DNA of 64,000 nt, taken from NCBI RefSeq assembly GCF_002896875.1, contig NZ_CP023278.1, positions 62,001-126,000 on the forward strand. The letters are read 5' to 3'. Positions 1 to 64,000 of this stretch are shown one piece after another; position 1 is the first letter of the stretch; every line of letters begins with the position of its first letter. A model generated the notes under the pieces. It did no database searches. It had not been told where the DNA came from and was given only the letters and a program-made list of their open reading frames with translations. The position numbers were made by a program, and so were the translations under genes. Source of the DNA: Nostoc sp. CENA543. GTDB lineage: Bacteria; Cyanobacteriota; Cyanobacteriia; Cyanobacteriales; Nostocaceae.

Positions 1-1217
1 TCGCAGGGGAAGCTGCTGTACCATTCTTTAGTATCTCCGGTTCAGAATTCGTAGAAATGTTTGTGGGTGTGGGTGCTTCTCGTGTCCGCGACTTATTCAA
101 GAAAGCCAAAGAAAATGCCCCTTGTCTAATATTCATTGATGAAATTGACGCAGTAGGTAGACAACGGGGTACAGGTATCGGTGGCGGTAACGATGAAAGA
201 GAACAAACCCTCAACCAGTTACTCACCGAAATGGATGGCTTTGAAGGTAACACAGGCATCATTATTATTGCTGCTACCAACCGTCCCGATGTCTTAGATG
301 CTGCTTTGCTACGTCCAGGACGTTTTGACAGACAGGTAATAGTTTACCCACCCGATATCAAAGGCCGCTTAGAAATTTTGCAAGTCCACGCACGCAATAA
401 AAAACTTGACCCCAGCATATCACTAGATGTGATTGCCCGCCGCACACCAGGATTTACCGGTGCAGACTTAGCCAACCTCCTCAATGAAGCCGCCATCCTC
501 ACCGCCAGAAGACGCAAAGAAGCCATCACCATGCTAGAAATTGATGATGCCATAGACAGAGTTGTAGCAGGGATGGAAAGGACACCCTTGGTGGACAGTA
601 AAAACAAACGTTTAGTTGCTTACCACGAAGTCGGACACGCCCTAGTCGGAACTTTATTAAAAGACCATGACCCCGTACAAAAAGTTACCATCATGCCACG
701 GGGACAAGCGTTGGGATTAACTTGGTTTACCCCCAACGAAGAACAAGGGTTAAAGTCTCGTTCCCAAATCAAAGCCGAAATTACCTCCACTTTAGGAGGT
801 CGCGCCGCCGAGGAAATTGTATTTGGCAAGCCAGAAGTAACAAACGGCGCAAGCAACGATTTGCAACACGTAACAGCAATGGCGCGGCAGATGGTAACAC
901 GTTTTGGGATGTCTGAATTAGGTTTATTATCCTTAGAAAATCAGAACAATGAAGTATTTTTAGGTCGAGACTGGATGAATAAATCAGAATATTCTGAGGA
1001 AATTGCCGCCAGAATTGATGCACAAGTTCGTGAAATCGTCAATGAATGTTATCAAAAAGCCAAAGAAATCTTGCAAGAAAACCGAGCATTATTAGAATAT
1101 CTCTCAGATTTCTTGGCAGACCAAGAAACCATTGATGGCGAATTATTCCGCAAAATTGTGCTGGAAAACAATAGACAAGTTACTAGTGACGAATTGACTC
1201 AAGTTGTGAGTTATTAG
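1..1217 (+). CDS. ftsH: FtsH ATP-dependent zinc metalloprotease, 5' end missing
   Basis: C-terminal part of a membrane-bound AAA+ zinc protease that degrades damaged membrane proteins, including photosystem II subunits in cyanobacteria. The reading frame is already open at base 3, so the gene starts outside the window. Visible are the pore-loop region ([11 protein letters not shown]), Walker B (IFIDEID), the second region of homology ([20 protein letters not shown]) and the zinc site HEVGHA. The C-terminal peptidase helices are complete and the stop is normal. The N-terminal membrane segments and Walker A lie upstream. A kinase carrying an FtsH-like periplasmic domain follows about 250 bp downstream on the same strand. 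Confidence 0.96.
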
Positions 1218-1231
1218 TCGATAGTCAGTAG

Positions 1232-1288
1232 GGGCGGGTTTTGTGAGAGATTCACACTCTCAAACAGATATTTTAGTCAAACCCGCCC
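1232..1288 (+). terminator. Long nested hairpin after ftsH
   Basis: Outer arms GGGCGGGTTT (1232-1241) and AAACCCGCCC (1279-1288) pair perfectly. An inner pair TGAGAG/CTCTCA lies between them. The position just after the ftsH stop fits a terminator or an mRNA 3' end structure. There is no strong T-run after it, so it could instead be a dispersed repeat. Confidence 0.5.
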
Positions 1289-1297
1289 TTATACCAA

Positions 1298-1328
1298 TTT
1301 TGGATTTTGGATTTTGGATTTTGGATTG
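1298..1328. repeat. Heptanucleotide tandem repeat (TTTTGGA)
   Basis: About four tandem copies of TTTTGGA. Short tandemly repeated repetitive (STRR) sequences of this kind are typical of Nostoc and Anabaena intergenic regions. Confidence 0.7.
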
Positions 1329-1467
1329 AAAGCCTAGATTACGCCGTGTGCAACTTTCTCTCAAACCTAACCCCCAACCCAAGAAAGCTTCAGAAAGTTT
1401 GCAGCACCTACTCAGAGTAAGTTGTACTTAAGCGATAATACATACACTTGCCTATAAAAGCACAGTT

Positions 1468-2808
1468 ATGACCTGCTGCCTAAATCCAGCTTGCCACAAC
1501 CCACCCCATCCCGACGGTGTAAATTTCTGTTCTAGCTGCGGTGTTCCCTTAACCGTGCTGAGAAACCGCTATCGCCCGGTGAAATCATTAGGTGGCGGAG
1601 GATTTGGTAAGACTTATTTAGCAGAAGACATCGACAAATTAAACGAGCCTTGTGTCATCAAGCAATTCGCACCGCAAGTCCAAGGAACAGGCGCACTCAA
1701 CAAAGCCACCGAACTATTTGAGCAAGAAGCCAAACGACTGCAACAGTTAGGCAAACATCCGCAAATTCCCACACTGTTAGCTTATTTCAATGAAGATAAT
1801 CGCCTTTATTTAGTGCAGGAGTTCATCGACGGGCAGAATTTATTAAAAGAATTACGAAATCAGGGAAATTTCACAGAGAAGCAAGTTAGAGAGTTATTGC
1901 AGGATTTATTGGATATTCTCAAAACAGTTCATCAACAAAAAGTCATTCACCGCGATATCAAACCAGAGAATATCATTCGTGACAGCAATGGGAAGTTGGT
2001 ACTGATTGATTTTGGTGCATCCAAACAACTGACATCAACGGTAATGACTTCACAAGGAACAACCATTGGTTCTTTTGGTTATGCACCACTAGAACAAATG
2101 CAGGGAGGTGAAGCGTACCCAGCCAGTGATTTATATAGCGTCGGTGCAACTTGTTTTCACTTGTTGAGTGGGATTCATCCTTGGGAATTGTGGAAGCGTC
2201 AAGGTTATGGTTGGGTTGGCAGTTGGAGACAGCATTTACAGCAACCAGTCAGTGAAGAATTTGGGCAAATACTAGATAAGTTACTCCACGAAGAACACCA
2301 GCAGCGTTATCAGTCGGCTCAAGAAGTAGTTTTACAAGCTTTAAATCCTTCACCACCTTCACAACGTCCCAATAAGCCATTCAATGCAACTCCATTATCA
2401 CGGCTACGAAGAGCAGTAAAGTACACGCTGCTATTTCTGCTATTTATTGTTTCCATTGCTGTTGTCACAGCTTTTTTTGATAAACAACCCCAACAAAGTG
2501 AAACATGGCGATATAGCCAGTTTATTCAAGAAGTAGAAAAAGGCAGAGTAGAAAAGGTTACTTTGAATGCAGATAGATCCAGAGCTATTGTCACTCCTAC
2601 AGAAGGTAACAAAAAAGTAGTTATCTTGATCAATGATCCAGATTTAATCAATACACTGACTGCCAAAGGCATTGATATTTCTGTTTTGCCACCCACTGAT
2701 GAAGAATTTTGGTTCAAGGTATTAGGCAGGTTATATTTCTATGTATTCCCTATATTATTTTTATTTGGCTTGTTTTTATTGCTCCGTCGCCCTAAAAATG
2801 GTCGATGA
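1468..2808 (+). CDS. Ser/Thr protein kinase fused to FtsH-like extracytoplasmic domain
   Basis: Predicted membrane-bound Ser/Thr kinase. Residues 3-24 hold four cysteines in the zinc-ribbon-like prefix (CCLNPAC...CSSCG) common on cyanobacterial kinases. The kinase domain follows, with a glycine loop GGGGFGKTY (about 41-49), the ATP-binding Lys in CVIKQF, the catalytic loop HRDIKPEN and the DFG motif IDFGASK. A membrane segment lies at about 317-336. Residues about 346-415 (WRYSQFIQEVEKGRVEKV...) resemble the periplasmic FtsH_ext domain at the N-terminus of FtsH, and a second membrane segment ends the protein. It sits directly after ftsH. I infer that it may respond to, or bind, the FtsH complex. 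The kinase call is secure; the FtsH_ext call is by pattern. Confidence 0.9.
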   Translation: MTCCLNPACHNPPHPDGVNFCSSCGVPLTVLRNRYRPVKSLGGGGFGKTYLAEDIDKLNEPCVIKQFAPQVQGTGALNKATELFEQEAKRLQQLGKHPQIPTLLAYFNEDNRLYLVQEFIDGQNLLKELRNQGNFTEKQVRELLQDLLDILKTVHQQKVIHRDIKPENIIRDSNGKLVLIDFGASKQLTSTVMTSQGTTIGSFGYAPLEQMQGGEAYPASDLYSVGATCFHLLSGIHPWELWKRQGYGWVGSWRQHLQQPVSEEFGQILDKLLHEEHQQRYQSAQEVVLQALNPSPPSQRPNKPFNATPLSRLRRAVKYTLLFLLFIVSIAVVTAFFDKQPQQSETWRYSQFIQEVEKGRVEKVTLNADRSRAIVTPTEGNKKVVILINDPDLINTLTAKGIDISVLPPTDEEFWFKVLGRLYFYVFPILFLFGLFLLLRRPKNGR

Positions 2809-2933
2809 AGTGAGTTCCGTAACCAGCACTACAAGCAAAGCCCTAGTCAGTTATGATTAATAGGTATTAGCGATCGCCATTAATATCACTCATGATAAAA
2901 TCACCCTAGCCAAAAATCAGCTAAAACCTCTGC

Positions 2934-3722
2934 GTGAAAACCGACAGCATATTTTATCGCCTATTCCAACAATTCCCCAGCATCTTCTTTGAACTAATTG
3001 ACAACCCTCCCGAAACTGCCAACATCTATCAATTTGCTTCCGTAGAAATCAAACAAACAGCCTTTAGAATTGACGGTGTATTTCTCCCCACCCAAGATGA
3101 AACCAAACCGATTTATTTTGTAGAAGTCCAATTTCAAGCAGATGCAGATATTTACCTGCGCTTGATTTCCGAAATTACCCTATACTTACGTCAAAACAAA
3201 CACGAAAATCCTTGGCGGGGAGTAGTAATTTATCCTCAAAGACAGATAGACATAGCATCAAAAGCAGATTTCTTGGAATTATTTGAGAGTCAACGCATCA
3301 AGGTAATTTACCTAGAGGAACTAGGTGAAACTACATCACTACCCATAGGCATTGCTACGATAAAATTAGTAATTGAGGCGGAAGATACAGCCATTAACAC
3401 AGCTAAGGAATTAATCAACCGCACCCAACAATCACAAAATTTACAACTGCCACAAAAACAATTACTAGAATTAATAGAGACAATCTTAGTTTATAAATTT
3501 CCGCAAATGAGTCGCCAGGAGATAGAAGCAATGTTTGGTTTAAGTGAGTTAAAACAAACACGGGTTTATCAAGAAGCTTTAGAAGAAGGTGAACAAAAAG
3601 GTAAACAGGAAGCCAAATTAGAAGCTATACCTAAACTCTTAGCACTGGGTTTAACTGTGGAACAAATAGCACAGGCTTTAGACTTAGATGTTACACAAGT
3701 CCAGCAAGTAGAAGGTTTATAA
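2934..3722 (+). CDS. Rpn/DUF2887 family PD-(D/E)XK nuclease-like protein
   Basis: This protein begins with the typical KTDSIFYRLFQQFPSIFFELI stretch of the cyanobacterial Rpn-like family (recombination-promoting nuclease / putative transposase). The nuclease-like core includes D at RIDGVF and E-x-Q at FVEVQFQ. The C-terminus has the usual charged helix (EEGEQKGKQEAKLEA) followed by a helix-turn-helix-like tail (LTVEQIAQALDL). The start is a GTG at 2934. Members are abundant and mobile in cyanobacteria, and their cellular role is poorly known. Its 3' end is duplicated just downstream. Confidence 0.8.
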   Translation: MKTDSIFYRLFQQFPSIFFELIDNPPETANIYQFASVEIKQTAFRIDGVFLPTQDETKPIYFVEVQFQADADIYLRLISEITLYLRQNKHENPWRGVVIYPQRQIDIASKADFLELFESQRIKVIYLEELGETTSLPIGIATIKLVIEAEDTAINTAKELINRTQQSQNLQLPQKQLLELIETILVYKFPQMSRQEIEAMFGLSELKQTRVYQEALEEGEQKGKQEAKLEAIPKLLALGLTVEQIAQALDLDVTQVQQVEGL

Positions 3723-3732
3723 ATTTCCGTAA

Positions 3733-3939
3733 ACTAGTCGCCAGGAGATAGAAGCAATGTTTGGTTTAAGCGAGTTAAAACAAACACGGGTTTATCAAGA
3801 AGGTAAACTGGAAGGTAAACAGGAAGCCAAATTAGAAGCTATACCTAAACTGTTAGCATTGGGTTCAACTGTAGAACAGATAGTACAGGCTTTAGACTTA
3901 GAGACTGCACAAGTCCAGCAAGCGATTCCAAATGAATAA
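3733..3939 (+). pseudogene. Duplicated 3' fragment of the Rpn-like gene
   Basis: The segment from about 3736 repeats the end of the preceding gene almost base for base (AGTCGCCAGGAGATAGAAGC in both). It encodes MFGLSELKQTRVYQEGKLEGK... and the same LTVEQ-like tail. It carries only the C-terminal 60 residues, with no nuclease core. It is best read as a partial tandem duplication, not a functional gene. Confidence 0.75.
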
Positions 3940-3955
3940 TCATATTACATCTCAA

Positions 3956-3991
3956 AAACCCGACTATTAACAAAGGTCGGGTTTATTTTTG
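3956..3991 (+). terminator. Rho-independent terminator after Rpn-like gene
   Basis: Nine-base arms AAACCCGAC (3956-3964) and GTCGGGTTT (3976-3984) with an 11-nt loop, followed by ATTTTTG. Confidence 0.8.
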
Positions 3992-4961
3992 TTCATTAAT
4001 ACAGTCAATGACAAAGGATTTCTATTTTCCTGATCTTTCTCACATCCTCACCAAACAAATACTCAATTCCTCATATCTTCAGGTATTTAAACCTAGAATA
4101 AAAACAGAAAAAAAGTTGAAATTATTGAAAATAATCTGCATTAATAATCTTATGTCCGAGAATCTATAAAGCTTGATATATATGAGTTACGAACATTATT
4201 GACCATCATTTTTAATTAATAATTAAAAAAATATAAATTGCATTTTTATCTAAAAAAAAATGATATGTTGGATACAGAATTGAATTTCGCACGTATCTGG
4301 AGTAGTACAACGTAATCTACTCCAGTTTTTCCCTCCTAAATCCCTTGTAAATCAAGACTTTGAACAGTAATTCAGGAGGGTTTGAGTACAAAATTGTATA
4401 GTCACAAATCAGCCCAAACAGCCCTCAAACCTTTGCTGTGATTGGGTTACATATGAGTACAACTAAATCCTGAACCCCTTTCCATAAATACTCGTACCCC
4501 AATTAGAAAATACTAGAACCTCTACCCAAAAATATTTTTTTAATTCTTGTAAACACCTCAAAATCATGTTTTTAGATTTTGAGTATTCCCTTAATAAATC
4601 CAATAAATTCTATTCCAGAGTGTTGCGTCGTGACTGTCAAAGACGACTGCTATAAATCTTATATCGCCAATCACTTAACGCTTCTACACAAAACAAAAGC
4701 GAAAAGTGAGTGGAGGGATGAGATAGCACTATGCCTTCACGAATAGAAGTCGCGGCTGGACACACATTCTACCAACAACTCAAAGTTGACACACACCAGC
4801 CGAAACCCCAGGACTTCATAACCTGCCATACTGAGCGAAACACCTTAAATAAGTGTAATAGCGATCGCTACAGATAAAACTGTTGCGGGCAGTGTGACAG
4901 CCTCGACTTCATTCTTCATCTCCCACAGTGGCAGCTAGTCCACCGACCTTTGCGAAATTCA
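3992..4961 (+). other. Gene-free region upstream of nifB
   Basis: About 970 bp without a credible ORF. The left half is very AT-rich with long A and T runs. It contains a strong terminator-like hairpin at 4297-4330. Right after that is a possible longer pairing of CCCTCCT (4331-4337) with AGGAGGG (4374-4380). A HIP1 site (GCGATCGC) lies near 4862. The nifB promoter and leader should lie here, but I could not place a transcription start or a convincing NtcA or CnfR site. Confidence 0.6.
4297..4330 (+). terminator. Orphan Rho-independent terminator upstream of nifB
   Basis: Perfect 9-bp stem CTGGAGTAG (4297-4305) / CTACTCCAG (4317-4325) with an 11-nt loop, followed immediately by TTTTT. No ORF ends near it, and the previous gene already has its own terminator at 3956-3991. 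It may end a small RNA or act in a leader. Confidence 0.7.
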
Positions 4962-6407
4962 ATGACACCACCAGTTACAGGCTCTTCCGTTACTGAATCG
5001 ACACCTACCCAAGCAAAATCAGGTGGTTGCGGATGCAACAGCAACAGCAGCGCCACCGTGGAAATGGATGAAAAGCTCAAAGAACGTATTGCTAAACATC
5101 CTTGCTATAGCGAAGAAGCTCATCATCATTACGCCAGGATGCACGTTGCAGTAGCTCCCGCCTGTAACATTCAGTGCAACTACTGTAATCGTAAATATGA
5201 CTGCGCTAACGAAAGTCGTCCTGGAGTAGTCAGCGAACTACTCACACCCGAAGAAGCCGCCCACAAAGTTCTAGTTATCGCCGGCAAAATTCCTCAAATG
5301 ACCGTTTTAGGAATTGCTGGCCCTGGCGATCCTTTAGCGAATCCAGAAAAGACTTTTCGCACCTTTGAGTTGATTGCAGACAAAGCCCCAGATATTAAGC
5401 TGTGTCTCTCAACCAATGGTTTGATGCTTTCAGAACATATTGATCGTATTAAACAACTGAATATAGATCACGTTACAATTACTTTCAACACTATTGACCC
5501 TGAAATCGGCGCGCAGATTTATTCCTGGGTTCACTACAAACGCAAACGTTACAGAGGCATAGAAGGCGCGAAACTTCTCCTAGAAAAGCAACTAGAAGGC
5601 TTACAAGCTCTCAAAGAAGCTGATATCTTGTGCAAAGTTAACTCCGTGATGATTCCCGGCATTAACGACCAACACCTAGTGGAAGTCAACAAAGTCATTC
5701 GGGAAAACGGTGCATTTCTGCACAATATCATGCCCCTAATTTCTGCACCAGAACATGGTACATACTTCGGCTTAACCGGTCAACGCGGCCCCACACAAAA
5801 AGAACTTAAGTCAGTTCAAGACCAATGTGCTGGCAACATGAAAATGATGCGCCATTGCCGCCAGTGCCGTGCCGATGCTGTAGGCTTATTAGGAGAAGAC
5901 CGCAGCCAAGAATTTACCAAAGATAAATTCCTGGAAATGCCCGCAGAATACGACTTCGACAAACGCCAAGAAGTCCACGCAGGTATTGAGAAATTTAGAG
6001 AAGAACTCAAAACCGCCAAAGAAAAAGTATTAGCTAACAAACAACAAGCTGCTAATAGTCCCAAAATTCTAGTTGCAGTCGCCACCAAAGGCGGCGGCTT
6101 AGTTAACCAACACTTCGGTCACGCCAAAGAATTCCAAGTTTACGAAGTGGATGGGACTGAAGTTCGGTTCATCAGTCACCGTAAGGTAGACCATTATTGT
6201 CAAGGTGGATACGGCGAAGCTGCCACATTTGACAATATTGTGAAAACAATCGCAGATTGCAAAGCAGTTTTAGTTGCCAAAATTGGCGAATCCCCCAAAG
6301 AAAAACTGCTCCAAGCTGGCATACAGACTGTAGAAGCTTACGACGTGATTGAGAAAGTTGCTTTAGAGTTTCACGAACAATACGTCAAGGAAGGAAATAA
6401 GGACTAG
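4962..6407 (+). CDS. nifB: Nitrogenase cofactor biosynthesis protein NifB
   Basis: Radical-SAM enzyme that makes NifB-co, the Fe-S-C core of FeMo-cofactor. The N-terminus has a GGCGCNS cysteine stretch. The radical-SAM motif CNIQCNYC (CX3CX2C) lies at about residues 67-74, with further cysteines nearby (RKYDC) and the CRQC motif. The C-terminal part, from about residue 365, is a NifX/dinitrogenase-cofactor-like domain ([20 protein letters not shown]). ATG at 4962 gives MTPPVTGSS...; an in-frame TTG at 4950 is a less likely start. It is the first gene of the nif run and is followed by fdxN. Confidence 0.98.
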
Positions 6408-6495
6408 GAACTAGGGACTAGGGACTGGGTAAGATGTTTTCCCAGTACCCAGTACCCAATCCCCAGTACCCAATCCCCAATCCCCAATCCCCATC
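6408..6495. repeat. STRR-type tandem repeats between nifB and fdxN
   Basis: Tandem GGGACTA units on the left and CCCAGTA/CCCAATC units on the right. The two halves are roughly complementary, so the transcript could form a stem between nifB and fdxN. Confidence 0.65.
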
Positions 6496-6508
6496 AAGGA
6501 GAATAGTC

Positions 6509-6859
6509 ATGGCTTACACAATTACTGGCCAATGTATTTCCTGCAAGCTTTGTCTGTCTGTATGTCCCACTGATGCAATCAAAGTTGGTGAAGACGGTAA
6601 GCGGTGGATTGACCCCGAATTATGCACAAATTGTGTTGGCAGCATCCACACCGTCCCACAATGTAAAGCTGGTTGTCCCACCTGTGATGGTTGCGTTAAA
6701 GTGCCTAGCGATTATTGGGAAAGTTGGTTTGCTAAATATAACCGAGTTATAGCGAAATTGACAAAAAAACAAGACTATTGGGAACGTTGGTTTAATTGTT
6801 ATTCTCAGAAATATTCCGAACAATTACAAAAGCATCAGGGTGAAATCTTAGGGGTATAA
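6509..6859 (+). CDS. fdxN: Bacterial-type 2[4Fe-4S] ferredoxin FdxN
   Basis: Small electron carrier encoded within the nif cluster. Cluster-binding cysteines are in CISCKLCLSVCP near the N-terminus and CTNC...CKAGCPTCDGC in the second half. A C-terminal extension rich in W and Y follows. ATG at 6509 is chosen because AAGGAG lies 8-13 bases upstream and the protein then starts MAYTITGQC as in relatives. The gene is continuous here; in Anabaena PCC 7120 it is interrupted by a large element. It ends 2 bp before nifS. Confidence 0.95.
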   Translation: MAYTITGQCISCKLCLSVCPTDAIKVGEDGKRWIDPELCTNCVGSIHTVPQCKAGCPTCDGCVKVPSDYWESWFAKYNRVIAKLTKKQDYWERWFNCYSQKYSEQLQKHQGEILGV

Positions 6860-6861
6860 AC

Positions 6862-8064
6862 ATGAGTGTTATTTATTTGGATAATAATGCTACCACTAAG
6901 GTAGACCCAGCAGTTGTAGAGGCTATCATGCCCTACTTGACCGAATATTACGGTAATCCATCTAGTATGCACACCTTCGGCGGGCAACTGGCCAAGGCTG
7001 TGAGAACAGCGAGAGAACAAGTTGCAGCCCTATTGGGTGCTGATGAATCGGAAATTGTCTTTACAAGTTGTGGAACTGAAGGTGATAATGCTGCTATTCG
7101 CGCCGCCTTATTAGCCCAACCCGAAAAACGCCACATCATCACCACCCAAGTTGAACACCCCGCAGTCCTCAATGTCTGCAAACAATTAGAAACCCAAGGC
7201 TATAGTGTTACATATCTGTCTGTAAATCGTCAGGGGCAATTGGATCTAGATGAACTAGAAGCCTCGTTGACAGGTAACACCGCCCTGGTGACGATTATGT
7301 ATGCCAACAACGAAACCGGAACTGTATTCCCCATTGAGCAGATTGGGATGCGGGTGAAGGACAAGGGCGCGATTTTCCATGTAGACGCAGTGCAAGCAGT
7401 AGGTAAGATACCTCTGAATATGAAGACCAGCACCATAGATATGTTAACTATGTCTGGTCATAAAATTCACGCTCCTAAAGGTATTGGTGCATTATATGTG
7501 CGCCGTGGCGTGAGATTCCGTCCCTTGCTGCTTGGTGGACACCAAGAAAGAGGCCGACGCGCAGGGACAGAGAACGTACCAGGAATTATCGGCTTAGGGA
7601 AAGCAGCAGAGTTAGAAATGCTGCATTTAGAAGAAGCGACTAAGAGAGAAAAACGGCTGCGCGATCGCCTCGAACAAACCTTACTCGCTAAGATTCCTGA
7701 GTGTGAAGTTAATGGTGACATTACGCAGAGATTGCCTAACACCACTAACATCGGATTTAAATACATTGAAGGCGAAGCAATCCTGCTCTTATTAAATAAA
7801 TATGGCATCTGTGCCTCATCTGGTTCGGCTTGTACCTCTGGGTCGCTGGAACCGTCCCACGTCCTCCGGGCAATGGGTTTACCATACACCACCCTCCACG
7901 GTTCGATTCGCTTTAGTCTTTGCCGCTACACTACGGAAGCTGAAATCGATCGCGTCATCGAAGTCATGCCCGAAATTGTCGAACGCCTCCGCGCTCTCTC
8001 GCCCTTCAAAAATGACGAAGCGGGTTGGCTGCAAGCACAAGAACAAACATTGGCTCATAGGTAA
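6862..8064 (+). CDS. nifS: Cysteine desulfurase NifS
   Basis: PLP enzyme that takes sulfur from cysteine for nitrogenase Fe-S cluster assembly on NifU. It starts MSVIYLDNNATTKVDP, has the PLP-binding Lys in SGHKIHAPKG and the persulfide Cys in SSGSACTSG. Length (400 aa) is normal. It follows fdxN closely and precedes nifU, its scaffold partner. Confidence 0.98.
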   Translation: MSVIYLDNNATTKVDPAVVEAIMPYLTEYYGNPSSMHTFGGQLAKAVRTAREQVAALLGADESEIVFTSCGTEGDNAAIRAALLAQPEKRHIITTQVEHPAVLNVCKQLETQGYSVTYLSVNRQGQLDLDELEASLTGNTALVTIMYANNETGTVFPIEQIGMRVKDKGAIFHVDAVQAVGKIPLNMKTSTIDMLTMSGHKIHAPKGIGALYVRRGVRFRPLLLGGHQERGRRAGTENVPGIIGLGKAAELEMLHLEEATKREKRLRDRLEQTLLAKIPECEVNGDITQRLPNTTNIGFKYIEGEAILLLLNKYGICASSGSACTSGSLEPSHVLRAMGLPYTTLHGSIRFSLCRYTTEAEIDRVIEVMPEIVERLRALSPFKNDEAGWLQAQEQTLAHR

Positions 8065-8065
8065 G

Positions 8066-8190
8066 GGACTGGGGACTGGGGACTAGGGACTGGGGACTAG
8101 GCAAGAGTTTTCCCAGTACCCGATCCCCAATCACCAATCCCCAATCCCCAAGCCAGCAATCCAAAATCCAAAATCTAAAATCCAAAATAG
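8066..8190. repeat. STRR-type repeats between nifS and nifU
   Basis: Tandem GGGGACT/GGGACTA units are followed by CCCCAAT units and then AAAATCC units. The first two blocks are partly complementary, as in the nifB-fdxN gap, and may fold in the mRNA. Confidence 0.65.
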
Positions 8191-8193
8191 GCC

Positions 8194-9096
8194 ATGTGGG
8201 ACTACACAGATAAAGTATTAGAACTGTTTTACGATCCCAAGAATCAGGGAGTCATCGAAGAAAACGGCGAACCTGGCGTGAAGGTTGCCACCGGTGAAGT
8301 AGGGAGTATTGCTTGCGGTGATGCGCTGAGATTGCACATCAAGGTTGAAGTCGCAACTGATAAGATTCTGGACTCTCGCTTCCAAACTTTTGGCTGCACC
8401 AGTGCGATCGCTTCTTCAAGTGCCTTAACCGAAATGATTAAGGGTCTGACCTTAGATGAAGCTCTGAAAGTAACAAATAAAGACATTGCTAATTACCTCG
8501 GTGGCTTGCCAGAAGCTAAAATGCACTGCTCTGTGATGGGGCAAGAAGCTCTAGAAGCTGCTATCTATAACTATCGTGGCATTCCTCTGGCTGCCCACGA
8601 TGACGATGATGAAGGGGCTTTAGTTTGCACTTGCTTTGGTGTTAGTGAAAACAAAGTTCGTCGCGTCGTGATCGAAAATAACCTTACCAGTGCGGAACAA
8701 GTAACAAATTACATCAAAGCTGGTGGCGGATGCGGTTCCTGTCTCGCTAAAATTGATGATATCATTAAAGATGTAAAGGAAAAGAACGCCGTAACGAATC
8801 TCAACACAAATAGCGTAACTCCAGCGAAAGAAATACCTATTTCTGGGCAAAAACGACCCTTAACCAGCGTCCAAAAAATTGCCCTCATCCAAAAAGTATT
8901 AGATGAAGAAGTTAGACCCGTCTTGATAGCCGATGGTGGAGATGTAGAACTCTACGACTTAGACGGTGATATTGTCAAAGTAGTGCTGCAAGGCGCGTGT
9001 GGTTCTTGTGCCAGCTCTACAGCCACATTAAAGATAGCAGTTGAATCAAGATTACGCGATCGCGTCAGCCCCACTCTAGTAGTAGAAGCAGTCTAG
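8194..9096 (+). CDS. nifU: Fe-S cluster scaffold protein NifU
   Basis: Three-domain scaffold that assembles clusters for nitrogenase. The N-terminal IscU-like domain (about 1-125) has the cysteines in IACGD, FGCTSA and MHCSV. The central BFD-like [2Fe-2S] domain has CTCFG and GCGSC (about 147-190). The C-terminal NifU/Nfu domain has GACGSCASS (about 270). The length of 300 aa is the full form. It lies directly upstream of nifH. Confidence 0.98.
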   Translation: MWDYTDKVLELFYDPKNQGVIEENGEPGVKVATGEVGSIACGDALRLHIKVEVATDKILDSRFQTFGCTSAIASSSALTEMIKGLTLDEALKVTNKDIANYLGGLPEAKMHCSVMGQEALEAAIYNYRGIPLAAHDDDDEGALVCTCFGVSENKVRRVVIENNLTSAEQVTNYIKAGGGCGSCLAKIDDIIKDVKEKNAVTNLNTNSVTPAKEIPISGQKRPLTSVQKIALIQKVLDEEVRPVLIADGGDVELYDLDGDIVKVVLQGACGSCASSTATLKIAVESRLRDRVSPTLVVEAV

Positions 9097-9101
9097 TAAA
9101 A

Positions 9102-9134
9102 GAGTCAACAGTCAATAGTCAACAGTCAATAGTG
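9102..9134. repeat. STRR-type repeat downstream of nifU
   Basis: Tandem AGTCAACAGTCAAT units in the nifU-nifH gap. The rest of the gap (9135-9357) holds two HIP1-like sites and presumably the nifH promoter, which I cannot pinpoint. Confidence 0.5.
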
Positions 9135-9342
9135 AAAAATAAATAGCTTTGGACTTTGGACTATTACTCTGGACTAAATCAAGAACTTTCACAACTACAT
9201 AACGAACGATCATGAGTACAAATTCTAGCTTGTTTTCCGTAGAGCGATCGCCCCCCTTCGGCGACGTTCTACCAAACCTCACAGCCATAGCTCAACAGGC
9301 GTGAGATCCAAACACAAAGACCGACCAACTAACCAACACTAG

Positions 9343-9855
<513 letters not shown>

Positions 9856-10067
9856 TAATTTTTCCCTGATGAGAGTTAATTAAAATTAGCAGTTTACTTT
9901 ATTTTTATGGTTATATTTACCCTATATTATCCCTAAAGTCAATATCAATACATAATCTTTGATGAATAATTTACACAATTTGTATAACTTACGTATGAGT
10001 AACCAAAATAGAAGTTATATTTGTATAATACTTAGATTAGTGTTTTCCCGAAAACTTGCTTTTATAA

Positions 10068-12755
10068 ATGGTTATCCGTACTTATCGCACACAACCTTTC
10101 GAGACAACGCATGAAAACCGTATCTTTGATGCGTTGCTGAAAGAATTAGAACAAAACTGGGCTGATTCAGAAGAACTGTTAATCCTACTGGGAAACTTTT
10201 ACTGTAATGGTTCTGAAATAGATGCGACTATTTTGAAAAGGAAAAGTATTACCGTCATCGACTTTAAAGACTACGGAGGAAATATCCATTTTTCTGAAAA
10301 TGGAAAATGGTTTGCAGATAATGTGCAGATTAAAGGAGGGAATAAGGAAAATCCCTATTTGCAGATTAGACACAATAAGTTTGCATTGCTTGATTTTCTG
10401 AAAGGAAGACTTAATTTACCATCCGGTAAACAACCAAATTTTGGACATATATCTGGGTTAGCACTATTTCATAAACCTATCATTTTTGATGAATTACAGT
10501 TACCAGGTACAATTTCCCCCTGGTTTCATATAGTTGATATTGATCATGTAACGGAACGAATGGCACAAATCACCAGTCGTGAAATTGATCTGACTCATCA
10601 CGATTTAGAAGCGATAGTTTCATTTTTTAGCATTCCTGAATATATCCCAATAGGAAGAGGTTCTAAAGCTGTTACCCCTCAGTTTGAAGACGATAATATT
10701 CCAGACATTGAATTACCAGAATATCTCCAATCTCCTCTGTCACAAATTACCAAATTTTTGGAATCCCCAGAAAAAATTTTAATTTTGAGTGGAATGATTG
10801 GAACTGGATTAGAAGCATTTTTCAAACTTATTGCTAATCAAGCCTTAAAGCAAGGGAGGAATTATTCAGTTTTAGCACCCAACCGTCGTATAGCTTATCG
10901 GTATCCTGTTTCAGAAGCAGAGAGCATTTATACTTGTATTTATTCAGGAAATCCCAAAATCAAACAAGATAAAATTATTTATGACTTAATTACAAATCAA
11001 AATAATGACAGACATTTGTATATTATTGGGGATAGTCATTTAGTTTCTGACGCAAATTTTGAAGCTAATCTTAGGTGTTATGGTAGTGGTCAACTTCTTA
11101 CTGATTTATTTAATTTTGTTGATATCGAAAAGTCAAATAGACAAATTATTTTTATTGGCGATCCATTTCAAATTCCACGGGGTAAAATTGATGAATCAGC
11201 TTTATGTTCTGAACGTATAACCGCTATTACTGGTTGTCCAGTTAAAACAGTTTATCTTGAGTATATTGTTCCTGAAAATCAGAATAGTTTGCTTATTAAA
11301 AATGCTTTAGAATTGGCAAGTAGCATAAGAGATAAAAAATTTAATTATCTTCATATAATGACAGATAATTTACAGTGTCTAGCATCACCAAAAGAAAAAG
11401 AGGATAAGTATAAATTAGTAACGTCTTTGTTTGAGCAAGAATCAAACTCCACCAAATTTTTAGCTTACTCTCATGCAAAAGTAAACGAAATTAATAATTG
11501 GATTCGGCACAAAATTTTTCAAAGAGATCATAATATAGCCTGTGGAGACATCGTAAATATCCATAATAGTTTTTTTGTGAAAAATCATGATATTCCCGAT
11601 AGTTCAATTTATGTCCCAAATGATTCTTTCGCAGAAGTTATAAAAGTTAAGGAAGATATTCAGCCATTAATACAAACCCTCAAAGGCAGAGATCAGCCAA
11701 TTAAAGTTAACTTTATTCATCTTCGAGTACGCTTAATTCACAATAATCAAGAGGTAGAGTTTTTGTGCTTGAAAGACTATTTATATGCTGAAAAACCTGA
11801 GATAGATAAAGATACTCTTTTAGCACTTTATATCTCTGCAAAGACAAGGTTTAGGCAGTTGCAGAATAGACAAACAACAAACATAGAAGAATCAGACTAT
11901 GAAGAGTCAGTTGCTTTAGCTAATTTTTTGCGAGGTGATCCTTACCTGAACGCAGCACAATTGAGGTTTGGATATGCGCTAACAGTTAATCGAGCGCAAG
12001 GGCAGAAATTTAGGACTGTAATTGCCAATATGGATACTAATCAAGGGAAGACAAATGAGACTTATTTTCGTTGGGTTTATACTTTGTTTTCTATAGCCAA
12101 TGATCAGCTAATTTTATCAAATATTCCCTCAATAACACCTTTTGATAGAGCAATATGGGATGCTAGTAATAGCAAGCTTGATTCTATTCGACCTTGTAAT
12201 ATCATAGCATTTGATCCTAATTCTGAAATAGGTGTTGCCAAAATTGCAGAGTTTGATATTCCAGAAATAGCCTTGAGAAACTTTTATCTGTATATCAAAA
12301 ATAAATTAAATGCTCAAGCTATCAAAATTAAATCTTACAAACATCATAATTACCAAGAAGTTTATAGTTTTGAGAACCAAGATAGCACCGCATCTTGCTC
12401 AATACGCTTTTACTATAACGGAAAATATCAAATTAGTAGAGTTGAAACAATAAATTCTCATCCTTCCTATTTTGCTGATCAAGTATGTAACATTATCTCA
12501 TCTGAAATTGTATTTGAAACTCAAATACAAAAAGAAATTTACAAAACAATACATAATAAATTAGAAAGACATCAAATTTCAATCCAGGCAATTGAGCATA
12601 ATAATTATGAAGAAATTTATTATGTATTTTCAACAAATTATGGCATGAAATTAAAAATCTCATATGATGGAGACGGGTTTATAACAAGGTTGTCTCCACT
12701 GGGATTTTCAAATTCTGAATTTATAGAAGCAGTTCATATAGCCTTGGAGATTTAA
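10068..12755 (+). CDS. NERD-like / SF1 helicase-like protein with degenerate ATPase motifs
   Basis: A large protein (895 aa). Residues about 1-100 look like an NERD nuclease-related domain (E at HENRIFDALL, D at GSEIDATILK, D at VIDFKD). The middle resembles a UvrD/SF1 helicase. The Walker A position reads SGMIGTGLEAF (about 242-252), so the usual GKT/S is replaced. The Walker B position reads YIIGDSH, a later motif FIGDPFQIPRG resembles GDxxQ, and YALTVNRAQGQKF resembles motif VI. The C-terminus has two copies of an 80-residue unit (about 729-805 and 819-895; compare KSYKHHNYQEVYSF with QAIEHNNYEEIYYV). The lost Lys suggests a non-hydrolysing or divergent enzyme. It lies 2 bp from the next gene, so the two are probably one operon. 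Function unknown; a conflict or defence role is inferred. Confidence 0.75.
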   Translation: MVIRTYRTQPFETTHENRIFDALLKELEQNWADSEELLILLGNFYCNGSEIDATILKRKSITVIDFKDYGGNIHFSENGKWFADNVQIKGGNKENPYLQIRHNKFALLDFLKGRLNLPSGKQPNFGHISGLALFHKPIIFDELQLPGTISPWFHIVDIDHVTERMAQITSREIDLTHHDLEAIVSFFSIPEYIPIGRGSKAVTPQFEDDNIPDIELPEYLQSPLSQITKFLESPEKILILSGMIGTGLEAFFKLIANQALKQGRNYSVLAPNRRIAYRYPVSEAESIYTCIYSGNPKIKQDKIIYDLITNQNNDRHLYIIGDSHLVSDANFEANLRCYGSGQLLTDLFNFVDIEKSNRQIIFIGDPFQIPRGKIDESALCSERITAITGCPVKTVYLEYIVPENQNSLLIKNALELASSIRDKKFNYLHIMTDNLQCLASPKEKEDKYKLVTSLFEQESNSTKFLAYSHAKVNEINNWIRHKIFQRDHNIACGDIVNIHNSFFVKNHDIPDSSIYVPNDSFAEVIKVKEDIQPLIQTLKGRDQPIKVNFIHLRVRLIHNNQEVEFLCLKDYLYAEKPEIDKDTLLALYISAKTRFRQLQNRQTTNIEESDYEESVALANFLRGDPYLNAAQLRFGYALTVNRAQGQKFRTVIANMDTNQGKTNETYFRWVYTLFSIANDQLILSNIPSITPFDRAIWDASNSKLDSIRPCNIIAFDPNSEIGVAKIAEFDIPEIALRNFYLYIKNKLNAQAIKIKSYKHHNYQEVYSFENQDSTASCSIRFYYNGKYQISRVETINSHPSYFADQVCNIISSEIVFETQIQKEIYKTIHNKLERHQISIQAIEHNNYEEIYYVFSTNYGMKLKISYDGDGFITRLSPLGFSNSEFIEAVHIALEI

Positions 12756-12757
12756 TC

Positions 12758-14371
12758 ATGCAACCAGATCAAGAAGTTACAGTATTAAGAAGAGAAGGAC
12801 GATTAGAAGAAGCTTATTCGAGAGGATATGAACTGCTACAAGAATACCCAGAAGATACAAGACTCCGTAATAGTATTGGCTGGGTTCTTTACGAAAAAAT
12901 CAAAAATATAGTTAATTTAGCGAATCAATCTCAAGCAGCAGTAAGTGAAAGGCAAACTAAGGATATAAGACAAATCCTCGGAGAGTATTATAGGTTTAAC
13001 CTATCTCGACCTGATCTTCTTTTTAGTCGTTTATTAGATCAAACTCTTAGATTTCCGAAAGATTTGGAATTTCTTCCAAAGTTTATGAAATGGGCTGGAA
13101 TGGATAGTTTCAGACCAGAAGATTTCCGTACAGGTAGGCAAAATGACAGGGTGTTTGAACCATTGGTGGAGAAAGCAGCAAGAAAAATTGCCAAAATTGT
13201 TCAGAATTTAACAGAGGATTCTGATTTGCAAGAGTTTGCTATTTTACTAATAGATAAAGCACTTTTAGAGGCAGAAGTTCAAAAGCCTGAGTGGTTACAC
13301 TACAACAAAGCTTTGTTACTAAAACAGTTAGGTCGATTAGAAGAAGCTAAAGCTCTTTTGCTATCATTTATTCAAGTAAAACGCAATGAATTTTGGGCAT
13401 GGCGTGCGTTGGGTAAAGTTGTAGAAAGTTCCGATACCTCACTAGCGTTAGCTCTTTATGCAAAAGCTTGCTTAACCTGTAATGATTTGAATTTTGGTGT
13501 TGGTGTTTTTGAGGATCTCAGCCGGCTTGCTGCTCATCAAGGTGAAATATCCTTGGCAAAATGGGCTGCTGATCAAGCTTTTACTGCTCGCAATCAGAAC
13601 CAATGGAAAATTCCTCAGTCGCTGCGTGAGTTATTAGAGGCTGATTGGTACTTACAGACAAAAGATATTATCTCTGCAAAAGAATTTTTGGTAAACTTAG
13701 CTGCTGATGCAGAGAAAGTAATTTGGGTAAATTGTCCACGCTATAGTGCTAACTTCCTTGGTATATTTACAACCCAAAGTGGTAAGCAAATGGCCAAATT
13801 TGGGTTGTTATCTAACAGATGTTCTCAAGAATTAGCCAGTCCAGCACGAGGTTTGCTCAATAACTTAAATCTTGAAATTGGTGAGCCAGTCACAGTAACC
13901 GTTGATGAAACTGGTGAACATCGAACTGTAGTTTTGATTGAAAAACGTCAGTCAGGTATTTATTTTGATCAGCTAGACCGTATATATGGAATTGTTGATC
14001 ACCATCACGAAGCAAAAGCTTTTATTTACTTAAATCCACAAAAGCAATTTACACTCGCATACACTGATTTTCCGGTTATACAAACTATGAAACCTGGAAT
14101 GTCTATAGAAATGATATGTGCAAGACACGGCGATCACATCAATCCGTACCAAGTGTTTGCAGTTCCTTTTCGCCAAACAGGCAATATTTCTCTTGTGGTT
14201 GGTGTTCTGCGGTTACATCAAAATGGATTTGGTTTCGTTGGAGATGCTTTTGTTTCACCTGAGTTAGCTAGTCAGTTTAAGGATGGGCAAGAGGTACATC
14301 TGATTGTGGCGAAAAAATTAGATAGGAAGAAAAACCAATTGGGGTGGAAAGCGATCGCCATAAAATCATAA
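12758..14371 (+). CDS. TPR-like protein with C-terminal OB/S1-like region
   Basis: I do not recognise a named family with certainty. The first 260 residues are helical and include TPR-like pairs (LHYNKALLLKQLGRLEEAKALL, WRALGKVVESSDTSLALALYAKA). From about residue 345 to the end the sequence is beta-rich with repeated short modules (FGLLSNRC..., YGIVDHHH..., VGVLRLHQNGFGFVGDAFVSP), which look like OB/cold-shock folds that bind nucleic acid. The start is 2 bp after the helicase-like gene, so the two are almost surely co-transcribed. The pair is a candidate two-component conflict system. Confidence 0.65.
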   Translation: MQPDQEVTVLRREGRLEEAYSRGYELLQEYPEDTRLRNSIGWVLYEKIKNIVNLANQSQAAVSERQTKDIRQILGEYYRFNLSRPDLLFSRLLDQTLRFPKDLEFLPKFMKWAGMDSFRPEDFRTGRQNDRVFEPLVEKAARKIAKIVQNLTEDSDLQEFAILLIDKALLEAEVQKPEWLHYNKALLLKQLGRLEEAKALLLSFIQVKRNEFWAWRALGKVVESSDTSLALALYAKACLTCNDLNFGVGVFEDLSRLAAHQGEISLAKWAADQAFTARNQNQWKIPQSLRELLEADWYLQTKDIISAKEFLVNLAADAEKVIWVNCPRYSANFLGIFTTQSGKQMAKFGLLSNRCSQELASPARGLLNNLNLEIGEPVTVTVDETGEHRTVVLIEKRQSGIYFDQLDRIYGIVDHHHEAKAFIYLNPQKQFTLAYTDFPVIQTMKPGMSIEMICARHGDHINPYQVFAVPFRQTGNISLVVGVLRLHQNGFGFVGDAFVSPELASQFKDGQEVHLIVAKKLDRKKNQLGWKAIAIKS

Positions 14372-14554
14372 AGGGATAGTAAAATCAGACCTAAAATTCC
14401 CCTAGTTAACATACCTAGAGCGATCGCAATGCAGGGATGAGTATTTGTACTACTAATGCTGGAGCAAGATTTGCGATCGCCAAGTTAGAATGTCTTTGGT
14501 ATTCATCTGGTTATTAGTTATTCTTATGTAGACAGAACGAATGGAGTTGATATA

Positions 14555-14779
14555 GTGCAAAGTCCGATATCTACTCACTTAACTATTGAAGTTGAACAAG
14601 AAGATGACGGTCGTTGGATTGCAGAGATTATAGAAATACCAGGCGTAATGGTTTATGCTGCGACTCAACAACAAGCCATCTCTAATGTGCAGGCTTTAGC
14701 TCTGCGAGTGATTGCTGACAAACTCGAACATGGCGAAATTAGCTTAGGTTTAACCAGTCTCACCTTTATTGCAGCATAA
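14555..14779 (+). CDS. hicB: HicB-like antitoxin
   Basis: 74 aa with the HicB pattern: a beta-strand start (THLTIEVEQEDDGRWIAEI), IPGVMVYAATQQQAISNVQALALRV, and a short tail. It starts at GTG 14555, with GGAG about 10 bases upstream. It precedes the HicA toxin by 11 bp and should neutralise it. Confidence 0.85.
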   Translation: MQSPISTHLTIEVEQEDDGRWIAEIIEIPGVMVYAATQQQAISNVQALALRVIADKLEHGEISLGLTSLTFIAA

Positions 14780-14790
14780 AGGATGGTGAT

Positions 14791-15003
14791 ATGAGCCAAT
14801 GGTCATCAACAAAAGCCAGACAAGTGTTAGCTGCACTAGAAAAAATTGGATGGATCGTTAAAAGACAAACAGGTTCGCATAAAATCTTAGAAAGAGAAGG
14901 TTGGGATGACTATGTATTTGCGTTTCGGGATAGTGATGAAATTGGCTCGAAAATGCTCGCTCGCATCGCTAAAAAAACAGGATTAAAACCAGAGGATTTA
15001 TAA
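14791..15003 (+). CDS. hicA: HicA-like mRNA interferase toxin
   Basis: 70 aa dsRBD-like toxin that cleaves mRNA. It has the family features: A-x-x-VLAALEKIGW, the catalytic His in RQTGSHKILER, and a basic C-terminus (RIAKKTGLKPEDL). The preceding gene is the HicB antitoxin. Such pairs stabilise mobile DNA or act in defence. Confidence 0.88.
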   Translation: MSQWSSTKARQVLAALEKIGWIVKRQTGSHKILEREGWDDYVFAFRDSDEIGSKMLARIAKKTGLKPEDL

Positions 15004-15195
15004 GAATAATTTAGAAAAACTTGAACATATTCGCGTAAAATTTTCAAAAAGGGAAACCATAAACATGATAAGGCAAATTATGCGATCGCAAATTTAATTG
15101 ATACTTGATGCAGTGATATATGCGGTGAGCAAAGTTAAAGTATTGATAGTTGCTATTATCATAGAAAAATCATCGAACTTTTAATCAGTGGCAAT

Positions 15196-15456
15196 ATGTC
15201 TCTCAATCACTTAATACCTGCTGTCAGCCAGCTATCCCACCAAGACAAACTACGCCTCATCCATTTTCTCTTGTTAGAGGTAGCAAAAGAAGAAGGATGT
15301 AATCTCGAATCAACTCATCATCAAGAACCGGAAAACCTGCTATTAGAGCAACTAGCATCGACGGAAGCTGTTGTTTGGTCTCCCTATGATGCCCATGAAG
15401 CCGCCCAAACATTATCTGATATGCTTACCGCGCACAAGGAAGAAAACAATGCTTGA
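15196..15456 (+). CDS. Small protein paired with retropepsin-like gene
   Basis: 86 aa, starting MSLNHLIPAVSQLSHQDKL, a pattern common in small cyanobacterial proteins that sit 5' of aspartyl-protease-like or toxin-like genes. It has a helical N-terminus and an acidic middle. Its stop overlaps the ATG of the next gene (ATGCTTGA, 15449-15456), which implies translational coupling. An antitoxin-like role is possible but unproven. Confidence 0.6.
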   Translation: MSLNHLIPAVSQLSHQDKLRLIHFLLLEVAKEEGCNLESTHHQEPENLLLEQLASTEAVVWSPYDAHEAAQTLSDMLTAHKEENNA

Positions 15457-15868
15457 GGGTAGAAGATTTCCCTTCATTGAGCGAAGTAATACCCCTAGTT
15501 TTTCTAGCACTATGCCCTATTTGCCATTGAGTTTGACTTACAAAAACCGCTCTCTAGAAGCTATGGCTTTGCTAGACACAGGTGCAAGTGTGAATGTTTT
15601 GCCTTACGAATTAGGCTTGCAATTGGGAGCAGTTTGGGAAGAGCAAACAGTCTCAGTTCAGTTAACGGGAAATCTCGCTCGTTCGCCAGCACGGGGATTA
15701 ATTCTCTCAGCTACAGTTGCTGATTTTCCCCCAGTTTTGCTTGCATTTGCTTGGACAGAATCGAGGGAAGCACCCCTGATACTTGGACACATGAATTTTT
15801 TTGCCGAGTTTGATGTCTGTTTTTACCGCGCAGACTTAGCCTTCGAGCTGCGCCCAAGAATTAAATGA
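15449..15868 (+). CDS. Retropepsin-like aspartic protease
   Basis: 139 aa with the single-lobe aspartic protease motif ALLDTGASVNVLP near residue 45, and a later hydrophobic-hydrophobic-Gly segment (PLILGHMNFFAEFDV). Such proteins act as dimers, each giving one Asp. ATG at 15449 is chosen because it overlaps the stop of the preceding gene. Sequence upstream in the same frame to 15371 is probably not translated. Confidence 0.75.
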   Translation: MLEGRRFPFIERSNTPSFSSTMPYLPLSLTYKNRSLEAMALLDTGASVNVLPYELGLQLGAVWEEQTVSVQLTGNLARSPARGLILSATVADFPPVLLAFAWTESREAPLILGHMNFFAEFDVCFYRADLAFELRPRIK

Positions 15869-15968
15869 TAGAGCATTTCTGCAACAAGCCACGCGATCGC
15901 CTATGGAAGTTCAATATTTTGTATGGTGATCAATTCAGTTGGGTTTACAAATTTTTTTAAGCTAACAT

Positions 15969-16574
15969 TTATCCCGCATTTTGCAGCATCCAAACTAACA
16001 TACCCACAATCTTTTCCACAGGTAGGAGAGGATAATCTAGCAAATCGATAGTTACTAAATCATTTTCTAGCTTGAGAAATCGCCACTGTGTACCACTGCT
16101 AATTGAACCATAAATAGTCCGAATTGGACGATTTTTTGCCGCGTTAAATCTTTGTGCAGCCACCATCTCTGCAATACATTGTCCAAACCCAGTTCTTAAA
16201 TCAGCCTTTTTTGCTTCAACAAGTACAAGTACAGGTGCTTCTATTTCTAATACTTCCGTAGACCGACTTAACAAAAAATCACACATTCCATTCAGTCCAA
16301 CTGATTCATCAACTGTAAAATCTTCACCCGAAAATAAGCTAACTTGCCGATTTAATATCCTTCTTACTTCTAATAATATTGGATAAATAATTCCTTCTGA
16401 ACGCGCTTTTTCACTAGCAGAAGAAGCAATTGGTAGACTTTCTTCCAGATATGTCTTAAGTATTACAGATACTTCTATTTCTTCGATTTCAGGAATAAAT
16501 CTCCCACCTTCCTGTGTTCTTAGCCCAAAAGCTTCTTTAACCTTACTAATATTAGTAAATTGGCAATAAGGCAT
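15969..16574 (-). CDS. PD-(D/E)XK-like protein, family member A
   Basis: 201 aa. Shared family motifs are SEKARSEGIIYPILL, LNGMCDF and LVLVEAKKADLRTGFGQC. The D...EAK spacing fits a PD-(D/E)XK nuclease core. Two paralogs lie in the nifD element at 23433-24035 and 32809-33408. Function unknown. It lies convergent with the retropepsin gene and just downstream of the recombinase on the same strand. Confidence 0.7.
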   Translation of the reverse strand: MPYCQFTNISKVKEAFGLRTQEGGRFIPEIEEIEVSVILKTYLEESLPIASSASEKARSEGIIYPILLEVRRILNRQVSLFSGEDFTVDESVGLNGMCDFLLSRSTEVLEIEAPVLVLVEAKKADLRTGFGQCIAEMVAAQRFNAAKNRPIRTIYGSISSGTQWRFLKLENDLVTIDLLDYPLLPVEKIVGMLVWMLQNAG

Positions 16575-16687
16575 AATTTATCACATTCCTTATCTTAAAT
16601 TTTATTGTTTTGTCTTTTTGGATATTTGGACAAAAAGAATCCAAGCCTTGATTACCAATCATATCCTATCTCGACTTGCCCCATAGT

Positions 16688-18115
16688 TTAATTTATTTTC
16701 TGCATTAACTCTGGATTTTTTGTCTGTAAGCGCAACCTCTCATTTTCTAACCTCAACTTCTCATTTTCTTGCTGAAGCTCAATCACCATATCTTGTAATT
16801 CTTGCACCTTAGACTTTTTCTTAATTGCTTCTTCAATGGCAACCTTGCGATTTTCTAAACTAAACCATTTTTGATAAATTGATGTGTGCATATTCACCGA
16901 ATGACCCAAATTATCAGCAGCAGCCTTAATTGGTATTCCCATTAAATGCGCTCGAATCGCCCAAGCATGACGTAAATCATAGGGTTGAAAAGTAATACCG
17001 ACAAATCTAAACCATCGGTCTGTACCATGTCGCGCTGAATTAATCTGTTGAGTAGAAACTTTATTTTGGATTTTTGCTTTCAATAACTCAATTGCTTCTA
17101 TATCCGTTTTTAAGTTAAAAGTTTCTACCCAACGGGGATATAAAGGCAAAGCTTCCCTTTCACCTGTTTTACATTCTTCATTCACACGCCAAGTATTCAT
17201 CGTATTATCTGGTGATAACCACCAATCTAAATCAGGATTGAGAAAAATTTCTCTAGGTCTTAATCCATAGGTTGCTAACATTCCATATACCCAACGCCAC
17301 AACTGCCAATTATTTCTATCTTCCCTTGTCAGCAACTTACTGGGACGATTAATAGCATAAGTCTCAAACTTGAGATATTCCTGTTCTATTTCTGCATCAG
17401 TCGGTATATCACGCTTGCGGGTAGAACTAGGTTTTATTTTCAGATTACTTAATTCTGGAACTTCTAAACCATAACACTTACACAACACCCTAATAACTTT
17501 AATTAACTCATTTTTGACACTATCTGATGAATTACAACAGTTTACAGCTTCAATAAAATTGGCATTGTTTGCTAGTTTATCCTTGGGCAAATGTGTTTGA
17601 GCAATATAACGATAACTATTAAATGTATTTTCACTTCTCAAAGTACGTTTTCGAGTTTGGAAATAATTGTTCTCGAAATCTGTAATCAAATCACCAATTG
17701 TTTTTGCTGTAGTTTTCTTACGAGTCTTGCCTAAGTATTTATCATTCCATTGAAATTGTTTTCTTGCTATTAGCCTTCCTAACTCATGGGCTTCTTCTTC
17801 AGCAGTATTTAACCCATCAAAATTAAATGGGATACCCAAGGAAATGTCGTATTGCTTTGTTCCTATACTGTTTTTATCAATATCTCCTGGTTTAATGGGT
17901 AGGGTAGTTCTCAGTTGTAGTGCTTTACCAGATTTTCTGATGGAAACATTCACCCTAGCAGCTTTTAGTCTAGCATTTACCGCCTTTAACTCGATTTCCA
18001 ATTTTTCCGCTAGGTGATTTTCTTGATTTGTGACTGCTTGCATTCTGCCTAAATATCCTCCATCAGTGATGGCTGTTTGTTGAAAATCGGCAAATGCTTC
18101 CTGTGTTCTGTTCAT
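16688..18115 (-). CDS. XisA-type tyrosine recombinase of the nifH element
   Basis: 475 aa site-specific recombinase. Catalytic region: Arg in YGLRPREIF (about 285), Tyr-x-x-Arg in QPYDLRHAWAIRAH (about 379-382), His in DNLGHSVNMHT (about 405) and the nucleophile Tyr in IYQKWF (about 413). The usual box II His is a Tyr, as I recall for XisA. The end is a coiled-coil tail of E, L, R and N. It is transcribed leftward, starting 109 bp from the right repeat. It should excise the nifH element. It is clearly paralogous to the recombinase at 38905-40323. Confidence 0.92.
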   Translation of the reverse strand: MNRTQEAFADFQQTAITDGGYLGRMQAVTNQENHLAEKLEIELKAVNARLKAARVNVSIRKSGKALQLRTTLPIKPGDIDKNSIGTKQYDISLGIPFNFDGLNTAEEEAHELGRLIARKQFQWNDKYLGKTRKKTTAKTIGDLITDFENNYFQTRKRTLRSENTFNSYRYIAQTHLPKDKLANNANFIEAVNCCNSSDSVKNELIKVIRVLCKCYGLEVPELSNLKIKPSSTRKRDIPTDAEIEQEYLKFETYAINRPSKLLTREDRNNWQLWRWVYGMLATYGLRPREIFLNPDLDWWLSPDNTMNTWRVNEECKTGEREALPLYPRWVETFNLKTDIEAIELLKAKIQNKVSTQQINSARHGTDRWFRFVGITFQPYDLRHAWAIRAHLMGIPIKAAADNLGHSVNMHTSIYQKWFSLENRKVAIEEAIKKKSKVQELQDMVIELQQENEKLRLENERLRLQTKNPELMQKIN

Positions 18116-18203
18116 ACCCTAGATTTACCCTAATAAAAAAACTGTCCATCATTGACATTGATGACAGCAAACATTGTTAAAAATGAACATTTTCGGCTAT
18201 TAA

Positions 18204-18686
<483 letters not shown>

Positions 18687-18825
18687 GTCATGCCGTAATT
18701 AGGAGACACGGAGAAAGGAAGATGCGGAAGTAATTCCCCTTCCCACTCTCCCTTCCCCACATCTCCCTCTCCTTCTCCCTATATCTGTTCTATTTCCCCA
18801 TTCGTAAGAGTCATTGAGGCAGACT

Positions 18826-20188
18826 ATGACACCTCCAGAAAACCAGAATCTTTTAGATGAAAATAAAGAACTTATTAAAGAAGTTCTCCAAGCTTATCCC
18901 GAAAAATCTCGCAAAAAACGCGAAAAACACCTCAACGTTCACGAAGAAGGCAAATCTGACTGCGGCGTTAAGTCTAACATCAAATCCGTTCCTGGTGTAA
19001 TGACCGCTCGTGGTTGTGCTTATGCAGGTTCTAAAGGTGTGGTTTGGGGTCCTATTAAGGACATGATCCATATCAGCCACGGGCCTGTAGGTTGCGGTTA
19101 CTGGTCTTGGTCTGGTCGTCGTAACTACTACGTAGGTGTAACAGGTATCAACTCTTTTGGTACCATGCACTTTACATCAGACTTCCAAGAACGCGACATC
19201 GTATTCGGTGGTGACAAAAAACTCACTAAACTCATCGAAGAACTAGAAGTTCTCTTCCCTCTCAACCGTGGTGTTTCCATTCAATCTGAATGTCCCATCG
19301 GTCTAATTGGGGATGACATCGAAGCTGTTGCTAAGAAAACTTCTAAGCAAATTGGTAAGCCAGTTGTACCCCTACGTTGCGAAGGTTTCCGTGGTGTGTC
19401 TCAGTCTTTAGGACACCACATCGCTAACGACGCTATCCGTGACTGGATCTTCCCACAATTTGACAAGGCTAAGAAAGAAAACAAAATTGACTTCGAGCCA
19501 AGCCCCTATGACGTAGCATTAATCGGTGACTACAACATCGGTGGTGACGCTTGGGCAAGCCGGATGCTGTTGGAAGAAATGGGCTTACGTGTAGTAGCTC
19601 AGTGGTCTGGTGATGGTACACTCAACGAGTTAATCCAAGGGCCTGCTGCTAAGTTAGTTCTGATCCACTGCTACCGTTCTATGAACTACATCTGCCGTAG
19701 CTTGGAAGAAGCTTACGGTATGCCTTGGATGGAGTTCAACTTCTTCGGCCCCACCAAGATTGCTGCTTCCTTACGTGAAATCGCAGCTAAATTTGATTCC
19801 AAGATTCAAGAAAACGCTGAGAAGGTAATTGCTAAGTACACACCAGTAATGAATGCTGTACTTGAGAAGTACCGTCCCCGCCTCGAAGGTAACACCGTAA
19901 TGTTGTACGTAGGTGGTCTACGTCCTCGTCACGTTGTTCCCGCCTTTGAAGACTTGGGTATCAAAGTTATCGGTACAGGTTACGAATTCGCTCACAACGA
20001 CGACTACAAACGTACCACCCACTACATCGATAACGCCACCATCATTTACGATGACGTTACCGCATACGAATTTGAAGAGTTCGTTAAAGCTAAGAAGCCT
20101 GATTTAATCGCTTCTGGTATTAAAGAGAAGTACGTCTTCCAAAAGATGGGTCTTCCCTTCCGTCAAATGCACTCTTGGGATTACTCCG
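18826..20188 (+). CDS. nifD: NifD nitrogenase MoFe protein alpha chain, 5' part (interrupted)
   Basis: Alpha subunit of the MoFe protein. P-cluster Cys ligands are visible in [16 protein letters not shown] and [12 protein letters not shown], and the FeMo-co Cys in [15 protein letters not shown] at 18826 gives [10 protein letters not shown] as in relatives; the in-frame TTG at 18814 is less likely. The frame is normal through the repeat at 20178-20188, then runs into the element and stops at 20268. Joining 20177 to 40442 gives a 1,494-base frame (497 aa), restoring [14 protein letters not shown] with the C-terminal FeMo-co region. Confidence 0.97.
20178..20188. repeat. Left 11-bp core repeat of nifD element
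   Basis: GGATTACTCCG within codons for Trp-Asp-Tyr-Ser. It is identical to 40442-40452 and is the known XisA target core. Confidence 0.96.
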
Positions 20189-20489
20189 AACCTAGCGATG
20201 GGGTACAGATGTCAGATAAATCAATATTTTCTGGTGATGGGAGAAAAATAAGTCTATTTTTAGCCTAAATGCAGGTTGTAGAGTTATCTGAGAACAATAT
20301 ATTTTTGCGGTTTAAGACAATATAACTCTTATCGGGTCTGGTTTTTGGGTTTTGCTTGAATTTTGCTTAGATGAAAATTGTAAAATAAAAGACTATTTTG
20401 ATTGATATTATTTTAGATTAATTTGGGTAGGTTGGGCGATCGCACCCTCATCATTTCATTAAGCGAGTGCGATCGGTTTGAATTTTATT

Positions 20490-21136
20490 TCATTTACCTC
20501 CAGCTTTGACAAATACTTTTTTTGCCGTTTTTCCACAACTATTCACAAACACGCCATCAAACGTGCCACCAACAACACCACCCACTAGAGGCAACATTTT
20601 CATAATATTAATTACACCTTTTTCCCCAGCTTTTGTGATTAGTCGGAATCCAATTTTTTTATTGATTTCAATTAGAACTTTACCAGGTATCTGTTTGATT
20701 AGATTTTGACAAACCTTTGTGCCGATTGTAATGCCTGCGGTTTTCAGAATTTCTTCGCCTGCTTCGCCTATGAGACATAAAAGAACCATTGTTCTAACTT
20801 GTTCCGAGTGAATATCATATCCTCTCAGGTGAGCTATTGCAGCAGCAGTGTTTGCTCCAATAGCATAGGATGCGGCTAAACCTGCCGGAATAGTAATAGG
20901 CATTGCTGCAATACCCCCTAATCCAGTGATAAAACCTGTACCAGCAGCATAAGTAGTTCTCCATGCAATTATTGATTTAATGGCATCTTCAACACTGGCC
21001 GCTTTGCTCAGGTAGTCGGCTGCAACTGTTTTTGCTGGTGGCAAAACTCCTAACCCGTTAATCCCAGCATTAGCTATCCACTCAAGAGTTGCTTTTATGA
21101 GATTGTTGTTATCATCACCCGCGTTAGTTAGAACCA
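20490..21136 (-). CDS. EcsC family protein
   Basis: About 215 aa, glycine- and alanine-rich, with hydrophobic helices (GTGFITGLGGIAAMPITIPAGLAASYAIGANTAAAIAHLRGY) and GEAGEEILKTAGI typical of EcsC-domain proteins. The family's biochemical role is unclear; several members sit in defence or mobile regions. ATG at 21136 is taken; a TTG at 21155 would add six residues. It lies alone at the left end of the element, facing the junction. Confidence 0.7.
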
Positions 21137-21294
21137 TAAAATTTAAGTTTTGCAAATAACTTAATCTTTTCTATCTCAAGCTTTTGTAGTAGAACTACCG
21201 CAATAACTCTTTAGTTCTGTAAATTTACAAATAAGTTTTCATCGTAGCAACACTAATCAACACTAATCACTTTGCATACCATTCATGGCGATCA

Positions 21295-21412
21295 CTACGG
21301 TAAGCTACGCTAACGCACTCAATAAACATCATGCAATTACCTTGATTCAATAGGCGATCGCACCAACCACCTACTGTAAGCGATCGCCTAGATTGATTAA
21401 ACCCTCATTCAG
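21295..21412. repeat. Dispersed HIP1-associated repeat, copy 1
   Basis: Contains CTACGGTAAGCTACGCTAACGC followed by ACTCAATAAACAT, then GCGATCGC sites and ATTAAACCCTCATTCAG. Related stretches recur at about 22373-22492 and 23399-23432. Confidence 0.6.
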
Positions 21413-21665
21413 ATTCTACTTGGTGAGCTTGTGCATATATCCGCAATGCAGCAGCCATTTTCTGTTCATAATCTTCACCCTGAGACTGAAACCAAGCCAA
21501 TGTTTGAGGGTCTATCTTGACAAGAACACTCAATGATGAAACAGGCTTCCACCAGCGAGACTTGCTAAAAAACTCCTCAGTCAAAGGTGGAATATCTGAT
21601 GTATCAATCTCTTCTTCTGACAAGGAATCAAGTTTCTCCCAGTTCGTCTTTGAGGTATTGTTCAT
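21405..21665 (-). CDS. BrnA-like antitoxin (no BrnT seen)
   Basis: 86 aa. The C-terminal half VSSLSVLVKIDPQTLAWFQS...AAALRIYAQAH matches the BrnA/DUF4415 ribbon-helix-helix antitoxin pattern, with a short acidic N-terminus. A BrnT toxin would normally sit just upstream on the same strand, but the upstream DNA contains the divergent MazEF-like pair instead. It may therefore be an orphan antitoxin or a stand-alone regulator. Confidence 0.65.
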   Translation of the reverse strand: MNNTSKTNWEKLDSLSEEEIDTSDIPPLTEEFFSKSRWWKPVSSLSVLVKIDPQTLAWFQSQGEDYEQKMAAALRIYAQAHQVESE

Positions 21666-21743
21666 ATTGGTTAATTATTCCAGTCTGTCTTAATGTTAAG
21701 ATAACTTAGTAAGATAATATAGTAAGGCTAAGGAGGAATATTC

Positions 21744-21983
21744 TTGGCTAAAAAAGTTACTATTACCCTTGATGATGAGATTCTGGCTTTTATTGACCGA
21801 CAGGCTGCATTAGCTGGAGATACTCCCAACCGGAGTGGCTATGTTAATGCTGTTTTAGCAGAACATCGTCGCGCGGTTTTAGAAGCAGAAATAATTGCAG
21901 CACTCAAAGAAGATAATGAAAACCCTGAATATCAGGCAGAAATAGCAGCTTGGGGTGCCGTTGTGGGAGATGGTATTGAATAA
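21744..21983 (+). CDS. Ribbon-helix-helix antitoxin, MazE-like
   Basis: 79 aa, starting MAKKVTITLDDEILAFIDRQA, a ribbon-helix-helix DNA-binding fold, with an acidic toxin-binding tail. It starts at TTG 21744, supported by AGGAGG at 21731-21736. Its stop overlaps the toxin ATG by one base (TAATG), so the pair is translationally coupled. Confidence 0.85.
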   Translation: MAKKVTITLDDEILAFIDRQAALAGDTPNRSGYVNAVLAEHRRAVLEAEIIAALKEDNENPEYQAEIAAWGAVVGDGIE

Positions 21984-22339
21984 TGCCTAACGGTGTTTTA
22001 ACTTATCGACGAGGGGAAATTCGCTGGGTATCACTTGATCCAACCGTGGGTGCAGAAGTTCAAAAAACACGTTCTTGCCTAATAGTGCAGAATGATGTGA
22101 TGAATCAATATGGTTCTTTAACTATAGTGATGCCATTTCGACCAGGAACTAAAAAAGCCCCTTATGTAGTGAATGTCAAAGCTACAACAAACAATGGTTT
22201 AGACCAAGACCGCTATATTGATGTTGCACAAATTCGTAGTGTCGATCATAGTCGAATATTAGGGTTAATAGGTATTTTGGAAGATGAATATTGGGAAAAA
22301 ATTCGTGCTGCGCTAGATATAGTTTTGAATTTTGAATAA
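21983..22339 (+). CDS. PemK/MazF-family mRNA interferase toxin
   Basis: 118 aa. MazF features are RRGEIRWVSLDPTVGAEVQKTRSCLIVQND, a central LTIVMPFRPGTKKAPYVV, and QDRYIDVAQIRSVDHSRI. It cleaves mRNA and is held inactive by the preceding antitoxin. It lies next to the BrnA-like gene and in front of REP and HIP1 repeats. Confidence 0.9.
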   Translation: MPNGVLTYRRGEIRWVSLDPTVGAEVQKTRSCLIVQNDVMNQYGSLTIVMPFRPGTKKAPYVVNVKATTNNGLDQDRYIDVAQIRSVDHSRILGLIGILEDEYWEKIRAALDIVLNFE

Positions 22340-22493
22340 AACATCCAAATTAAAATTAACCGAGGCGATACCTGCGGTAAGCTGTGCTAACACACTCATG
22401 GCTAAAGTAAGCGATCGCTACAGTAAACTACGCTAACGGATAAAACACACAGAGTAGGCGATCGCCTGATTAATTAAACCCTCATTCAGTTCT

Positions 22494-22558
22494 GTAGGGT
22501 GCGTCAGCTTGGGTAAACTATTTTATCGTGAAAATTAGTTAATGCTGACGCATCCTAC
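22494..22558. repeat. REP-like palindrome, copy 1
   Basis: GTAGGGTGCGTCAGC at the left end and GCTGACGCATCCTAC at the right end, with TATCGTGAAAA between. It matches the palindromes flanking the RAYT gene at 37804, 15 kb away in the same element. Confidence 0.85.
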
Positions 22559-22561
22559 TTG

Positions 22562-22750
22562 CTATTGGTTGCTAGTTTCGTCTAAAGCTTTCTGTATTGC
22601 ATCTCTGCAAAACTGTGCGGGGTCATCTTGTGCTTGTACCGCTTGTTTCATTGATTCGGTGACGCGAAAACTGAGATTAGCTGTCATCGGTTCTTCACCT
22701 TTCCGTATTCCTGGTTCTAAATTTTCAGGTGTTCCTTTGGGGTTAGGCAT
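22562..22750 (-). CDS. Small RHH-like hypothetical protein
   Basis: 62 aa: MPNPKGTPENLEPGIRKGEE, then MTANLSFRVTESMKQAVQAQ. The second part looks like a ribbon-helix-helix strand and helix as in CopG-type proteins. The family is common in cyanobacteria. No toxin partner is evident; it abuts the REP palindrome. Confidence 0.55.
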   Translation of the reverse strand: MPNPKGTPENLEPGIRKGEEPMTANLSFRVTESMKQAVQAQDDPAQFCRDAIQKALDETSNQ

Positions 22751-22877
22751 TTATATATAAATATAAATATCGGTTGAATTGATTGTATGCAATCGATTAG
22801 ACTTTTAAATCGGTGGTCTATGTGTCTGGAAAACTGTAAACCACCGATACCACTTTTAAAGAGGGCAATACTATTTT

Positions 22878-23261
22878 ATGGTGTTTTCACGTCAAGAGTT
22901 GGAATTGTTAACGATTCCAGAATTAAGCCTGTTGGTTAAACGGTACGGATTACGACCTACGGGAACAGGAGGACAAAAGACAAGTTACCTCACTACCCTT
23001 ATGGCGTTTCCATCTCTAGCCCTGCAACAGTTAGAGGAAAGAAGAGGGTTAATCCGTCCTACCTTTGACCAATTACAGATAATGACTGAGATTCTAGATC
23101 AAATGGGAACACTCACACCGGAACAGTCAGCATTGTTGAGGGTGACTTTTGAGGGTAGACGTATGGAATACCCGAAAAGATATGACCAAGAGAAATTACT
23201 AAACTTGTACAAAGTTAGGAATCATTTATCTGAAGTGATTGAACTCTTGGGGATTATGTAA
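22878..23261 (+). CDS. Hypothetical protein with SAP-like N-terminus
   Basis: 127 aa. The N-terminus (SRQELELLTIPELSLLVKRYGLRPTGTGGQKTSYLTTLMAF) has the helix-turn-helix pattern of SAP domains, which bind nucleic acid. The rest is helical, without a recognised motif. It is preceded by a 117-bp gap from the small RHH-like gene. Confidence 0.55.
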   Translation: MVFSRQELELLTIPELSLLVKRYGLRPTGTGGQKTSYLTTLMAFPSLALQQLEERRGLIRPTFDQLQIMTEILDQMGTLTPEQSALLRVTFEGRRMEYPKRYDQEKLLNLYKVRNHLSEVIELLGIM

Positions 23262-23398
23262 TCTCTCTGAAATGTCTTTTGTTGTGTATTTTTCTTGGTT
23301 ATCCAAAGAGTGATAGCACAAAAGACACACCATCGGCGATCGCTATGATAAACTTGACGGCAGCAGCCAATAAACAGAATGCACTAACTAGGCGATCG

Positions 23399-23432
23399 CT
23401 ACGGTAAACTATGCTAACGCACTCAACAAACA
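23399..23432. repeat. Dispersed HIP1-associated repeat, copy 3
   Basis: CTACGGTAAACTATGCTAACGC followed by ACTCAACAAACAT, preceded by GGCGATCG. It is close to the copies at 21295 and 22373. Confidence 0.6.
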
Positions 23433-24035
23433 TTACTGACTACTGAATCGCTGAAAAATTGTCTGCACAATAGCCAAAATAGCCCCTACATTATCCAAGT
23501 AATATCTCTGCTGATCAACGAAAGCTATTTTTTGAGAAAGTTGCAGAAATTGCCATACTTCTCCTGTTGTTACGCATCCATACACAGGTTTTTCTGCTTG
23601 GTTAGATGAACGATTAAATAAATCTGCGGCTACCATTTGAGCGATACATTGTCCTAACCCAGCTTCAACATCATTCTTCTTGGCTTCTACAATAGTGATA
23701 ATTGGCGATCTCAATGGCGGTAACGCTGGAGCTAATGCGAGAATAAAATCACATTCCCCAATTAAACCTTGTGTGGGATCAACATCAAGTCTTTGCCCAG
23801 AAAAAATGGCTAACCTATCTTGGCTGATATCGCGGCAAGCTAGTAGAATTGGTGCAATAATGAACTCACTTCGAGCTTTTTCACTAATTAAAAATAATTG
23901 GGTTTGCTTTTTGAGAGTTTCATTCAACCAAGCAGGTATAGAAAGCGGTACAAGTTGGGGAAACAGATCAGCTGCTTGGGTAGTGATTCCCAAAACAGCA
24001 GCCGCTTTTTCTAGAGTAAAGTCACTGTAAGCCAT
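23433..24035 (-). CDS. PD-(D/E)XK-like protein, family member B
   Basis: 200 aa. It shares SEKARSEFIIAPILL, LIGECDF and ITIVEAKKNDVEAGLGQC with the proteins at 15969-16574 and 32809-33408, and begins MAYSDFTLEKAA. The D...EAK core suggests a nuclease fold. It lies 158 bp upstream of the start of the methyltransferase-nuclease gene's downstream end, same strand, so it is not obviously in that operon. Confidence 0.7.
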   Translation of the reverse strand: MAYSDFTLEKAAAVLGITTQAADLFPQLVPLSIPAWLNETLKKQTQLFLISEKARSEFIIAPILLACRDISQDRLAIFSGQRLDVDPTQGLIGECDFILALAPALPPLRSPIITIVEAKKNDVEAGLGQCIAQMVAADLFNRSSNQAEKPVYGCVTTGEVWQFLQLSQKIAFVDQQRYYLDNVGAILAIVQTIFQRFSSQ

Positions 24036-24193
24036 AGTTTTGCAGTGCTTTGATTACGGGATGATATATCCATTAGGGTAGCTTAACAGTTCCTCGTTCA
24101 TTTATATTGATTAGCAAGTAAGCTCCGCTAATGTACCTAGTAAACAGCTATTTGCTTGATTGGATAGGCGATCGCATGACTTAAGAAACACAC

Positions 24194-26380
24194 CTAGCTT
24201 TCCAACTTTCTAAGAAAATCCGCTAGCACAGCCTTATTCTGAAAATTTGCCCTAATTGTGTCATTGTTGTTGTAATCAACAATAACTTCAAATTTTTCAA
24301 ACCTACCACCAGGAATATCAATATCAACTGTATTATTTAATTCTAAAAGTGCTTCATCAATACTCCCAAATTCATATCTCACTCCGAAAAGTGGGATGAT
24401 AACTATTTTAGTAATGTAACGCTCAAGACAGTTTCTGAGTGTTGTCATGAAAGTGTCTACTTCTTTTTGAGAAACTTGCATTAGAGCCTGTCTAAGTTTC
24501 TCTTTCTCTGAACTAGTAAGACTGGCTAATCTCTTTGATGCCGTAGTATAAATTTCATCAGGAGTTTCTTCATCAAATGCAACGTCAAAGTCAATAATTT
24601 TAAATGCAGACACTACTTCTTTATAAGGAATATAAATAACCGCGAAGCCATTATTTCTCAATTGTTCTAAAGCTGGTTTTGTGAAGTCTCCAGCTAACAC
24701 TACTCCGTAAAATGGTGCTGACAGATGATGAAGTTCAATAATTGGTAATATAGCTCCTTGTATTTCTTGAGCCTTGTTCTTGGAGTGTTTTGTATATCTA
24801 CGCCATGCAGATTCAATAAATGCTACTGGTCTACCCAGTTTATCATCTGTACCATCAACTTCAATAACAAAATCTAAATCATGTTTGTTGCCATACTTAT
24901 CTGCCCAAGTTACCTTTTTTCCAGTTCTAGCTGGACGAGATTTTTGGTAATCAAGATAATAGTTTTGGCTTTGAGCAAACTGCTGTAGTCGAGGTTTAAG
25001 AATATCGTCAAGTACAATATCTTCCAGAAGCTTGCCCAGGGCTTGACCAAATTTATGTGATGGTGATTGTGCCATAATATTGCTTTCTATCCAAAGTCTG
25101 CCTTCATGTAGTGGAACATCATGTTTTCTGTTTTTCCACTTAACATTTCGTTCTCTAATTTGCTCAAAATTCCAAAACTCAAATCCTGCTGCAAGAGCCA
25201 ATTTACCGAGCCACTTTTCCACAGGCACATATACACCATAAGGGGCTGAATCTCCTACTACCATACAAATTTTACAATCCGATGTCGTAACTCGTTGCAG
25301 AGAGTGGAACACAGATCCCATGTCTGCAAAATAAGCAGCAATCATAGTATGATATGCCTTATTACCGCCCTTAGTGCCTCGCACGATTTCTAACTCTTTG
25401 CAGACAGGAATTAATTCATCTTTGATGGGTTCAATAATAGATTTAGCTATCAAATCATCTAGGTTCAGACGCTCTTTAGAAACGTGTTGCGAACTAGAGC
25501 GTATTAAGAATTTCCGCACTGCTTCATGCAAGTCTCCCCAGGAATTAATTTCGCCCCAAAAGGTCATTTCTAGACGTGTAGCGTCTGCGTAATCATAGTT
25601 ATTGGCATAGGGTGGAGATGTGATAACTAAGTCAATTAATTTATCTGGAATAGATTGTAGATTTCTAGCATCTCCTTGAATAAGATTAGCTCTACTAACT
25701 TTGGTAAGAGACTGCATCAAAAGCATATCCTCTTGCATCAGATAAGCTTGTTTCTCTAGAGCATCAAATGGTTCACAAGTTTTGATTTTTCTTTTATTAG
25801 GTAGAACATATTGCCATTGTGCCGTCCCTACATAACTTGATGGACGTAAAATAGCATTAATTGTGAGAAAAACAAGAAACTGTAATTCATTAGATAAATT
25901 TGGAGATATTTCTAGATATGCTTGCCTAATTTTCAAAAGGTTTATTAGCGTCTCATCTGTATAACACTTATTTAGTAGATCAGGAAGATTTTCTGGTAAT
26001 TTTAGTTTAAGGTTAGTAGCCAAATGCTTAATATCATTGATTACTTCTAAAAAAGTATCAATATCTAGATTCCATGAAAGCTTTCCTTTCGCAAGCCGAT
26101 AAACGAAAGGATGTGCTTCAACACCGTAGGAACTAACACCTAACTTATCAGCAACAATACAAACAGTACCAGACCCTACAAATGGATCAAGAATAGTTTG
26201 AGGAGCTAAATCTTTGATTAATTCTTCAACCCAAGCAGCAGAAAAACCCGCAGAATAGCGAAACCAGCGATGAACAGGTAATTTCATGTTATCAATAAAA
26301 CTACCTGTCCTTTCTCTGACAATTTTGGGACAATCATCAGAATTTGAGTTGAACAGCTGAAGCTGAAAGGAATTAGTCAT
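24194..26380 (-). CDS. DNA methyltransferase fused to nuclease-like domain (type IIG-like R-M)
   Basis: 728 aa. The N-terminal methyltransferase has the SAM-binding motif TILDPFVGSGTV (about 60) and the amino-methylase motif LVITSPPYANNYDYAD (about 250), which point to m4C or m6A. From about residue 440 the sequence is unlike methyltransferases: KYGNKHDLDFVIEVDGTDD...AFIESAWRRYTKHSKNKAQEI has D and E residues in a PD-(D/E)XK-like order. This suggests modification and cleavage in one protein. ATG at 26380 (MTNSFQLQLF) is chosen over TTG at 26389. No separate endonuclease gene adjoins it. Confidence 0.8.
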   Translation of the reverse strand: MTNSFQLQLFNSNSDDCPKIVRERTGSFIDNMKLPVHRWFRYSAGFSAAWVEELIKDLAPQTILDPFVGSGTVCIVADKLGVSSYGVEAHPFVYRLAKGKLSWNLDIDTFLEVINDIKHLATNLKLKLPENLPDLLNKCYTDETLINLLKIRQAYLEISPNLSNELQFLVFLTINAILRPSSYVGTAQWQYVLPNKRKIKTCEPFDALEKQAYLMQEDMLLMQSLTKVSRANLIQGDARNLQSIPDKLIDLVITSPPYANNYDYADATRLEMTFWGEINSWGDLHEAVRKFLIRSSSQHVSKERLNLDDLIAKSIIEPIKDELIPVCKELEIVRGTKGGNKAYHTMIAAYFADMGSVFHSLQRVTTSDCKICMVVGDSAPYGVYVPVEKWLGKLALAAGFEFWNFEQIRERNVKWKNRKHDVPLHEGRLWIESNIMAQSPSHKFGQALGKLLEDIVLDDILKPRLQQFAQSQNYYLDYQKSRPARTGKKVTWADKYGNKHDLDFVIEVDGTDDKLGRPVAFIESAWRRYTKHSKNKAQEIQGAILPIIELHHLSAPFYGVVLAGDFTKPALEQLRNNGFAVIYIPYKEVVSAFKIIDFDVAFDEETPDEIYTTASKRLASLTSSEKEKLRQALMQVSQKEVDTFMTTLRNCLERYITKIVIIPLFGVRYEFGSIDEALLELNNTVDIDIPGGRFEKFEVIVDYNNNDTIRANFQNKAVLADFLRKLES

Positions 26381-26593
26381 TAAAAACAAGATGGAATGTG
26401 TTGCTGTGGCTTAGTCTGGGAAGGCCAAACTAGTCCTTGAGTTACGGATATACAGACCTAGTGTAAGCGATCGCATGACTTCATCCCAAACAGTAAGGCG
26501 ATCGCCAAAATAAAACTATTCAGTTAGTTCTTCTTCACCCTCAGAATCATCTTCTGTTTCTGCTTCTGCAAGCATCTTAATGCGATCGCCCAA

Positions 26594-27673
26594 TCATTTT
26601 GCTAAAGCACCACTCATGGGTAGTTCTGTTGCATCTGGAAAGTGAGGCATACGATAACGACTATCATGAGTATGTTGAGCAATGAGCGCGGGTAAGATAT
26701 CTTCGCTATGCCAAAGAATGCAGATTTCTCTTGGTAGTGGGTAAGCAAAACGTTTTCTGGGTTCTGGATCTACCAATGTAACTTTCTTTATTTTGCTCTG
26801 TTTCTGCGTTTCCTCATCAATTAGAGTCTCACTAGAAATTGCAATTCGCATACCTCCTAATTTAGATGCACCCTTGGCTATTCCTTTACTGGTTTGCGGT
26901 TTTTGTGCGCTAGAAATAAAAGTTGGTGGTGTCTTTGGTGCTGTTGGAATTTGAAAAATCGCATCTGTAATCATATCCTCGCCTTTGGGGTCAAGGTTCT
27001 TATCAGCAGGACATTTGGGATTTAAAGCATAACCAATACCAATTTCGTATGGTTCACGGATTCGGACTATTTGTAGCTTGCATTTTTTAGGTCGCCACTG
27101 TTTTTGTTTCCTGCTACCATCTTTGGACTCAATCGGAACTTGAATATCACCAATAATATGTTGTTTGTTTTGCAGCCAAGGCCAACACAGCCTAGTTGAT
27201 TCAGCCTTAACTGTCAGGATTACAGGTTGATTCGTAAAATAATTATCGATCGCATCTAAAATTTGTTCAATATGTCGCGCTTGAAATTTTGGCATGGGAT
27301 TTCCAGTTTGAGCGATCGCATCTTGCCAATTCATCCATTGATTTTTATTTACGCCAGGGAAATAAACAACGCGTTTTCCATCCGGTAAAACAGCAACAGC
27401 GTAAGCAGTTTTCCCTGATTTTCCTTCTAATCCTGTCTTGCGGTTGAAGCGTTCTACCCAAAGACAGACCTCAACAAATTGTTCTGGTGGAGGTGGATAA
27501 ATGGTTGGTGGTTGAGGATTACCCTTATTATCAAGTTTGGGATCATCAAAGTGTTCGTAGGCAGGGGGCATATTTAATAAATCTACTAATACTAAATCAG
27601 TTAAGGTATTAATTAATTTAGGTATGGGAGATTTTGCATTGTCATTTACCTCCCAAGTAAAACATTTCACCAA
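26594..27673 (-). pseudogene. pPIWI-RE-like protein, C-terminal (RNase H-like) part only
   Basis: 359 aa. The sequence TAYAVAVLPDGKRVVYFPGV..., WPWLQNKQHIIGDI and the tail REICILWHSEDILPALIAQ...YRMPHFPDATELPMSGALAK resemble the RNase H-like/PIWI C-terminus of pPIWI-RE proteins. Those proteins are about twice as long; the N-terminal and MID-like parts are absent. The frame is open without a start for 10 more codons upstream and the apparent start is a TTG without a good ribosome site. Both facts suggest truncation. It lies downstream of a helicase that is cut short and a Y-domain/nuclease gene, in the order of the three-gene pPIWI-RE island. Family call is from memory. Confidence 0.6.
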
Positions 27674-27815
27674 ACGTCCAAATCTAGTTGCTATAGGAAT
27701 CCGACTTGATTATTGAAATTATTTGCGTAGGTAGAGAACTCTTAACAGGGAACAGGGAACGGGAAAAGAAGTAACAGAGGTGTACTGAGTTTTTTTCAGG
27801 GATCAAATATGAGTC
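27674..27815 (-). other. Probable deletion scar between helicase and pPIWI-RE remnant
   Basis: 142 bp without coding capacity, containing a short AACAGGG repeat. The helicase upstream lacks its second domain and the next gene lacks its N-terminal half. One internal deletion here would explain both. Confidence 0.5.
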
Positions 27816-29735
27816 CTATATCTGCTGAAGATAAGATTTAGGATCTTGTTTTTTGTCGTAGTTATCTTTTGGATCGATTTCTACTAAACAGCCTATATAG
27901 TTAGAGCCATGATTCTGTTGCCCTAAATGCTGAGTAAACTGTACATCTTCAGTAGCAGCCAAAATGTCAACTAACCCTTGAACAATGCTTTTTTGAGCAT
28001 CATGGAGTAGATAAGTATCTGGTTGTGTTGGCCTTGAGCGAAAGGTAATGAAAGCTTTGAATAACTCATCTCTTTGACTATCACCACTTTCTTGACCACT
28101 AAGGATATCTGCCAAATATCCGAAGATTTGCCATCCTGCAAAAAATTGTCCACCTTCTACCCACCCACTCAGCGATTTATATTGTTTTCTGTCAGCCTCT
28201 AGCAATAAATTCATCAAGTCTGTTCCATTTTTAAACAGCCGAGAGTATAGACTAAAGGCAAATGTGACATCACTTCTGTCTGGATTAGGTGTACCAATTC
28301 GTCCTTCATGGGAGCCATTGGCAAGCGATTGAAACAGCTGGCGGCAGAACGTATCAGCTTTTGAGCGGTTAGTTTCAAACACTTGAGCAGGTGCAAAACT
28401 ACAATCCATTTGTGCCTGGACACCATCGCCTTCATCGACAAACACTGCATCACAAGTTTTGTGAATTGTTTCTAACCAGACTGTCTGTTCTGGTTGAATA
28501 ACGGCTGTTGGCCCTGCATAAATCATGCCAGGAGGTGTTGTTAAGATAATTGCAGCTTTTCCTAAATCTCGTGTACCTTGATGGCGTGGGCAAACAGGAA
28601 GTAAAGGACAATCATATACTCTTTCGGGTTCGTCTGATTTCTGTAACTGCTTTATGCAAGGTGGTTCTTCGTTAATTTGTAAGGGACTAGATAGAAAAAC
28701 TGACAATGGACAAGCTTGGTGAAATTGAGTGTAAGCATAGTGGTTGAAGTCCACACCATCGATTAGTAATCTGGTGTAATGTTCTTCACGATTAAGCCGA
28801 CCAATCACAACACCTGGAGAACAACCCACGCGATGAAATAAATCTGCTTGATTAAGGAGCGATCGCACATCTCGGTATACAATCGCGCAAGTATAATCGT
28901 GCCTTTCTAACCAAATTGCCGCGACCGCAAAGATAGTTGATTTTCCTGCTGCACAAGGGCCTAGTAAATGTTCTTTGCCATTCAAACGCAATTCGTTTAC
29001 TTTTCTCAGTCCTGATTTTGTGACCTTATGCAAACCATTCAGTGCATCCTTTACACGATGTACCCAATTGAGTGGGATTTTTTGATCTAATTCTTCTGCA
29101 ATGCTAATTAAATCATCAAAAGGGATGGCGATCGCTCTAGCAGAAATTCTCTGCCGTAAAGTCAGATCAATGTTGGGTAACGAACGCAACCCACATTCTG
29201 CTAATTGTTCATTAATTCGGACTGAGCGTGGTTTGTTATTGCTGTCAATAATAATATAGTCACCTGCCGGTGCAGGTCTATACTCAGTGCGTATTTTAAG
29301 CGGAGCCGGATTTTGGAGAAAATTTCCATAGGCATTAAATCTATCAGGCGCACATGAGATACCCCGATGAATTGGTCTATCTTGTTGATTAAGGTCGTAG
29401 CCACGTACTCTATAAAAAGCTGGAGCGTTTAGATATTTGTGTAAATAATCTTGCCATACTGCCTGACTGCGAATATGCCGAAGATAGCCGCGCAGTCGGC
29501 TAATCAGTTTTTTCTTTTGCTGTAGGGAGTTGACAGGGATTCCTTGAAGCAAGTATCCAAAATCCTTTGCAGATATGCCCGGAAATTTTGTTTCAATAGC
29601 ATAAAGAGCCAATTCTATACGTACAAAATCAGTAAACTTTAACCAAACATCTTGCGGTTGATCTCGCTCAAGTTGCTTCCATGTCTCCTTGAATTGGTCT
29701 TGATAAAGTTGTGAGTACCACCTTGCATCCTTCAT
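27816..29735 (-). CDS. pPIWI-RE-island DinG/XPD-like helicase, C-terminally truncated
   Basis: 639 aa. An N-terminal domain of about 250 residues resembles the domain Z of the pPIWI-RE three-gene island. Then come Walker A (LLGPCAAGKSTIFAV, about 258), possible Fe-S cysteines (CIKQL, YDCPLLPVCPRHQ) and a DEAH-like box (DAVFVDEGDGVQ). The protein ends at YLQQI soon after domain 1; the second RecA-like domain with motifs IV-VI is missing, so the helicase is probably inactive. Its start overlaps the stop of the upstream gene by 4 bp. Confidence 0.65.
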   Translation of the reverse strand: MKDARWYSQLYQDQFKETWKQLERDQPQDVWLKFTDFVRIELALYAIETKFPGISAKDFGYLLQGIPVNSLQQKKKLISRLRGYLRHIRSQAVWQDYLHKYLNAPAFYRVRGYDLNQQDRPIHRGISCAPDRFNAYGNFLQNPAPLKIRTEYRPAPAGDYIIIDSNNKPRSVRINEQLAECGLRSLPNIDLTLRQRISARAIAIPFDDLISIAEELDQKIPLNWVHRVKDALNGLHKVTKSGLRKVNELRLNGKEHLLGPCAAGKSTIFAVAAIWLERHDYTCAIVYRDVRSLLNQADLFHRVGCSPGVVIGRLNREEHYTRLLIDGVDFNHYAYTQFHQACPLSVFLSSPLQINEEPPCIKQLQKSDEPERVYDCPLLPVCPRHQGTRDLGKAAIILTTPPGMIYAGPTAVIQPEQTVWLETIHKTCDAVFVDEGDGVQAQMDCSFAPAQVFETNRSKADTFCRQLFQSLANGSHEGRIGTPNPDRSDVTFAFSLYSRLFKNGTDLMNLLLEADRKQYKSLSGWVEGGQFFAGWQIFGYLADILSGQESGDSQRDELFKAFITFRSRPTQPDTYLLHDAQKSIVQGLVDILAATEDVQFTQHLGQQNHGSNYIGCLVEIDPKDNYDKKQDPKSYLQQI

Positions 29736-30754
29736 TTAGCAATGTCTCCTTTAATACGAGTGAGCAAATCATTTGCCCATAAAACTGGCACATTAGGCTT
29801 CAGGTTGACTTGCAACGCATGACGGTAGTGTTGAGAATCTCGCCAAGGTGGTAAAACAAAATAAGCGTCATTCCAACTTGGTTCAGACGGAATAGTATCA
29901 GTATTTAATCTGCGTGCCAGTTGTTTTGCACTGCGAGCATCTTTGACATCTATCGCTAAAACTTTCCCCGCAACTTCAACGCGCAAATCATAAGCATCAT
30001 CACCTGGCCACAATTCAGGCTGTAATCCTAACTTTGTCAATTCATCAAACAGCCAAAGTTCTGCAAGTCCTGGTCGCACAATATACATTGCTGCACCGTG
30101 ATTCACTCGAAAAACCTCTTTGGTATTTTCAGGTGGTGTCCAAGGACTACACATAGGACGACCACACTTTTCCGGCTCATATTGACGACCACACTTTTCA
30201 CATAAATTAAGACGATGAGCCACAGGACAAATTTCATAAAACTTTTCTAAATGTCCCCGCGCCAGCCCCAGTGCTACTGAGTTATTACAGGCTTCTTCAA
30301 TGATGTCCTCTATAATAATTGTATGTAGAATCATCCATTGCCTTGCTTCTATATATAATTCAGGTCGCCCCAAGGCAGTTGCAAGAGACTTGATTTGCAA
30401 AATGACACGCTGTTGAACTTCTCCAACAATATCTCTGCTAGTAATAGACAACTCCTCACATAGCCATGTAGGTTCTTTAAAATAATCCAACAAAGGCTCA
30501 TCTGCTTCAACTTGCTCGACGAAATCAGGTTCAATCTCACTCAAGGATTCACGCGCTTTGGTATATAAATCGTGTACACCTCCTACTTTTGGAATACCAT
30601 CCTTTAAAATTTGGTGAGCGCAGATGTGATTGAGTGCTTGGACAAGATGTGCATTGACTATCCATCGTTCTTTACCACGTTCCTTGGCATCCACTGCTTC
30701 TAATAAGCCAGTTGCCAGCAAGTGCAACGCTATTTCTAAACTTGGTTTGCTCAT
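29732..30754 (-). CDS. pPIWI-RE-island REase with N-terminal Y-type domain
   Basis: 340 aa. A helical N-terminal domain (1-200) is followed by a zinc-finger-like pair (CEKCGRQYEPEKCGRPMC) and a nuclease domain with YDLRVEVAGKVLAIDVKDARS, the D...VK of a PD-(D/E)XK fold. This matches the REase gene that accompanies pPIWI-RE and a DinG-like helicase. It is the first gene of the operon (overlapping the helicase start by 4 bp). A full IS sits 116 bp upstream of its start, possibly cutting its promoter. Confidence 0.65.
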   Translation of the reverse strand: MSKPSLEIALHLLATGLLEAVDAKERGKERWIVNAHLVQALNHICAHQILKDGIPKVGGVHDLYTKARESLSEIEPDFVEQVEADEPLLDYFKEPTWLCEELSITSRDIVGEVQQRVILQIKSLATALGRPELYIEARQWMILHTIIIEDIIEEACNNSVALGLARGHLEKFYEICPVAHRLNLCEKCGRQYEPEKCGRPMCSPWTPPENTKEVFRVNHGAAMYIVRPGLAELWLFDELTKLGLQPELWPGDDAYDLRVEVAGKVLAIDVKDARSAKQLARRLNTDTIPSEPSWNDAYFVLPPWRDSQHYRHALQVNLKPNVPVLWANDLLTRIKGDIAK

Positions 30755-30870
30755 ATTTTTTTGATATACCTTGAATGAATTGATGCGCTACTAGCAAACT
30801 TGCCCTGAAACATAACGCCAACATAAAAGTTAATCTATCTAAATATTTTTTTAGTTCTAGTCGCTTATAT

Positions 30871-32373
30871 CTGGAGTTTAGACTAGTTCCCGGTGCGACA
30901 ACGAAAAATAAGGGGTGTGCTTGAACACAGTCCCCTATTAGCAGAAGCTGAGAGAAGAACCACCAACTCTCATCTGCCAATATGAACCGTGCCAAATTAG
31001 AGGAATTTCGTCAAGCAGCGTATAACTATCTAGGTAGAGCGCATGATGCAACATTTGAACTGATGGATGCAATATTGCTAACTCGGAACGCTTACAGTTT
31101 GGCAGATTTATCACTATCACCAGCATTTAGACGCAAGTGGTCAAGTATTTATGAAGCGTTACAAGATAGCAGGCCACAGCGACAAAAATTGATGCAGTTA
31201 TACATCAAACAGATGCCACACCAGGGTCGTCCGTTGTTGGCTGGCGACCATACAGCTTGGCCAAGGCCAGATGCGGTAACGCTACAGGAAAGGACAATTG
31301 AACACAGCAGTGTCTCAATGGGAGGTGACAAACCAATCACCATTGGTCAGGGCTATAGCACCATTGCTTGGATACCGGAGAGTTCGGGCAGTTGGGCATT
31401 ACCATTGAGACACGAGCGAATTACCAGTTGGGAAAGCCCAATCCAGAAAGCAGCATGGCAATTACAACAAGTTTGTGAAAATTTACCTACCAGACCAATT
31501 TCGGTTTGGGATAGTGAGTACGGGTGCGCTCCTTTCGTTTTGAAGACGAGTAATATTAAAGCAGACATTTTGGTACGTTTGCGTTCAAATCTTTGTTTAT
31601 GGGGCGCACCACCACCATATTCTGGCAAGGGACGACCGAGAAAACATGGTGATAAATTTAAGTTGAATGATGCTTCGACATGGACTCAAGCCATTCAAAC
31701 TATAGAAGTAAATCATCCAAAACTAGGACGTATCAAGGTGAGCTTGTGGTCAAATTTTCATTTTCGGAAAGCCGCTACACGTCCGATGTCCTTGATTCGG
31801 GTTGAGCGTCTTGATGAGCTTGGCAACTTGCGGGTGTCAAAACCTTTGTGGTTGGCTTGGCTGGGAGAACAAATGCCGCCTTTAGAAGAAGTTTGGCAAC
31901 TCTACTTGCGGCGTTTTACTGTTGACCACTGGTATCGCTTTTTGAAGCAACGCTTACACTGGACTCTTCCCAAGCTACGTACCCCTAAGCAATGTGAGCG
32001 TTGGAGTGACTTAATGCCCATCATGACTTGGGAATTGTGGTTAGCCCGTGATATCGTTGCAGACAACCCTTTACCTTGGCAAAAGTTATTAGTTAGTTTG
32101 ACTCCAGGTAGGGTTGCTCAGGCGATGGGAAGTATTTTAGCGACGATTGGTACTCCTGCCCGTCCGCCCAAACCTCGCGGAAAGTCCCCTGGCTGGAAGA
32201 CTGGACAACCCCGACAACGTAGAATTCGCTATCCTGTTGTTAGAAAAACTACAACTAAGCCACGTAAGCAACAATCAGAATCTGCTTAAGATTGTCGATT
32301 TTTATGTCTAATGCCTATTTATTTTCAACTCAGCCTTCCTGGGTCATTTTTTGCTGCTTAGTCTAAACTCCAG
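30871..32373 (+). mobile_element. Complete insertion sequence, 1,503 bp
   Basis: The terminal inverted repeat CTGGAGTTTAGACTA occurs at 30871-30885 and, inverted, at 32359-32373. A 6-bp direct repeat TTATAT flanks it (30865-30870 and 32374-32379), a probable target-site duplication. It holds one DDE-type transposase gene. Confidence 0.92.
30982..32289 (+). CDS. IS4/IS701-like DDE transposase
   Basis: 435 aa transposase. Catalytic Asp residues are likely in LLAGDHTAWPRP and ISVWDSEYGCA. The third acidic position is in YLRRFTVDHWYRFLKQRL, where relatives have a YxxRFxxE-type motif; here it is D. The C-terminus is basic. It lies between matching terminal repeats, so the element seems intact. 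Confidence 0.88.
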   Translation: MNRAKLEEFRQAAYNYLGRAHDATFELMDAILLTRNAYSLADLSLSPAFRRKWSSIYEALQDSRPQRQKLMQLYIKQMPHQGRPLLAGDHTAWPRPDAVTLQERTIEHSSVSMGGDKPITIGQGYSTIAWIPESSGSWALPLRHERITSWESPIQKAAWQLQQVCENLPTRPISVWDSEYGCAPFVLKTSNIKADILVRLRSNLCLWGAPPPYSGKGRPRKHGDKFKLNDASTWTQAIQTIEVNHPKLGRIKVSLWSNFHFRKAATRPMSLIRVERLDELGNLRVSKPLWLAWLGEQMPPLEEVWQLYLRRFTVDHWYRFLKQRLHWTLPKLRTPKQCERWSDLMPIMTWELWLARDIVADNPLPWQKLLVSLTPGRVAQAMGSILATIGTPARPPKPRGKSPGWKTGQPRQRRIRYPVVRKTTTKPRKQQSESA

Positions 32374-32808
32374 TTATATCTCCTGTGGTACTAACTTAGC
32401 TGAGTAGTTTTGGAAAATATTTATCTAAATTTATTAGTGGGTAATTATATTAATTTTCAAGTTTTAAAGCAAGAAGTTGAACCCAGAATAGAGAGCTTAT
32501 GATTTTTTCTATTTGTTATACTATGTTTATATTTATTTCAGAAATTTTGTAATTCTTAATAATATGTCAACTGTATATAGTTGATTTGTTTGAGGTTATA
32601 GTAAATTTACTTTAGTAAAAAAACCTAACTCTGTAAAATGTAGACTCGTGGCAGCTTACTAATTGAAGAACTTGATTTGAAAAAACTATTGCAGAAAAGA
32701 TTGAAACACAAAGATTCAGTGCAACGAATAATTGTCTGGTTTTGGTTATTTTTGCTTAAATTAGTCAGTAAGTCGAAATCGCAAATCTAAATCATGGGAT
32801 AACTTCAA
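32374..32808. other. AT-rich gene-free stretch after the IS
   Basis: No credible ORF. It holds an inverted repeat TCAACT/AGTTGA at 32567-32584 and TTTACTTTAGTAAA nearby. It is presumably the promoter region of the next gene and, before IS insertion, the upstream DNA of the pPIWI-RE-like operon. Confidence 0.5.
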
Positions 32809-33408
32809 ATGGCTTATAGTGATTTTACATTAACTAAGTTTAAAAAAGATTTTCATATTCATATCGATGAAGAAAATGATTTATTTGCTAACATCGAGCC
32901 TATACCGATAAGTGATAAACTAACAACAACTCTGGAAGAAACAACAGAGTTAGCATTGGCAATTAATACAGAAAAAGCTCGCTCTGAAATGATTATTACG
33001 CCTATTTTATTGGAGGTAAGGCGTAAGGCTAATTATCAGATTAGTTTATTTTCAGGTACAGATTTTAATGTTGATACTGAGAAGGGATTGAATGGTTATT
33101 GTGATTTTGTCATCAGTCGTTCTAAAGAACAGTTGACAATTAATGCACCTGTAATGATTATTATTGAAGCTAAAAATGAAAATATTAAAGGTGGATTAGG
33201 TCAATGTATGGCGGCCATGTTGGCAGCGCAGATATTTAATGAACGAGAAGGAAATGAAATTAAATCTATTTATGGTGCAGTGACAACAGGAGATATTTGG
33301 AAGTTTATGAAGTTGGAAGGTACTGATTTGTTTGTTGATTTAAATAATTATTACATTAAAGAATTAAATAAAATTTTAGGTATTTTATATCAAGGAATCC
33401 AAGGTTGA
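32809..33408 (+). CDS. PD-(D/E)XK-like protein, family member C
   Basis: 199 aa. It has TEKARSEMIITPILLEVRR, LNGYCDFVISRS and VMIIIEAKNENIKGGLGQC; the EAKK of the paralogs reads EAKN here. It begins MAYSDFTLTKFKK as does member B. It is third in a family shared by both excision elements. Confidence 0.7.
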   Translation: MAYSDFTLTKFKKDFHIHIDEENDLFANIEPIPISDKLTTTLEETTELALAINTEKARSEMIITPILLEVRRKANYQISLFSGTDFNVDTEKGLNGYCDFVISRSKEQLTINAPVMIIIEAKNENIKGGLGQCMAAMLAAQIFNEREGNEIKSIYGAVTTGDIWKFMKLEGTDLFVDLNNYYIKELNKILGILYQGIQG

Positions 33409-33438
33409 AAGCCGGCGATCGCCTGTATAATTCCTTAA

Positions 33439-33930
33439 TTATGTAGTTATCTGCTTTCTTGGAGGGTAAGGCTTTAAATAAGCATACCTATGCTTACTTA
33501 AATGTTCTGCTAGTTCGACAAGCATACTTTGTACATTATTAGGAAATGAATCAAATGGGTTTGGACTCTCTACTAAATCAACAAAACGCTCACATAGGTT
33601 TATACTTTGCCGACATTGATACTTAATTTCTTTTGCCTCCACTAATTTTTCAAATGTTAATGCCTCACTTAAAATCAGCGTACTTAGATAAACTGAAAAA
33701 AATGCAGATTGTAAAGTATTTGAGGCTTGCCAGTATGAATAATAAATATCATCAGAACGATAGTTTCCAGAAGCCATCATATTAGGATGAGTATGCTCAC
33801 TTAAAAATGGAAACATAAAAGTATGTACTTCTTTGTCAAATTGATACGTACTTCCGTAAACTAAAGTTGATATACTTATGCCGTAAGTTGATATCTCACC
33901 AGTTTCAGAATCTATGACTTGGTTAGACAA
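33439..33930 (-). CDS. Hypothetical protein
   Basis: 163 aa, with no family recognised. Helical, with aromatic-rich stretches (DDIYYSYWQASNTLQSAFFSVYLSTLI) and a polar C-terminus. It has a HTHP motif near residue 46 that could bind metal, but this is weak. It lies convergent with the PD-(D/E)XK-like gene. Confidence 0.5.
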   Translation of the reverse strand: MSNQVIDSETGEISTYGISISTLVYGSTYQFDKEVHTFMFPFLSEHTHPNMMASGNYRSDDIYYSYWQASNTLQSAFFSVYLSTLILSEALTFEKLVEAKEIKYQCRQSINLCERFVDLVESPNPFDSFPNNVQSMLVELAEHLSKHRYAYLKPYPPRKQITT

Positions 33931-34219
33931 CTTATAGCGTTTCCTAATCTGCTAAGGTACAAATCTCTGCGTAACTCTGCGCTTTACTCCGCGCTCCTCT
34001 GCGTTTCAAAATATTATTTGTATCTCACTTAACTGGGAATCGCTATATACAGTTATATACTACAAATTAGAAATATTAATATTGCTTTATATTTCAAGAT
34101 AATCCACTCTAAAAAGTGAGCCTATAACTGCATTAGATTTTGGTAAGGAGTTGGCGATCGCCGAAATTTATCGTGGTATAGTTTTTGAGTAAAATAGCTC
34201 GAAAAGGTGATAATTTTGA

Positions 34220-34780
34220 CTACAGCAACCAACTAAACAAATCTTGAATTGTTAATTGAAGTTCACTAGCAAATGATGGTACAAGTATAAGTGCATCTGG
34301 ATCATCAAATACTTCAGTTTCTTGTTGAGGGCGGTAAACAAATACAGTTTGCTCATCGGGGTCAATTAACCAACCCATTTGAGTACCATGTTTCAAACAG
34401 TGAATGATATTTTTAGTTACTTTTGTCTGACTTTGATCAGGTGATAAAATTTCAATTGTCCAGTCGGGAGCGATAGGAAAAGTATTAGCAATTTCCCTAT
34501 TCTCGTCGCGGGGAATCCGACTCCAATTAAAAACAGAGATATCAGGTACAGTTGAACGACCGCCAAATGTACAACGCAGTTCTGAAAATGCTCTGGCAAT
34601 TTGTTTCGGTTTAAAGATTATGTTGAAATTAGTACAAAATTCAGTTTGAATTGCGCTGTGTTTTCCTTGCGGCATAGGTTTTTGGATAATTTTACCTTCT
34701 ATGTATTCACTGGCGGGTTCTGTTTCTGGTAATTTCAGGAACTCGTCCAATGTGATGGGTTTAGATGGGGTCTGTACCAT
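34220..34780 (-). CDS. Uma2 family endonuclease-like protein (DUF820)
   Basis: 186 aa from ATG at 34780 (MVQTPSKPITLDEFLKLPET). Uma2 signature: PASEYIEGKIIQKPMPQGKHSAIQTEF, FGGRSTVPDISVFNWSRIP, APDWTIEILSPDQSQTKVTKNIIHCLKHG. The fold is PD-(D/E)XK. The family is hugely expanded in cyanobacteria and often linked to mobile DNA. Its role is unknown. Confidence 0.88.
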   Translation of the reverse strand: MVQTPSKPITLDEFLKLPETEPASEYIEGKIIQKPMPQGKHSAIQTEFCTNFNIIFKPKQIARAFSELRCTFGGRSTVPDISVFNWSRIPRDENREIANTFPIAPDWTIEILSPDQSQTKVTKNIIHCLKHGTQMGWLIDPDEQTVFVYRPQQETEVFDDPDALILVPSFASELQLTIQDLFSWLL

Positions 34781-34910
34781 TAAGACTACCTCGCACAAGG
34801 GAGTAACTGGCTTTGTGTATATTATATGTGATTGTACTTTATATTTTGCGATCAGCTATGTTGGGCAGTTACGCGATCGCCTGTGAATATATCTGCAATT
34901 TTATTATCTG

Positions 34911-35246
34911 TCACGCTACGCCATATTGTGTATATTGCCGTAGATAAGATGGCTGTAAACCCAAAACAATATCGTCTTTAGGTACTCCCATTTCAGTCAA
35001 ATCTTCAGCAATCTGGATATCTGTCATATTGCGCTGAATCCATATTTTTTCATTTTTAATATCGAGATGTATGACACAGTTATAAATTCGGTCATATCCA
35101 TTCCAGCCAATGTCTAGAATTTGGTAATGATCTCGCACTGTATCAAATATTAATTGCTCTTCTACATCTTCCTCTAAAGGTTTATAGCTAGCATATTTTG
35201 TGAGTAATTCCTGAATATATTCCCGATATTTATCTAGTTTTGCCAT
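34911..35246 (-). CDS. xisI: XisI-like protein (excision controlling factor family)
   Basis: 111 aa. Typical XisI sequence: MAKLDKYREYIQELLTKYAS, DTVRDHYQILDIGWNGYDRIYNCVIHLDIKNEKIWIQRNMTD, and LGLQPSYLRQYTQYGVA. XisI acts with XisH and the XisF recombinase for fdxN-element excision in Anabaena. Here no XisF is seen and xisH is reduced to a scar just upstream. The scar's stop overlaps the xisI start by 13 nt. Confidence 0.9.
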   Translation of the reverse strand: MAKLDKYREYIQELLTKYASYKPLEEDVEEQLIFDTVRDHYQILDIGWNGYDRIYNCVIHLDIKNEKIWIQRNMTDIQIAEDLTEMGVPKDDIVLGLQPSYLRQYTQYGVA

Positions 35247-35299
35247 TGTAAAATCACCTCTCCAGTAGGATCATAATGAAAAATGTCTTTTGCAGACAC
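35234..35299 (-). pseudogene. xisH scar: N-terminal start fused to C-terminal end
   Basis: Reading from GTG at 35299: M-S-A-K-D-I-F-H joins directly to Y-D-P-T-G-E-V-I-L-Q-W-Q-N and stop. The first eight residues match the start of XisH and the rest match its end, so the middle of the gene was deleted in frame. It overlaps the xisI start, as an intact xisH would. Confidence 0.7.
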
Positions 35300-35423
35300 G
35301 GACACTACCAGAACCCAACACTCATATCATACCTAATCTATGGAGAGATAAAGCGATCGCGTGTGTATATACCTGCAACTTTATCCTTATTATGTTGAGG
35401 CGATCGCTTGTCTTCTAGCGTCA

Positions 35424-36194
35424 TCATTCTATAATTAAAGTCAAGTATTGCTCAACTTCACAAATATAGTTTTGCAATCCAGTATGCACACCTCTTTCAC
35501 GCAAAATTTCTAAACTGGTATCTTCCCAGCACAGACATTCACGTTCCATCTCATTGCCTGTGAGTTGTTCAATTACTACTTTGGGATTTCTAATTCGCTC
35601 AGGTTCTTCCTGTGAAGTAGAGCGTAGTCTGTGTGAATCTATGCAAGGATCAAAACTCAGTTTAGTTCTGATTGCTTCTAAAAGTTGTTCTTCTTGCTGA
35701 TTAGAAGGAATAAATCCATTTAAAACCCATGCTTCACGTTTTGGGTTAGCTGTACCAACTATAATTTCTAGTTTTGGCTGTAGTTCAATATGTTGAGAAC
35801 GTGCTTGTTCAATCCCTTCTCTACGTTCTGGTTGATTATCTAAATCACGGATCAATAAAACAGCTTTAATATGTCGTGTTCTTTGCAAAAACCTAATTAA
35901 ATTAAGAACCTTAATAGATGCTGCTCCATCAGCTTTAAAAGGCACACCATTACTATCATGACCTAGAAATCTTGAAGGTTTATATTTTAGCTTTTCTTTG
36001 GCATCATCAATAATTTTCAGAATGTCTCTCCAGCAAGAATATTCTGTTTCTTCCTCTAATCCTGTCCATTGAAATATATGTTGTATTAGCTCAGGTTCTA
36101 ACCAATTAACTTTTTCTAATAAAACACGCTCGGCTAATTTAGTAGCAGTTCTAAAATCTGCACCACTTTCAACTATGACAATGAACTCAATCAC
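35424..36194 (-). CDS. Toprim-like partner of AAA ATPase
   Basis: 256 aa from GTG at 36194. The N-terminus (MIEFIVIVESGADFRTATKLAERVL) and AVLLIRDLDNQPERREG give a Toprim-like pattern of Glu, then D-x-D. C-terminal half: IIVGTANPKREAWVLNGF. Its start overlaps the stop of the upstream ATPase gene by 8 bp. ATPase plus Toprim-like pairs occur in OLD-like and PARIS-like defence systems; which class this belongs to is not clear. Confidence 0.6.
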   Translation of the reverse strand: MIEFIVIVESGADFRTATKLAERVLLEKVNWLEPELIQHIFQWTGLEEETEYSCWRDILKIIDDAKEKLKYKPSRFLGHDSNGVPFKADGAASIKVLNLIRFLQRTRHIKAVLLIRDLDNQPERREGIEQARSQHIELQPKLEIIVGTANPKREAWVLNGFIPSNQQEEQLLEAIRTKLSFDPCIDSHRLRSTSQEEPERIRNPKVVIEQLTGNEMERECLCWEDTSLEILRERGVHTGLQNYICEVEQYLTLIIE

Positions 36195-37344
36195 TCACTT
36201 CTCCTTCCACAACCCACTCTTCACCCTCAGCATCCCAAAATTCACCAGTTGTTAAGGTTTGTTTTGCCCATTCCACATCAGGATGTTCATCTAAGCGTTT
36301 AGCAACCGTGAAACCTGAGTTACTGTTATTTAATATATGTACTTGAGAAGGAACAAGCTCATCAACAATATATGGTGAATGAGTAGAAAAAATAATTTGT
36401 AGATTTGGATTATCTGCAATAATTTCCTTAAACACAGTCATTAATTCGCGTTGAGCTTTGGGGTGAAGTCCCTGTTCCACATCATCTAGTAAAACTAAAT
36501 TAGGTTGACTAGGGTTCATCAACACAGTTAGTAATCCCAAAGTTAGGATTGTTCCTTCACTAATTGCATGGGCTGGAATACGCTCTCCTGTATTCATGTC
36601 TAATATCACTTCTTGCCCTGTCATTTCTTGGGTTTCTTCATAGAAAATTCGCTTACCATCAGCTTGAATGAAACGTTGTCTAGATACTGGAACTTTTGCT
36701 CGCCTTATGCCAATTCTGCGAACATTTGGCACAATTCTACTAAGTTTTTCTTCTATTAATTCAAATTTTTCTGGAGCTTCATCTCGCAAAAAATCTAAAG
36801 TAGGTGCTAATAGGAAAGAACCATCAGTTTCCACTTTAGGAGTAATTTCATCACTGTAAGCTGCTTTGCCAAGATTACCTGCTACTAATTTCAGATAAAC
36901 AGCATAGTTTAAATAATCATGGATTAATCTTGGTGATTTTATTAAAGAGTTATCCCATCCTGAAAAATGTTCCCATCCTTCCCCTGTAATTTCTTTTTCA
37001 TCAATCTTCCATGCTAATGACGGCAACCATCCTCCATAGTTTTCCTTGCTAAACGTATAAAGAACACCCCATGAATATTGTGATTCTTCCTGTGTCCAAA
37101 AACCACTAGCTAGTACAGACATATTTTCTTCACCAATTGTGGTGATAAAACTTGGAGATTGGTCTTTTTTGAATATTTGAGAAAACTCTGAATTGGCAAG
37201 TTTACATAGGTTATATAATGCTTGCAGAACAGAGGTCTTACCAGCACTATTTTTACCTACAAGTCCATGTAATCTGGAGTTATCGAAATTAAGTTGTGTA
37301 TTCTTATGGCTTTTGTAATTGTTTAATCTTACATTTTTCAGCAT
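36187..37344 (-). CDS. SMC/OLD-like AAA ATPase (AAA_15/AAA_21)
   Basis: 385 aa. Walker A GLVGKNSAGKTSVLQAL (about 28-44), a signature-like HAISEGTILTLGLL, Walker B PNLVLLDDVEQGLHP, and the switch His in IFSTHSPYIVDEL. It begins MLKNVRLNNYKSHKNTQLNFD, typical of stand-alone RecF/OLD-like ATPases in anti-phage modules. It is followed by, and overlaps, a Toprim-like gene. Confidence 0.85.
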   Translation of the reverse strand: MLKNVRLNNYKSHKNTQLNFDNSRLHGLVGKNSAGKTSVLQALYNLCKLANSEFSQIFKKDQSPSFITTIGEENMSVLASGFWTQEESQYSWGVLYTFSKENYGGWLPSLAWKIDEKEITGEGWEHFSGWDNSLIKSPRLIHDYLNYAVYLKLVAGNLGKAAYSDEITPKVETDGSFLLAPTLDFLRDEAPEKFELIEEKLSRIVPNVRRIGIRRAKVPVSRQRFIQADGKRIFYEETQEMTGQEVILDMNTGERIPAHAISEGTILTLGLLTVLMNPSQPNLVLLDDVEQGLHPKAQRELMTVFKEIIADNPNLQIIFSTHSPYIVDELVPSQVHILNNSNSGFTVAKRLDEHPDVEWAKQTLTTGEFWDAEGEEWVVEGEVSD

Positions 37345-37379
37345 TTATTTGTTGATAATTAATTCAAAACTTATTTTCG

Positions 37380-37529
37380 TCATGAAATAGTCCATTCTAG
37401 TTGAAGCACCCTATATGCTGACACCTTATCTTTGCCAAGCTTAACTACTAGCGGATCATGTGTGATAACCCACCTATCTTTTTGCAGTCCTCGTTTGACA
37501 GCTTGATAAACAACGTCTTTTGCAGACAC
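37380..37529 (-). pseudogene. xisH 5' fragment
   Basis: From GTG at 37529 it reads M-S-A-K-D-V-V-Y-Q-A-V-K-R-G-L-Q-K-D-R-W and continues VITHDPLVVKLGKDK, the N-terminus of XisH, then loses similarity and stops at 37380. The sequence upstream of the start is nearly the same as upstream of the scar at 35299. This is a second broken xisH copy, 2.2 kb away. Confidence 0.7.
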
Positions 37530-37676
37530 GGACACTACCAGAACCCGATACTAATATAATATCTAATCTATGGAGATATATATAAAGCGATCGCCTCTCC
37601 ATCCACCTGCAATTTTATCCTGATTATGTATAACTACGGCAAGCTACACTAACGCTCTTTTCCCGAAAATTATCCT

Positions 37677-37740
37677 GTAGGCTGCGTCAGCATTAATTGA
37701 TGTTCATGATGAAATAGTATATCCAGGCTGACGCACCCTA
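37677..37740. repeat. REP-like palindrome, copy 2 (left of RAYT)
   Basis: GTAGGCTGCGTCAGC ... GGCTGACGCACCCTA with a central TTCATGATGAAATAG. It pairs with itself and resembles copies 1 and 3. Confidence 0.85.
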
Positions 37741-37803
37741 AATTTGTGGAAGTTAAAATTTGTGCGCTTAAAATGAGATAATACTGAGATAATATACTGA
37801 AAT

Positions 37804-38355
37804 ATGTCTAATTATCGCAGAGTTATAGCCTCTGGGGGTACTTTCTTTTTTACACAGGTAACTTACCAAAGAATCCCTTGGTTGTGTAGCGATATAGGAA
37901 GAGAAAATTTGAGAAAGGCTATTAGACGAGTTCAGCAACTTTATCCTTTCTATATTGATGCGATCGCTCTTTTACCAGAACATATTCATTGTATCTGGAC
38001 TTTGCCAGAAAATGATAGTAATTATGCAATTCGTTGGCGATTAATTAAAAGCTTTGTTACTCAAGGTTGTGCAGAACAGTTAAACATAACAGCACAGATT
38101 AGTGAATCTCGCCAAAAACGTCAAGAAAGTAATTTATGGCAAAGGCGATATTGGAAACATTTAATTAGAGATGAAAAAGATTTTGCGAACCATTTCGATT
38201 ATATTCATTACAATCCTGTCAAACATGGTTTATGTAAATCTCCCAAGGAATGGCAATATTCAAGTTTTCACCGTTTTGTTCAAAAAGGAATTTATTCAGG
38301 AGGTTGGGGAGCAGTTCAAACCCCAAATATACCTGACAATATCGGTCGAGAATGA
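37804..38355 (+). CDS. REP-associated tyrosine transposase (RAYT, Y1 family)
   Basis: 183 aa. Y1-transposase features are LLPEHIHCIW (HxH, about 59-68) and the catalytic Tyr region FDYIHYNPVKHGLC (about 131-144). Similarity to IS200/IS605 TnpA-like RAYT proteins is clear. It is bracketed by REP palindromes (37677-37740 and 38366-38434), the expected substrate of its enzyme. Confidence 0.9.
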   Translation: MSNYRRVIASGGTFFFTQVTYQRIPWLCSDIGRENLRKAIRRVQQLYPFYIDAIALLPEHIHCIWTLPENDSNYAIRWRLIKSFVTQGCAEQLNITAQISESRQKRQESNLWQRRYWKHLIRDEKDFANHFDYIHYNPVKHGLCKSPKEWQYSSFHRFVQKGIYSGGWGAVQTPNIPDNIGRE

Positions 38356-38365
38356 CCCATATATT

Positions 38366-38434
38366 GTAGGGTGCGTCAGCATATATTCATTTTCGTGATG
38401 GAATTAATTATCCTCTCAATCTGACGCACCCTAC
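38366..38434. repeat. REP-like palindrome, copy 3 (right of RAYT)
   Basis: GTAGGGTGCGTCAGC ... CTGACGCACCCTAC with the central TTTCGTGATGGAATT. Confidence 0.87.
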
Positions 38435-38441
38435 TTCCCTA

Positions 38442-38684
38442 CTAATTTATACAGTCTGGAGATTTATGAACATTAATACAAGAACGGCTATTTTTAAAAA
38501 AATCACCTGAGACTTGTTCAATAAAATGTCCGCCTACGTAATGGCTACCCTTTCCGTGGCTGTTCGTTCCCCCTACTCTATGGCTACCTGTACGATTTGC
38601 GGCGTGTGACGGAGTCACAAAAACACAAAAAACAAACAAAAAAGTAATGCAAATGACCAAGATATTTTTAAGATGTTGGATCAT
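38442..38684 (-). CDS. Small predicted secreted protein
   Basis: 80 aa. Signal peptide: a basic start, hydrophobic core ILVICITFLFVFCVFV, and cleavage site SHA-A. The mature part has short repeats (GSHRVGG, GSHYVGG) rich in Gly, His and Ser. Function unknown. It is on the opposite strand to RAYT and next to its palindrome. Confidence 0.55.
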   Translation of the reverse strand: MIQHLKNILVICITFLFVFCVFVTPSHAANRTGSHRVGGTNSHGKGSHYVGGHFIEQVSGDFFKNSRSCINVHKSPDCIN

Positions 38685-38904
38685 GATTAATTAGTTCACT
38701 TAATGCACTCGATACCTATTTGTATATTTTTAAACTTTTTACTGGCATTAGAAAATATACGGAAATTTCTCTAATTCAGATTTATCTGAAATTAACCGGA
38801 TATTTTACTATAAATTTATTACACGGTCACGCAAATTATAAAATTTGTTAGTAACATAGGTTATGGTGAGATTTTAATATGCCTGATAAATTTGTTTCTT
38901 AAAC

Positions 38905-40323
38905 TTAACTTTGCTTATAAACCAACTCCATCTTTAACTTTTCAATCTCCAGCTTCAACCTTTCATTCTCCATTCTCAACTTAGCATTCTCCTCTCTAAT
39001 CACCTCAATTTCATTCCTCTTAGTTAAGGCCTGATTAATCGCCAACTTCCGCATATCAAGCGAAAACCAACGCTGATAGGTTTGGGTGTGAACTTGCACA
39101 CTATGCCCTAAATTATCAGCCGCAGCTTTGATTGGTATGCCTAAAATATGCGCTCGAATTGCCCAGGCGTGACGTAAATCATAAGGCTTAAAATCTAAGC
39201 CAATTTTACGAAACCACCAACTAACTCGCTGTGTTAATGCGGTTATCTCTGCATGATTACTTTTATCTTTTTTACTAATTGCTGTTGCCAGCATCTCTAA
39301 ATATTTTGGATTTCTTAAATCAAATTCCTCAATCCATTCTTTATGCAAAGGTAATGCTTGTCTTTCACCGGTTTTACACTCTTTATCCACCTTCCATGTC
39401 AAGTCTACATTCTCTGAACTTAACCACCAATCAATATTAGGGTTAATAAATATTTCTCTAGGACGTAAACCAAATACAGCTAACATTCCATATGTCCAAC
39501 GCCAGAGTTGCCAACTATCTTTGACATCTTGATTAACTTGATTACCTCTGGTGTTTAAATACTCTTCAAATTTGCTAATTCCTAATAATATTTCTGCATC
39601 TGTGGGGAGGTTGCGGGAATTGCGAGCGGGCATTTTGGCATATTTAGACAAATCAATTTCGATGTTGAATGTCTGACAAAATGCTGATATTGCCCTAGCG
39701 GCATTATATTTAGCCCATTCTTTATCGATTTTTTCTATGGAATTAATTAAATTTTCCGCAGTGGCTAAATCTTGAGGATTGGTATATCTCTGGGTGCGGG
39801 AAAAATAATAGAAAAAAGTATGTTCGCTTTTTGTGGTGCGTTTATGGGTTTTAAAATACTCTTCTGCAAATTTTTCTAATAAATCACCTATGGTTTTTAC
39901 ATCTTTCTTAGTCGCTTCTTTACCTAAATATTTATCATTCCATTCAAAGGTTTTGCGCGCAATTAATTTACCTAATTCATAGGCTTCTTCCTCAGCCGTT
40001 TTCAGTCCGTCTAAATTGGCGGGAATATTTAAACTGAGATTGTATTGTTTTCTCCCAGTTCCCTTTGTGTCGTTATCTCCTGGTTTAATTGGTAACGTTG
40101 CTCTTAATTGCAGACTTCCATTGGATTCCCGAATTGATACTTTCGTCTTTGCAGACTTCAAACGCAGATTTACCTTCTCTAGTTCCTGTAACACTTTGGC
40201 TCTCATATGCTCTCTTTGCTGCTGTGCTTGCAGACTTGAGCCGAGAAAGCTGCCGTCGGTAGATGAAAGCGGCTCTAAGTCTGCAAAGGCTTGTTGATAT
40301 TTGTCTTGACCCTGATTTTGCAT
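38905..40323 (-). CDS. xisA: XisA site-specific recombinase of the nifD element
   Basis: 472 aa tyrosine recombinase. Catalytic region: Arg in FGLRPREIF (about 287), KPYDLRHAWAIRAHILG (about 381), DNLGHSVQVHT and Tyr in TYQRWFSL (about 416). The box II His is replaced by Tyr. The C-terminus is a charged coiled coil. It starts 119 bp from the right junction and is transcribed leftward. It recombines the GGATTACTCCG repeats. It is a paralog of the nifH-element recombinase. Confidence 0.94.
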   Translation of the reverse strand: MQNQGQDKYQQAFADLEPLSSTDGSFLGSSLQAQQQREHMRAKVLQELEKVNLRLKSAKTKVSIRESNGSLQLRATLPIKPGDNDTKGTGRKQYNLSLNIPANLDGLKTAEEEAYELGKLIARKTFEWNDKYLGKEATKKDVKTIGDLLEKFAEEYFKTHKRTTKSEHTFFYYFSRTQRYTNPQDLATAENLINSIEKIDKEWAKYNAARAISAFCQTFNIEIDLSKYAKMPARNSRNLPTDAEILLGISKFEEYLNTRGNQVNQDVKDSWQLWRWTYGMLAVFGLRPREIFINPNIDWWLSSENVDLTWKVDKECKTGERQALPLHKEWIEEFDLRNPKYLEMLATAISKKDKSNHAEITALTQRVSWWFRKIGLDFKPYDLRHAWAIRAHILGIPIKAAADNLGHSVQVHTQTYQRWFSLDMRKLAINQALTKRNEIEVIREENAKLRMENERLKLEIEKLKMELVYKQS

Positions 40324-40371
40324 CGCTGTGGTATTAGCCTATATTTAGCCTAAAAATTAATTTGTTTTGGG

Positions 40372-40384
40372 TGAACAATGTTCA
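40372..40384. promoter_or_regulatory. 13-bp palindrome upstream of xisA
   Basis: TGAACAATGTTCA, perfect arms around a central A, 49 bp upstream of the xisA start and 58 bp from the right repeat. A related AACATTGTT lies upstream of the nifH-element recombinase (near 18171-18180). It could be an operator or a recombinase accessory site. Confidence 0.4.
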
Positions 40385-40441
40385 TGAATAACACTGCTTA
40401 CTGCAAACAATAAGCTCTTGAAAGCCATTAAACCACAAAAA

Positions 40442-40452
40442 GGATTACTCCG
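40442..40452. repeat. Right 11-bp core repeat of nifD element
   Basis: GGATTACTCCG, identical to 20178-20188; nifD coding resumes here. Confidence 0.96.
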
Positions 40453-40583
40453 GCCCTTATCACGGTTATGACGGATTTGCTATCTTCGCTCGTGATATGG
40501 ATCTTGCCCTCAATAGCCCCACTTGGGACTTGATTGGCGCACCTTGGAAGAAAACCGCTACAAAAGCTAAGGCTGCTGCCTAG
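40442..40583 (+). CDS. nifD: NifD 3' part (interrupted)
   Basis: The last 46 or so codons of Nif[27 protein letters not shown], then the Lys/Ala-rich end and TAG at 40581. The His that ligates FeMo-co (MHSWDYS) lies just left of the element, so the element splits the gene right after the cofactor His. It has no start of its own. Confidence 0.95.
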
Positions 40584-40601
40584 TTACAGGGAAATAGACG
40601 G

Positions 40602-40732
40602 ATAGCCTGGGGTGTCTGCGCCCCAGGACACGAGGGAGGAATGGTGAATGCTGAATGCTGCATGAAATTTCATTCATTATTCATGATTCATCACTCGTAA
40701 CTCCCTTCAGGGGAGTAAGTCACCCAGGCTAT
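40602..40732 (+). promoter_or_regulatory. Structured nifD-nifK intergenic region with alternative hairpins
   Basis: Hairpin 1: CCTGGGG (40606-40612) with CCCCAGG (40621-40627). Hairpin 2: ACTCCC/GGGAGT around 40700-40716. The left arm of hairpin 1 can instead pair as ATAGCCTGGG (40602-40611) with CCCAGGCTAT (40723-40732), closing the whole region. This may affect mRNA processing or stability between nifD and nifK. Confidence 0.5.
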
Positions 40733-40782
40733 TGCTAAACATCACTTACTAAACCAACCAGCAAGCGTAGAGAGACAGACAA

Positions 40783-42321
40783 ATGCCACAGAATCCAGAC
40801 AGAATTGTAGACCACGTTGATCTATTCAAACAGCCAGAATATACAGAACTGTTTGAAAACAAGAGAAAGAACTTTGAAGGCGCACACTCTCCTGAAGAAG
40901 TTGAAAGAGTTTCTGAATGGACAAAATCTTGGGACTACCGGGAAAAGAACTTCGCTCGTGAAGCTTTAACCGTTAACCCTGCTAAAGGTTGTCAACCTGT
41001 AGGCGCGATGTTCGCTGCTTTGGGTTTTGAAGGTACTCTACCTTTCGTTCAAGGTTCTCAAGGTTGCGTTGCTTACTTCCGTACACACCTCAGCCGTCAC
41101 TACAAAGAGCCTTGCTCCGCAGTTTCTTCTTCTATGACAGAAGACGCAGCAGTATTCGGTGGCTTGAACAACATGATTGAAGGTATGCAAGTTGCTTACC
41201 AACTTTACAAGCCTAAGATGATTGCTGTTTGCACCACCTGTATGGCTGAGGTAATTGGTGACGACTTAGGCGCGTTCATCACCAACTCTAAGAACGCTGG
41301 TTCTATTCCTCAAGATTTCCCCGTTCCCTTCGCTCACACCCCCAGTTTCGTTGGTTCTCACGTAACTGGTTACGACAACATGATGAAGGGTATTCTGTCT
41401 AACCTGACAGAAGGTAAGAAGAAAGCTACCAGCAACGGCAAAATCAACATCATCCCTGGTTTTGATACCTATGTAGGTAACAACCGCGAAGTTAAGCGGA
41501 TGCTAGGTTTAATGGGTGTTGACTACACCATTCTGTCTGATAGCAGCGACTACTTTGATTCACCAAACACTGGTGAATATGAAATGTACCCAGGTGGAAC
41601 CAAGCTGGAAGATGCGGCTGATTCTATCAACGCTAAAGCTACTGTTGCTCTCCAAGCTTACACCACACCCAAGACCCGCGAATACATTAAAACCCAGTGG
41701 AAGCAAGAAACACAAGTATTGCGCCCCTTCGGTGTTAAGGGTACTGACGAGTTCTTGACTGCTATCTCTGAATTGACCGGTAAGGCTATTCCTGAAGAAT
41801 TGGAAATCGAACGCGGTCGTTTAGTTGATGCTATCACCGACTCCTACGCTTGGATTCATGGTAAGAAGTTCGCTATCTACGGCGATCCCGACTTGATTAT
41901 CTCCATCACCAGTTTCTTGTTAGAGATGGGTGCTGAACCTGTACACATCCTCTGCAACAATGGCGATGAGACCTTCAAGAAAGAAATGGAAGCAATCCTC
42001 GCTGCTAGCCCCTTCGGCAAAGAAGCTAAAGTTTGGATTCAAAAAGACTTGTGGCACTTCCGTAGCTTGTTGTTCACCGAGCCTGTAGACTTCTTCATCG
42101 GTAACTCCTACGGTAAGTACCTGTGGCGCGATACTAAGATCCCAATGGTTCGTATTGGTTATCCTATCTTTGACCGTCACCACTTACACCGCTATTCTAC
42201 CCTCGGCTACCAAGGTGGTCTAAACATCCTCAACTGGGTTGTTAATACCCTTCTGGATGAAATGGATCGTTGCACCAACATCACTGGTAAGACCGATATC
42301 TCCTTCGACTTGATTCGCTAG
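40783..42321 (+). CDS. nifK: NifK nitrogenase MoFe protein beta chain
   Basis: 512 aa beta subunit, partner of NifD. P-cluster Cys ligands occur in NPAKGCQPVGAM, GSQGCVAYFRTH and CTTCMAEVIGDD. An AGAGAGACAGAC stretch precedes the ATG. The gene is intact and follows the 3' part of nifD. Confidence 0.98.
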   Translation: MPQNPDRIVDHVDLFKQPEYTELFENKRKNFEGAHSPEEVERVSEWTKSWDYREKNFAREALTVNPAKGCQPVGAMFAALGFEGTLPFVQGSQGCVAYFRTHLSRHYKEPCSAVSSSMTEDAAVFGGLNNMIEGMQVAYQLYKPKMIAVCTTCMAEVIGDDLGAFITNSKNAGSIPQDFPVPFAHTPSFVGSHVTGYDNMMKGILSNLTEGKKKATSNGKINIIPGFDTYVGNNREVKRMLGLMGVDYTILSDSSDYFDSPNTGEYEMYPGGTKLEDAADSINAKATVALQAYTTPKTREYIKTQWKQETQVLRPFGVKGTDEFLTAISELTGKAIPEELEIERGRLVDAITDSYAWIHGKKFAIYGDPDLIISITSFLLEMGAEPVHILCNNGDETFKKEMEAILAASPFGKEAKVWIQKDLWHFRSLLFTEPVDFFIGNSYGKYLWRDTKIPMVRIGYPIFDRHHLHRYSTLGYQGGLNILNWVVNTLLDEMDRCTNITGKTDISFDLIR

Positions 42322-42469
42322 AACTTGATTTTGGCGTTCTAAGAGAAGTAAATCAGGTGATTGATTAAAAACTGGGGACTGGGGAATAGGGATTAAAACC
42401 CGAAACCCCCTCCCCAGTAACCAATAGCTAAGTTTCAATTGTTCCTCACTCTATTCTGAAGTATCTACT

Positions 42470-42793
42470 ATGTCCACAACTCACACTCACCATCATCCTA
42501 ATTTTCATCCACCTAACTATAAAAAACCTGGCGCGTTTGATTTTCTCCGTCCTTTGCGTCGTTTGGTTGATAATTATCCGGTTAAAAATGCTCGTTTCGC
42601 TCATGTGATATGTCAGGTAATTCCTTGCTGTTGTCCTTTTGAGCGAAATATTAGTTTATTGGGGCGGACTATTCATATTCCAGCTTTGTGTAAGCTTAAT
42701 CCTCTGTATGACGAGTTTGTAGGGTTGCGTTTCCGGGCTTTGTCTTATCTGGCTGATGAATGTGGAGAGGATGTTACTAAGTATATTTGCTAG
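42470..42793 (+). CDS. Mo-dependent nitrogenase C-terminal-like protein
   Basis: 107 aa. A His-rich start (MSTTHTHHHPNFHPPNYK) and a core FLRPLRRLVDNYPVKNARFAHVICQVIPCCCPFERNISLLG, LCKLNPLYDEF match the family named after the nitrogenase C-terminus. It is conserved between nifK and nifE in heterocystous cyanobacteria. Its role is unknown; His and Cys suggest metal binding. Confidence 0.85.
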   Translation: MSTTHTHHHPNFHPPNYKKPGAFDFLRPLRRLVDNYPVKNARFAHVICQVIPCCCPFERNISLLGRTIHIPALCKLNPLYDEFVGLRFRALSYLADECGEDVTKYIC

Positions 42794-43004
42794 ATGATTT
42801 TTTCTTGCAAAGGTCTTTTTTTAAACGCGGAGTGTCGCGGAGTTTAACGCGGAGGTACGCGGAGAGTTTTATAAGTAGGGTTGAGAAGATTTTTGCAGGA
42901 AGTTTATTATGAACGGTCATCAGTTAAGAGGTTGGTAGTTAAAAACTGATTGCTGATGACTGATAACTGAAAATTAAAATGTCGATCGCGTGCGAGAAGA
43001 GAGA

Positions 43005-44444
43005 ATGAACACCCAAGGAAAAATTAATGAGTTGCTCAACCAGCCTGGATGTGAGCATAATCAAGAGAAACATGGTGCTAAGAAGAATAAGTCTTGTAGT
43101 CAACAAGCACAACCAGGGGCGGCTCAAGGGGGTTGTGCTTTTGATGGGGCGATGATTGCGCTTGTGCCTATTGTCGATGCGGCTCATTTGGTTCACGGGC
43201 CGATCGCCTGCGCTGGTAATTCTTGGGGTAGTCGTGGTAGTCTCTCTTCTGGCCCAAAAATGTATAAAATGGGCTTCACTACCGATATGTCAGAAAATGA
43301 TGTGATCTTCGGTGGTGAGAAGAAGCTATATAAGGCAATTCTAGAAATTCATAACCGCTACAAGCCCACTGCGGTATTTGTCTACGCTACTTGTGTGACA
43401 GCCTTGATTGGTGATGATATCAATGCTGTGTGTAAGACTGCGGCGGAAAAAATTGGCACTCCTGTTATCCCTGTATTTGCTCCTGGGTTTATTGGTAGTA
43501 AGAACCTCGGAAACCGTTTTGGCGGGGAAGCTTTATTAGATTATGTTGTCGGGACAGCAGAACCGGAGTTTACCACCCCCTATGATATAAACTTAATCGG
43601 CGAGTATAACATCGCTGGGGAAATGTGGGGAGTCCTGCCGTTACTGGAAAAATTGGGTATTCGCGTCCTGTCGAAAATTACAGGCGATGCTCGATTTGAA
43701 GAAATCCGCTATGCCCACCGCGCCAAGCTGAACGTGATGATTTGTTCACGGGCGTTGCTCAATATGGCGAAAAAGATGGAGGAACAATACGGCATCCCCT
43801 ACATTGAAGAGTCTTTTTATGGCATCGATGATATGAATCGATGTCTGCGTAATATTGCCGCCAAATTGGGCGACCCTGATTTACAAGCACGTACTGAACA
43901 GCTAATTGCGTCAGAGATGGCGACTCTAGATTTGGCACTTGCTCCTTACCGCGATCGCCTCAGAGGTAAGCGAGTTGTATTGTATACAGGTGGTGTTAAG
44001 AGTTGGTCGATTATCTCGGCAGCAAAAGACTTGGGTATAGAAGTAGTTGCTACCAGTACAAGAAAGAGTACGGAAGAAGATAAGTCTAAAATCAAAAAGT
44101 TGTTAGGTACTGATGGCATCATGCTAGAAAAAGGCAATGCCAAGGAACTACTGCAACTAGTAAAAGATACACAAGCAGATATGTTAATTGCTGGTGGTCG
44201 TAACCAATACACCGCCCTCAAAGCCCGGATTCCCTTCCTCGATATCAACCAAGAACGTCATCATCCCTACGCTGGCTATGTAGGTATGTTAGAGATGGCG
44301 CGGGAACTCTACGAAGCCCTCTACAGCCCGATTTGGGAACAAATCCGTAAGCCCGCACCTTGGGATGAAGATATGGGGACATGGGCAAACGAATATACCA
44401 AAAATCAAAATCGCACTCTGACATCTATAGAGGAGTTTATTTAA
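43005..44444 (+). CDS. nifE: NifE FeMo-cofactor scaffold protein
   Basis: 479 aa, paralog of NifD that with NifN matures NifB-co into FeMo-co. Cys ligands occur in [19 protein letters not shown] and [15 protein letters not shown] at 43005 ([10 protein letters not shown]) is taken over GTG at 42990. The gene is intact. Confidence 0.97.
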
Positions 44445-44449
44445 TGGGC

Positions 44450-44572
44450 ATTGCGAATTGGGCATAGGGCATTGGGAATTGGGAATTGGGAATTGGGCAT
44501 TGCCCCCTGCTCCCTGCCCCCCTGCCCCCTGCCCCCCTGCTCCCTGCCCCCTGCCCCCCTGCTTCCCTATCT
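44450..44572. repeat. Tandem repeats between nifE and nifN
   Basis: GGGCATT/GGGAATT heptamers followed by CCCCCTGC/TCCCTGC units. They are rich in complementary G- and C-runs and may fold between nifE and nifN. Confidence 0.7.
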
Positions 44573-44590
44573 ACCCAGGAGTTAATCTAA

Positions 44591-45916
44591 ATGGCAGTCG
44601 TTACCGTTCCCGAAAAATCAGTTGCAGTTAATCCTCTCAAGCAAAGTCAGGCTTTGGGTGCGTCCTTGGCTTTTTTGGGATTGAAGGGGATGATTCCTCT
44701 GTTCCACGGTTCGCAAGGTTGTACAGCTTTCGCCAAGGTGGTGTTAGTTCGTCATTTTCGGGAAGCGATTCCCCTCGCTACTACGGCGATGACGGAAGTA
44801 ACGACTATTCTCGGTGGGGAAGAGAACGTAGAACAGGCGATTCTTACCTTAGTTGAAAAATCCAATCCCGAAATCATTGGTTTGTGTAGCACTGGACTCA
44901 CAGAAACCAGAGGCGATGATATTGAGAGATTCCTTAAGGATATCCGCGATCGCCACCCAGAACTTGCTCACATTCCCGTAGTCTTTGCACCGACACCCGA
45001 TTTTAAAGGCGCATTGCAAGATGGTTTTGCGGCGGCTGTGGAAAGCATAGTTAAACAAATTCCCCAAGCTGGTGGAATTAATGGTGAGCAAGTCACAATT
45101 CTGGCTGGTTCTGCCTTTACCCCAGGGGATTTGCAAGAAATTAAAGAAATCGTTACTTCCTTTGGATTAATCCCCATCTTTGTCCCAGACATTGGCGCAT
45201 CATTAGATGGACATTTAGAAGATGGTTACACTGCCATCACCGCCAGTGGTACAAGTGTGGCGCAACTGAAAGCCGTTGGTTGTTCCGCCTTTACTATCGC
45301 CTTGGGTGAAAGTATGCGGGGTGCAGCCAAAATTCTGGAACAACGGTTTGGTATTCCTTACGAAGTGTTTAGCGAACTGACTGGACTAGAACCAGTAGAC
45401 GAGTTTTTGCAAGCATTAGCCATTCTCAGCAGCAACCCCGTACCCGAAAAATACCGCCGTCAACGTCGTCAATTGCAAGATGCAATGTTAGACACGCACT
45501 TTTACTTTGGTGCGAAGCGGGTATCCTTAGCATTAGAACCGGACTTACTGTGGTCAACAGTGCGCTTTCTGCAATCGATGGGGACGCAAATTCATGCAGC
45601 CGTGACCACAACACGCTCACCCCTGTTAGAAAAACTCCCCATCAAGAGCGTGACTATTGGAGATTTAGAAGACTTAGAAGAATTGGCAGTTGGATCTGAC
45701 CTGCTGATTGGTAATTCTAACGTAGCTGCGATCGCCAAACGTCTTTCCATCCCACTTTATCGCCTCGGTATACCTATCTATGACCGTTTAGGCAATGGTT
45801 TATTCACCAAAGTAGGCTATCGCGGCTCAATGGAAGTCTTATTTGGCATCGGCAACCTATTTCTAGAAGCAGAAGAAGAAAGAGTCAAACATCTGTGGGG
45901 ACTCAGTGCTGAGTAA
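44591..45916 (+). CDS. nifN: NifN FeMo-cofactor scaffold protein
   Basis: 441 aa paralog of NifK; forms the NifEN complex. Key Cys in GSQGCTAFAKV and LCSTGLTETRGDD. Starts MAVVTVPEKSVAVNPLKQSQ after an AGGAG site. It follows nifE through a repeat-filled gap. Confidence 0.96.
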   Translation: MAVVTVPEKSVAVNPLKQSQALGASLAFLGLKGMIPLFHGSQGCTAFAKVVLVRHFREAIPLATTAMTEVTTILGGEENVEQAILTLVEKSNPEIIGLCSTGLTETRGDDIERFLKDIRDRHPELAHIPVVFAPTPDFKGALQDGFAAAVESIVKQIPQAGGINGEQVTILAGSAFTPGDLQEIKEIVTSFGLIPIFVPDIGASLDGHLEDGYTAITASGTSVAQLKAVGCSAFTIALGESMRGAAKILEQRFGIPYEVFSELTGLEPVDEFLQALAILSSNPVPEKYRRQRRQLQDAMLDTHFYFGAKRVSLALEPDLLWSTVRFLQSMGTQIHAAVTTTRSPLLEKLPIKSVTIGDLEDLEELAVGSDLLIGNSNVAAIAKRLSIPLYRLGIPIYDRLGNGLFTKVGYRGSMEVLFGIGNLFLEAEEERVKHLWGLSAE

Positions 45917-46002
45917 CAAGTAATGAGTGCTGAGTAAAATTTCAACTCACCACTCACTACCCAGAACTCAGCACCCAGCACTAACAAAGCAGGAGAATAA
46001 AA

Positions 46003-46416
46003 GTGAAAATTGCCTTTACAACTACCGACCACGTTCATATTAATGCTCACTTTGGCTGGGCGAGAGAAATTGATGTCTATGAAATTAATGCCGAAGGATA
46101 TCAATTTTTAGAAACATTGAACTTTGAGGGCGACTTACAACAAGATGGTAACGAAGATAAAGTTGCTCCAAAACTAGCAGCATTAGTTGATTGTGCCATT
46201 GTATATGTCACAGCCATTGGTGGAACTGCTGCTGCAAAATTAATAAAGAAAGGTGTTACCCCAGTAAAAGCACGTTCCGAACAAGAAGAAATCAAAGAAA
46301 TTCTCACAAAATTAGTCCAAACCTTAAAAGGTAATCCTCCTCCTTGGTTGCGGAAAGCATTGCAACCCAAAACCACAAACTTTGCAGATGAATTAGAAGA
46401 CGAAGCAACAGTATGA
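46003..46416 (+). CDS. nifX: NifX nitrogenase cofactor carrier
   Basis: 137 aa. NifX/NafY fold: MKIAFTTTDHVHINAHFGWAREIDVYEIN..., C-terminus with PPWLRKAL. Binds FeMo-co precursors and passes them to NifEN. It starts at GTG 46003 after GCAGGAGA. Its end overlaps the next gene by 4 bp. Confidence 0.95.
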   Translation: MKIAFTTTDHVHINAHFGWAREIDVYEINAEGYQFLETLNFEGDLQQDGNEDKVAPKLAALVDCAIVYVTAIGGTAAAKLIKKGVTPVKARSEQEEIKEILTKLVQTLKGNPPPWLRKALQPKTTNFADELEDEATV

Positions 46417-46889
46417 GCGCAGAAAATAGTGTCAACGATCCCGCTACAGATGTAGTTGCCACCTCACCATTTCTCAAAACATTAGTATTACAAATTCGGG
46501 GACAAGACGCTTACGGCGTTTACCGTAGTTGGTCAGACGAACTACTACTAAAACCCTTCATTGTTCCCAAAAAAAAGAAACGGGAAATTTCCGTTGAAGG
46601 TGAAGTAGATGCCGTCACCCAAGCGCGAATCATGTCATTTTTTCGCGCCATAGCCGCCAGAATCGAACAAGAAACCGGCTTAATTTCCCAAGTAGTAATC
46701 GACCTAAGTCATGAAGGCTTTGGCTGGGCCTTAGTCTTTTCCGGTCGCCTACTACTCACCGTCAAAACCCTCCGCGACGCTCACCGCTTTGGTTTTGAAT
46801 CCCTAGAACACCTAGCAGAAGAAGGCGAAAAATTCGTAGCCAAAGGACTAGATTTAGCTACCCGCTTCCGCGAAGTCAGCAAACTATAA
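46413..46889 (+). CDS. NifX-associated protein (DUF269)
   Basis: 158 aa, DUF269 family, found next to nifX in most nif clusters. Typical stretches: LVLQIRGQDAYGVYRSWSDELLLKPFIVPKKKKREI and GWALVFSGRLLLTVKTLRDAHRFGF. Translationally coupled to nifX (ATGA overlap). Confidence 0.93.
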   Translation: MSAENSVNDPATDVVATSPFLKTLVLQIRGQDAYGVYRSWSDELLLKPFIVPKKKKREISVEGEVDAVTQARIMSFFRAIAARIEQETGLISQVVIDLSHEGFGWALVFSGRLLLTVKTLRDAHRFGFESLEHLAEEGEKFVAKGLDLATRFREVSKL

Positions 46890-46924
46890 AAGTAGGAAGT
46901 AAGGAGTTATTCAACAAATCCAAA

Positions 46925-47060
46925 GTAACGCTGTGTGCAAGACGATCTCAGACCTAACCCCCAGCCCCTTCCCTAGTAGGGAAGGGGGGCAATAATAAAA
47001 GCCTCTCTCCTTTTAGGGGAGAGGTTTGGAGAGGGGTTTTAAAAATAAGTTGCACATTGC
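46925..47060. repeat. Interspersed palindromic repeat block between DUF269 and DUF683 genes
   Basis: A strong stem CCCCTTCCCT (46965-46974) / AGGGAAGGGG (46978-46987), and then a second one in CTCTCTCC...GGGGAGAG. The sequence GTGTGCAA...CCTAACCCCC also occurs at about 1344-1375, so it is a dispersed family. Confidence 0.6.
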
Positions 47061-47102
47061 ATAAGGTCGCAAAATACCCTCTGATTCAAAAGAACCTCCC
47101 CA

Positions 47103-47318
47103 ATGCAAGTAGAAAACACCAGCATTGAAGAACTCAAAAATAAAATCAAACGCCTCAACAGCAAAGCCGGACAAATGAAAATGGATTTGCACGACTTAGC
47201 TGAAGGCTTACCCACAAATTACACACAATTAATGGAAGTTGCTGCTGCAACTTATGAAATTTATCATCAGCTTGATGAACTCAAAAAATATCTCAAGCAA
47301 TTGGAGCAAGGCAAATGA
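47103..47318 (+). CDS. DUF683 / CCE_0567-family nif-associated protein
   Basis: 71 aa helical hairpin protein: IEELKNKIKRLNSKAGQMKMDLHDLAEGLPTNYTQLMEVA. Such proteins accompany nifX and nifW and form antiparallel coiled coils. Its stop overlaps the nifW start by 4 bp. Confidence 0.9.
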   Translation: MQVENTSIEELKNKIKRLNSKAGQMKMDLHDLAEGLPTNYTQLMEVAAATYEIYHQLDELKKYLKQLEQGK

Positions 47319-47629
47319 CTAAAACTATTGAAGAGTTCAAAAAACTTACCGATGCAGAAGAATATTTTAAATTCTTTGAATTAGAATATGATCCCAAACT
47401 TGTTAATGTAAATCGTTTACATATTCTGAAAAAATTCTCACAACTAATCAGTGAAATTGACAGCAATTCCGAACTAACCAACGAAGAAAAATTAAACCAA
47501 TATTCACTAGCACTGCAACAGGCTTATCAGACCTTTTTGGAATCTTCACCCCAAGAACAAAAACTGTTCAAGGTATTCAAAGACAAGCCAAAAAATGTAA
47601 TCACGCTGACAGAACTCACGTCTGATTAG
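47315..47629 (+). CDS. nifW: Nitrogenase stabilising protein NifW
   Basis: 104 aa. Family pattern: FKKLTDAEEYFKFFELEYDPKLVNVNRLHILKKFSQ. NifW helps mature and protect the MoFe protein against oxygen. Coupled to the DUF683 gene and followed 10 bp later by hesA. Confidence 0.93.
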   Translation: MTKTIEEFKKLTDAEEYFKFFELEYDPKLVNVNRLHILKKFSQLISEIDSNSELTNEEKLNQYSLALQQAYQTFLESSPQEQKLFKVFKDKPKNVITLTELTSD

Positions 47630-47639
47630 GAGGTATAAA

Positions 47640-48443
47640 GTGATCAACCTAACGCCTACCGAGTTAGAACGTTATAGTCGCCAAATGATGCTCCCCAATT
47701 TTGGCGAAGTAGCTCAGAAGCGTCTGAAGTCAGCGACGGTTTTAGTGACTGGTGTGGGAGGATTAGGCGGTACGGCTGCGCTTTACCTAGCAGTAGCAGG
47801 CGTTGGGCGGTTAATCCTAGTCCGAGGCGGTGATCTGCGGCTGGACGATATGAATCGCCAGATTTTGATGACGGATGATTGGGTAGGTAAACCGAGGGTT
47901 TTCAAAGCGAAAGAAACCCTATTGGCGATCAATCCTGATATCCAAATCGAAGCAGTTCACGACTATATTACCCCAGAAAATGTAGATGAGTTAGTGCAGT
48001 CTGCGGATATGGCTCTAGATTGCGCTCACAATTTTACAGAGCGTGATTTGTTGAACGCAGCCTGTGTACGCTGGCGCAAACCAATGGTGGAAGCAGCGAT
48101 GAGCGGGATGGAGGCTTATCTCACTACCATTATTCCTGGTGTGACTCCTTGTCTATCCTGTTTCTTTCCAGAGAAGCCTGAGTGGGATCGGCGTGGTTTT
48201 TCTGTGCTGGGTGCGGTGTCTGGAACACTGGCTTGTTTGACAGCACTAGAAGCCATCAAGTTGATTACTGGGTTTAGTCAGCCTTTGTTGTCGCAGTTAC
48301 TTACTATTGACTTGAATCGGATGGAATTTGCTAAGAGGCGTTCTCAACGCGATCGCTCTTGTCCAGTATGCGGTAATAACGCACCTTGGCGATATGCTCA
48401 ATCCAATTCAATGGAAACCAGTAGCAATTGCACACATCCTTAA
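47640..48443 (+). CDS. hesA: HesA, ThiF/MoeB-like E1-type enzyme
   Basis: 267 aa. Adenylating enzyme fold: YSRQMMLPNFGEVAQKRLKSATVLVTGVGGLGGTAALYLA, DDMNRQ, and zinc-binding Cys in CLSCFFPE and CPVCGN. It starts at GTG 47640 after a strong AGGAGG. It is conserved in cyanobacterial nif clusters, with a probable role in sulfur or cofactor supply. Confidence 0.94.
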   Translation: MINLTPTELERYSRQMMLPNFGEVAQKRLKSATVLVTGVGGLGGTAALYLAVAGVGRLILVRGGDLRLDDMNRQILMTDDWVGKPRVFKAKETLLAINPDIQIEAVHDYITPENVDELVQSADMALDCAHNFTERDLLNAACVRWRKPMVEAAMSGMEAYLTTIIPGVTPCLSCFFPEKPEWDRRGFSVLGAVSGTLACLTALEAIKLITGFSQPLLSQLLTIDLNRMEFAKRRSQRDRSCPVCGNNAPWRYAQSNSMETSSNCTHP

Positions 48444-48529
48444 CTACCCATCACCCATTACTCAGCATCGGCTAACGCCGCGCTCCGCTAACAGCACTAA
48501 AAATCAATCGCTACAAATCAGGAGTTTCG

Positions 48530-48904
48530 ATGACCGTTACTTTAACAGAAAAAGCAGAATTTCGTCTGCGGGCATTCTTGCGCGGTTCAGCTGCTGACAC
48601 TGATGAGACAACTACTAAAGGTGTCCGCGTCTCTATCAAAGACGGTGGTTGCAGTGGCTATGAATATGGAATGGAAATCACCAGCCAACCCCAGCCAGAT
48701 GATATTGTCATCCAACAAGGTAAAGTACCAGTTTATATAGATGCAAAAAGCGCACCTTTATTAGAAGGACTAGTGATTGATTTTGTTGAGGGTGTGGTGG
48801 AAAGCGGCTTTAAGTTCACTAATCCCAATGCAACTAGTACCTGTGGTTGTGGTAAGTCCTTCAAAGCTGGTGATTGCTCCCCCGAAGGCGTACCTTGCAG
48901 CTAA
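48530..48904 (+). CDS. hesB: HesB, A-type Fe-S carrier (IscA family)
   Basis: 124 aa. Three conserved Cys: GGCSGYEYGM and CGCGKSF near the C-terminus. Carries Fe or Fe-S clusters for nitrogenase. ATG follows CAGGAG. It lies between hesA and fdxH. Confidence 0.94.
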   Translation: MTVTLTEKAEFRLRAFLRGSAADTDETTTKGVRVSIKDGGCSGYEYGMEITSQPQPDDIVIQQGKVPVYIDAKSAPLLEGLVIDFVEGVVESGFKFTNPNATSTCGCGKSFKAGDCSPEGVPCS

Positions 48905-49055
48905 AAAGTTTCCCTTAAACAAAATAGACACTTGCTTGTATTTATCTCGCAACAAAAGCGGTGTCTTTCTCCGCCCCCATTCTCGAAGCATTAAGGGAGA
49001 TTTATTTACTTCGAGAAACTAGTCCCATCCGATAAATCTTGAGGAGAACCGGAAA

Positions 49056-49355
49056 ATGGCAACATATCAAGTTAGATTGATCAGCAAAAAAGAAAACATC
49101 GACACCACAATTGAGATCGACGAAGATACCACAATTTTGGATGGTGCAGAAGAAAACGGTATTGAATTACCTTTCTCTTGCCATTCAGGTTCTTGCTCTA
49201 GCTGTGTGGGTAAAGTTGTAGAAGGTGAAATCAACCAAGATGATCAAATCTTCTTAGATGACGAACAAGTAGGCAAAGGATTCGCTCTATTGTGCGTTAC
49301 CTATCCTCGTTCTAACTGCACAATTAAAACCCATCAAGAACCTTACCTCGCTTAA
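49056..49355 (+). CDS. fdxH: Heterocyst [2Fe-2S] ferredoxin FdxH
   Basis: 99 aa plant-type ferredoxin, the electron donor to nitrogenase reductase. Cluster Cys in [14 protein letters not shown] and [11 protein letters not shown]. Strong GAGGAG upstream. It is last in the nif run and is followed by a terminator. Confidence 0.97.
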
Positions 49356-49403
49356 TCAATGGCTGTAGTCGCTACTATTTACATCTGTTGAAAAAGTATA
49401 TCT

Positions 49404-49440
49404 ATCAGGATGAAGTGTTAATTTCATCCTGATTCTTTAT
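49404..49440 (+). terminator. Rho-independent terminator after fdxH
   Basis: 11-bp stem ATCAGGATGAA (49404-49414) / TTCATCCTGAT (49423-49433), 8-nt loop, then TCTTTAT. Confidence 0.85.
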
Positions 49441-49482
49441 CTAGAAGAAATATGACGGCTTGAATTCTTACAGGGGATACCA

Positions 49483-49728
49483 ATGTTTAGTCCATTTAGT
49501 GTGGCTGGTAGCTCTTTAGAATTGCTTCAACTAGGAGAAAAAGGTATAGTTACTTTTTGCCAGGTTCAGGATCAAGCATTTCTGAAGAAACTGAAATTAT
49601 TAGGCTTAACAACAGGTACGTCTATTACTGTGGTACAAAAGTTTCCCGTAATATTAATCCAAGTAGGTAGCATTTTACTAGAAATCGATAAAGAATTAGC
49701 TCGCACTATTTATGTGCGGATAATTTAA
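49483..49728 (+). CDS. FeoA-domain protein
   Basis: 81 aa SH3-like FeoA domain: LLQLGEKGIVTFCQVQDQAFLKKLKLLGLTTGTSITVVQKFP. FeoA-type proteins support ferrous iron uptake or bind metal regulators. No FeoB is adjacent. It is commonly found after fdxH in heterocystous cyanobacteria and probably serves the iron demand of nitrogenase. Confidence 0.88.
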   Translation: MFSPFSVAGSSLELLQLGEKGIVTFCQVQDQAFLKKLKLLGLTTGTSITVVQKFPVILIQVGSILLEIDKELARTIYVRII

Positions 49729-49816
49729 TTATTTGATAGTGAAGACTAAAGCTACGACACTGTGCTGTCGCTCAAGTACAGCGTCGCTGGGCAAAATCTG
49801 GATTTTCCAAATGGGT

Positions 49817-50026
49817 TTAATCAATAGCCACTATCACATCTGAAGATTGGATCAGAGCGTAAGCTTGCTTCCCTTCAGTTAGTTGTAACTTTTCGGCGGA
49901 TGACTTGGTGATAATAGAAACTATCTCTACACCAGGGGCAAGTTCTAAAGTTATCTCTGTATTTATTGCGCCCGGAACAACTTTTTTAACTGTTGTTTCG
50001 AGAAAATTACGCGCATTAAATTCCAT
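49817..50026 (-). CDS. Mop-type molybdate-binding protein (TOBE domain)
   Basis: 69 aa: MEFNARNFLETTVKKVVPGAINTEITLEL, SIITKSSAEKLQLTEGKQAYALIQSSDVIVA. It is a single Mop/TOBE domain that binds and stores molybdate in the cytoplasm, which fits with Mo-nitrogenase. Opposite strand to the nif genes. Confidence 0.88.
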   Translation of the reverse strand: MEFNARNFLETTVKKVVPGAINTEITLELAPGVEIVSIITKSSAEKLQLTEGKQAYALIQSSDVIVAID

Positions 50027-50773
50027 ATATTATTGAGTTTTGAGCGTTTACATCTGACAGAATATCAACCTTTTAGGTAATAGATAATCAATTTTAGATC
50101 CTCTTAACAATCCTGCCGGAGATAAATTTAACAATAGAGCCAATCATATTTATTTAATTACATAGTTGCATCGCTCACAAAATATTTATATCTTATCAGT
50201 ATTAATTATATTTTTATTGACATATGGTGAGACTAAATATAGTTAAAATAGGCTATTTTGTATCTACAAAAACCCAGAAACGGCATAATACAATACAAAA
50301 ACAAAAATGGTGGCTTTTTTCGTAATTTTTAAGCGGCGTTAATCAATATACACGGGAATATTTATAAAGGTTCATGATCTGAAGTTATCAGAGTGATAAT
50401 ATATAAGTAAGCTAAATTGTTGCTAGTGAACTGAAACTTCAGCAAAAAGCCATAACAGGGTGATTTCAGACATTCCTACCTTAATACTGGTCAATCACAT
50501 CAATTTCATAGTAAGCCAGAGAGCTTCAATTAGGTAGAAACTGCGTACATCTTTGCTGAAAAAACACCAGAATAATTAAGGTGTGAAATAGTTAGATAAC
50601 TGCATCACAGGTATGTCTATATTACCTAAAACGTTTTTTTCAAGGTAGCAAATAAATTAACTGCCAATTCATAGAGGATCGGTTAAGTTTGCCGCCTATG
50701 CAAAAATAGTTTTGGCAAAATTGTAGCAGTTTAGCAATAATTTCCTTCCTTGCAAACATAAGGAGCAGTAATT
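50027..50773. other. Gene-free region before the CBS gene
   Basis: About 750 bp with no credible ORF on either strand. AT-rich. It must hold the leftward mop promoter and the rightward CBS-gene promoter. No clear hairpin or repeat was seen. Confidence 0.5.
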
Positions 50774-51367
50774 ATGAGAGCCAAACAAATCATGACTCAA
50801 GATGTAGCTACAATTCGCAGTTCCGCAACTGTAGCAGAAGCAGTCAGACTCTTGAGGCTCAAAGGACTGCGTGCGTTAATCGTAGAACCTCGTCATAGTG
50901 CTGATGCTTACGGTATCGTGACTGTGGCTGATATTGCAGGTAAGGTTGTTGCTTATGGTAAAGATCCTGAAAAAGTTCATGTTTATGAAGTTATGAGTAA
51001 ACCCTGCATCGTGATTGATCCTGATCTCGATGTGGAATATGTAGCACGATTATTAACGAATACTAATGTGTGGTGCGCGCCTGTAATTCGTGGCGAATTA
51101 TTGGGTGTAATTTCTGTAACTGATATTGTCAGCAAGGATGACTTTATTGCTAAACCAAAACTAGTGTTCTTGCGGAAAGAACTACACAAAGCGGTTTCCG
51201 ATGCGCGTGCAATTTCTGCTAACTATGGCCCAGATTCTAAACGGGCGACGGAAGCGTGGGATTTTGTAGACGAACTCGAAACCGAAGCTTGTTATTATGG
51301 CTTACCTAAACCAGAGAAATCTGCTAGAGAAATATTTGCAGAAAAACCACTGTTTGCTACTGTCTAA
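50774..51367 (+). CDS. Two-CBS-domain protein
   Basis: 197 aa. CBS pair: MRAKQIMTQDVATIRSSATVAEAVRLLRLKGLRALIVEP...YGIVTVADIAGKV, and VYEVMSKPCIVIDPDLDVEYVARLL...GVISVTDIVSKDDF. CBS pairs sense adenylates. A C-terminal helical tail (residues 140-197) follows. Strong AAGGAG upstream. Conserved near cyanobacterial nif genes. Confidence 0.9.
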   Translation: MRAKQIMTQDVATIRSSATVAEAVRLLRLKGLRALIVEPRHSADAYGIVTVADIAGKVVAYGKDPEKVHVYEVMSKPCIVIDPDLDVEYVARLLTNTNVWCAPVIRGELLGVISVTDIVSKDDFIAKPKLVFLRKELHKAVSDARAISANYGPDSKRATEAWDFVDELETEACYYGLPKPEKSAREIFAEKPLFATV

Positions 51368-51484
51368 AGACAAAAGTAAAGGCAATAAGTAAAAGATAGA
51401 GTTACTTATTTACTGACTTTTCACACTTTAGAGCCTGAGTTTACAACTCACAGCGACAGATTTCTATAGCATTGTGTTTAGAGA

Positions 51485-51503
51485 TGGTGGGCAATGCCCA
51501 CCA
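51485..51503. repeat. Perfect 19-nt palindrome
   Basis: TGGTGGGCAATGCCCACCA, 9-bp arms around one base. A common cyanobacterial small palindrome; possible terminator of the CBS gene. Confidence 0.7.
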
Positions 51504-51542
51504 TTACCTATTCTTGCGTAAATTATTTGTTGATACAAAAAT

Positions 51543-52010
51543 ATGATGAATAAAAAAAGTAACCCTAGTTTGAGTGCAGAAACTCAGCAATGGTTAACTA
51601 CCAAAGGTTACGACATAACAGATTTAAATCAAGCTGGTGAAAATGGTGACACCGCTTTGATGAAAGCAACGCGTGAGGGGATATTTACAATTGCCGAAGA
51701 GTTAATCAAGGCTGGGGCTGATATTCACGCTAGAAATAATGATGGAAATAATGCTTTGTGGTTTGCTTGTTTTGGTAATCACTACGATTTAATTGATTTT
51801 TTACTGGCTCATAAAATTAATATCAATAATCAAAATGATAATGGTGCAACTGTGGCAATGTATGCTGCATCATCAGGTAAAGCAGAAGTATTGAAATTGC
51901 TTTTACAATACCATCCTAACTTAAATTTAAAAAATTTGGATGACTATAAAGCCATAGATTTTGCTAGCACAATAGAAGTTTTGAGGATTTTGAAGAATGC
52001 TGCAAAATAA
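51543..52010 (+). CDS. Ankyrin-repeat protein
   Basis: 155 aa. About four ankyrin repeats: ENGDTALMKATREGIFTIAEELIKAGADIHARNNDGNNALWFACFGNHYDLIDFLL, and NGATVAMYAASSGKAEVLKLLLQYHPNLNLKNLDD. Protein-protein interaction module. It overlaps the start of the SagB-like gene by 14 bp and so is likely to work with it. Confidence 0.88.
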   Translation: MMNKKSNPSLSAETQQWLTTKGYDITDLNQAGENGDTALMKATREGIFTIAEELIKAGADIHARNNDGNNALWFACFGNHYDLIDFLLAHKININNQNDNGATVAMYAASSGKAEVLKLLLQYHPNLNLKNLDDYKAIDFASTIEVLRILKNAAK

Positions 52011-53283
52011 TTTTTCTAGTCGCAGCTATCATGAAAATACCAAGCATTCATACTTATCGGTGCAGCTTGATCCAAATTATGTTGATGCTGCAACTCAACC
52101 AACTGCATTTAAAGTTTATCCTAAGTTCTATAGAAGAGTGAAATTAAATCTCAATAATAAAATTCACTCTTTCATTTGGCTAACTAGTGCTGTCACTTTG
52201 GAAAAATTGTATAAAAATACTGCCTATAAACTGCGGGTAAATCCATCAGCAGGCGCGTTGTACCCTACTGAGGTATATGTACAAATTCGCGGAATGCCGG
52301 AAATAGTGGATGGAATTTATCATTTAGAAGTTGAGAATAATTGTCTAACACTCATCTATGAATTAATTGATGATGGGTTAGAGAGCTATATTATACCAGG
52401 CAAAAGTATAAGCGGATTCATTTTTTTAATTAGTTCTGTTTATTATAGGTCTAGCTGGAAATATAAAAACAGGAGCATAAGATATTGTCTGTTAGATAGC
52501 GGACACCATTTAGGTGCTATTGCAGCATCTGCTTATCTCCATGAACGTCATCTCCAGTTAATTTTTGATTTTGATAAACTCGCTCTCAATACAGTATTAG
52601 GATTTGAGAATAAAGAGTTTATTACAGCTTGTGCAGTATCTGGTGAAGTACAAGCGAAAAATGTGAGAAAACTGAGGCTAAAAGTTCCTTTTGTTTGTGG
52701 TACAGATTATTTTGAAGCTAATCAATTTATTGAAGATAGCTATCAAGCAACAGCTTGTCAAACAAGTCACCAACGACAATTTCAACAGCCTCAATTTGAT
52801 TTTGAGCATGAAAAATTCTACCAAACTGTCTGGAATAGACGTTCAATTAGACGTTTCCGGAAAGAGTCCATTTTGCAAGAACAATATTTATATATCTTGC
52901 AAAGACTAAATCAGCCAGTCCCAACGGCGAACTTTGAAGAAATAGAAGTTTATGCGGTGGTGCATCGTGTTGAAGGAATGTCACCAGGGTTATATAAAGG
53001 TGTGAATTTGGTGAAAGCAGGTAACTTTAGTGAACAAACTGGTTACTTGTGTATTAATCAAATCATTGCCAAAGATTGTGGTGTGATTTTTTTCCTTGTA
53101 TGTGGATATACCAGCTATCAAACTGCTATGCAAATAGCTGGGTTTCTGGGACAGAGAATTTATCTGGTAAGTAATTATATAGGCATTCAATGTAGTGGCA
53201 TTGGTGCTTTTTATGATGACGAAACCCAGGAGTTCTTAGAAACAGAAAAAGATGTACTTTATGCAGTAGCAATTGGCATTTAA
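51997..53283 (+). CDS. SagB/ThcOx-type nitroreductase-like oxidoreductase
   Basis: 428 aa. Two nitroreductase-like halves: N-terminal (YKLRVNPSAGALYPTEVYVQIRG, and DSGHHLGAIAASAYL near residue 167), and C-terminal (VWNRRSIRRFRKESI, then IGIQCSGIGAFYDDETQEF). This fits FMN-dependent SagB/ThcOx proteins, which oxidise peptide heterocycles or other substrates. No peptide precursor or cyclodehydratase gene is beside it, so the substrate is unknown. Overlaps the ankyrin gene. Confidence 0.75.
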   Translation: MLQNNFSSRSYHENTKHSYLSVQLDPNYVDAATQPTAFKVYPKFYRRVKLNLNNKIHSFIWLTSAVTLEKLYKNTAYKLRVNPSAGALYPTEVYVQIRGMPEIVDGIYHLEVENNCLTLIYELIDDGLESYIIPGKSISGFIFLISSVYYRSSWKYKNRSIRYCLLDSGHHLGAIAASAYLHERHLQLIFDFDKLALNTVLGFENKEFITACAVSGEVQAKNVRKLRLKVPFVCGTDYFEANQFIEDSYQATACQTSHQRQFQQPQFDFEHEKFYQTVWNRRSIRRFRKESILQEQYLYILQRLNQPVPTANFEEIEVYAVVHRVEGMSPGLYKGVNLVKAGNFSEQTGYLCINQIIAKDCGVIFFLVCGYTSYQTAMQIAGFLGQRIYLVSNYIGIQCSGIGAFYDDETQEFLETEKDVLYAVAIGI

Positions 53284-53302
53284 TTTAGGATTGTGATTAG
53301 AA

Positions 53303-53677
53303 ATGAAAGGGCAGAGTTACTATTTTAATAGTGATGACTATCATCCTATGCAGCCATCATCGGCTGATATTATTTTGAGACAGCAACTAGAGTATTCGAT
53401 TAGCAGGTATTTTTACGACGCTTGCGATCGCACTCTAAAAAATCTGTTGTCTAATTGTAGGTGGTACGTCACAACTCAAGCCAATGCTATGACATTGGTG
53501 ATTGAATGTCCAGATCAAGTTACGAATTGGCGGGTACTACAAAAACTCGTACCAATGGGTAAATTACTCAACCAAATCGTTAGCAGTGCTAAGATTCGCG
53601 TTTGTCCCCCAGAGAGTGAAGGTGTACCCTTTGAAATGAGGGTAGATGAACTTTCTGTGTATCGTGATATGGCTTGA
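53303..53677 (+). CDS. Hypothetical protein downstream of SagB-like gene
   Basis: 124 aa, no family recognised. Contains DACDRTLKNLLSNCRWYVTTQANAMTLVIECPDQVTNWRVLQKLVPMGKLL. The start is 19 bp after the SagB-like gene, so it is probably in the same operon. Confidence 0.6.
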   Translation: MKGQSYYFNSDDYHPMQPSSADIILRQQLEYSISRYFYDACDRTLKNLLSNCRWYVTTQANAMTLVIECPDQVTNWRVLQKLVPMGKLLNQIVSSAKIRVCPPESEGVPFEMRVDELSVYRDMA

Positions 53678-53760
53678 AAGGAAGCAGAGGGCAAAAGAAT
53701 TCAAAATTCAAAATTCAAAATTAAAGAATATTTGTATTTTGGTTTTTTATTCTCTATGCC

Positions 53761-54234
53761 CTATGCCCTATCATAATTACGAATTATTTGAGTGATTTTT
53801 TCAAATACCAAATCAGCAGCATTTTGCACCACAGGACTTAAATCTAGTCCAAAATCAAGACTCACAGCTTCAATTAAATAAACAATTACATCTTGCGGGA
53901 AATCATCGGGAAAGATTTTCTTTCCCGCAGCTATAGCATGATCCCAACGAAAATCATGCAGGTTATAACTAGGTTCTGGTAACGTTGCTAATTCTTCTCC
54001 AGGAACTAGAAAGACTGCACCAGGTTCTGAACCTGTGGAACTAGCATCTATAATTACTAATTTTTTACTACCCCTAGCCTGAAACATTACCTCCATCCCG
54101 GCTGTTCCACAGTCATATATTTGTACGTTAGGATGAGGATTTTCAGCTAGGTATTTTTGTAGGCGTTGGGCAATGATTACGCCTACAGCATCATCGCTGC
54201 GATTGAGATTTCCACAACCAATTATTGTTAGCAT
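53761..54234 (-). CDS. hupW: Hydrogenase maturation protease (HupW-like)
   Basis: 157 aa from ATG at 54234 (MLTIIGCGNLNRSDDAVG). Metal-binding acids are in NRSDDAVG and VIIDASSTGSEPG, and H at FRWDHAIAAG. It cleaves the C-terminal tail of the large subunit of [NiFe]-hydrogenase after Ni insertion. A longer frame to TTG 54279 would overlap the upstream gene and is less likely. No hydrogenase subunit genes are in the window. Confidence 0.88.
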   Translation of the reverse strand: MLTIIGCGNLNRSDDAVGVIIAQRLQKYLAENPHPNVQIYDCGTAGMEVMFQARGSKKLVIIDASSTGSEPGAVFLVPGEELATLPEPSYNLHDFRWDHAIAAGKKIFPDDFPQDVIVYLIEAVSLDFGLDLSPVVQNAADLVFEKITQIIRNYDRA

Positions 54235-54248
54235 CTTGATTAATTTAT

Positions 54249-54722
54249 TTAAGATAAACCAGCATCTCGACGCTGCCAAAACTCATCTCGCGTAGCCTGA
54301 ACTTGCAGAAGTTTACCCTTTCTAACTTCATCTAAGTTAGCTTGTAGATGAGAAATAATCGACTTTTCTATTTCTAGATACTTAATACTACGAACAGTAT
54401 GAACAGGCTGTACTAAAGATACTAAAGCTGCACCAAATTTTGTAATTACAATTTCCTCTGTTTGCCCAGAATATTGTTTACCAGTTTTAACATACCAAGC
54501 AAACATTTCACAGTTGTTAGAGTGGACATTATAAGCACCAAATATATCAGCATATTCATAAATACGTTTTAGTTCTTCTGGAGTGAGTTCAACTTTTCCT
54601 TGCCACTCAACACCAGCAGTACCCCAACCTACAGAATTATTAAAATTACCATCTTCACTAAGGTAATAGTGGCGAGCAATTCCAAGTGTAGAATTAATCG
54701 GGATGCTGTAAATACTAACCAT
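54249..54722 (-). CDS. LRAT-like (NlpC/P60-type) protein, hypothetical
   Basis: 157 aa. Contains NNCEMFAWYVKTGKQYSGQ, which resembles the NCExF catalytic Cys motif of LRAT-like enzymes. A possible His is in GIARHYYLSEDGN. The usual N-terminal half (DHYGIYVG-like) seems short, so it may be a divergent or shortened member. It lies 14 bp upstream of the protease gene on the same strand. Confidence 0.55.
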   Translation of the reverse strand: MVSIYSIPINSTLGIARHYYLSEDGNFNNSVGWGTAGVEWQGKVELTPEELKRIYEYADIFGAYNVHSNNCEMFAWYVKTGKQYSGQTEEIVITKFGAALVSLVQPVHTVRSIKYLEIEKSIISHLQANLDEVRKGKLLQVQATRDEFWQRRDAGLS

Positions 54723-54811
54723 CAGTTATTATAATAAAGGTTTAGATTAATTAAGATTATAAATGAGAAGTAGATATGCGTAAATAAATATAATATATTC
54801 CGTCATTCTGA

Positions 54812-54846
54812 GCGTTCGCTTCTCTTCGAGACGCGAACGCGAACGC
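54812..54846. repeat. GCGTTCGC palindromic repeat
   Basis: GCGTTCGC (54812-54819) pairs with GCGAACGC at 54833-54840 and again at 54839-54846. A similar TTCGCTTCGCGAAC stretch follows at 54864-54876. Confidence 0.6.
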
Positions 54847-54969
54847 AAAGAATCTGGTATTGCTTCGCTTCGCGAACACAATCACATCTAAAGTGCATAA
54901 AACTAATTGTGGGAACATATGATGACTTGTCATGTTTCATCATTACCCACAATTAAGGTATCAAGCCCA

Positions 54970-55536
54970 ATGGCTAAACTACAGTTCTCAATTAGTAAAA
55001 TCGCCGCAGTTATTACTACTTTAGTTACACTCAGTTTTTCAGCTACCCAGACTCACGCTTCTTGTGCTGCTCCTTTGTCTGGTGGTAATTTTGAAGGACA
55101 GACTAGCCAAAGAGTTTCTAGTCCTTGGGTTGGTGAGGGTAGAGTTGGTATTGATGTTGGTGCGGGATACAGTCATTCTGGCAGAAATAACGCTTGGATG
55201 CGGAATGTTTCGGGATGGAATGGTATTCGTCAGCGTGTCAGACTCCAGCCTAATACCCAATATGTGTTAACAGCCTATGTCCGCACTTCCGGTAATGTGA
55301 CAGATGGTTATTTTGGTGTGAGAGATGCTAGACAAAAGGTGTTTACAGAACTGAAATTTGGTAGTCTACCTCGTTATACACCTTTGACTCTGAGATTTAG
55401 AACAGGTAATGAATCTGTGTACAATATCTTCACTGGATTTTGGGCATTAGGTCAAGATAGTTGGGTGCAAGTAGATGATTATCGCCTCTCTGGTGGTTCT
55501 TGTGATGATGTGAATTTAGTACCAGCAGATAATTGA
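54970..55536 (+). CDS. Secreted carbohydrate-binding-like protein
   Basis: 188 aa from ATG at 54970. Signal peptide MAKLQFSISKIAAVITTLVT..., cleavage near THA-S. The mature part is a jelly-roll-like CBM pattern (GNFEGQTSQRVSSPWVGEGRVGIDVG...WNGIRQRVRLQPNTQYVLTAYVRTSGN...WVQVDDYRL). This suggests sugar or polymer binding outside the cell. An upstream ATG at 54922 is possible but would put 16 residues before the signal peptide. Confidence 0.7.
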   Translation: MAKLQFSISKIAAVITTLVTLSFSATQTHASCAAPLSGGNFEGQTSQRVSSPWVGEGRVGIDVGAGYSHSGRNNAWMRNVSGWNGIRQRVRLQPNTQYVLTAYVRTSGNVTDGYFGVRDARQKVFTELKFGSLPRYTPLTLRFRTGNESVYNIFTGFWALGQDSWVQVDDYRLSGGSCDDVNLVPADN

Positions 55537-55678
55537 GTTTTACTAAATCTGTGCTGGGAAAACTAGTGTAGAGATTGCGATCGCTTTACATTAGTACACA
55601 ATTTCATTTACCAATTCACAACATTTTTCTTAATTTCTTCTTAATATCATCAAATTAAGCTGCCAGTAATTTTTCAAA

Positions 55679-56695
55679 ATGATGGGATATCAAGCAATGA
55701 AATTGAAAAAACTACTGGGAGTCTTAATTCTCTTTTTACTATTTAGTGTTTCTGCGGTTTTTGTATCCGCAACAAACGCACAACCACCATTTAATTTTCC
55801 TGGACGTAACCCAAGAAGTTTTGATTTTGCACTCATTGGTGACATACCATATGATGCACGGCAAGAAATAGAATTTCAGAAATTAATCAAGGATATCAAT
55901 AAATCTTTGGTGAGTTTTGTAATTCATGACGGAGATTTTAAAAGTGGTTCTAGTCTCTGTTCTGATGAGCTGTTTTATCAGCGATATCGAGAATTTAATG
56001 AATTTAGACATCCTCTCATTTATATATTTGGTGATAATGAGTGGACAGATTGTCATCGTCCTGCCGCAGGTGGATTTGATTCCATTGAAAGATTAGCAAA
56101 ACTACGTGAAATCTTTACTAAAAGTGACAGAAGCTTAGGACGAAAAACAATCAAGCTTAATCGCCAAAGTGATGAACTGGCGTATAGTAAATTCCGTGAA
56201 AATGTCTACTGGACTAAGAATGATATTCTCTTTGCAGGTATCCACGTTGTTGGTAGTAACAACAACTTAGGACGCAATGCAGCCAATGATTTAGAGTACG
56301 CTGAACGTAACGCTGCTAATTTAGCTTGGTTAAAGAAAGCATTTGCCACAGCTAAAGCTAAAAACTACTTGGGAATGGTGGTTATTATTCATGCTAATCC
56401 CAATAACTTTAGTGTTCCAGCCAATGCACAGCAAAATGGCTTTAGTGATTTTATCAACACTTTAAAGGCTGAATTAAAAGAGTATAGTAAGCCTGTCATG
56501 ATTGTTAACGGAGATACCCATTATTTTCGCATTGACAAACCCTTAAATATTGATACACCACCCAATACAGTTGTCACTAACTTTACTCGTGTGGAAACCT
56601 TTGGCGATCCCAATGTTCAATGGTTAAGAGTCACTGTTGATCCTAAAAATCCGCATCTCTTTGAAGTTAATAAAGAGATTCTTCCTGTAGAATAA
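55679..56695 (+). CDS. Secreted metallophosphoesterase-like protein
   Basis: 338 aa. Signal peptide (MKLKKLLGVLILFLLFSVSAVFV, cleaved before QPPF). Calcineurin-like motifs: FALIGDIPYD, VIHDGDFKSG, IFGDNEWTDCH, and later VVIIHANP and VNGDTHYFR. Metal ligands are mostly recognisable. A second in-frame ATG at 55697 may be the true start. Confidence 0.75.
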   Translation: MMGYQAMKLKKLLGVLILFLLFSVSAVFVSATNAQPPFNFPGRNPRSFDFALIGDIPYDARQEIEFQKLIKDINKSLVSFVIHDGDFKSGSSLCSDELFYQRYREFNEFRHPLIYIFGDNEWTDCHRPAAGGFDSIERLAKLREIFTKSDRSLGRKTIKLNRQSDELAYSKFRENVYWTKNDILFAGIHVVGSNNNLGRNAANDLEYAERNAANLAWLKKAFATAKAKNYLGMVVIIHANPNNFSVPANAQQNGFSDFINTLKAELKEYSKPVMIVNGDTHYFRIDKPLNIDTPPNTVVTNFTRVETFGDPNVQWLRVTVDPKNPHLFEVNKEILPVE

Positions 56696-56888
56696 GAAAT
56701 ATGGGCGTTGCTGAATGATGGGATGATTTTTGTTTCGCGCAAAGACGTAAAGAATCGACCTTTAGCTTTGTTCAAAAATCCCAATTCATCCCGCAATTAT
56801 GCAACGCCGAAATATGTACAGATTACAGAGGACATCAGCACGAAAAATATCCGAGACTGTTCTCTGTAATCCATATTTTTGAAACTAG

Positions 56889-57311
56889 TTAAAAAGTCAC
56901 ATTATATTTATCAGCTAATTCAGAAAGCTTTTCATACTGTTGAATTGCTGCTTCAGTAATTAATGTTTTTGCTTCTTCTGGAGTAGTACCATTTTCAGGG
57001 ATTAAATACTTAACATAAAGAGATAAAAAATCCACCATAATAGCTGAACCTATTAATCCGTGACTATCAGCTTCTTGCCCAGCCATTGCGGAGACGAGTC
57101 CAGTTTTAATGGGGTCTGGTCTACTTTTCATGAACTGATCAATCAGTTGCCAAATATATTCATTGGGGATAAGATTTTCCAACTTACTTAGATCAGGAGT
57201 AAATTCTATTCCTGCTGATTTTGCCTGTTCTAAAATACACCATTCAGCAAATTCTTTGAGGGCTGCTTCTGGAAGTTTAGGGAAATATTTATGTAGTTCT
57301 AAATTAGACAC
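56889..57311 (-). CDS. Hypothetical protein
   Basis: 140 aa, helical; no family recognised. Contains FAEWCILEQAKSAGIEFTP and a C-terminal helix (EEAKTLITEAAIQQYEKLSELADKY). Convergent with the preceding gene. Confidence 0.55.
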   Translation of the reverse strand: MSNLELHKYFPKLPEAALKEFAEWCILEQAKSAGIEFTPDLSKLENLIPNEYIWQLIDQFMKSRPDPIKTGLVSAMAGQEADSHGLIGSAIMVDFLSLYVKYLIPENGTTPEEAKTLITEAAIQQYEKLSELADKYNVTF

Positions 57312-57627
57312 AGGCTCACCTTTATTTAACTTTTATTGCAGTACATTAAAGCAAGCCTAACTTACTATTTATATAAGTTTTAGTGTGTTATGTTACGACA
57401 GTCGAAGAACATAGATAATCTGAGATTATTTGCTGAGTGCGATCGCTATTAATCAAAGTTAAAGTAGACACAATAGATTCTCTAGTTAACAAAACATAAT
57501 ACTAGCGTGTTAATAATGTAAAAAATCATTAATTTATCAGTGCTATTACGGTTATTTTTTAGCAAAATAAGCTATAAAAAGTGACAATATATCTAAAATA
57601 TTTTCACTCAGAAGTAGGATTTCAGAC
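57312..57627. other. AT-rich gap with one HIP1-like site
   Basis: No ORF. Contains a GCGATCGC site near 57440 and probable promoters for the two divergent neighbours; nothing else stood out. Confidence 0.45.
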
Positions 57628-58149
57628 ATGAATATTCAAAAAGGAATAAGTTTTGCCCTGTTGATGCTTTTATGTGGATGCAGTGGAGTTAATACTTCTA
57701 ATGTCTCCACACAAACAACACCTGCTAGCCAAACCACACCTACCGAAGAAGCAACACCTTCCAGCCAAACCACACCTACCGAAGAAACAACACCTCCAAG
57801 TGAAAATACATCCGTGCCATCATCAGAAAATAAACAACTTAATCAAACCGATTTAGCATTTATTGCTGATATTGAATCTTTTGCTCGCAATAATGGCACA
57901 ACCTTTTCCGATGTGACTCCCGAACAAAATGTGAAAACTGCTCGTGATATTTGTACCGGAGTCAAAAATAATGGCGCAAGCACAGCTATCAAAACCTTTT
58001 TTAACGCTATAACAACTCAAAATCCTAACTTAACAGAAGGCGAAAAATCCGCACTGGGATATATATTTAGTGCATCAGTCAAATATTATTGTCCCCAGTA
58101 TCTTCCTGATGTACGTAATTTTCTAGCTAACGAAAAAGCTCCTAGCTAA
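57628..58149 (+). CDS. Lipoprotein with Thr/Pro linker and DUF732-like domain
   Basis: 173 aa. Lipobox LLCGC at residues 14-18. A low-complexity linker follows with repeats of QTTPTEEATPSS/QTTPTEETTPPS. The C-terminal domain (FIADIESFARNNGTTF...ARDICTGVKNNGAS...SASVKYYCPQY) has two Cys and resembles DUF732. Function unknown. Confidence 0.7.
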   Translation: MNIQKGISFALLMLLCGCSGVNTSNVSTQTTPASQTTPTEEATPSSQTTPTEETTPPSENTSVPSSENKQLNQTDLAFIADIESFARNNGTTFSDVTPEQNVKTARDICTGVKNNGASTAIKTFFNAITTQNPNLTEGEKSALGYIFSASVKYYCPQYLPDVRNFLANEKAPS

Positions 58150-58367
58150 AACTTGGTAACGTAAATAAAGTCTGCGGCTTGGAGTCATAGAGAGCGCGAT
58201 CGCAAATCTTCAAATGTGCCAATATGTTGAGCGTATGTCGGTGAAGTTATCACTGGTTGTTACAGTAAAAGCATGAGCTTATTGGGGAATTTGATACTAT
58301 CAACATAGGAATCATGTCTCCGATAAGTCAAATGCAAACGCAAGCATTGTAGATTGGCAATAAAACT

Positions 58368-58946
58368 ATGAGCAAGCACAAAAAAAGCAATCTCCAGTGG
58401 ATTAAGGAAACTCTAGAACTCAAGCCTGATCATCGCTGGGAATCTCCATCAGGCTACAAAATTTTTGTAGCTAACCGAGGAGCTGTTCGCTTCAATGTCC
58501 CACAGAATTGGGTGTTTGAACCACAAGAAAAATCTTTTAAATTCATGGATAACAAACCACCCAAAGATGACTGCTGTCTAGAAGTATCATTTAATCAGTT
58601 ACCCCCCCGTGATTGGAGTTTATTTCCCCTGAAATCCACCTTAAGAAAAGTGGTAGATGATGACAGTAGGGATGTAATTGAAAAGGGTGAAATTATTAGT
58701 GTCAAACGTCAAACCGCCAAGATTGTCTGGACAGAGATTAAATTTATTGACACCCAAGCAGAACCACGGGAAGCTTTTTCTCGCATTTGTATTGGTTTAG
58801 GGTCAAATGTGCAATGTTTAATTACCTTTGATTATTGGGCAGATCAAGCCGAAAAGTTAACCCCTGTTTGGGATGAAGTAATGCGGAGTTTGACACTAGG
58901 ACTATATATCCGCGATCCTCAGACTGGTTTAGCATTCCCTGATTAA
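58368..58946 (+). CDS. Conserved hypothetical protein, PsbP-like pattern
   Basis: 192 aa, no signal peptide. The beta-rich sequence YKIFVANRGAVRFNVPQNWVFEPQEKSFKFMDNKPPKDDCCLEVSFNQLPP and VWDEVMRSLTLG resembles PsbP/MOG1-type folds (surface-exposed beta sheet, end helix). No function is assigned. Confidence 0.6.
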   Translation: MSKHKKSNLQWIKETLELKPDHRWESPSGYKIFVANRGAVRFNVPQNWVFEPQEKSFKFMDNKPPKDDCCLEVSFNQLPPRDWSLFPLKSTLRKVVDDDSRDVIEKGEIISVKRQTAKIVWTEIKFIDTQAEPREAFSRICIGLGSNVQCLITFDYWADQAEKLTPVWDEVMRSLTLGLYIRDPQTGLAFPD

Positions 58947-59113
58947 AGTATAAAACTATATCCTTTGTAGTATAGGTAATACAAATAGGGTGTGTTAGGC
59001 GTAAGCCGTAACGCACCAAAGCCCTTGGAGGAAGTGCGTTACTACTTATCTATGTATGTCGTAGGCTTTGAACTATGTTCAAACCTAAAAATACAAATCA
59101 AATTGTTGATTTA

Positions 59114-60037
59114 CTATCTTGCCCATTGCTGCAAAATATAACTGTAAAAAGCATCTTTATCAACTTTATCCATAGCTAAAATTCGTTTGCCTCCAGAAAC
59201 AATTTTCGTGCGACCTTGACTAATACCACTAGTAATAATTTCTGTTTCCCACTCCCGTAATTCATAAAGTTCTGGTCTTCCTAAATAAGCGGTTGCTAAC
59301 ACATCCCAGAAATAATAATCTTGGGGAATTACTAAGGCATAACATTGCCCTGCTAAATCAGAAATGGGATAGTGGCGTTGTTTGCCCATTTTTTGGACTA
59401 AATCTGATGTCACAGGCACATTATTAGTTAAATCCAAAGGACACATAATAATTTCTATTTGGGTTTCCCATACCTGCGCCGCCGAAACAGCATCCCAATA
59501 AACATTCCATTCGGCTGAACCATCTTGCCCAGCTTCTAAACTTTTTTCCACATTCCCAGGAACATTTAAAGCACCACCCATCCAGACAATTTTGGCAATT
59601 TTAGATTCAATATCTGGTGCTTTTTCTAAGGCTACAGCTACAGTTGTCAGTGGCCCTGTTACCATGAGTGTGACTGGTTCTGGTGCTTCTCGTAACACCT
59701 GCACCATAAAATCTTGACCTGTTTGTTTAACTAAAGGTGTTGTGAGAAACTCGTTTTGATTGAGAATTGGCAAATGATCCACAATCAGCGAATCACGACG
59801 ATATAAACGCGGAAAAGGATTAATACCGCGTACCGTACTTTCTGCTACGGGGATGTGAGAAAATCCCATCAAATCTATAATCTTGCGTGTAGCACTAACG
59901 GCTGGCTGTACGTAACAATCGGCGGGTGTAACGACAACACCGAGAAGTTCAATATGTTCCATTGTCAACAGCAGCATAGTCGCCAGATAGTCGTCTACAC
60001 CGCCATCGTGATCCATTAATACTAGTTGTTTGTTCAT
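59114..60037 (-). CDS. Inosine/uridine-preferring nucleoside hydrolase
   Basis: 307 aa. Calcium site MDHDGGVDDYLATMLL (the DxDxxxDD pattern appears as DHDGGVDD), plus VTGPLTTVAVALEKAP and MGGALNVPGN. Hydrolyses ribonucleosides to base and ribose. It starts next to, and divergent from, a cytosine-deaminase-like gene, suggesting a small nucleoside salvage unit. Confidence 0.92.
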   Translation of the reverse strand: MNKQLVLMDHDGGVDDYLATMLLLTMEHIELLGVVVTPADCYVQPAVSATRKIIDLMGFSHIPVAESTVRGINPFPRLYRRDSLIVDHLPILNQNEFLTTPLVKQTGQDFMVQVLREAPEPVTLMVTGPLTTVAVALEKAPDIESKIAKIVWMGGALNVPGNVEKSLEAGQDGSAEWNVYWDAVSAAQVWETQIEIIMCPLDLTNNVPVTSDLVQKMGKQRHYPISDLAGQCYALVIPQDYYFWDVLATAYLGRPELYELREWETEIITSGISQGRTKIVSGGKRILAMDKVDKDAFYSYILQQWAR

Positions 60038-60053
60038 GAGGAGAAAATTAGAT

Positions 60054-60485
60054 ATGGATGAATTTATGCAAGCTGCGATTCAAGAAGCACAACAAGGTAG
60101 ACAAGAAGGGGGAATTCCCATCGGTTCTGTGCTTGTCAAAGATGGCAAGATGATCGGTAAAGGACACAACAAACGAGTGCAGGATGGTGATCCTGTCACC
60201 CATGCTGAAATTGATTGTCTCCGTAATGCTGGTAGAATTGGCAGCTACAGAGGTACAACATTATATTCCACTCTTATGCCTTGTTATTTATGTGCTGGGG
60301 CTGTGGTGCAATTTGGGATCAAAAAAGTCATCGCTGGAGAGTCTAGAACTTTCCCCGGCGCAAAAGAGTTTATGGTATCTCACGGTGTAGAAGTGATTGA
60401 TTTAAATTTAGATGAATGTGAACAGATGATGAGTGATTTTATTACTAATAATCCTGAGTTATGGAATGAGGATATTGGGAAGTAA
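60054..60485 (+). CDS. Cytosine deaminase-like (CDA fold) enzyme
   Basis: 143 aa from ATG at 60054 (MDEFMQAAIQEAQQG), preceded by GAGGAG. Zinc site: THAEIDCLRNAG and LMPCYLCAGAVVQFG (HAE...PCxxC). Resembles yeast FCY1-type cytosine deaminases. Upstream in-frame starts would overlap the nucleoside hydrolase start. Confidence 0.88.
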   Translation: MDEFMQAAIQEAQQGRQEGGIPIGSVLVKDGKMIGKGHNKRVQDGDPVTHAEIDCLRNAGRIGSYRGTTLYSTLMPCYLCAGAVVQFGIKKVIAGESRTFPGAKEFMVSHGVEVIDLNLDECEQMMSDFITNNPELWNEDIGK

Positions 60486-60665
60486 TATTAATTTTGGATT
60501 TTAGATTTTGGATTTTGGATTAAAAGAGAATAAATAATATTAGGGACACAAAATTAGTTGTGTCCCTAATATTGGCATGATAGATTGGTTAGCAGAATAT
60601 TGCAAAAAGTAAACTTTACTTTTTACTTTTACCTTTTGCCTTTTGCCTTTTTACTTGTTCTTTGA

Positions 60666-61397
60666 CTAGTATGGCCCAATTTGGGGTAATAAATTAAAGA
60701 TGGGCATTAAGTAGAAGGAGGCTATTAAAAAGATGATGGTGGCTGCTATCCACTGCATGACATCTTTGTTAGAACCACGTAAAAATGTTTGCCAGTTTAA
60801 TGGTTCATATCCTCTCATGGAAGCTGGCAATTTGTCGCGGTAATCTGTACCGTAGCGTGCCGTTCTTTCAAAAGGTAATTCTCCTCTGGTTCGCTGTGGT
60901 AAGACCCGACGCAATTGATAGGGAACTGTAGAATCACCAAAATTGCTGTTATATTCTTCGCTGTTGAGTAGATCGTCAATAAAACCTGATAGTCCTTTAG
61001 TAGCAATGACTATTGACCAAGCCAGTTTTTCGCGATCGCTATAAACTCTACGTCCTAAAATCCTTTGTACACAAATTTCTACAAAGCGATAATTATTGTT
61101 AGAATCGTAATTGAGTCGCCGGAAAGAATCAGATAAAGCTAATCCTCGAATAAAGTCTTTAACTGTGATTTGTCCGGCTCTAAGTTGAGATTCTAAAAAG
61201 ATTTGACGATTACTAAACAACATCTGTTGTTCATGGAAAATTTGCCGATATGCAGCCGCAATCAAAGCATCCATTTCACTGGATGATGGCAAGTTATCTG
61301 TTGTGTAAACTCTCGGCTGTTCATCACCAGGCACTTCAAAGGCAGTAACGCGCTGATTTTGAGATGAAGGGGCATATTCCAACAAGGGAATTGACAT
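60666..61397 (-). CDS. cpcL: CpcL, membrane-anchored phycobilisome rod linker
   Basis: 243 aa. PBS linker domain: [92 protein letters not shown]. The C-terminus ends in a hydrophobic segment [22 protein letters not shown]. That tail is the mark of CpcL (CpcG2-type) linkers, which attach phycocyanin rods to the membrane near photosystem I. Confidence 0.9.
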
Positions 61398-61899
61398 AAC
61401 AAATACCTCTATGGTCTGAAGAATTCACCAACAAAATTCCGCCATTGTCATTGGGTGGACGAGCTGTGATCAATCTTCAAGAAAACACATTTTGTTGTTG
61501 ACTTTTGACTATTAAATGTCTACCATCAGCAAACTTTATGGTTTCTCAAAATGTTGATTGATACAACTACCATCCACATCAGGAATCTGAAAATTTAGGA
61601 TACGACTATATAGGATTTTTGCCCTTTGATTTGCGATACAAAGCAGTAATTCGTAACATTTGATCGCTCATCTTTATAAGAGGCAGGGGGCAGGTTAATA
61701 AGAGGCAGGGGGGCAGGGGGCAGGGAGAAGGGGGGACTGTAGGTACAAACAGAAATTCTCTTCTTGACGAGAGAGAGGCGAGGCTGATGCGTAGCTTGCT
61801 TCCCCTTTTGAGTGGCTTTTCTCCCCTGCGCCTCCGCAATTGCTCCACTTGGGCAAAGCCCAAGACCGCATTGCTCTCTGCTCTCTTCTCCCCTGCCTC
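61398..61899. other. Gene-free repeat-rich region
   Basis: About 500 bp with G-rich tandem units (GGGGGCAGG, 61682-61737) and other low-complexity stretches. Overlapping frames on the minus strand look like artefacts of the repeats and have no family resemblance. Confidence 0.55.
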
Positions 61900-62481
61900 T
61901 TATGATTCTCCTCGCCAAAACGCCAAGGGATTTTGAGTGGCACGACAATGAGGATAAAACCGCAAGTGATAATCCATACCGGATTGCCAAGCCGGAGGTG
62001 TAATACCCAATCCCAGACACAAATGAGTTAGCGATCGCGCGAATTTCTCATGATGTCCAGGTAAACCCGCATGAGCATGGGCATATTCATGTACTACCAG
62101 CAGTAACCAATCTGCTGGCAGGACTCTTCCCACATCAATTAGGATTGTCATGGGATTAGTTTTAAGGTTACAAAAACCATCAACCCCAAAGCGTTGGGCT
62201 AAAGGAGCAGCAAAAATCTGCACAGTAGGTTGCTCCCAAGGGTGAAAACAATCGTGGCAAGCCTGAAGATAGTTTTCGAGTTGTTGGTTCACCCTGTCAA
62301 TATGTTGACCGATCCAAACACATATAGGGATGCGGTTATTCATATCATAAACCACATCTATCATTTCTGAGTCAAGAGCTAGACTCCTAATTCCATATAG
62401 ATAATCTAGCCCTCGCGCAAATGGATCATTACTGGTGGTGATGATTAATTTATCCACCAAAGAACGAGAAATATTCTGCAC
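61900..62481 (-). CDS. Hypothetical metal-protease-like protein (HEYAHA motif)
   Basis: 193 aa. LLLVVHEYAHAHAGLPGHHEKFARSL contains HExxH and a later His/Glu, suggesting a zinc site. Otherwise unrecognised. Its start overlaps the end of the CpeS-like gene by 32 bp, so it may be in that operon. Confidence 0.65.
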   Translation of the reverse strand: MQNISRSLVDKLIITTSNDPFARGLDYLYGIRSLALDSEMIDVVYDMNNRIPICVWIGQHIDRVNQQLENYLQACHDCFHPWEQPTVQIFAAPLAQRFGVDGFCNLKTNPMTILIDVGRVLPADWLLLVVHEYAHAHAGLPGHHEKFARSLTHLCLGLGITPPAWQSGMDYHLRFYPHCRATQNPLAFWRGES

Positions 62482-63049
62482 GTTGAACTACATTTTCGGC
62501 TTGCTTCGCCAGCCCTTCTCCAGAAGCATCTGCAATTCGGAACTCAGTACAAAATGTAGCTGTACTAAAACCACCAAATCTTTTCACTGTACTGCTTCGC
62601 ATCCGAATGCTAGAGCTAACAAACCAAAATCTTTCTACCGAACTCATCGTTTCGTATTCAGTTGTTAAAACTAAAGCATTTTCATCATCCATGTGATATT
62701 GCCCTACCACGGGGACAATTTCCGCATAGCCACGCTCTCTGAGCAGTGAACCTTGACGGGGATTATCTGCATCAGGAACTAGAGCAAATACAGTTGAACC
62801 TTCATGGTTTTCGTCTTCTCTATCCCATCCCATTGCCCCTTGCCAGGTGACATAAGCACCACCAATTGCCAATTGAGGGTCAACCTCATGGAGTTGGCAA
62901 ATAGCGATTACTTGAGGATCATCAGCAGCCAAAGCTTGAACCTGGATTTCGGATTCTCCAGCTTCAGTTCTCTTAAAAGCAAGGTGGTGTGTTGTGCGTT
63001 GCGATCGCCATTTACCACTACTTAGCTGAAAAAACTCCATTGCATCCAT
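62450..63049 (-). CDS. cpeS: CpeS/CpcS-type phycobiliprotein lyase
   Basis: 199 aa beta-barrel lyase that attaches phycobilin to a conserved Cys of phycobiliproteins. Signature: MDAMEFFQLSSGKWRSQRTTHHLAFKR, IGGAYVTWQG, LLRERGYAEIVPVVGQYHMDDENALVLTTEYETMSSVERFWF, and VKRFGGFSTATFCTE. Next to nblA and cpeB. Whether its substrate is phycoerythrin or phycocyanin cannot be read from the sequence. Confidence 0.85.
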   Translation of the reverse strand: MDAMEFFQLSSGKWRSQRTTHHLAFKRTEAGESEIQVQALAADDPQVIAICQLHEVDPQLAIGGAYVTWQGAMGWDREDENHEGSTVFALVPDADNPRQGSLLRERGYAEIVPVVGQYHMDDENALVLTTEYETMSSVERFWFVSSSIRMRSSTVKRFGGFSTATFCTEFRIADASGEGLAKQAENVVQRAEYFSFFGG

Positions 63050-63263
63050 AACTTAAAAGCAAACTCCGAACTACAAGATAACCCTATGCCTAAATATACC
63101 ATTTTGTAGGGTATGGGGCATTGGGCATGGGGCATCCCTTCGGCTTCGCTCAGGGCAAGTAGGCATTGGGCATTGAGAATGAGATTTTTCCCCACACCCC
63201 TTACACCCTTACACCCTTACACCCCTAATTCCTAATCGTTTATTCGATAACGTCTAAAAATGT

Positions 63264-63278
63264 CTACTTGTCAAGTAG
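63264..63278. promoter_or_regulatory. 15-bp palindrome upstream of nblA
   Basis: CTACTTGTCAAGTAG, perfect 7-bp arms, 72 bp before the nblA start. A likely operator for a dimeric regulator. Confidence 0.5.
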
Positions 63279-63349
63279 GTGTAACTTTTGTTAATCTTAG
63301 TTTCAAGGGCTAGATGAAAATTTATATTGCGAAACACAGGAGAGTAGGC

Positions 63350-63520
63350 ATGACGGATATCCCAATGGAGCTGAATTTAGAGCAGAAATTCAACCTCAAA
63401 CTGTATGAAGAACAAATAAAGGATTTAAGCAAAGAAGAATCACAAAAGTTTCTTTTGGAAGTATTGCGGCAGTTAATGGTCAAAGACAATATGATCAAAC
63501 ATCTTCTTAAACAGGTCTAG
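63350..63520 (+). CDS. nblA: NblA, phycobilisome degradation adaptor
   Basis: 56 aa from ATG at 63350 (MTDIPMELNLEQKFNLKLY), preceded by CAGGAGAG. The sequence EEQIKDLSKEESQKFLLEVLRQLMVKDNMIKHLL is typical NblA. It binds phycobilisomes and Clp chaperones during nitrogen or other starvation. The longer frame from 63314 is unlikely. Confidence 0.93.
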   Translation: MTDIPMELNLEQKFNLKLYEEQIKDLSKEESQKFLLEVLRQLMVKDNMIKHLLKQV

Positions 63521-63593
63521 GTTTATCCTCTGAAATCATTCATACTTCATCGTTTCGCTGCTCACTAAAAATTTTACATAACTGCCAAATATC

Positions 63594-63631
63594 ATCCCCT
63601 ATCAGAAATACCTGATAGGGGATTGTTTGTT
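63594..63631 (+). terminator. Rho-independent terminator after nblA
   Basis: 12-bp stem ATCCCCTATCAG (63594-63605) / CTGATAGGGGAT (63612-63623), 6-nt loop, then TGTTTGTT. Confidence 0.88.
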
Positions 63632-63667
63632 AAGGATTATTACTTTGTTTCTCATAACTGAGACTGA

Positions 63668-64000
<333 letters not shown>

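Follow-up and report, generated by a model that had tools for sequence, protein, structure and literature searches.

In a window of 64,000 nucleotides from Nostoc sp. CENA543 (contig NZ_CP023278.1, positions 62,001 to 126,000), the whole stretch of DNA analysed here, three open reading frames lie in a row on the minus strand (window positions 29732-30754, 340 aa; 27816-29735, 639 aa; 26594-27673, 359 aa). By their family matches, all far above chance level, they are a pPIWI-RE three-gene island, which as outlined by Burroughs et al. (2013, PMC3702460) is composed of a REase, a DinG-like helicase and a pPIWI-RE protein. The initial annotation had read the locus in this way from its gene order, and similarity to the pPIWI-RE families (PF18154, PF18155, PF18156 and PF13032 in Pfam) was indeed present in all three frames: pPIWI_RE_REase (E=3.8e-22), pPIWI_RE_Z (6.4e-23) and RNaseH_pPIWI_RE (1.2e-21) in Pfam, and PprRE (3.8e-26), PprDinG (2e-47, profile 13-494 of 930) and PprPIWI (1.8e-25, profile 487-700 of 718) in PADLOC, with no match to the three proteins in NCBIfam. 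The genes follow the order REase, DinG-type helicase and pPIWI-RE with overlapping or close termini, the first two sharing a 4-bp overlap. Function supplied by a second genomic copy was ruled out, as own-genome searches with the PIWI domain and the helicase each matched one place. The features of the locus and of the element that surrounds it are collected in Table 1.

Table 1. Features at and around the pPIWI-RE locus, in window positions
Feature	Position	Strand	Basis
PprRE: pPIWI_RE_Y domain, Cys-rich knuckle, PD-(D/E)xK-like REase domain	29732..30754	-	Pfam, PADLOC, alignment
Helicase half of the 639-aa frame	27957..29735 (end approximate)	-	profile 12-576 of 1130, E=6.2e-80
Deletion junction, helicase and PIWI MID joined in one frame	27930..27956 (approximate)	-	profiles, alignments
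First MID piece in the helicase-like frame	27821..27940	-	residues ~600-638
MITE-like insertion	27692..27820 (boundaries approximate)	.	inverted ends, genomic copies
Rest of MID with the RNase H-like (PIWI) domain	26597..27691	-	PIWI profile 627-892, E=6.4e-22
Stranded acidic C-terminal PIWI tail, 25 codons and stop	26516..26593	-	beyond in-frame TGA at 26594-26596
nifD excision element carrying the locus (20.3 kb)	20178..40452	+	11-bp repeats 20178-20188, 40442-40452
Presumed XisA-type recombinase of the nifD element	38905..40323	-	Phage_integrase E=2.3e-4, below curated cut-off
IS element, DDE_5 transposase 30982-32289	30870..32376	+	Pfam, copies, inverted ends

The REase gene and the nifD element

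The REase gene is the only whole one of the three. Its product is full length, no lesion was seen in it, and it aligns end to end with seven relatives, including the stretch YDL...AIDVKD, which we take to be the motif of PprRE. The Y domain, zinc ribbon and REase fold of such an enzyme are represented by matches to PF18154 (3.8e-22) and PF18156 (3.7e-5; 24.6 bits, slightly below the cut-off of 26.7), and the cysteine knuckle was seen by eye in the alignment.

On sequence grounds, a nifD excision element of 20.3 kb carries the island; it is delimited by 11-bp direct repeats in nifD and has a recombinase inside. A search with what we take to be the 11-bp repeat of such elements gave two matches and none in 100 shuffles. 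The recombinase, presumably XisA from its position, found no NCBIfam match and is 92.6% identical to its counterpart in the element of Chlorogloeopsis fritschii. nifD precedes the element and nifK follows it; the nifD match stops at profile position 441 of 466 (TIGR01282). With the ATG at 18826 as the start of the count, the element sits near nifD nucleotide 1353, which may be compared with the element variant at 1355 (+/- 2) listed in PMC4874684. Upstream of the island, an IS element whose left end lies 115 bp from the REase start has 20-nt inverted ends (95%) and ten further own-genome copies, each 1.4-1.5 kb long and 100% identical; it is a recent insertion.

Deletion, MITE and late stop

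The initial annotation had described the locus as broken, with a truncated helicase and a PIWI protein without its N-terminal half, and by the profile coverage both losses are real. The helicase half of the 639-aa frame holds the Z domain, a Cys-rich cluster, a helical region and what we take to be the Walker A motif and DExx box (VDEGDGVQ), and helicase profile positions after 576 of 1130 have no match in the window, so that the second of the two RecA domains which a complete DinG-type helicase has beside its Z domain and Cys cluster is absent. Homology to the helicases of the closest complete relatives (loci L032, L033 and L077) ends at residue 594, and among the matches listed in the helicase searches none besides the window passes query residue 586. 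The 639-aa frame was ruled out as a plain one-domain helicase, as its last ~40 residues match the PIWI MID domain: residues 1 to ~594 are helicase and ~600-639 MID. This MID piece matches the PIWI profile at 526-564 (E=0.0054) and the Pfam MID family at residues 599-636 (E=0.1; 13.3 bits, the cut-off being 26.6). Aligned with L077 it scores 64, a value reached by none of 500 shuffles (mean 28.5, maximum 47); in alignments with the PIWI proteins of nine relatives, 0-5 of 500 shuffles came up to the observed score in eight cases and 124 of 500 in the ninth (L184).

PIWI profile positions 1-525 found no match in the window. Alignment to intact loci mapped the missing segment, as the initial annotation had suggested, to about 2774 bp relative to L077 and 2762 bp relative to L032. 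A single deletion of ~2.8 kb took the second half of the helicase and the first half of the PIWI protein. The initial annotation had likewise invoked one deletion for both truncations; it had sited the event at 27674-27815, an interval ruled out since it is nearly all MITE, whereas the junction lies ~115-140 bp away, at ~27930-27956. Its placement is accurate only to ~10 codons because the closest complete relatives are merely 29-31% identical.

The MITE, which by its sequence is a lesion separate from the deletion, interrupts the fused helicase-MID frame and carries the stop codon of the 639-aa frame. It is a short non-coding repeat of ~129 bp with 27-nt imperfect terminal inverted repeats (arms 27692-27718 and 27794-27820, 74% complementary) and many copies: 45 matches in its own genome, counting itself and partial ones, of which 14 cover at least 120 of 130 bases and another one (G000:C1:4071483-4071612) is 100% identical. 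TA was seen by eye at both ends, likewise in several other copies.

A PIWI protein with X, MID and RNase H-like domains in one frame is not found, the MITE splitting the MID domain. The annotated PIWI frame covers 26594-27673. The RNase H domain is retained; with regard to the family's conserved Arg and Glu, the alignment reads by eye VRIRE...YEIGI in the window and VRIRD...NEVPQ in L032. An in-frame TGA precedes the tail, whose acidic character resembles that of intact relatives by eye. As the PF13032 match reaches no more than one codon beyond the TGA, the tail call is founded on frame reading and alignment to relatives. Costing the last 25 residues only, this stop may be tolerated. The MID piece that ends the helicase frame, the MITE at ~27692-27820 and the in-frame TGA before the PIWI tail were absent from the initial annotation.

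Compared with the pPIWI-RE island as outlined in PMC3702460, the window is alike in gene order, in the 4-bp overlap of the first two genes and in its remaining diagnostic domains, with a Cys-rich REase and helicase; it is unlike it in the deletion of the helicase C-terminal half, the X domain and part of MID, in the MITE within MID, in the late stop and in its site within a nifD element.

Relatives and selection

A survey was made of 97 loci, namely the window and 96 stretches of 4.7-20 kb (20 + 20 + 56) chosen from search matches; it left out G164:C129, the two places in G336 and the weaker ones of the helicase search. The profiles rest on 18 helicases, 17 PIWI proteins and 13 REases, all from loci later scored, and a locus counted as complete if a single frame spanned the profile between a set first and a set last position (REase at most 110 and at least 419 of 439; helicase 60 and 1090 of 1130; PIWI 60 and 880 of 920). 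On this basis 61 loci were complete, five were cut by the stretch end and 31, including the window, were incomplete, some of the latter (e.g. L037, L080 and L091) lying near a contig end, so that not all are proven pseudogenes. The closest complete relatives, L032 (G045), L033 (G002) and L077 (G204), encode stop-to-stop REases of 352-357, helicases of 1117-1118 and PIWI proteins of 873-885 aa; unlike the window their loci are complete, and helicase identity to it is 29-31% over ~520-540 residues.

The architecture of the window was found in no other scored locus, contig-end loci such as L080 not being judgeable. Deletions over the helicase-PIWI boundary occur in five of the 97 (the window, L076, L078, L081 and L091), measuring 731 bp in L076 and 775 bp in L078. 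L081, the most similar, lost a comparable span through its own deletion; unlike the window, its REase gene is mostly gone, and the two pieces of the locus lie in different frames. In L076 (genome G230), the deletion leaves helicase and PIWI as one open frame of 1725 aa, and the REase gene is in three pieces.

The 359-aa PIWI fragment alone, searched in 99 genomes (its own and 98 relatives), recovered the window only, and profiles were needed; a class-wide search of 388 genomes gave no closer relative, with four genomes, its own included, matching at E<=1e-20; and a plasmid search gave 15 records, none of which came up to 60% identity, with ~25% in the best rows. A scan of genome contigs found one relative, C. 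fritschii PCC 6912, in which the same nifD element holds a differently deleted remnant (L031, on a contig shared with L075). With the same neighbours and 92.9% DNA identity over 1351 bp, this remnant keeps just the REase C-terminal half, the first ~167 residues being lost, and helicase residues 1-278; it gave no PIWI profile match, and neither the MITE nor the IS stretch matched it at the DNA level. The dN/dS values of the common parts are 0.18 and 0.21, and those of three neighbours 0.10-0.25; values near 0.2 between the remnants suggest selection until recently.

A PIWI-RE nuclease of Pseudomonas stutzeri is presumably a standalone gene, to judge from the two contexts described in 2013. RNA-guided DNA cleavage and DNA-guided RNA cleavage are reported for it (PMC10991935); it shares its PIWI family with the window by name, and unlike it the window fragment has no N-terminal half.

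Probable decay of the operon and its meaning

The locus is very probably a once complete pPIWI-RE anti-invader operon in a nifD element that a deletion, a MITE and a TGA have turned into a pseudo-operon. In an intact system, as sketched in PMC3702460, the PIWI protein would recognise invading DNA by its RNA-DNA hybrids or R-loops, the helicase would unwind or translocate and the REase would cut. The internal deletion removed helicase RecA domain 2, the PIWI X domain and part of MID, the MITE lies inside MID and the TGA stands before the C-terminal tail, leaving as products a whole REase, a helicase half predicted to be inactive as a helicase and no guide-binding module. With such a helicase and no such module, the system should be dead. 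What counts against decay is the intact REase, the in-frame join, the otherwise open remaining frames and the weak Pfam MID match (E=0.1); since the REase is intact, the join in frame and the other frames open, the locus either decayed recently or is still under some selection.

Partial salvage is unlikely; here only the REase would still be used, for example as a regulator or an orphan nuclease, and the other remains would be junk. It would fit a full-length protein with its motif, the dN/dS of 0.18 against the C. fritschii fragment and the gene's place as first of the operon, where the upstream IS could supply or remove a promoter. The same gene in C. fritschii, however, lacks its start, and the ratio may mostly reflect time before either copy broke. 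We know of no use for a pPIWI-RE REase without its partners.

Persistence as a minimal form, which the initial annotation had left as a prospect, fares worse. A helicase-MID protein and a PIWI C-terminal protein would here work with the REase as split subunits, a reading that draws on the in-frame join, the open frames, the intact REase and the open frame of L076. The loss of helicase domain 2 and the X domain, the MITE stop inside MID, the TGA before the tail, the absence of this architecture from all 97 scored loci and the broken REase gene of L076 itself make it very unlikely. That an intact locus appears broken through an error of assembly or base calling is scarcely credible: the TGA does depend on a single codon, but the locus lies within a 6.99-Mb contig with a clean in-frame join, further near full-length MITE copies have their own flanks and C. 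fritschii is independently broken.

The locus is thus most likely a recent ruin of a known system, not a new minimal one, and in annotation the 639-aa frame should not be taken for a short helicase, nor the 359-aa frame for a minimal Argonaute-like protein. A wider reading we consider improbable: the locus of the window would once have had a compact helicase/MID/PIWI chain, such fusions would work for a time as pPIWI-RE effectors of reduced or single-chain form, and nifD elements would carry defence genes that heterocysts discard; in the literature searched, no paper was found that ties nifD elements to gain or loss of defence genes. The locus illustrates a decay route of pPIWI-RE defence by internal deletion, MITE and IS insertion and a late stop. 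Heterocyst-forming cyanobacteria cut such elements out of nifD, and a pPIWI-RE locus inside one of them hints that they gather and lose defence genes.

Composition of the pPIWI-RE locus and the helicase-PIWI join

Both Pfam and PADLOC place all three ORFs of the locus in pPIWI-RE proteins, which bears out the three-gene island proposed in the initial annotation, as do the partial PADLOC matches its shortened helicase and its PIWI protein lacking the N-terminal half: the helicase-like ORF matches only positions 13-494 of the PprDinG profile (930 positions), and the PIWI ORF only 487-700 of PprPIWI (718 positions). The helicase and the PIWI family each have a single match in their own genome. 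The REase is alignable over its full length to seven relatives, including the YDL...AIDVKD stretch. The helicase half retains the regions that we take to be Walker A, Cys-cluster and DExx, and lacks the second RecA domain, while the X domain and part of the MID domain are missing from the PIWI fragment. The PIWI clade of the window may have been non-catalytic anyway, since no Asp is found by eye in the fragment or in two of its closest complete relatives (L032, L033) where two other loci (L034, L035) have one.

Profiles were built from relatives' loci (18 helicase and 17 PIWI sequences) and searched against stop-to-stop minus-strand frames of window positions 20000-32000. The 639-aa helicase-like ORF matches positions 12-576 of 1130 in this helicase profile, and its residues 599-638 correspond to positions 526-564 of the PIWI profile (E=0.0054), in weak agreement with the Pfam MID model (residues 599-636, E=0.1). 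Against the MID of L077, another close complete relative, the tail scores 64, a value reached by none of 500 shuffles (mean 28.5, maximum 47); against nine PIWI proteins, 0-5 of 500 shuffles reach the observed score in eight cases and 124 of 500 in the ninth (L184). Helicase homology with L032, L033 and L077 stops at residue 594, and in helicase searches of relatives none of the matches listed, the window itself aside, extends beyond query residue 586. Because helicase homology stops at residue 594 and the MID match starts at 599, the join is placed by sequence comparison near 27930-27956. Alignment to intact loci, as the initial annotation had suggested, maps the missing segment to about 2774 bp relative to L077 and 2762 bp relative to L032 (from alignment coordinates), covering the C-terminal part of the helicase, from about residue 628 of 1117-1118 onwards, and roughly 460-470 N-terminal residues of an 880-885-residue PIWI frame. 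The single deletion proposed there, spanning the helicase 3′ and PIWI 5′ parts, thus stands, but not its position at 27674-27815.

That interval is instead occupied by a MITE within MID (about 27692-27820), with imperfect 27-nt terminal inverted repeats and, by eye, TA at both ends of several copies. The stretch 27688-27817 has at least 45 matches in its own genome, itself and partial ones counted (40 scored of 98 candidates), at least 14 of them spanning at least 120 of 130 bases; among the matches scored, one other copy is 100% identical. The MITE end holds the stop codon of the 639-aa ORF, and beyond it the frame resumes, first as MID-like sequence and further on as RNase H. Near its 3′ end, the PIWI gene is interrupted by an in-frame TGA (26594-26596); the 25 codons beyond it encode an acidic tail, similar by eye to the tails of intact relatives. 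The PF13032 match runs just one codon past the TGA, and losing this tail may have a mild effect. Upstream of the REase start, at a distance of 115 bp, is an IS of about 1.5 kb with 10 further copies that are 100% identical.

Features of the locus and of the two nif elements
Feature	Position	Strand	Assignment
REase ORF	29732-30754	minus	Y domain; pPIWI-RE REase (Pfam, PADLOC)
Helicase-like ORF	27816-29735	minus	Z domain and DinG-like helicase (Pfam, PADLOC)
PIWI ORF	26594-27673	minus	RNase H-like PIWI domain (Pfam, PADLOC)
nifD	ORF before 11-bp repeat		TIGR01282, E=1.1e-240, match ends at position 441 of 466
nifK	ORF at 40783		TIGR01286, E=4.9e-275
nifD element recombinase ORF	38905-40323
Two PD_DExK proteins	23433-24035, 32809-33408		nifD element
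EcsC-like candidate PDC-S29			nifD element
MazF/PemK toxin family			nifD element
Uma2 family; XisI; Y1 transposase			nifD element
nifH element recombinase	16688-18115		integrase family
PADLOC candidate system PDC-M16A/B, two genes	10068-12755, 12758-14371		nifH element cargo

Loci of relatives

At E<=0.001 the helicase query found matches in 27 of 99 genomes, and at E<=1e-10 in 76 of 217 genomes of the family. Judged by fixed coverage limits, 61 of 97 scored loci encode three complete single-frame proteins, five are cut by the stretch end and 31, including the window, are incomplete, some of these ending close to contig ends. The architecture of the window recurs in no other scored locus, and the intact homologues of exactly these lengths that would have spoken against a broken locus are not among the 97. 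Loss across the helicase-PIWI boundary is seen in four others (L076, L078, L081 and L091). Those of L076 (731 bp) and L078 (775 bp) are separate deletions, judged from near relatives; in L076 (G230), helicase and PIWI are joined into a 1725-aa open frame (2773-7947, minus), with a breakpoint overlap of 6 bp against L033 and 2 bp against L077, and the REase gene is split into three pieces. In L081 the missing span is almost that of the window, with the helicase match running to about 590 and the PIWI match starting at about 730, but the two remaining pieces are in different frames and little of the REase gene survives.

The nifD element as carrier

The locus sits within a nifD excision element. 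The sequence GGATTACTCCG, which we take to be the 11-bp repeat of this element, has two occurrences in the window (20178 and 40442) and none in 100 shuffles. Directly downstream of the remnant, a 731-aa ORF (24194-26389) encodes a single protein with a type II methyltransferase half (PADLOC MTase_II 5.7e-131) and a type II restriction enzyme half (PADLOC REase_II 3.7e-58). At 35424-37344, an AAA ATPase (AriA/HEC-01A/Old-like) is followed, with an 8-bp overlap, by a 256-aa protein with no Pfam or PADLOC match, an arrangement that resembles a PARIS- or OLD-type defence pair. Between 20490 and 40323, the element is crowded with genes of defence-like or mobility-like type. nifH is likewise split (9358-9858 and 18270-18686; TIGR01287 positions 1-141 and 152-273); the excision-type element responsible measures roughly 8.4 kb.

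The insertion point lies at about nifD nucleotide 1353, and a nifD element variant at 1355 (+/- 2) has been described in a paper whose available main text nowhere mentions PIWI (PMC4874684). Our literature search found no paper tying PIWI proteins to heterocyst excision elements and yielded only the 2013 pPIWI-RE paper (PMC3702460). Of the 97 loci scored, the window and that of Chlorogloeopsis fritschii PCC 6912 are the only ones with nifD, nifK or the recombinase in the stretch examined; the 96 fetched stretches (4.7-20 kb) were searched for these genes at E<=1e-8, and larger elements could escape from stretches of this size. The C. fritschii element measures 7.9 kb, with repeats at 4204 and 12103 of its stretch (L031).

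Timing of the damage

The C. fritschii remnant and the window have the REase-helicase junction in common, with 92.9% identity over 1351 bp, but in the former the REase N-terminal half is missing and nothing remains beyond helicase residue 278. Since the window REase is whole, the C. fritschii REase deletion postdates the split from the window lineage; C. fritschii also lacks the region of the window's deletion and is hence uninformative on the age of the latter. From their ancestor onwards, purifying selection has for the most part acted on the common parts, because dN/dS is 0.183 for the REase part (173 codons) and 0.206 for the helicase part (278 codons); three neighbouring genes give 0.136, 0.249 and 0.100. 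Between window and C. fritschii, the remnant (28903-30253) is 93% identical in DNA, with dS 0.18-0.25, and the neighbouring element genes (32866-34836) 77-89%, with dS 0.33-1.5; the higher likeness of the remnant perhaps reflects exchange within the element. We infer that the damage in the window is late, because the helicase part is still constrained and the MITE and IS have identical copies.

Guide-dependent cleavage was reported in 2022 for a Pseudomonas stutzeri PIWI-RE protein (PMC10991935), in a study whose available text covers cleavage by the family and is silent on this operon. The most likely reading of the locus is a pPIWI-RE operon that died recently, with the nifD element as its carrier; when living, this operon would have worked as outlined in a 2013 proposal (PMC3702460), in which PIWI recognises DNA-RNA hybrids, the helicase acts and the REase cleaves.
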